DNA of 20,684 nucleotides from a virus (IMGVR_UViG_3300045738_002243:1-20684), one strand, 5' to 3'. Positions 1-20,684 are shown, counted from the first letter of the stretch. Numbers and translations: made by a program. The notes: generated from the sequence alone by a model not told the origin.

Positions 1-1042
1 CTGCGCCGTGGGCCTTGGTGCCATTGGCCTTCGTGTCGAAGTTAATCAGCACGCCGCAATTCACGTTCACTACCTTTTCGGTGGTGTGATGACGAACGCG
101 AACCATATCACCGCGCCGAGGCTCGGAACGATAGGTTTCGGTCGTAAAGAGACCGCTGGAATCCTTGGACCATACGACCGTACGACCAAATCCTCCACCG
201 CTGATTTCTCCGCCTTGAACGTTTCCTACCCACATGGTCGAATTATTCCACATTGGAGTGAGAGAAGCCGCCCCCATGCGAGGTCCGGAATCGTAATGAG
301 CGTGCGTGATATACACGTTCTTCAATCCGAAGGTGCTGGCGATATCAGGAGCGGATACTAGGCGTTTGCCCATGCCGGCTCCAATTTTGCCATATAAGAA
401 AGTGTTAAGCTTGGTCGTCCGACGAAGCCAGTTGAATTGGTTCGCGGATAGGATAGCCGTATTGGCTACTTCACCGCGCTTTGTGATTTCGAGAATCACG
501 TCCTGCATCAAGGCTGGAAAGTCAGCGCCATCGAGAGAAACGGTGCCGTTGTCGCCCCATACTCCGTTGGCGACGTTATAGCCTGCAGCGTTCGCGGCAG
601 CCCCATCCGAGGCCGCTCCTATGCTGGTGATGTTGTTGGCCGCCGTTTGAAGCATGTCATATACGCGCTTCTCATAATCGAGCTTCATCGTACGCATGAT
701 GAGCTTGGAAGTGAGAACTTCCACGTCGAAGAACTTGGCGTAATCCTTTACTACCACATCGTCGATACGCTCCTCAAGACCGCGATCCAAACACTCGTAG
801 GTGTCGGTCGTGAACTTACGGGCGGTTTCGTTGTACGTGCCGGTCGGAGCTCTAAGAGTCGAGTCCTTCTTCAGTAGCTCGCCACCGTTGCCGATTTCGA
901 TCTTCGGGAAAACTCCAGCCCGCGAATCTACGCTATAAATAGGAAGAAGCTTTTGGCCGTGAAGAAGCTCGTCTGACTTACTCGCCTCCTCTACGAAGGC
1001 GTTAAGATCGTGACGTATAATTGATGCGGTGTTTTGATACAT
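1..1042 (-). CDS. major capsid protein (3' end missing)
   Basis: The frame is open from an ATG at 1042 to the left edge, giving 347 codons without a stop; the C terminus lies outside the window. The protein begins MYQNTASIIRHDL and contains a region around 'ERIDDVVVKDYAKFFDVEVLTSKL' style helices followed by 'LDYEKRV'. It later has SAPDIASTFGLKNVYI and a late beta-rich part. Length, soluble mixed composition and position after portal, protease and decoration-like genes fit the HK97-fold major capsid protein (the gpE position in lambda); I infer this mainly from synteny and overall look. No Shine-Dalgarno is seen; the 27 bases before the ATG are AT-rich (TTTATTTATT directly upstream). It is probably read from the same leftward transcript as its neighbours. 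Confidence 0.8.
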   Translation of the reverse strand, partial: MYQNTASIIRHDLNAFVEEASKSDELLHGQKLLPIYSVDSRAGVFPKIEIGNGGELLKKDSTLRAPTGTYNETARKFTTDTYECLDRGLEERIDDVVVKDYAKFFDVEVLTSKLIMRTMKLDYEKRVYDMLQTAANNITSIGAASDGAAANAAGYNVANGVWGDNGTVSLDGADFPALMQDVILEITKRGEVANTAILSANQFNWLRRTTKLNTFLYGKIGAGMGKRLVSAPDIASTFGLKNVYITHAHYDSGPRMGAASLTPMWNNSTMWVGNVQGGEISGGGFGRTVVWSKDSSGLFTTETYRSEPRRGDMVRVRHHTTEKVVNVNCGVLINFDTKANGTKAHGA

Positions 1043-1069
1043 AATAAATAAAGTAAGTCTAAGGTTATC

Positions 1070-1459
1070 TCAAAGGCCGATATATAGTGCCTGAATTATT
1101 CCACCCGCGGAAGTGGCTTCCAATGGGAGGAAGTTATGCGTGAGGGCCGTGGGAGTCCCCTTCGCCGCGGCGAGTCCGCCGGCTCCGAGATTGTGAGGAT
1201 GACCAATTGCCGCGATACCGGCGCCAGTAAGAACGTTGATGTTGAAGATGCCCCCACCTTGAAATAATTGGATGGCTGCCGGAGTGCCAGAGTCATCGGA
1301 ATCCACGTCGTGAAGAACGACTCCGAAACATGCTCCCGAGGCGACTCCCGACGCTCCCTTTACTACTCCACCAGTAGTGGTGTTAAGGGCGACCACGTCA
1401 CCCGCCACGAGGGCAGTGGACGTGTGAACCGGCAATGAAATAACAGTATTATGATTCAT
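1070..1459 (-). CDS. small head decoration / DUF2190-like protein
   Basis: This 129-residue protein is rich in Gly, Ala, Val and Thr, with short predicted beta strands such as LVAGDVVAL, CFGVVLHDV and GIFNINVLTG. That pattern is typical of small capsid-decorating or head-fibre proteins (DUF2190/gpD-like), which sit on the outside of the capsid. The gene lies between the protease/scaffold gene (18-base gap) and the major capsid gene (27-base gap), the same place as lambda gpD. The ATG at 1459 is preceded by GGAG about 11 bases upstream. The family call rests on composition, size and position, not on a diagnostic motif. An unrelated head-completion protein would be the alternative. Confidence 0.65.
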   Translation of the reverse strand: MNHNTVISLPVHTSTALVAGDVVALNTTTGGVVKGASGVASGACFGVVLHDVDSDDSGTPAAIQLFQGGGIFNINVLTGAGIAAIGHPHNLGAGGLAAAKGTPTALTHNFLPLEATSAGGIIQALYIGL

Positions 1460-1477
1460 AGTATAAAAGTCTCCAGA

Positions 1478-2578
1478 TTAGTTTTCAAATACGCCTTGGC
1501 GCACGAGCCACTCTCGGTGTCCTCGCGGATCGTTCTTTACGGCATCCATGATGCCTTCCGTTTGGCTTCCACCTTCACTCGCGGATTGAGCTGAAAACTC
1601 GAAAGTGCCTTCTTCGGCGGAAAATCCAAAAATGTCACCACGACCGGGTTCGAGTGGCTTTACTCCGCTTAGTTCGAGAGCTTCATGCAATGCTTCGTTC
1701 TCGGCGATTAACTCCTCGTTGATGGAAGAAAGATGAGTGACCTTGTCTTCAATCGAGTCAAACGCGCCTTCAAGGCGAATCTCTTGTTCGGCTTCAAGTG
1801 CTCCAGCGGCTTTGGCTTCTAAATAGGTAAGGGCGTCGTCGACTGAGGAAAGCTCTTCGGATTCTTCTCCGGGCTCGCCCGCTTCGCCTTCGTCGTCATA
1901 CTCGGCTTCGGGCGCTTCCTCATATGATTCCTCCTCTTCGCCTTCGCCTTCTTCGATAGATTCTTGAATAGCTTGTGAGAGATCATCCTGAAATCCCTCG
2001 ACGCCTTCAAGGCGTTCGGCGATCTCGGTTAGGCGCTCAAGCACAGCTGTATCAGATTCAGTTTTTGGATCTTCCATGCCCATCGTGATACTGTCAACTT
2101 TAGACTCGAAGAGTCCATCTGGATTCGCCGCGGGATCGGGAACCAAATCAACGGAAACTATGTTTTTGCATCTCGCGTAGACTCTCCCATCAGATCCTTT
2201 TTCCTTATCTCCTTGGAATGCCACCGATAGCCCGATCTGTCCCGGCATGGTTTCCAGTTGCTCCATGGTTTGCTCATAATCCTTATGCTGTTGGAGCATA
2301 TTCAGATCCCCCACGAGCTTCATTCCATCTACGCGAATGTTATTTATGAAGCCGAATACCGCCTCCACTCCACTCCTGTGATTCAGCTTCGCCTTGATTC
2401 CCGGAGGCTTGGTGTTCTTCAGGGACTCGGCGAGCTGGGATAAAGTTTTGTCATCCACAACCAGATCATGTCCTTTGGCGGTTCCCATGGTTATAAGGGA
2501 GACGCCAGTAATGATGCCATTGTCGCGGTCTATGCGTCCTTCCGGGAAGGTATTGAATTGAGTCAGTTCTTCTTTCAT
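1478..2578 (-). CDS. prohead protease with C-terminal scaffold-like region
   Basis: The 366-residue protein has two parts. Residues 1-165 look like a prohead serine protease: H67 in AKLNHRSG, S118 in IGLSVAF and a later strand VSVDLVPDPAAN (141-152) match the His, Ser and 'vSlV..PAn' blocks of S78-type proteases. Residues 168-245 form a very acidic linker (about 205-245 almost all E/D/G) and 246-305 look coiled-coil, as in assembly scaffolds. This is the lambda C/Nu3 position. I chose the ATG at 2578 because it overlaps the upstream stop as ATGA and has GGAG 9 bases upstream; a TTG five codons earlier is inside that site and unlikely. A nested scaffold start at M166/M168 is possible, but no strong ribosome site precedes it. 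Confidence 0.82.
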   Translation of the reverse strand: MKEELTQFNTFPEGRIDRDNGIITGVSLITMGTAKGHDLVVDDKTLSQLAESLKNTKPPGIKAKLNHRSGVEAVFGFINNIRVDGMKLVGDLNMLQQHKDYEQTMEQLETMPGQIGLSVAFQGDKEKGSDGRVYARCKNIVSVDLVPDPAANPDGLFESKVDSITMGMEDPKTESDTAVLERLTEIAERLEGVEGFQDDLSQAIQESIEEGEGEEEESYEEAPEAEYDDEGEAGEPGEESEELSSVDDALTYLEAKAAGALEAEQEIRLEGAFDSIEDKVTHLSSINEELIAENEALHEALELSGVKPLEPGRGDIFGFSAEEGTFEFSAQSASEGGSQTEGIMDAVKNDPRGHREWLVRQGVFEN

Positions 2579-3036
2579 AGTTTTAATCTCCAAGGCACCT
2601 TTGCTCTACCAAATACCCCCGACGCGAGCTTTCTGAGACCGGAGTTAGGTTCCCATTTGGGCTTTGCGCTGGCGTCACGACGCTTTAGCGTCATGTCTAA
2701 TTTTTTTGAAAGTTTCTTTTCAGCTTCCTTTTGCGACTTCGTTCCGGAGTGGGGATTCTTCGTATTCCCCTCCACGAAGTCAGGATCAGAAATGTAATCG
2801 CCCGGGTTCTCGGGAGTACCTTGCCAAGCTTTTGCTTTCGCCATGCCTTCGTTATACGCCTTCGCCATTGATTTTTCGGCGTAGTCTTTTCTTTGTCCCG
2901 TATGGGCCGCCGAAATATACGCCGCGGACAATCCACCCCCTCCGGCGACCGCTCCAGCCGTCAACATGGCGTTACGCTTTCTATCATCCCCATACGCGTG
3001 CTTGTGGGAATCTTTTTTAGGTCCCGGCTTTCTCAT
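2575..3036 (-). CDS. basic Gly/Ala-rich structural protein, function unknown
   Basis: This 153-residue protein has a Lys/His/Arg-rich N terminus, then one Gly/Ala-rich hydrophobic stretch at residues 23-44 (core TAGAVAGGGGLSAAYISAA), then a charged Lys-rich remainder. I do not recognise a family. It overlaps both neighbours by ATGA junctions (3036-3033 and 2578-2575), so it belongs to the head operon and is probably translationally coupled; no strong Shine-Dalgarno is seen at its own start. The single glycine-zipper-like segment plus high basic charge links it to the other unusual proteins of this operon (3033-3974, 3940-5466, 7038-7937, 10852-11571). A role as an internal or ejected virion protein is inference only. 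Confidence 0.75.
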   Translation of the reverse strand: MRKPGPKKDSHKHAYGDDRKRNAMLTAGAVAGGGGLSAAYISAAHTGQRKDYAEKSMAKAYNEGMAKAKAWQGTPENPGDYISDPDFVEGNTKNPHSGTKSQKEAEKKLSKKLDMTLKRRDASAKPKWEPNSGLRKLASGVFGRAKVPWRLKL

Positions 3037-3974
3037 GCCATTTGATCTTTGGCGCTGTTGTCAGCACCGGATTGCTTCTTCTTCTTCAGAGCCAACTCCG
3101 CTCTCCTTTGCTGCGCCTTTGGAGTGGCTTGATATTTTCTATCCTTATCCGCCTTCACTCGTTTGAAAACCTCTCCAGCCTCACCCGACTCGGGATCTCT
3201 TAAGGCTTTGTTCTTGGCTTTCTCGCGAGCGAGCGCCGTTGCCCGCTTCTTCGTGCTTTTATCGAGCATCCCTTTAGTCGCCTCAATCGTTCCCTTTTGG
3301 TCTTTGAGTCGTTTCAACTTGAGTCGATTCCCTTTAAGCCCGGCGATCGCGACGATACCAGCCGCCAGCGTCCCGCCAATCCCGGCTTTTATAAAGTTAT
3401 TCTTGGCTTCCGTGGTTTCGTACCACTTCTTGTCGCGCCGATCTCTAGCCTTTTTTCCTATATGAACGCGTACGGAAGATCCCGTGGGTCGTGAAGTTCT
3501 CCAGTTTTCCTTATCGTCCAAGCCCAATGCCTTCGCGACGTCTAGCTCGATTCTCTCTTCCAAATTATTGAGATACGTTTTCCCGACCTTATTCACGAAA
3601 TCCCGGCTCTCTTCCTTGCTTCCCAAGAATACTTTGCTTTTGCCCACCTTGTAAGCCCCATAGAGTAAAGCCGTGAGCGCTCCCGCGGTCGCCGTATCCT
3701 TGAAGGCTTGCTTTTGCCAAAAGCGTTTTCTGCGCTTATTCGAGCGCACGCCTTTCTTTACTTCATAAATATCATGAGCCGCGTCACCGAGCTTGCGTCC
3801 GGTACGTACGTTTTTCCTTACTTTATTAAAGGCTGCGCGCGCTTGCGCGGGATTGACGTCCTCAAACTCGATCTCGAATGGATTCGGTCCACGCCTCATC
3901 TCATACTCAGCCACCTTGAGCCCGAGTTCATTCAGTCCCTTACTTACTAGCTTTTCTTTTTCTGAGTTTGTCAT
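3033..3974 (-). CDS. basic protein with two Gly/Ala hydrophobic segments, putative internal virion protein
   Basis: The 313-residue product is strongly Lys/Arg-rich and has two hydrophobic segments, at about 94-112 (TATAGALTALLYGAYKVG) and 195-213 (FIKAGIGGTLAAGIVAIAG). A basic loop of about 80 residues separates them and the C terminus is highly basic (from about 215). No known family is recognised. The ATG at 3974 has AGGA 7 bases upstream and lies 35 bases inside the end of the upstream gene; the stop overlaps the next ATG as ATGA. Its position between portal and protease is where lambda has no such gene. Membrane-active or DNA-binding ejection proteins would fit the composition, but this is inference; a minor head protein is equally possible. 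Confidence 0.75.
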   Translation of the reverse strand: MTNSEKEKLVSKGLNELGLKVAEYEMRRGPNPFEIEFEDVNPAQARAAFNKVRKNVRTGRKLGDAAHDIYEVKKGVRSNKRRKRFWQKQAFKDTATAGALTALLYGAYKVGKSKVFLGSKEESRDFVNKVGKTYLNNLEERIELDVAKALGLDDKENWRTSRPTGSSVRVHIGKKARDRRDKKWYETTEAKNNFIKAGIGGTLAAGIVAIAGLKGNRLKLKRLKDQKGTIEATKGMLDKSTKKRATALAREKAKNKALRDPESGEAGEVFKRVKADKDRKYQATPKAQQRRAELALKKKKQSGADNSAKDQMA

Positions 3975-5466
3975 ATCCGTGTCCTACAAGTGCTCCAGCT
4001 CCAGCTCCTCCTAAAATCCTCAACAAGCCCCCACCATAGAGGGCCGTATTAAGTTTCACTCTACTGCGCGGTGTCATCCCGCGCTTTTTCAAAACCCTAT
4101 CTCTAAGGTTAACGTCCTTGTGCCGCACATAGGCCGCTCCCGTTCCTATAGCTCCACCAACTCCAGCTCCGGCGTAAATCGCCTTGCGATCCTTTTTCCC
4201 TTTCTCGAAGGCTATAATTCTAATCTTCGCGGATAGCTTAGATACATCGGGATCAAACCTGCTTTGAGCGCTTCTCTTATGGGAGGCAAGGAGGCTCGCT
4301 CCCTCCTGAATAGCTTTCGCCCTTTCGCCCTCCGGCACATGCTTGTCGAATCCCCCCCTTGGGATTGCGTATTTCACTTCATATGCGCCTTGAGCTCCCT
4401 TTATCTCGGTACTCGTTGGCACGTTTTGAGATTTAGGAGTTTTTGGCGTTTGTGGCATTGGTCCCTGCTTAAGCGCGGCTGGCTTGGCCGCTTCTTGCAG
4501 TTTTTTCCATGCCGTCCCCGACTTTATGGCCTTGCCCGCGTGACGATGCGCCTTCGGATAGCGCCCAAAGGGTGCGTCGTCGTCGCGACCGGCTTTTCTT
4601 TTATCGCCTGCGGTTTCCTCTCCGCGCCGTTTTTTTGCGGTTCCCGCGACTCCGGGGTTGTTGCCAAGTAAGTTTTGGGATTTATTCGCCTTGTTTATCC
4701 CCCCTTGACCCCACTCCTTCTTGAATTTTTTAGAGATTTCCTTGAGCGAGCCATCTTTATCTGGATCGTTCTCCATTCCCAGCCAATCACCGACCCGTCC
4801 ACCCTTGCCGTCATCTTTAGTGAAGCCATTGTTTTCTGCGATTATTCTTTGCAACTTGCCTTTGGGGGGTATCGGATCACCATCGGCAATCTTTATCCCG
4901 AAGTTTTTATTTAAGTTCGCTCGTATGTTCTTTTGAAATTCCTGATTGCGATCGACTTCGTGGGCATCTCGCTTGGCGTTGGTCCTCCGCGCCGTTTTCT
5001 CCTTCTGGAGACCCGCGTAAACGGTGTCTTTATCCGCCAATTCCTTCGCCCTTTGGTTCTTCTTCGCGGTCGCGTAATATGATCTCGTTCTCGCCCTAGC
5101 CGCGGGATCTTCTTGAATTTTCGCCATATCCACCCCGCCCCAGTAATCCTTGAACGTTACGCCCTCTACATCAATATCGGCTTCTCCCCCAGCTCCTCCA
5201 GCGAGGCTCGCATAATTCGCCATCTCCTTTTCGGTAAATGGTTCGTCGTTCCCTATCTCGGAAGCGACTACCGCACCTCCTCCAGCCGAAGCGGCGAGAG
5301 CGGCGGCTCTCGTGTTTTCTTGATCTATAAGAGCATCACTCTTCTTGTAGTGCTTATCTATATAGTGTTCACCCGTAGGGGTCTTCAGGGACTTCTTCGC
5401 TCTGCGATGAAAGCTGGTACGCCTAAGAGACGTTATATTTTGCAGAAAATTACCTACGGCGCTCAC
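3940..5466 (-). CDS. large basic glycine-zipper protein, putative internal virion protein
   Basis: This 508-residue protein starts at a GTG (5466), supported by AAGGGA just upstream; it overlaps the portal gene's end by 17 bases. It has an Ala/Gly segment at 54-70, a long Lys-rich middle (about 130-350, with a Pro-rich patch near 336-350) and two C-terminal glycine-zipper segments at about 429-447 (AIYAGAGVGGAIGTGAAYV) and 474-496 (core LRILGGAGAGALVGHGY). The tail is very basic. The stretch LSAKIRIIAFEKGKKDRK at 411-428, just before the first C-terminal segment, resembles one in the protein at 10852-11571. No known family is recognised. The operon context implies a head or head-associated protein. 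Confidence 0.77.
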   Translation of the reverse strand: MSAVGNFLQNITSLRRTSFHRRAKKSLKTPTGEHYIDKHYKKSDALIDQENTRAAALAASAGGGAVVASEIGNDEPFTEKEMANYASLAGGAGGEADIDVEGVTFKDYWGGVDMAKIQEDPAARARTRSYYATAKKNQRAKELADKDTVYAGLQKEKTARRTNAKRDAHEVDRNQEFQKNIRANLNKNFGIKIADGDPIPPKGKLQRIIAENNGFTKDDGKGGRVGDWLGMENDPDKDGSLKEISKKFKKEWGQGGINKANKSQNLLGNNPGVAGTAKKRRGEETAGDKRKAGRDDDAPFGRYPKAHRHAGKAIKSGTAWKKLQEAAKPAALKQGPMPQTPKTPKSQNVPTSTEIKGAQGAYEVKYAIPRGGFDKHVPEGERAKAIQEGASLLASHKRSAQSRFDPDVSKLSAKIRIIAFEKGKKDRKAIYAGAGVGGAIGTGAAYVRHKDVNLRDRVLKKRGMTPRSRVKLNTALYGGGLLRILGGAGAGALVGHGYDKLRKRKASK

Positions 5467-7069
5467 TTTTTCCCTTCGCTATTGCTTTCGCGTCAGCCAT
5501 GAGCTTTTGAGTCTCGGCGTTCGTTTTCTGAACTTCAGCTTGACCTTGGGCTTGCTCAAGCGGATCTCCCTGCTCGGGTTGCATTAGTTGCTGGTAATTG
5601 GCGAGCATTTGGGTTCCTCCCTCTAATCGCTGAGAGATCATTTCGATGGGAACTCCATATTTTTGAGACATATCGGCGATATAGCGAATTTCCTTCGCCA
5701 TCTTTTCCGTCTCTTCTTCAAAATCCAAGCCGAGTTCACCAAGGATAGCCTCATGGGTTTTCATGCCAGCCTGTTGCATTGACAGATTCGACTGAGTCTC
5801 GTTCCCGAGATCCGCGGTAATCTGTGAATTGAACTGCCACTTGCCCGTTCTATAGTTTGGAACGGCCGGTAGTTTCCTGAAAGCTATTGCTCTGGCGATT
5901 ACGGCGTTCTTAATGGGATTCAGAACCTTTTCCTGTAAAATTCTTTGATGTCTCTCGAAGGCGCGTTGAGCTTGCTGGACTTCCAGCCTCGCGGTGACCC
6001 CACCAAACTGACTCATGTCCCATACGAACGCGTAGGGGAGATTCAGTCCATTGGCCATTTCCCTCACTAGGGTCGAAATAAAACCATTAAACGTGGCTGA
6101 AGGTCTACTGTTCGTGGGAAACATCGTAATTCCATCACCGGGGGCGAGTCTTACGATTTTGCCGGGTATGGTCTTTTCGAGCTTTTTGGGATCAAGCGTC
6201 CCCGCGTCTTTTTTCGTGGTCCACTTATCGGGACCAGGATCAGCCTTGGTTATGACTCCCGCATGTGACGCTCCCCACTTAACCGCCTGTTTCTCCATAG
6301 CCAGCAATTCATATAAATCGCGGGCGTGCGGTATGGCGGTTTCAAATGCCGTGATACCCCGATATTGATCGGTGCGCATGGGGTCGAAGTAGTGAACGAA
6401 GTTGGAGGCTGGGATTTCCCTTGGCTGTTCATATTGTCCATGAATGGTTCTTTTATATATCCTATAAGTTAAAGGCTGACCCAATTCGTTTAAGGTGATT
6501 CCGCCTATATAATTATTTTCCTTATGGTGCTTGTGCGGATGACCCAACCTATCGGCTTCTACGCATTGTAGGACAAGATCATCTCCGTGGGTCACCATGG
6601 CGAACCCGAAGTCCCCATCTCGCCTCATGCTCATGTGGGCGAGCTGAATAAGCTGAATAAAGCTATGCCTTCCCGTTAAATCGCATCTCTCCGTCCACTC
6701 CTTCCAGTAACGCTCATACTCGGCGTCTACTTCCGGGTTCCCGGTCTGCGACTGATATCGCATAGATCCCGCGACGTACATGGATTCCTTCAGGAGAATG
6801 CTCTTAAAGAAAGAATAATTCATGCAAAGATTGCGAGCTTCAGCCATGAGCTTCAGTCGGTCTCTTTGATTCGCCAAGCTTTCGCTGGCGCTATTTGTCA
6901 TCAGTCCCCCGACGCTTTCGCGAAAGCGATCGGGCTTCGCTCCATCATAGCCAAACTCCAGCAGATTCTTATAATACTGGCGCTTCAGTTGATATTCCGG
7001 GGCGATGAAGCCCAAGGTCTTATCGAGCCAATTGGGGCTATTTGCGCTTTCTTTTTTTCCTTCGTCCAT
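5450..7069 (-). CDS. phage portal protein, lambda gpB type
   Basis: The product (539 residues from ATG 7069) forms the dodecameric portal at the capsid vertex through which DNA enters. Visible lambda-family features are YDGA near residue 41, the helix-rich wing with LMAEARNLCMNYSFFKSIL, the core RRDGDFGFAMV, VEADRL, the HYFDPMRTDQYRGIT block, and NLPYAFVWDMSQ with the following Gln/Arg-rich helix. Length matches lambda gpB (533). I chose ATG 7069 because AAGGA lies 8 bases upstream; an upstream GTG at 7111 has no site and would add 14 unlikely residues. The C terminus is Gln/Ala/Lys-rich. The start lies 32 bases inside the preceding gene and the stop overlaps the next gene by 17 bases, so translation is probably coupled. 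Confidence 0.92.
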   Translation of the reverse strand: MDEGKKESANSPNWLDKTLGFIAPEYQLKRQYYKNLLEFGYDGAKPDRFRESVGGLMTNSASESLANQRDRLKLMAEARNLCMNYSFFKSILLKESMYVAGSMRYQSQTGNPEVDAEYERYWKEWTERCDLTGRHSFIQLIQLAHMSMRRDGDFGFAMVTHGDDLVLQCVEADRLGHPHKHHKENNYIGGITLNELGQPLTYRIYKRTIHGQYEQPREIPASNFVHYFDPMRTDQYRGITAFETAIPHARDLYELLAMEKQAVKWGASHAGVITKADPGPDKWTTKKDAGTLDPKKLEKTIPGKIVRLAPGDGITMFPTNSRPSATFNGFISTLVREMANGLNLPYAFVWDMSQFGGVTARLEVQQAQRAFERHQRILQEKVLNPIKNAVIARAIAFRKLPAVPNYRTGKWQFNSQITADLGNETQSNLSMQQAGMKTHEAILGELGLDFEEETEKMAKEIRYIADMSQKYGVPIEMISQRLEGGTQMLANYQQLMQPEQGDPLEQAQGQAEVQKTNAETQKLMADAKAIAKGKSERRR

Positions 7070-7937
7070 TTTTGCTATCCTTATAGTATGCGTGTCCGGC
7101 GACCCCGCCACCGCCCACGGCCAATCCCGGAGCTATCATGGCGTGTTTAGCGTAGGATTCGCCAACCACGGATTTATCCACTCGTAGAGAAGATATGTAC
7201 TTCTTTTCATTCGCCGTCAAATCTTTCGCCGCGGAGGCCTTTCTTATTGAATCATAATATCCCCCACCGTCTCGCTTGCTGCTGATCCTTTCCATTCGGT
7301 CGGTGAACGCTTTTCGGCCATCTTCAAAAGTATCCCTGCTTTTTTCGGCAATTCGCTGACCCGTCTCGGCCTTCTTCGCTCTTTGTTGAAGATCCGGGTT
7401 GTTTTGATTTTTATTCGCGACGTCCCTCATTTTGCCAGCGTGCACGCCCTTTTCCCACGCAACGTCTTGGCGTCTTTTCGAGTTTTCCCAGTTCCAATGA
7501 TCGTGGGCGGTCTTCTTTCCCTCTCTGAATTTCTTATAATGATCGGAGCTAAATTTATCCGCCTTCGCGATTTTGCGATCCATCCATGGTTTCGTGACTA
7601 CGTTCGATCCCGCCTTCTCCGCTCCCGACATATAATCCGCGATAAACTTCCCCTTGTCTTCCGTCGTTTCCCTACCCGCCTTCGTGGAAGCATCATCCAT
7701 GCGCGTTCTCTTTGCTATCTTCGATTCCCCCGAAGGAGCTTTCTTGAGCCTTTCCTTTAGACCGGCGGTAAGACCCTTAGCTCCGCGTACTAAATCGCGT
7801 CCTTTCATCTTCAAAAAGGGAAAAGCGGCGGGCATAGCAAGCATACCCGCTGCGGCGGCGGTATGACCCACTATCTTTTGCTTCGTTCTCTTTTCCTTCT
7901 CCTTCTTGGAGAACTCGAATATGCTATCTAGGCTCAT
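7038..7937 (-). CDS. basic protein with terminal Gly/Ala segments, putative internal virion protein
   Basis: From ATG 7937 the product is 299 residues. It begins MSLDSIFEFSKKEKEKR, then a hydrophobic Ala-rich segment at 22-43 (core TAAAAGMLAMPAAFPFL), a long charged and probably helical middle, a second Gly-rich hydrophobic segment at 266-285 (core APGLAVGGGGVAGHAYY) and a very basic end (GRRKKRKRK). No family is recognised. The ATG forms an ATGA overlap with the upstream stop and has GGAG 9 bases upstream, the same arrangement as the protease gene; a TTG five codons earlier overlaps that site and is rejected. The gene sits directly before the portal. Its architecture resembles the proteins at 3033-3974 and 3940-5466. 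Confidence 0.77.
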   Translation of the reverse strand: MSLDSIFEFSKKEKEKRTKQKIVGHTAAAAGMLAMPAAFPFLKMKGRDLVRGAKGLTAGLKERLKKAPSGESKIAKRTRMDDASTKAGRETTEDKGKFIADYMSGAEKAGSNVVTKPWMDRKIAKADKFSSDHYKKFREGKKTAHDHWNWENSKRRQDVAWEKGVHAGKMRDVANKNQNNPDLQQRAKKAETGQRIAEKSRDTFEDGRKAFTDRMERISSKRDGGGYYDSIRKASAAKDLTANEKKYISSLRVDKSVVGESYAKHAMIAPGLAVGGGGVAGHAYYKDSKNGRRKKRKRK

Positions 7938-8200
7938 GGTCGCGAACTCCAAAGACTGTTTTCTCCAGAAAAATCCGTATAAGTTTCTTCATAATAATCC
8001 TTATTCCCCTGCTCTCTGCGAATTTCCTTGATTGCTCTCAATCTTTCCTCGATAGTAGTGATGGATCTTTGGTAATTCTTTGATCCCACGGCCTGAGATA
8101 AATAAATATTGCGAGCTTCCTTCTTAAAGAAAACTTCCTCTTCGTCAAGTTCCACCGCCGTGAAATCTCGATAAATAACTCTCCAATTCGATACCGCCAT
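7934..8200 (-). CDS. small protein before portal, possible head-tail connector
   Basis: This 88-residue, charged, mostly helical protein has a beta-like start (WRVIYRDFTAVELDEEEVFF) and a helix with IEERLRAIKEIRREQ. Size and place (upstream of the portal, on its strand) match lambda gpW, the head-tail joining protein, but no diagnostic residue confirms this, so gpW-like is a guess from position. The ATG at 8200 has a strong site AGGGG 8 bases upstream, which directly abuts the start codon of the divergent gene at 8214. The stop overlaps the next gene as ATGA. It is the first gene of the leftward portal-to-capsid run, so a leftward promoter should lie inside the divergent gene unless transcription comes from 13.2 kb. 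Confidence 0.72.
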   Translation of the reverse strand: MAVSNWRVIYRDFTAVELDEEEVFFKKEARNIYLSQAVGSKNYQRSITTIEERLRAIKEIRREQGNKDYYEETYTDFSGENSLWSSRP

Positions 8201-8208
8201 ATAAATCG

Positions 8209-8213
8209 CCCCT
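8209..8213 (-). promoter_or_regulatory. Shine-Dalgarno of the 8200 gene abutting a divergent start codon
   Basis: AGGGG on the minus strand lies 8 bases before the ATG at 8200 and immediately next to the plus-strand ATG at 8214. Only 13 bases separate the two divergent start codons. Confidence 0.6.
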
Positions 8214-8639
8214 ATGTCAACGCTTCTTGAGGGTTCCGTCGATTTTGATTACGAGTCAATTGATTTTGATTACGATCAAATGGATGGCGACGAGTTACTG
8301 AGTGAACTGCCGAGCGTCATTCAGGATTACATTCAAATTAAAATAAGGAGAGAGGTTCAGGACGCCCTCACGCGCGTGATCGCGCTAATATATGACTCTC
8401 CCAATTATAGACTGAAGATAGCCACCATCGTCGTTTCCTTTGGGCTTCCCTTGTTTTTAGGGAAGAGCATGAAAAATATCGCGGAAATGCATGGCGTCAC
8501 GAAGCAAGCCCTATCCAAGTCGGTAAAGGGATTTCAGAAGAAGTTCGGACTCCCTCCAACTCGTGGCCAGAAGTCCCAAGCCGCCTGTGAAAAATATCGA
8601 CAAGTCCAGTTAAAGCGCTACGCTGATAAGAATGAATGA
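8214..8639 (+). CDS. HTH protein, first gene of the large-terminase operon
   Basis: The 141-residue product has a short acidic repeat at its start (FDYESID/FDYDQMD, residues 11-23), a helical middle and a helix-turn-helix at about 83-107 (SMKNIAEMHGVTKQALSKS), then a basic end with LPPTRGQKSQAACEKYR. The HTH resembles sigma region 4/resolvase-type DNA readers. It could regulate the operon or help the terminase recognise DNA; a second small-terminase-like role cannot be excluded. No Shine-Dalgarno precedes the ATG, and a -10-like TATAAAT at 8200-8206 would put the transcript start at or next to the ATG, so a leaderless message is possible. The stop overlaps the next start by 8 bases. The function is inferred from the HTH only. 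Confidence 0.8.
   Translation: MSTLLEGSVDFDYESIDFDYDQMDGDELLSELPSVIQDYIQIKIRREVQDALTRVIALIYDSPNYRLKIATIVVSFGLPLFLGKSMKNIAEMHGVTKQALSKSVKGFQKKFGLPPTRGQKSQAACEKYRQVQLKRYADKNE
8241..8275 (+). repeat. two 14-bp direct repeats, 21-bp period
   Basis: GATTTTGATTACGA occurs at 8241-8254 and 8262-8275, inside the start of the HTH gene, encoding the FDYE/FDYD repeat. The second copy also forms TTTGAT-TACG-ATCAAA (8265-8280), and TCAATTGA lies between the copies. Confidence 0.75.
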
Positions 8640-9132
8640 AGAAATAAACACCATAACCGTCACCGTAACTCCAGATTCGGCTGATGAGATAAAACAACAC
8701 CATCGAGCCGCTATGGATTCTATGGGTCAGTCGGTTTCCCACGTATCTCAGGCGGGTCTACTTCTGGTAAAGGAACGCGAGGCGCGAAGGGGAAGCTTTG
8801 CCGCATGGGTTGAAGAAGCCCTGCCATTCACCAGAAAGACCGCATATACCTATATGAAGATTGGCGTGGCGGTGGAGGCTGGAGAGCTGGATCTTGAAAG
8901 CCTAACGTCTATTCGTCAGGCCCTAAAGTTGCTTCCCGGGGAATCAACTCCCACCACGAGAACGCGAGACAAAAGGTTCGATAGCATTCCGAATCTCTGC
9001 CTAAAGATCGAGCAGGCGTTCAATGACGCGATTTCCTCCAGACCGGTAGAATCATGGAGTCAGGACGAAAAGGACACCCTCGTTCGATCCTTGAACAGCG
9101 TGATTGGCTTGAGAGATCAAATCAGCAGCTAA
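8632..9132 (+). CDS. DUF3102-like protein
   Basis: The 166-residue product has, after an N-terminal 35 residues, the pattern 'GLLLVKEREARRGSFAAWVE' continuing to EALPFTRKTAYTYMKIG (about 42-78), which matches the DUF3102 signature found in phage and plasmid proteins (a helix, a Trp, then an HTH-like helix with tAyrYMki). The C-terminal half is helical and includes a predicted amphipathic region at 118-165. Biochemical function of the family is not known; DNA binding is often suspected. It overlaps the upstream gene by 8 bases and is followed after one base by the large terminase's start codon, so it is translated with it. The ATG at 8632 is the only sensible start. Confidence 0.8.
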   Translation: MNEEINTITVTVTPDSADEIKQHHRAAMDSMGQSVSHVSQAGLLLVKEREARRGSFAAWVEEALPFTRKTAYTYMKIGVAVEAGELDLESLTSIRQALKLLPGESTPTTRTRDKRFDSIPNLCLKIEQAFNDAISSRPVESWSQDEKDTLVRSLNSVIGLRDQISS

Positions 9133-9133
9133 T

Positions 9134-10855
9134 TTGGTTGAAGAGACGGCGAGAGCCGCTTGGAAGCCCGCCGACAGGCGACCGCCTTGGAAGTGGGCGG
9201 AGACTAATTTTAGGGTCGCGGTTTCTCCATTCCCCGGCATGTGGCGTTCCGACAACTCACCTTGGGTTCGAGAATTCATGGAAGACTTCGCCGATAATAA
9301 GTTGCGGAGCATATCGGTTATGTGTTCCGCTCAATCAGCGAAGACCGAAACCATGCTGGCGTTACTCGCGTGGTTGATCGCCGAAGATCCCGGTCCCACG
9401 ATGTGGGTCACGGCGAATGAGGATGAGGCCCTCAAGTTTTGCACCGAGCGCTTAATGCCAAGCCTTAGAAACTGCCCATTGGTCGCGAAAAAGATCCCAA
9501 AGAGCGTTAGATTGGCCAAAGCGAGGGAAATATTCTTCCCCGGCATGGCGCTTGAGGTGCTAGGGGCGAATGCTCCATCCAAGCTTCAGTCGAAGCCACG
9601 ACGCTGGTTACTGCTGGATGAGGTGAGGAACTGGCCCCCCGGCGCGTTGCCCATGGTTCTCAAGAGAACCCGAACCTTCTGGAACGCGAGACAATGCATA
9701 ATCTCCACTCCCGGCTCCCAACATGATCACGTTCACCAGAACTTCCTTTCCGGAGATCAAAGAGAATGGCAAGTCAAATGCCCAAAATGCAAAAAGGATC
9801 ATAAATTGGATTGGGAGTTCATGCGATGGGACTCAAATGAAAAGACCAAGCCAAAGGGGCGCTATGACTTCGATAACTTGTCTCGCACGATTCGCATGGA
9901 ATGCCCCGACTGCGGATACCAAACCAAGGATACGCCAAGTGAGCGACGTCGATTGACCAAGGGTAGGTGGGTGGCGCAGAATCCCGGATGCCCCTCCAAT
10001 CGCAGATCGTATACGTGGAACGCCATTCTCCCCACTTGGGTTCCTTGGAAAGAGCTCGTGGAAGAGTTTCTTTCGGCAAAGAAAGCCTTGAGCTGGGGCG
10101 ACCCGGAACCACTTAAAACTTTTATAACGGAATCTCTCGGACAGCCGTGGGAGGACAGGCTTAAGTATGGCGATAAAGATTACTTGTATGATAGACGAGA
10201 AGATTACGAGCTTCTGGAAGCGTGGGGCGAGGAAGATAGAAGATTCTTGGCGGTAGACGTTCAGTTGGATCATTTATATTACGTATGCCGAGCGTTTGGC
10301 AAAAACGGATCAAGCAGACTGATTGACAATGGAAAGATCTTCGACTTCGACGAACTCAAGGAAAAGATACGCCAATTGAACGTCGACGCCGACGACGTAT
10401 GCATCGACTCGGGATATAAGGCGTCGGCCGTATACAATGAAGTAACCAAGTCCGATTATACGTGGAAGCCATTCAAGGGGGATGACTCAAAGTTTTATAT
10501 GGTGGATGGCGTTCGCCAAATATGGAAAGACGTGCTCATAGACCCGGCGATAGGCACGGCCTTGCAGGGGAGCGTGCGACCACTACGGTTATTCCATTTC
10601 AGCAATCCAGCCGTAAAGGATTTGCTGACCGAATATATTCAGGGCATAGGACCGGTATGGACGTTGCCCAGCAATATCTCAAAAGACTATGAAAGCCAAA
10701 TGAAAGCGGAGCATCGAGATGAGGTCGTCAACGCTTATGGGGAGATCACGTATAAGTGGGTGAATAAGCCCCGAAGACCTAATCACTACTGGGATTGCGA
10801 GTGTATGCTGACTGTCGCCGGCCTCGTAACCGAGTGTCTCGGCTTGGGCGCTTAA
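9134..10855 (+). CDS. terminase large subunit, lambda gpA type
   Basis: This 573-residue protein is the motor and nuclease that packages DNA into the prohead. The N terminus carries the family's WAETNF...SPFPGMW block (residues 21-37). A Walker A-like loop SAQSAKTE is at 65-72 and Walker B LLLDE at 159-163. A zinc ribbon is formed by C216/C219 and C257/C260. The nuclease domain has acidic residues D374 (LAVDVQ), D425 (VCIDSGY) and D554 (HYWDCE), plus HRDEVVNAYG near 527. The start is TTG at 9134: an in-frame stop at 9110 leaves no ATG before residue 36, and starting there would remove conserved sequence. No good Shine-Dalgarno is seen, so coupling to the upstream gene is likely. It is on the strand opposite to all other head genes. 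Confidence 0.95.
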   Translation: MVEETARAAWKPADRRPPWKWAETNFRVAVSPFPGMWRSDNSPWVREFMEDFADNKLRSISVMCSAQSAKTETMLALLAWLIAEDPGPTMWVTANEDEALKFCTERLMPSLRNCPLVAKKIPKSVRLAKAREIFFPGMALEVLGANAPSKLQSKPRRWLLLDEVRNWPPGALPMVLKRTRTFWNARQCIISTPGSQHDHVHQNFLSGDQREWQVKCPKCKKDHKLDWEFMRWDSNEKTKPKGRYDFDNLSRTIRMECPDCGYQTKDTPSERRRLTKGRWVAQNPGCPSNRRSYTWNAILPTWVPWKELVEEFLSAKKALSWGDPEPLKTFITESLGQPWEDRLKYGDKDYLYDRREDYELLEAWGEEDRRFLAVDVQLDHLYYVCRAFGKNGSSRLIDNGKIFDFDELKEKIRQLNVDADDVCIDSGYKASAVYNEVTKSDYTWKPFKGDDSKFYMVDGVRQIWKDVLIDPAIGTALQGSVRPLRLFHFSNPAVKDLLTEYIQGIGPVWTLPSNISKDYESQMKAEHRDEVVNAYGEITYKWVNKPRRPNHYWDCECMLTVAGLVTECLGLGA

Positions 10856-11571
10856 CGACCGAATATTCTCTTAATTCCCGAGCCGACCAAGCTGGACGCC
10901 TTATGACCAAGCCCAGCTTTGCCTAATCCCGGAACCTTATCCACTTTCCTGAGATTCGACTGAACCGCGCTTCCGAAGCGACCGGCGGAACTTTGGCCCT
11001 TCCAGCCCTTGACCCTTTTAGCCATTCCCGCCTTTTGATCAGCGCTTCCTTTGAAGCCTTCCGCGGCTTTATCAAATCTACCGGCTCTGGAATCGTATGC
11101 CGATTTCGCAACGAGCGCACCCGTGCCGACCGTGGCGACGCCCGCTCCCAGCTTGGCACCCTTCTTCAAAACTCCATCTTGTTGCTGTGGAGCGTAAAAC
11201 TCGATAAGCTCACGGGTGCGGGCAGACATCCTTGAATACTTTCCGCCTCCCTTGTCGCTCGGAAGACTCTTTGAGGATGGAAGATCAGCGTGATGGGTGT
11301 CTTTTAGCCTATAATTCTGATCTTGCATCAGCTTTTTCATTCTCAGCCTATTATGCGCCAAGGTGCGCTCATAGGTATTCACTCCCGAACCAGAACCTCT
11401 CACCTTCTTCTTTCCGCGTTTGGCACCGTGCCGCGCATGGCGAATAGCATGGTCACGAATCCCAAATTCCTCCATCTCCTCCGCGAGTCTTTCGCCTCGG
11501 AACTGGATAACCTGATCTAAATCCGCATCTAGTTGTATGATGCGCGCGGCAATTTCTCGTTCAGTCGTCAT
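10852..11571 (-). CDS. basic glycine-zipper protein with LIEF motif, putative virion protein
   Basis: The 239-residue product has an acidic helical N terminus (1-38), a His/Arg/Lys-rich stretch (40-58), then MSARTRELIEFYAPQQQ at 115-131 leading into a Gly/Ala segment at about 140-158 (KLGAGVATVGTGALVAKSA) and a Gly/Lys-rich basic C terminus. The block SAxxRxxIxF followed by a glycine zipper also occurs in the protein at 3940-5466. No named family is recognised. It lies 15 bases after the gene at 11587-12552. Its TAA stop shares the palindrome TTAA (10852-10855) with the stop of the convergent large-terminase gene. No Shine-Dalgarno is evident, but the octamer GTTGACAT sits 12 bases before the ATG. 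Confidence 0.75.
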   Translation of the reverse strand: MTTEREIAARIIQLDADLDQVIQFRGERLAEEMEEFGIRDHAIRHARHGAKRGKKKVRGSGSGVNTYERTLAHNRLRMKKLMQDQNYRLKDTHHADLPSSKSLPSDKGGGKYSRMSARTRELIEFYAPQQQDGVLKKGAKLGAGVATVGTGALVAKSAYDSRAGRFDKAAEGFKGSADQKAGMAKRVKGWKGQSSAGRFGSAVQSNLRKVDKVPGLGKAGLGHKASSLVGSGIKRIFGR

Positions 11572-11586
11572 AACAATAAATTGATG

Positions 11587-12552
11587 TCAACCGTGCCATC
11601 TCCCCCTGAGGGCAACCTTGATGGCCCCCAATGAAAGCTTGCGAATGGCGCTTTTGGCTTCCTTCGTCGTGTTGTGCGGAGTCTTTGGCGAGTTTCTCCA
11701 TGCTTTCACCAGCCCTCGCTGGGCATCTTTATCGAGACTCGAAAATGGCTTCGCGTCGTCCATGATGGGCTTCGGGACGTTCGCGCCGCGATGAGACCTA
11801 TCGTGAAGGGGGGTGTTGGGACGATCCTTTGGACCTCGCTTCTGGCGACGAGTCTGAACCTTCTTTGACGGCAGCGTTTCCTTGCCTGTCACCCGCGGGT
11901 GACGCGGGTTTTTGGTCTTCTCGACCATGGGTAATCCGCTCTCTATTTTGCCAGCCATACGGCTGTCACGCGCCATTCGCCTAGTTTGTTTAAGGGTTTT
12001 GCCGGGCAAGCTTTGTCCCGCTTCCTTTTTTGTCTTAAGCGCGGCCCTACTGATATCCTCCGTGGTGGGATTTGGATTTTTTGAAATCGTAACGTTCGGA
12101 CCATGCCTATGCTGGTCCTTCGCTCGCTTGATCACGTTCTTATGCGCCTGTTCATTTTCTTGAGCCGCAGATTGGCGAACGGCCTTTACCCTAGCCTTAT
12201 CCAGCATGGCTTTCGTATCTGGATCGGGAGTTTTTCTATTTTGCGTAGCCCGCCGCGCACGCGCTTTGCCCGCATCCTCGCGGACGTTTTCGCTTTCAAT
12301 CGCTTTTTTCTTCTTCTCACTCCTCTTCTTATTCTTCTTTCGCGTACGCGCGCCCTTACGAGCCGCCTTGCTCCTCTTGGGATCGGCGAACTCCATTAGC
12401 CGTTCAAACGACGCGAAGCTGACTGAAAATTCCTTTATCCTCTTGTGGAGGCACGTACCTCTCGCCCTGCATATAGCCGTGGTCTCCTTGTTCTCACAGG
12501 TAGTGCACGTTTTGAACGTGGGATTTTCTGGAAGTGGCTCTACGTTTTGCAT
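11587..12552 (-). CDS. hyperbasic protein with N-terminal Cys4 cluster
   Basis: The 321-residue product has C16, C19, C28 and C34 (plus H36) in its first 40 residues, spaced as a small zinc-binding knuckle. SFASFERLMEFADPKRS follows at about 45-61, and the rest is an Arg/Lys-rich, low-hydrophobicity, probably disordered chain of about 260 residues. No family is recognised. Such composition suggests nucleic-acid binding, for instance DNA condensation in the capsid, but this is inference. It lies between the small terminase (18-base gap) and the gene at 11571. No Shine-Dalgarno precedes the ATG; GTTGACAT lies 15 bases upstream and overlaps the small terminase's stop. The LMEF motif links it to the other unusual virion candidates. 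Confidence 0.72.
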   Translation of the reverse strand: MQNVEPLPENPTFKTCTTCENKETTAICRARGTCLHKRIKEFSVSFASFERLMEFADPKRSKAARKGARTRKKNKKRSEKKKKAIESENVREDAGKARARRATQNRKTPDPDTKAMLDKARVKAVRQSAAQENEQAHKNVIKRAKDQHRHGPNVTISKNPNPTTEDISRAALKTKKEAGQSLPGKTLKQTRRMARDSRMAGKIESGLPMVEKTKNPRHPRVTGKETLPSKKVQTRRQKRGPKDRPNTPLHDRSHRGANVPKPIMDDAKPFSSLDKDAQRGLVKAWRNSPKTPHNTTKEAKSAIRKLSLGAIKVALRGRWHG

Positions 12553-12570
12553 TACATAGAACGCGATATG

Positions 12571-13143
12571 TCAACTGCCCTCGTGTAGCCTAGTCAGGAT
12601 CTCGTCCACCGTATCCTTAAGCCTGACTTCGGCTTCCGCGGGGGTTAGACCTATTACTATGGGGGCGAGCTTCGACGGCATGGCGAGTAATATCGTCTTC
12701 GCTTCCATTATCATTTCCCCCACCCATCGCTTGACGTCGTCATTGGATGAGAAGTCTCCCTTTTTGGCGTTCAGCTCGAACTCCAATTTATCGCACATGA
12801 GCTGGAGTTGCCTGATCTTTAGCTCATGCAAGCTCGGCTCATCTATTATATTGGTCTTTTTATTCGCCCTGCACCAAACGTGAAGGGCGTGAACGTCCCA
12901 TCTTCCGTTCGCTAGTGACTTGGGGAAGCCGGGTTCCTTCCTCCATCGCTGTATCGTCTTGCGATCGACCTTGAATATCGTCGCCAGCTCCGTCTGATTC
13001 TTCGCGAAGCGAGGCAGATTCTCCACTCCCATCGAGAGAACTTCATCCGTCAGCACTTGGTGAGCCCGGGTCAAGTCTTCATCCGACACGGTTTCGCCAT
13101 CCTCCATTTTCTGAAGGATATCTTTCGCCCATTTTATAGACAT
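12571..13143 (-). CDS. terminase small subunit, Nu1 type
   Basis: The 190-residue product should bind the packaging site and recruit the large subunit. A winged helix-turn-helix spans about 48-92 (TELATIFKVDRKTIQRWRKE, then GFPK...GRWDVHALHVW), the classic Nu1-type reader with the GRWD wing. A helical region follows: LHELKIRQLQLMCDKLEFEL, KKGDF at 127-131, then MEAKTILLAMPSKLAPIV, all characteristic of Nu1-like and related small terminases. Length is close to lambda Nu1 (181). It is the first leftward gene after the 0.5 kb gene-free region, so the packaging site may lie just upstream as cos does in lambda. No Shine-Dalgarno is visible before ATG 13143. It is encoded on the opposite strand from its large-subunit partner, 1.7 kb away. 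Confidence 0.88.
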   Translation of the reverse strand: MSIKWAKDILQKMEDGETVSDEDLTRAHQVLTDEVLSMGVENLPRFAKNQTELATIFKVDRKTIQRWRKEPGFPKSLANGRWDVHALHVWCRANKKTNIIDEPSLHELKIRQLQLMCDKLEFELNAKKGDFSSNDDVKRWVGEMIMEAKTILLAMPSKLAPIVIGLTPAEAEVRLKDTVDEILTRLHEGS

Positions 13144-13154
13144 ATTTCTAGTTA

Positions 13155-13183
13155 TGTATAAAATAAGATATAAGTCAGCTCAA
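13155..13183 (-). promoter_or_regulatory. candidate leftward promoter for the small terminase and following genes
   Basis: On the minus strand TTGAGC (13183-13178) and TATACA (13160-13155) are separated by exactly 17 bases in an AT-rich stretch, 11 bases before the ATG at 13143. This resembles a sigma70-type promoter and would yield a very short leader, consistent with no Shine-Dalgarno being visible. Confidence 0.45.
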
Positions 13184-13223
13184 AAAAAAGTAAGGAATAC
13201 GCGCTTTTATTAAAAAATCGAGT

Positions 13224-13247
13224 TATGCATATTATGCATACGTATGC
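13224..13247. repeat. iterated TATGCATA palindromes
   Basis: TATGCATA occurs at 13224-13231 and 13233-13240 (9-bp period). The second overlaps a perfect 12-bp palindrome GCATACGTATGC at 13236-13247. The cluster lies about 80 bases upstream of the small-terminase start and could be an operator or terminase-binding site. Confidence 0.6.
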
Positions 13248-13308
13248 GCGCCGCCTTTCTGCGAACCACTCTGGGAGGCTGATAGACAGTGGCTCACAGC
13301 GTCTTGGC

Positions 13309-13336
13309 TTGCACTTTGTCCTAAAATGTCGATAAT
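13309..13336 (+). promoter_or_regulatory. weak candidate rightward promoter
   Basis: TTGCAC (13309-13314) and GATAAT (13331-13336) are 16 bases apart on the plus strand, upstream of the hairpin series and of the gene at 13648. The -10 fits well, the -35 only in its first three bases. Confidence 0.25.
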
Positions 13337-13349
13337 GGATTCTATCGTT

Positions 13350-13632
13350 TGGGGGTGGTCTACCCCCACGACGTTCACGTTATGCGCAAGGCGCGTGACG
13401 TGGGCGAGGCTTCGCCGCTGGCAAGCGGAGACGCGCAACGTACGTGGGAGCGTACGTGCGCCGCCACCGACCACACGCCACACCTTTCGCGCCCTATGGG
13501 CGCACCCACCTTTCCACGCAAGTGCGTGGTCTGTTCCAATAACAATCCGCTCGTGCATAACGCGCGAGCAAACCTTCTCCAGCCCGCGAGGGTTGGGGCG
13601 GATGTTAAAGGCATCCATGCGCGGCAACGCGC
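13350..13632. other. hairpin-dense gene-free region
   Basis: The stretch 13144-13647 has no convincing gene. Within 13350-13632 I count nine short-loop inverted repeats: 13350-13368 (7-bp stem), 13376-13402 (12 bp with two G.U, loop AAG), 13403-13416 (5), 13415-13428 (5), 13433-13461 (11 bp, one bulge), 13489-13503 (6), 13514-13529 (6), 13549-13569 (8, one G.U) and 13619-13632 (5, loop GCAA). The density and the long stems exceed what chance should give. It may be a structured leader RNA for the rightward genes, a small RNA, or part of the packaging or replication site. Confidence 0.65.
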
Positions 13633-13647
13633 TAAACGTACACGAAA

Positions 13648-14199
13648 ATGAATGAAGCAACAAAACATGCCTACGCGCTAATCGTGCGAATGATCGAATC
13701 CATCATGTCCTCCGTGGGCGTAGACGGCTGCGCGCTCCCCTACGGGAGCTTCACCGATCGCAACCTCGCAATCGCCCACGGGGGCAAGCCCGCGAGCGCG
13801 AAGTCCAAAAATGGTCATCGTGCGGAGCGAATCTTCTTCGCGAAGACGGGTACGCCCCTGTTCGGCAACGCCGAATACGAGGTCTCGAAATTCGTCGTTA
13901 CGGCGATCATCGGCTCGAAGGCGCACGGACGCGCCGGCGCATTGGACGAGATGGCTGACCTCGCTGACCCACGCGTGGAAACGCGCGAGGAAGTTGCAAC
14001 GCTGACAGCCACCATCACGGACGCGCCTGACGCGCCTGTGAATTCGGGCGAGAGCGTCGCAATCCTCGCCAACGCGGCTGCGGGAATCTACCGCTACCAT
14101 ACGAGCAAGGGTCTCTCGCTCGACGCGCGCATCGTTGGCACGAAGTTGAGCGTTCGCGAGCTTGGCTCGCTTGCCCGCGCCATCGGCGTCCACGTTTAA
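13648..14199 (+). CDS. hypothetical protein
   Basis: This 183-residue product begins MNEATKHAYALIVRMIESIM and has an Ala-rich C-terminal half (SVAILANAAAGIYRY, then LSVRELGSLARAIGVHV). I recognise no family; it has no signal peptide or membrane segment. It is the first rightward gene after the hairpin region and its GC-rich composition differs from the leftward genes. The ATG lies in ACACGAAAATGA, a 12-base string also found at the start of the gene at 17607, but there is no real Shine-Dalgarno. An antisense open frame of similar length exists (13678-14385), but its Arg-rich product looks like a GC-skew by-product. Coding on the plus strand is the better reading, because the following genes are on this strand. 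Confidence 0.68.
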   Translation: MNEATKHAYALIVRMIESIMSSVGVDGCALPYGSFTDRNLAIAHGGKPASAKSKNGHRAERIFFAKTGTPLFGNAEYEVSKFVVTAIIGSKAHGRAGALDEMADLADPRVETREEVATLTATITDAPDAPVNSGESVAILANAAAGIYRYHTSKGLSLDARIVGTKLSVRELGSLARAIGVHV

Positions 14200-14363
14200 G
14201 CGCCAACCCTCCAACGAAGCACGAACGAAAGGCGTGCTTCCGATTAACGCCCGTAAGGCGTCCACGATTAAATGGAGAAACCTTGGGTTCGTGTTGATGT
14301 TCCAGCCCGCTTTATAGGTGCAGCAGTGCCTTCGCGTATAAGCGTAAACTGCCACATAGTCAC
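14200..14363. other. 164-base gap with a strong hairpin
   Basis: No gene is seen. The gap starts with the 8-bp hairpin at 14216-14240 and holds a near-copy (14 of 15 bases) of the end of the upstream gene: 14185-14199 and 14257-14271, both GGCGTCCACG followed by T or A and TTAA. No clear promoter or ribosome site precedes the ATG at 14364. Confidence 0.5.
14216..14240 (+). terminator. possible attenuator or terminator hairpin without T-run
   Basis: GAAGCACG (14216-14223) pairs perfectly with CGTGCTTC (14233-14240) around a 9-base loop, 16 bases after the stop of the preceding gene. No T-tract follows, so intrinsic termination is doubtful; RNA stability or processing is an alternative. Confidence 0.35.
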
Positions 14364-15092
14364 ATGGAAAATACAGCAAACACAATACGCCGGCGGATTG
14401 CCGGATCTCTCGCCGAGCAGAAATTCGGCACCCCCGTGAAATTCGGCGTGAAATTCGCGTCGGAGGTCGCCCGTCGACGGGCTTCGCAATCCCACCGCAA
14501 AACGGTGGGGGCGTTCAACGCTACCTGTGATTGGTTTCGGGCGAATCAGCCCGTCGCCGATCCCGGCACCGTAGGGTGCCTGTTCACCGCCAACAACACG
14601 AGGAGCAACGGCACGCTCTTCATAGCGGAGAACACGGTGTACACCACGCCTCGCACGATCGTCGTGTGGAGGAAGAGCGAACCCCAACCGCTGGGGTGGG
14701 ACAATCTCACGTTCGATGAGGACGGTGAGGTCGAAACGAGAACGCCCGCGGAGGGAGTCCTCTCCCGTAGAGACGAGCTTGGGATGGCGGAACGCCTCCA
14801 AGACGAGGTCATGCGTATACTTGCGAAGGTTGAACGCAAGATGGTTGGAAACGATTATATCGGCAATGGCAATCTTTGCCACGCCGCGGTGAAAGCCGAT
14901 CGTTCCAAGGCGAAGGCAAAGGCGATGGAGAGCGCCTGCAGGGAAATCGTCGAAGCGACCAGCGATGAGGATTTCGACTCCTCCGCTCCGCGTGCGATGA
15001 AGGAGCTGGCACGTACATCGCTACCGTGCTCACGGGATCGCAAGGAGCGTAACATGCTCAAGCGCCTCCGCATGTCGTTGTCGAAACGATGA
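14364..15092 (+). CDS. hypothetical protein
   Basis: The 242-residue product is soluble and charged. It has a short KFG repeat near the N terminus (KFGTPVKFGVKFASEVARRR, matching repeated GAAATTCGG in the DNA around 14418-14458), a middle part with beta character (GTLFIAENTVYTTPRTIVVW) and a Lys/Arg/Ala-rich helical C-terminal half with LGMAERLQDEVMRILAKVE. I recognise no family or catalytic motif. The ATG lacks a clear Shine-Dalgarno. The stop overlaps the next start as ATGA at 15089-15092, beginning a chain of four such junctions leading to the CobT-like gene, so it is probably expressed with the peptide deformylase. Several stems of 5-7 bp lie within its first 220 bases. Confidence 0.75.
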   Translation: MENTANTIRRRIAGSLAEQKFGTPVKFGVKFASEVARRRASQSHRKTVGAFNATCDWFRANQPVADPGTVGCLFTANNTRSNGTLFIAENTVYTTPRTIVVWRKSEPQPLGWDNLTFDEDGEVETRTPAEGVLSRRDELGMAERLQDEVMRILAKVERKMVGNDYIGNGNLCHAAVKADRSKAKAKAMESACREIVEATSDEDFDSSAPRAMKELARTSLPCSRDRKERNMLKRLRMSLSKR

Positions 15093-15391
15093 GCGCTTGC
15101 AGTAACTGCTCCCTCGATGACGGGAGCACGGCTTTGGATTGGTCGGAGATGGGTTGCCACTACGATGGTGTTGAGGAGACCAGCGGTAATCGCCCATCGG
15201 ACGCCGACATCCAAGACGTCGTCGAGACCCAGCTGCGAATGTCACGCCGAGTGGGATGGGACAACGGTAACGACTTCCGCGCACTAGCGAAGGGTCACGA
15301 GGAAATGGAGGATGTTCACCTGCGGTATTACCCCGGATGGAAGCGGTGTGACTTCCAGCGCGTAGTAGACGCATTGGAATCCGCGCAATGA
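15089..15391 (+). CDS. small hypothetical protein
   Basis: This 100-residue acidic protein starts MSACSNCSLDDGS and has three Cys in its first 23 residues (C4, C7, C23) plus one near the C terminus (RCDFQR region), which could bind a metal, although spacing matches no motif I know. The C-terminal half has HLRYYPGWKRCDFQRVVDALE. No family is recognised. It is joined by ATGA overlaps to the gene before (15089-15092) and to the deformylase after (15388-15391), so coupled translation is expected; neither junction has its own strong ribosome site. Its existence is supported mainly by these junctions and by continuous open reading in the operon strand. Confidence 0.72.
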   Translation: MSACSNCSLDDGSTALDWSEMGCHYDGVEETSGNRPSDADIQDVVETQLRMSRRVGWDNGNDFRALAKGHEEMEDVHLRYYPGWKRCDFQRVVDALESAQ

Positions 15392-16095
15392 GCGCGCAAC
15401 CTCCGGGTTGGTGCGGCGGTCCCGACGGAGGGACGCCGTTCGAGGACTACGACGACGCCCTTCGCGCAGGTGAGGAGGTATTGCCTTGCGACGCAAGCGC
15501 AAGTATGAGCGGCACGGAGTTCGTTCCGGATCTCGTCACCGTGCTACCCGCGCGGAATTGGCGAGCGATAGGAGCGCATCCCAGACCGTATCCCGGCTTC
15601 ACGGTTGAGAAATCCCTCGCATTGGAGAACCCATGCAGCGGATACGACTTTGACGGATTAGTGACGCCGTCATCGCTCGGGCAGAAGGACGCCAAAGGGG
15701 AGTTCTTCGACCCCTCCTTCGTCAATGGACCAAATCACGGGATCACGTTTCTCGGAAGCGTGGCGGGCAGTGAGGCGACGGGGATCGCTTCTCCGCAATT
15801 GGGGATGGTCTCCCCGTGGTTCATCGCGTGTGATACATTCAAGACACACGTTTTCAGGAGACCTCACATCGTCAAATTCTACGGGAAGGAGGAGTACGGC
15901 ATCGAAGGGTGCCTATCCATCCCGGACGAGAAGTTCGAGGTGTTGCGCCACACGAAGGTGGATATCGAGTACCTCGACGAAGACGGGGAACTCCGCAAAA
16001 TGTTGGTAAAACGGAACGCCCTCCTCGCGAGGGTGATTCAACACGAGTTCGACCACCTCTGTGGCGTGCTCATTTCACGAGGACACAAGGTATGA
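15388..16095 (+). CDS. peptide deformylase with extended N terminus
   Basis: The product removes the formyl group from N-formylmethionine of nascent proteins. All three family motifs are present: motif 1 as ATGIASPQLG at 130-139 (canonical GxGLAAxQ, here with Ala and Ser replacing one Gly and one Ala), motif 2 EGCLS at 173-177 and motif 3 QHEFDHL at 218-224. The metal ligands C175, H219 and H223 and the catalytic E220 are intact, so activity is likely. It is 235 residues long; in E. coli PDF motif 1 begins at residue 43, so this one carries about 85 extra N-terminal residues of unknown role. An internal ATG at codon 40 would still leave a long extension. ATGA overlaps join it to both neighbours. 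Confidence 0.93.
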   Translation: MSAQPPGWCGGPDGGTPFEDYDDALRAGEEVLPCDASASMSGTEFVPDLVTVLPARNWRAIGAHPRPYPGFTVEKSLALENPCSGYDFDGLVTPSSLGQKDAKGEFFDPSFVNGPNHGITFLGSVAGSEATGIASPQLGMVSPWFIACDTFKTHVFRRPHIVKFYGKEEYGIEGCLSIPDEKFEVLRHTKVDIEYLDEDGELRKMLVKRNALLARVIQHEFDHLCGVLISRGHKV

Positions 16096-16304
16096 ATGAG
16101 GAAGATGTAGTCGCCCTTTGGGCGCGCAACAAGTATCCGGAGGCATGGAATTTGCCAATGGATATCGAAACGGGATTCGGCTGGGACGTACGGGATCGCG
16201 TACGGAAGCCGAAGCCCGACAAACGGGCGAAAGCCAACACGAAGGGGCGCAAGCCCTACGATGCGCGGATAATTCGCGCACATAAAATGAGAGGAATAGT
16301 ATGA
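16092..16304 (+). CDS. small basic hypothetical protein
   Basis: The 70-residue product begins MNEEDVVALWARNKYPEAW and ends in a Lys/Arg-rich stretch. No family is recognised. Although the frame is open far upstream inside the deformylase gene, I place the start at ATG 16092: it overlaps the deformylase stop as ATGA (16092-16095), AAGG and GAGG lie just upstream, and the stop at 16304 again overlaps the next ATG as ATGA. The N terminus (EEDVVALWARNKYPEAW) reads like a small adaptor or a hypothetical early protein; any function is unknown. Position suggests co-translation of deformylase and the CobT-like protein through this gene. Confidence 0.7.
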   Translation: MNEEDVVALWARNKYPEAWNLPMDIETGFGWDVRDRVRKPKPDKRAKANTKGRKPYDARIIRAHKMRGIV

Positions 16305-17596
16305 AAACATATATACCATATATCTACGACGGCACGGAAGTTCCGAATCCGTCGTTCTTCGATCACGCACCCAGCGTGCTTCCCGCACGCTTCAAGAAAC
16401 GGATTCAAAATAAGTTCGATTACCGTTGCACGAAGGACTTCGACGCCCGCGCCATCCTTGGCTACGCTCCGGGCGTAGGCACGGCGTTCTGGAAGAACAA
16501 TCCTGACGGCACGCTGTGCGAAATCAAAATCCACGAGCAGATCCTTAATACGGTCAGCTCGTTCGGAGTCGGCGGTGCCGTACACTCCGGGATCGGAACT
16601 CCAGCCAACGAAAGGGACTTCATGAACCAAATCACGAAGCCGGGTCTCTTGGGCGTGCGCACCTGCGAACATGAAGGATTCCACGAGATGCTCACGACGT
16701 GGGACATTCAGCGCTTCATGAACACCGATCCCAAGGCGGGCGGATATGGATCAGCGGACGCCAATCGTCTGGAAGACGCTCGTATTGAGGATCTCGGTCG
16801 CCAGAAACGCCCCGGCAAGCCGTGGCTCAATCGAGATGGTCACGAATACACCGTTCCAGCCAAGGGTGACGGTGGGACTTACGGCATTCGCAAGTTCGAC
16901 TGGTGGATGTGGACGGCGTTGAACGTGACGTCACCTCGGGCGATGCTCATGTCGTTCATCACCGCCGAACAAATAAAGCCCATCATGGATAAGTTGATCC
17001 ACGTGTTCCAATTCGTTCACTCGAAAAACACGACCATATTGGGGAATCCCGACGTCGACCCGACATGGATCACGCCCGCCGGTCATCATACCGGATATCG
17101 GGACATCTGGCGCTTCTATAAACGAGCGACCAATGCGAAGGTGATTAAGACGTCGCATGATCTGCATCCCATCCTCTGCGAGTTCAACGAATGGTATCCA
17201 GCCCGCGAGGAAGAGAAAGGCGGAGGAGGAGGCGACGGCAAATGTGGCGGTCGTTTCGGGGACATCGAGGCGAAGGCGAAGGAAATGGGCATTGAAGTCC
17301 ATTCTGGAAAATCCGAAGAACCCGAACCCGAACCCAAGGGAGAGACGGAGAAGGAGCAAGTCCACGATAACCAAGGCGAGAAGGAATCCGAGGCGACAAG
17401 GGCTAAGGACATGTCGGAACACATATCCGAAGCGGAACTGGAACCCTGCAGGGAACAGGCGGTCGACCCAAGGGGTGACTATGAGAACGATGGGAAAATC
17501 TACCCGAAGACATACTTCAAAAGGGTAGTGAATGCGACCACGATTAAGGCGCATTTCAACATGTCAGCGACGCGCGCGTTGCTGGATATAAAATAG
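16301..17596 (+). CDS. CobT-N-like protein with HExxH motif and acidic tail
   Basis: The 431-residue product has HEGFH at 124-128, a putative zinc-metallopeptidase HExxH, followed by NRLEDARIE at 155-163. That pairing, HExxH then 'N.LEDaRIE', is characteristic of the CobT N-terminal region and of phage 'CobT-like' proteins. Residues 200-300 are helical and aromatic-rich (WWMWTALN, FQFVHSKN, FNEWYPAREEE). Residues about 302-385 form a Gly- then Glu/Lys-rich linker, as precedes the VWA domain in full CobT; here the chain ends after 46 further residues without a VWA domain. That domain is encoded separately at 19641. AGAGGA lies 6 bases before the start, which overlaps the upstream stop as ATGA. 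Peptidase activity is not established; cobalt chelation is unlikely without other cobalamin genes. Confidence 0.75.
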   Translation: MKTYIPYIYDGTEVPNPSFFDHAPSVLPARFKKRIQNKFDYRCTKDFDARAILGYAPGVGTAFWKNNPDGTLCEIKIHEQILNTVSSFGVGGAVHSGIGTPANERDFMNQITKPGLLGVRTCEHEGFHEMLTTWDIQRFMNTDPKAGGYGSADANRLEDARIEDLGRQKRPGKPWLNRDGHEYTVPAKGDGGTYGIRKFDWWMWTALNVTSPRAMLMSFITAEQIKPIMDKLIHVFQFVHSKNTTILGNPDVDPTWITPAGHHTGYRDIWRFYKRATNAKVIKTSHDLHPILCEFNEWYPAREEEKGGGGGDGKCGGRFGDIEAKAKEMGIEVHSGKSEEPEPEPKGETEKEQVHDNQGEKESEATRAKDMSEHISEAELEPCREQAVDPRGDYENDGKIYPKTYFKRVVNATTIKAHFNMSATRALLDIK

Positions 17597-17606
17597 GAAC
17601 ACGAAA

Positions 17607-17846
17607 ATGATTAAGATTCGAACGAGTAAAGACGCGGAGTTCAGAACTCTGAAAATATATATCGGATGGGGGCGTACGCGCCTTCGTTTGGTCTTCGTGG
17701 TCGGAAGACGACAATTGACTAGCGATGAGATCCGCTTCGAGCTGGGATGGAATCGACCTCGTCCCATAGCGCGCCCGGAGGGCAGGGCGGAGTTCTGCTT
17801 CGTCACGATGGATCGTGACGTTTGGGCAATGAACACTCACAGATGA
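17607..17846 (+). CDS. small hypothetical protein
   Basis: This 79-residue basic protein has alternating hydrophobic strands (LKIYIGWGRTRLRLVFVVG, then AEFCFVTMD) suggesting a small beta-rich fold. No family is recognised. The ATG has AGGA 8 bases upstream, and the 12 bases ACACGAAAATGA at its start are identical to those at the gene at 13648. It follows the CobT-like gene after 10 bases and precedes the coiled-coil gene by 16 bases. It is inside the putative ATPase-VWA module and may be an accessory part of it. Confidence 0.66.
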   Translation: MIKIRTSKDAEFRTLKIYIGWGRTRLRLVFVVGRRQLTSDEIRFELGWNRPRPIARPEGRAEFCFVTMDRDVWAMNTHR

Positions 17847-17862
17847 ATACGGAGGAACAGGT

Positions 17863-18315
17863 ATGAAGAAATGGGAATACAAGAAAGCCCTCTTGGAAGC
17901 GGGGGTGGAAATGAACCGCCTTCGTAAAGAGGTCATCCAGCTCAGGGCGCGCTGTTGGGATGAAAGCGCGGCAGTCAGGAACAGAATATTCGATTCTCGA
18001 CACGGGCTCAACCGCGAAGGGGAGGAACAACAATCCTTCGCTGGGGAAACCCACGTCGCCGAAACGTTGCGCCACGACGTCATAGCCGAGCTGGATCGGC
18101 GGATCGCACAGCTTGAGGAGGACGAAAGTGTTTTTCAGAAACGCCTACGCGCTCTTGAAGTTCACCGTGACAGGATACTCCACGAGATGGGCGTCGCCCA
18201 GCATGATTTGGATAAGTTGAACATCAGAGTAACGACAATAATGAAGGAAGTGATTCCGAAGTTGAAGGCAATGCCGACACACACGCGCGCCTCCAACGCA
18301 AAAAAAGGGAAATAA
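17863..18315 (+). CDS. putative coiled-coil protein
   Basis: The 150-residue protein is charged and almost wholly helical. Heptad-like hydrophobic spacing is visible at about 8-30 (LLEAGVEMNRLRKEVIQLRAR) in short form and again at 70-135 (AELDRRIAQLEEDESVF, then KRLRALEVHRDRILHEMG and LDKLNIRVTTIMKEVI). It has no membrane segment or catalytic motif and I recognise no family. A strong ribosome site GGAGG lies 8 bases before ATG 17863. It ends 3 bases before the AAA+ gene, so a scaffold or adaptor role in the same complex is plausible but only inferred. Confidence 0.74.
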   Translation: MKKWEYKKALLEAGVEMNRLRKEVIQLRARCWDESAAVRNRIFDSRHGLNREGEEQQSFAGETHVAETLRHDVIAELDRRIAQLEEDESVFQKRLRALEVHRDRILHEMGVAQHDLDKLNIRVTTIMKEVIPKLKAMPTHTRASNAKKGK

Positions 18316-18318
18316 ATA

Positions 18319-19641
18319 ATGGAAGTACAAATACCGGTTGAATCGTTTCGAGCCGCTCTCAAAGAGGATCTCGACAACATCAAGGACATCGGTGAGAAAC
18401 TCGCCGATACCACCGCTCGGACAAAAAGCGGATTCGAGGAAATCGCCAAGGATATAGCCGTCTTAAGCGCATCCCATGCCGTTATCGTAACCGATTTGGC
18501 AGGTGGCGGTGGCGGTGGAGGAGAGGTGGATACCGATGCCATCGCCGCCGCGATCGTCAAGGAGGCGAAGGCAAGCGGGGTGGTGCTTGGCGCGTGCCTT
18601 GCCGTATTGACCAAGAAGGGGCGAGGAACTAAGCTCGAAAAGGCTTGCGCGGACCTAATACCGCCAGGTTCCACCTTTCTGTGCCTTCTCTTCGAGGGCG
18701 GAAAGGGTTCTGGCAAAACATACCAGCTCACGCGTTGGTTGGCGAAGATATACGGAGAAGAAAACGTCTTCCGAACGGATTGCGACAGCACGTTGCGCAC
18801 TCCCGACATGCGTGGGCATCCTTGCCCCGAAGGAGACGGAACGCCGGCGTTGGGTTGGATTGATAAGACGGCATCTCAGGTGTTTCGTCACATCAACAAA
18901 AATCGCGTACCCACGGCATGGATGCTGGATGAGTTGCTCGCCCTTCGCGAGGATACCATGAACTCGTTCAAATCCATGCTGTCACCGACGGATTACGATA
19001 CCGGCGATGGGCTTGAGCCTCACTACCGCCTTGAAACTGGCAAGCCAATTGGGGCTACCGGTCACAAGACGTCTGAGGTTCTATACATTCCCGCGCGTCT
19101 GCTGGCAATCGCCGGCACCACCAATCGGGGATCTCGCTACTTCATCAATGAGATGGATGAGGCGATGGAGAGTAGATGGAGGATCGTCACCATCGAGTGC
19201 ACGGAAGGCGATATCGCGAAGATATTCGCAATCAAATGCATGGAGCATCAAGCTCGATACGGATTGGAATGGTCGGCGATGGAAGTGGAGATGATGTGCC
19301 ACTTCGCCAAGCGATTCTTCGTCCACGCCTTGAAGGCATCGAGGAAGAACGAGCTGAAGACGTATCCATCGAATCGGGAGTTTAGCAATCTCCTCAATCC
19401 TTGCACGAAAGAACCGCGTGATTTTCTCGTGGCGTTCGAGAGCAAGGCGTCGAACCATCTATACGATGCTCATCGCTACTGCTCGAAGGATGGGAACGGG
19501 ACGCCGATTAAGCAACACGTCCAGAATCTGAAGAACGTATTGAAGGCGGTGAAGGATGAGTGCATCGCGAAAGCCGACGAACTCGCGCTCGACGCGCCCC
19601 AAAAGGACGGATGGAAAGAGTCCCTGTCGAGGATCGGATAA
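18319..19641 (+). CDS. MoxR/CobS-type AAA+ ATPase
   Basis: The 440-residue product has an N-terminal helical region (1-60), a run of seven glycines at 62-68 as a linker, then an AAA+ core. Walker A is GGKGSGKT (127-134), Walker B WMLDE (201-205), sensor 1 contains N269 in AIAGTTNRG, and SRWR at 285-288 fits the MoxR/CobS arginine finger region. The C terminus is helical and carries no further domain. CobS-type ATPases act as hexamers with a VWA partner, here encoded immediately downstream; the CobT-like gene lies 722 bases upstream. AGGG lies about 10 bases before the ATG. Its stop overlaps the VWA start as TAATG. ATP hydrolysis is expected; the substrate remodelled is unknown. Confidence 0.86.
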   Translation: MEVQIPVESFRAALKEDLDNIKDIGEKLADTTARTKSGFEEIAKDIAVLSASHAVIVTDLAGGGGGGGEVDTDAIAAAIVKEAKASGVVLGACLAVLTKKGRGTKLEKACADLIPPGSTFLCLLFEGGKGSGKTYQLTRWLAKIYGEENVFRTDCDSTLRTPDMRGHPCPEGDGTPALGWIDKTASQVFRHINKNRVPTAWMLDELLALREDTMNSFKSMLSPTDYDTGDGLEPHYRLETGKPIGATGHKTSEVLYIPARLLAIAGTTNRGSRYFINEMDEAMESRWRIVTIECTEGDIAKIFAIKCMEHQARYGLEWSAMEVEMMCHFAKRFFVHALKASRKNELKTYPSNREFSNLLNPCTKEPRDFLVAFESKASNHLYDAHRYCSKDGNGTPIKQHVQNLKNVLKAVKDECIAKADELALDAPQKDGWKESLSRIG

Positions 19642-20333
19642 TGCCGGCGGGATTCTGGGACGCGAACGGACCATGGGTGGATGAGAATATCCAGCGCTTC
19701 CAAAAGGCGCTTTGCTCGAACGAAGAAGAGTTCGACAACTCATGGTCCGCGCCGAATCTCGACGTTCGAGCAATATGCCATCTCGACATGCAGGGATACC
19801 TGAGCGGTCCAGCGACTCGATCGCGTGGGGCTTCCGTATACGTGGTATTCGATACGTCCGGATCAATGGGAGGCAACCACATGGAGGACGGTTGCGCCAT
19901 AATGGCGATATTCAACGCCCTAGCGCGAAAGAAGATCATTGATTTTCACTTCGTGGCGACGGGATATACTCGCCGGCTGGGAGAGAAGTATAATTGCTGG
20001 TATAACAAAGGTATACCGCTAGAAGATTGGTGCTGGGAATCCATAGACGCTTGGCATGGGACGGAGGGAATCTCCCAATCCATGACCAAGACGAAAGCCG
20101 CCTTATTGAAGGCGGATCTCGCGTTTGCATACACCGATGCGTGCATTTGCGACGTGGACCTCAAGCCTTCGCTATGGAGGGATAGCGGGAAGACCGTAAC
20201 TGGTCTCTATAGCGGGAGTGAAGCACAAGAAAAGCATATGAAGGAATATTTCGACGACGTAATCGCGCGTCCAAATAAAGAAGAACTGGCGGAGGCGGTA
20301 TTACACCTCATCCGCGCAAAACAAAAAGGATAA
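19641..20333 (+). CDS. VWA-domain protein, CobT C-terminal-like
   Basis: The 230-residue product has a VWA (Rossmann-like) fold. The MIDAS motif DTSGSM is complete at residues 71-76 after the strand SVYVVF. A second strand follows (IIDFHFVATGY), then HGTEGIS around 139-145 and YTDACICD at 164-171, supplying the Thr and Asp of the metal site. VWA proteins of this kind pair with MoxR/CobS ATPases and use a metal ion to bind a ligand. I place the start at ATG 19641, which overlaps the ATPase stop (TAATG) and has GAGGA 7 bases upstream; an in-frame GTG at 19560 is rejected. It is the part that is missing from the CobT-like protein at 16301. Confidence 0.85.
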   Translation: MPAGFWDANGPWVDENIQRFQKALCSNEEEFDNSWSAPNLDVRAICHLDMQGYLSGPATRSRGASVYVVFDTSGSMGGNHMEDGCAIMAIFNALARKKIIDFHFVATGYTRRLGEKYNCWYNKGIPLEDWCWESIDAWHGTEGISQSMTKTKAALLKADLAFAYTDACICDVDLKPSLWRDSGKTVTGLYSGSEAQEKHMKEYFDDVIARPNKEELAEAVLHLIRAKQKG

Positions 20334-20337
20334 CATA

Positions 20338-20571
20338 ATGAATAACAATGCAAAAATACGCGCACTCTATGAGGGTGCTGAAAGAGAAACGACGACGTCC
20401 CAAGGCGAACAAACGCTTATTTGGGAAGAGGAACTCCAGCGGGAGCTTTCCGGCGAGGAACGCGAGGCCTACGAAGGATGGCTGGAGTCGCTTGATGATC
20501 GCGAGGATGAAGTCCTAGCGGAGCAAGAGGCTCTCTACGCTCGCGAATTACTGACGGGGGTGCCATCATGA
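20338..20571 (+). CDS. small acidic hypothetical protein
   Basis: This 77-residue protein is very Glu-rich and helical (LIWEEELQRELSGEEREAYE, then WLESLDDREDEVLAEQEALYA). No family is recognised. AAAGGA lies 7 bases before the ATG, 4 bases after the VWA stop. Its stop overlaps the following ATG as ATGA at 20568-20571. Such small acidic phage proteins often act as inhibitors or DNA mimics, but nothing here shows it. Confidence 0.72.
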   Translation: MNNNAKIRALYEGAERETTTSQGEQTLIWEEELQRELSGEEREAYEGWLESLDDREDEVLAEQEALYARELLTGVPS

Positions 20572-20684
20572 TGGTCGAAATTGAGTACCACAAGGACGAC
20601 TACGTTAAGTGCGTCCCGACCGATGGCAAACTCCATCCCGAAGTTTATCAGAGGCGAAAACTCAGCCTCGTAATCATCGCGGAT
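20568..20684 (+). CDS. hypothetical protein, cut by the window edge
   Basis: Only 39 codons are visible, beginning MMVEIEYHKDDYVKC and open to the right edge. The ATG overlaps the upstream stop as ATGA, which supports the start. No family can be assigned. Confidence 0.55.
   Translation, partial: MMVEIEYHKDDYVKCVPTDGKLHPEVYQRRKLSLVIIAD

Follow-up and report, generated by a model that had tools for sequence, protein, structure and literature searches.

Many cyanophages have genes called CobS and CobT in their core set, and these are commonly presented as vitamin-B12 auxiliary metabolic genes. The DNA analysed here (the window, the whole 20.7-kb virus record) carries CobS/CobT-like parts on three separate genes. 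The question is whether these parts belong to a cobalamin chelatase or to a machine that acts on proteins.

The three genes and their neighbours

The window is a tailed-phage fragment, in which terminase, portal and head genes were recognised from open reading frames and searches. The large terminase (9134-10855) is encoded on the plus strand and the flanking head and other genes (2-7952 and 10852-13143) on the minus strand. This unusual strand layout is also kept in the relative contig described below. Lys/Arg-rich proteins of unassigned role are encoded among the head genes on the minus strand (3033-3974, 3940-5466, 7038-7952, 10852-11571, and 11587-12552), and some of them contain a short hydrophobic Gly/Ala stretch.

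At the right end of the window, three genes lie on the same strand in the order HExxH N-half, AAA+ ATPase and VWA protein (Table 1). The stop codon of the ATPase and the start codon of the VWA gene share one base in a TAATG junction, in the window and in the relative alike. The initial annotation had described a protein with HEGFH, NRLEDARIE and an acidic linker but no VWA domain, then a MoxR/CobS-type ATPase, then a free-standing VWA protein in which DTSGSM is intact. All three descriptions were borne out, and a gene omitted there was found between the first and second members of the trio.

Table 1. Positions and features of the genes compared in this study
Gene or locus	Record	Position	Strand	Features
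Putative N-half of phage-type CobT-like protein	window	16301-17596	+	431 aa; HEGFH, NRLEDARIE, Gly-rich/acidic linker, no VWA
Intervening charged, probably helical protein	window	17863-18315	+	150 aa
MoxR/CobS-type AAA+ ATPase	window	18319-19641	+	440 aa; Walker A, Walker B, TTN
Free-standing VWA protein	window	19641-20333	+	230 aa; preferred start codon ATG at 19641; intact MIDAS
Variovorax pair	NZ_LR594667			WP_162571137 AAA ATPase and WP_162571138 hypothetical protein
HHTV-2 split cobT	NC_021340			gp2 HEVQH/LEDNHID N-half, gp3 VWA, gp10 AAA

A search for the same arrangement in other phages had been proposed with the initial annotation. Among 2.9 million viral contigs, the sole close relative found was IMGVR_UViG_3300046532_004466 (29.7 kb), which encodes all three genes in the identical order with 87-88% protein identity to the window. 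The dN/dS values between the two contigs were 0.20, 0.16, and 0.18 for the three genes in order, indicating purifying selection. Both contigs are incomplete, and the known close family consists of these two members. Scans of the viral contigs with alignments or with the fused Variovorax protein P0002 gave no further relatives; one scan (A4) missed even the known relative and is therefore uninformative. Direct searches of the three proteins against INPHARED phages, Pfam, PHROGs, PADLOC and PDB sequences gave nothing useful. A frameshift or an assembly artefact was considered as the source of the split and was ruled out, because the two halves are separated by the ATPase gene and an independent contig has the same arrangement.

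The neighbours of the trio are different in the two contigs. The gene at the intervening position in the relative encodes a protein with no significant similarity to the 150-residue protein of the window (BLASTP E 1.1), and the latter, which is not conserved, probably stands outside the machine. Upstream of the trio, the window encodes a peptide deformylase with a long N-terminal extension (15388-16095, plus strand; Pfam E 3e-19), and no such gene precedes the trio in the relative contig. The trio thus behaves as one unit, with its order conserved and its neighbours changing. The gene that stands in for the intervening gene in the relative (133 aa, L003 11517-11918) shares an 18-residue motif, QPxGWCGGPDG, with the first residues of the deformylase (61%, E 9e-7) and is otherwise unrelated to it.

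The proteins and the two types of CobT

The ATPase contains a Walker A motif (GGKGSGKT, residues 127-134), a Walker B motif (WMLDE, 201-205) and TTN at 267-269 with a sensor-1-like Asn. It matched the Variovorax plasmid ATPase P0001 (BLASTP E 2e-18), which itself matches AAA_5 (E 4e-11) and the phage CobS family phrog_249 (E 2.5e-13). A direct Pfam search of the window ATPase gave no AAA_5 match, and its assignment to the MoxR/AAA_5 group is made by transitivity through P0001. In a tree of the ATPases, it clusters with the Variovorax and Deinococcus homologues with a support of 99/96. A deviating Walker A was noticed in the CobS-like ATPase of HCTV-5 (L013 4767-6104), where GHTGTGKN replaces the canonical motif ending in T or S.

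The VWA protein of both contigs has the MIDAS ligands D71-T-S73-G-S75, T141 and D166, of which T141 was assigned by position only; D166 closes a YTD at residues 164-166. The protein matched the VWA half of P0002 with an E value of 3e-17 (BLASTP, 31% identity over 160 residues), and in the VWA tree it is the sister of P0002 with a support of 100/99. Its match to CobT_C was weak and below the cut-off (E 0.013).

In the first protein, HEGFH occupies residues 124-128 (codons 16670-16684) and NRLEDARIE residues 155-163 (codons 16763-16789), and the Gly/acidic linker extends over approximately residues 303-395. Both contigs of the split lineage retain HExxH and an LEDxRIE-type motif. Single-sequence searches gave no direct Pfam, PHROG or PDB match, and PF06213, the CobT N-terminal family, did not match at E values up to 1. 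A comparison with CobT had been suggested initially, and its outcome was divided. A profile built from 20 N-domains of phage-type CobTs matched the first protein with an E value of 0.031 in about 20,800 sequences. The score of the protein was a little higher than those of the chelatase CobTs in the searched set, and it exceeded those of all 20,000 of its own shuffles. On the other side, hhalign of two profiles gave a probability of 21% for the N-domain. When the protein was shuffled 200,000 times, the motif pair, HExxH followed by [LIMVF]E[DE]xRIE or a similar motif, never appeared. The first protein also aligns collinearly with P0002 (pairwise z from 1.7 to 3.6), at a score which was reached by 31 of 5000 shuffles with relaxed gaps and by 337 of 5000 with standard gaps, the latter being not significant. 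AlphaFold models from 2 and 4 sequences reached pLDDT values of 30 and 35, too low to bear on the putative zincin fold. On sequence alone, the N-domain relation is thus weak. Nevertheless, the combined comparisons support the view that the first and third proteins together correspond to a phage-type CobT, each being one half. The initial description of a CobT split in two is thus supported for the phage type and not for the cobaltochelatase type.

This distinction was made with two sets of proteins. Twenty-three phage-type CobT-like proteins were collected by tblastn with L006, by the family PF06213, or by adjacency to ATPases, and for the chelatase CobTs 299 Pseudomonadota genomes were searched with PF06213. 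Of the 23 phage-type proteins, 19 have HExxH at the corresponding place, and none of the 30 chelatase CobTs has it. These 30 are the best PF06213 scorers and, as many are closely related, amount to a smaller number of independent cases. HExxH is likewise missing from four divergent chelatase-like proteins (L062-L065). L066 has one at residue 183, C-terminal to its EQLRVE motif and not at the corresponding place. Because of this contrast, the first protein appears to belong with the phage-type metallopeptidase-VWA/MoxR systems and not with the cobalamin chelatase. HExxH is lost or broken in the remaining four of the 23 (nickie, BUCTxx99, L069, and L072) with the rest of the protein kept, and therefore proteolysis may be non-essential to the system. 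The degenerate forms, SEISK in nickie (L010) and REVST in BUCTxx99 (L018), suggest that catalysis was lost in some lineages. Phage-type CobT-like proteins with HExxH are also encoded in bacterial genomes, possibly by prophages (L067, L068, L070, and L071). They pass the PF06213 cut-off or come close to it, and would receive a cobalamin-gene annotation.

Fused relatives and the origin of the split

Outside the two viral contigs, the nearest relative of the phage trio is found on Variovorax megaplasmids, where two genes encode an ATPase and then a fused HExxH-linker-VWA chain. The fused protein P0002 (563 aa) contains HERAH, NLFEDAYIED, the linker and the VWA domain in one chain. Scans of genome contigs for relatives found only Variovorax WDL1, and no other relative of P0002 was found in 399 Burkholderiales genomes. 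The Variovorax pair is located near exonuclease, Rad52 and SSB genes. Such plasmid pairs of an ATPase and an HExxH-VWA protein are scarcely annotated (L020 8422-11490 in Variovorax, L021 5329-8425 in Deinococcus grandis).

Compared with this pair, the phage proteins resemble two halves that came apart from an ancestor in which they were fused. In the window and its relative, the zincin-like domain and the VWA domain are encoded by separate reading frames with the ATPase between them. Since the fused form is general and the phage VWA protein is the sister of the fused P0002, the split is probably the derived state. The one-chain layout is not universal in the phage-type group, as HHTV-2 shows. 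A split cobT in this halovirus was already noted in PMC8651126. Its gp8 was tried as the N-half and rejected, and the motifs were found in gp2. Constraining the split VWA proteins of HHTV-2 and the window together cost 11 log-likelihood units with a borderline p-AU of 0.044. An independent origin of the two splits is thus favoured by the trees, not proven.

Proposed mechanism, rival explanations and known systems

The reading that we prefer, with a probability of roughly 60%, is that the three conserved genes encode the separated parts of a zincin-VWA and MoxR ATPase system of the phage and plasmid type, which is called phage 'CobT/CobS' in databases. In this system, the AAA+ ring and the VWA protein would form a remodelling motor. 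The MIDAS of the VWA protein would bind an acidic residue or peptide of the target or of a partner subunit, and ATP-driven remodelling would hand the target over to HExxH, here on a protein of its own, much as in the three-part machine put forward in the initial annotation. The HExxH protein may bind Zn2+ through HExxH and an acidic residue of LEDARIE as the third ligand, and would either cut the target or hold it. Because the parts are fused in relatives, the analogy suggests that the separated subunits still cooperate. DNA polymerase, primase, ligase, clamp or Rad52/SSB genes are found near many homologous pairs (ICP2, nickie, SSU5, Syn19, Syn1, RHEph10, BUCTxx99, T5S1, and the Variovorax plasmid); the window itself has no such context. 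Since many relatives stand beside replication or recombination genes, the target may, as a first sensible guess, be a protein related to replication. A broader view is possible, though tentative: phage 'CobST' as a class may be ATP-dependent metalloprotease machines rather than cobalamin chelatases, of which the window phage would have a modular three-subunit form with a separable protease fed by the MoxR-VWA motor.

The function of phage CobS/CobT had been called not known in the initial annotation. Two proposals have in fact been published, neither of them backed by an experiment in the passages concerned. According to PMC8651126, the peptidase label of viral cobT is a mistake and viral CobST would help the host CobN to make cobalamin. 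In PMC7824862, a MoxR-vWA pair whose vWA protein carries an N-terminal metallopeptidase is proposed to be a chaperone for virion assembly. Applied to the window, the former would mean an auxiliary cobaltochelatase, in which the ATPase and VWA protein insert cobalt together with host CobN in B12 synthesis, the N-half representing the N-domain of CobT. The archaeal-virus proposal, the 'porphyrin biosynthesis' label of phrog_249 and the weak CobT_C match speak for it. We nevertheless consider it quite improbable: the first protein has HExxH and no PF06213 match, chelatase CobTs carry a VEQARVE-type motif and have no HExxH in any of the 30 cases, and the neighbours of phage homologues are mostly replication genes rather than cobalamin genes. 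Consistent with the initial annotation, no cobalamin gene was seen in the window, nor in the 29.7-kb relative, both being incomplete. The HExxH contrast also argues against the view of PMC8651126 that the peptidase label is a mistake. The virion-assembly proposal keeps the same machine and changes its target to structural proteins to be assembled and processed. It draws on the jumbo-phage proposal, on an analogy with the tail system of the Acidianus two-tailed virus, and on the head genes (terminase, portal) in the window. In most annotated relatives, however, the pair stands beside replication or recombination and not structural genes, and the homologous megaplasmid pair is near Rad52 and SSB genes, so that we regard this target as unlikely.

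Two other explanations concern the first protein. It could be a non-catalytic substrate-binding or scaffold subunit whose metal site is structural or lost, the module then being a pure ATP-driven remodeller. Chelatase CobT functions without HExxH and the motif has decayed in four phage-type proteins, and yet most of the divergent proteins and both members of the split lineage retain HExxH and the LEDxRIE-type motif; we find this explanation somewhat doubtful. Its CobT likeness could also be due to chance, with an unrelated gene lying beside the ATPase-VWA pair, as the lack of a significant single-sequence match and the modest z values against P0002 would allow. The shuffling results on the motif pair and the profile score oppose this, and the neighbouring ATPase and VWA proteins are homologous to the Variovorax pair, whose fused partner carries the same motif pair. 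A chance likeness is therefore very improbable.

For the separated zincin-VWA and MoxR system, the split form is of practical use, since it sets the protease-like, ATPase and VWA parts apart and each can be expressed and assayed alone. The HExxH contrast likewise opens phage CobT to a point-mutation test.

The locus can be compared with several known systems. Phage 'CobST' (cyanophages, ICP2, SSU5, nickie, RHEph10; phrog_249, 459, 1576, and 17276) has the acidic linker, the VWA domain and the adjacent CobS-type ATPase as in the window, and shares HExxH in most and the LEDxRIE-type motif in many cases. However, its CobT is one chain and is mostly located beside replication genes. Aerobic cobaltochelatase CobT/CobS (PF06213, PF11775) also combines an AAA+ ATPase with a VWA partner, and its N-domain is related to the phage type. 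It differs in having no HExxH, a VEQARVE motif, a fused VWA domain and CobN as the partner. The MoxR-vWA pair of group 2.2 jumbo phages, as described in PMC7824862, has the same three domain types as the window; there the metallopeptidase is fused to vWA, whereas in the window separate genes flank the ATPase. From this domain make-up, the jumbo-phage pair may be the same as phage 'CobST'. The Variovorax pair has a homologous ATPase and VWA domain, the N-terminal HExxH motif pair and the linker, but it consists of two genes with the ATPase first and the zincin-like and VWA parts fused. HHTV-2 encodes the N-half and the VWA protein separately like the window phage; however, its halves are adjacent, the ATPase lies about 3 kb further on, and its VWA protein is placed elsewhere in the tree. 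The fused zincin-VWA and MoxR pair of jumbo phages and the split cobT of HHTV-2 are known already. As a gene layout, the N-half/ATPase/VWA order appears to be new. The system to which it belongs is labelled as vitamin-B12 genes in phage databases but looks, from its sequence, like a protein-remodelling or protein-cutting machine.
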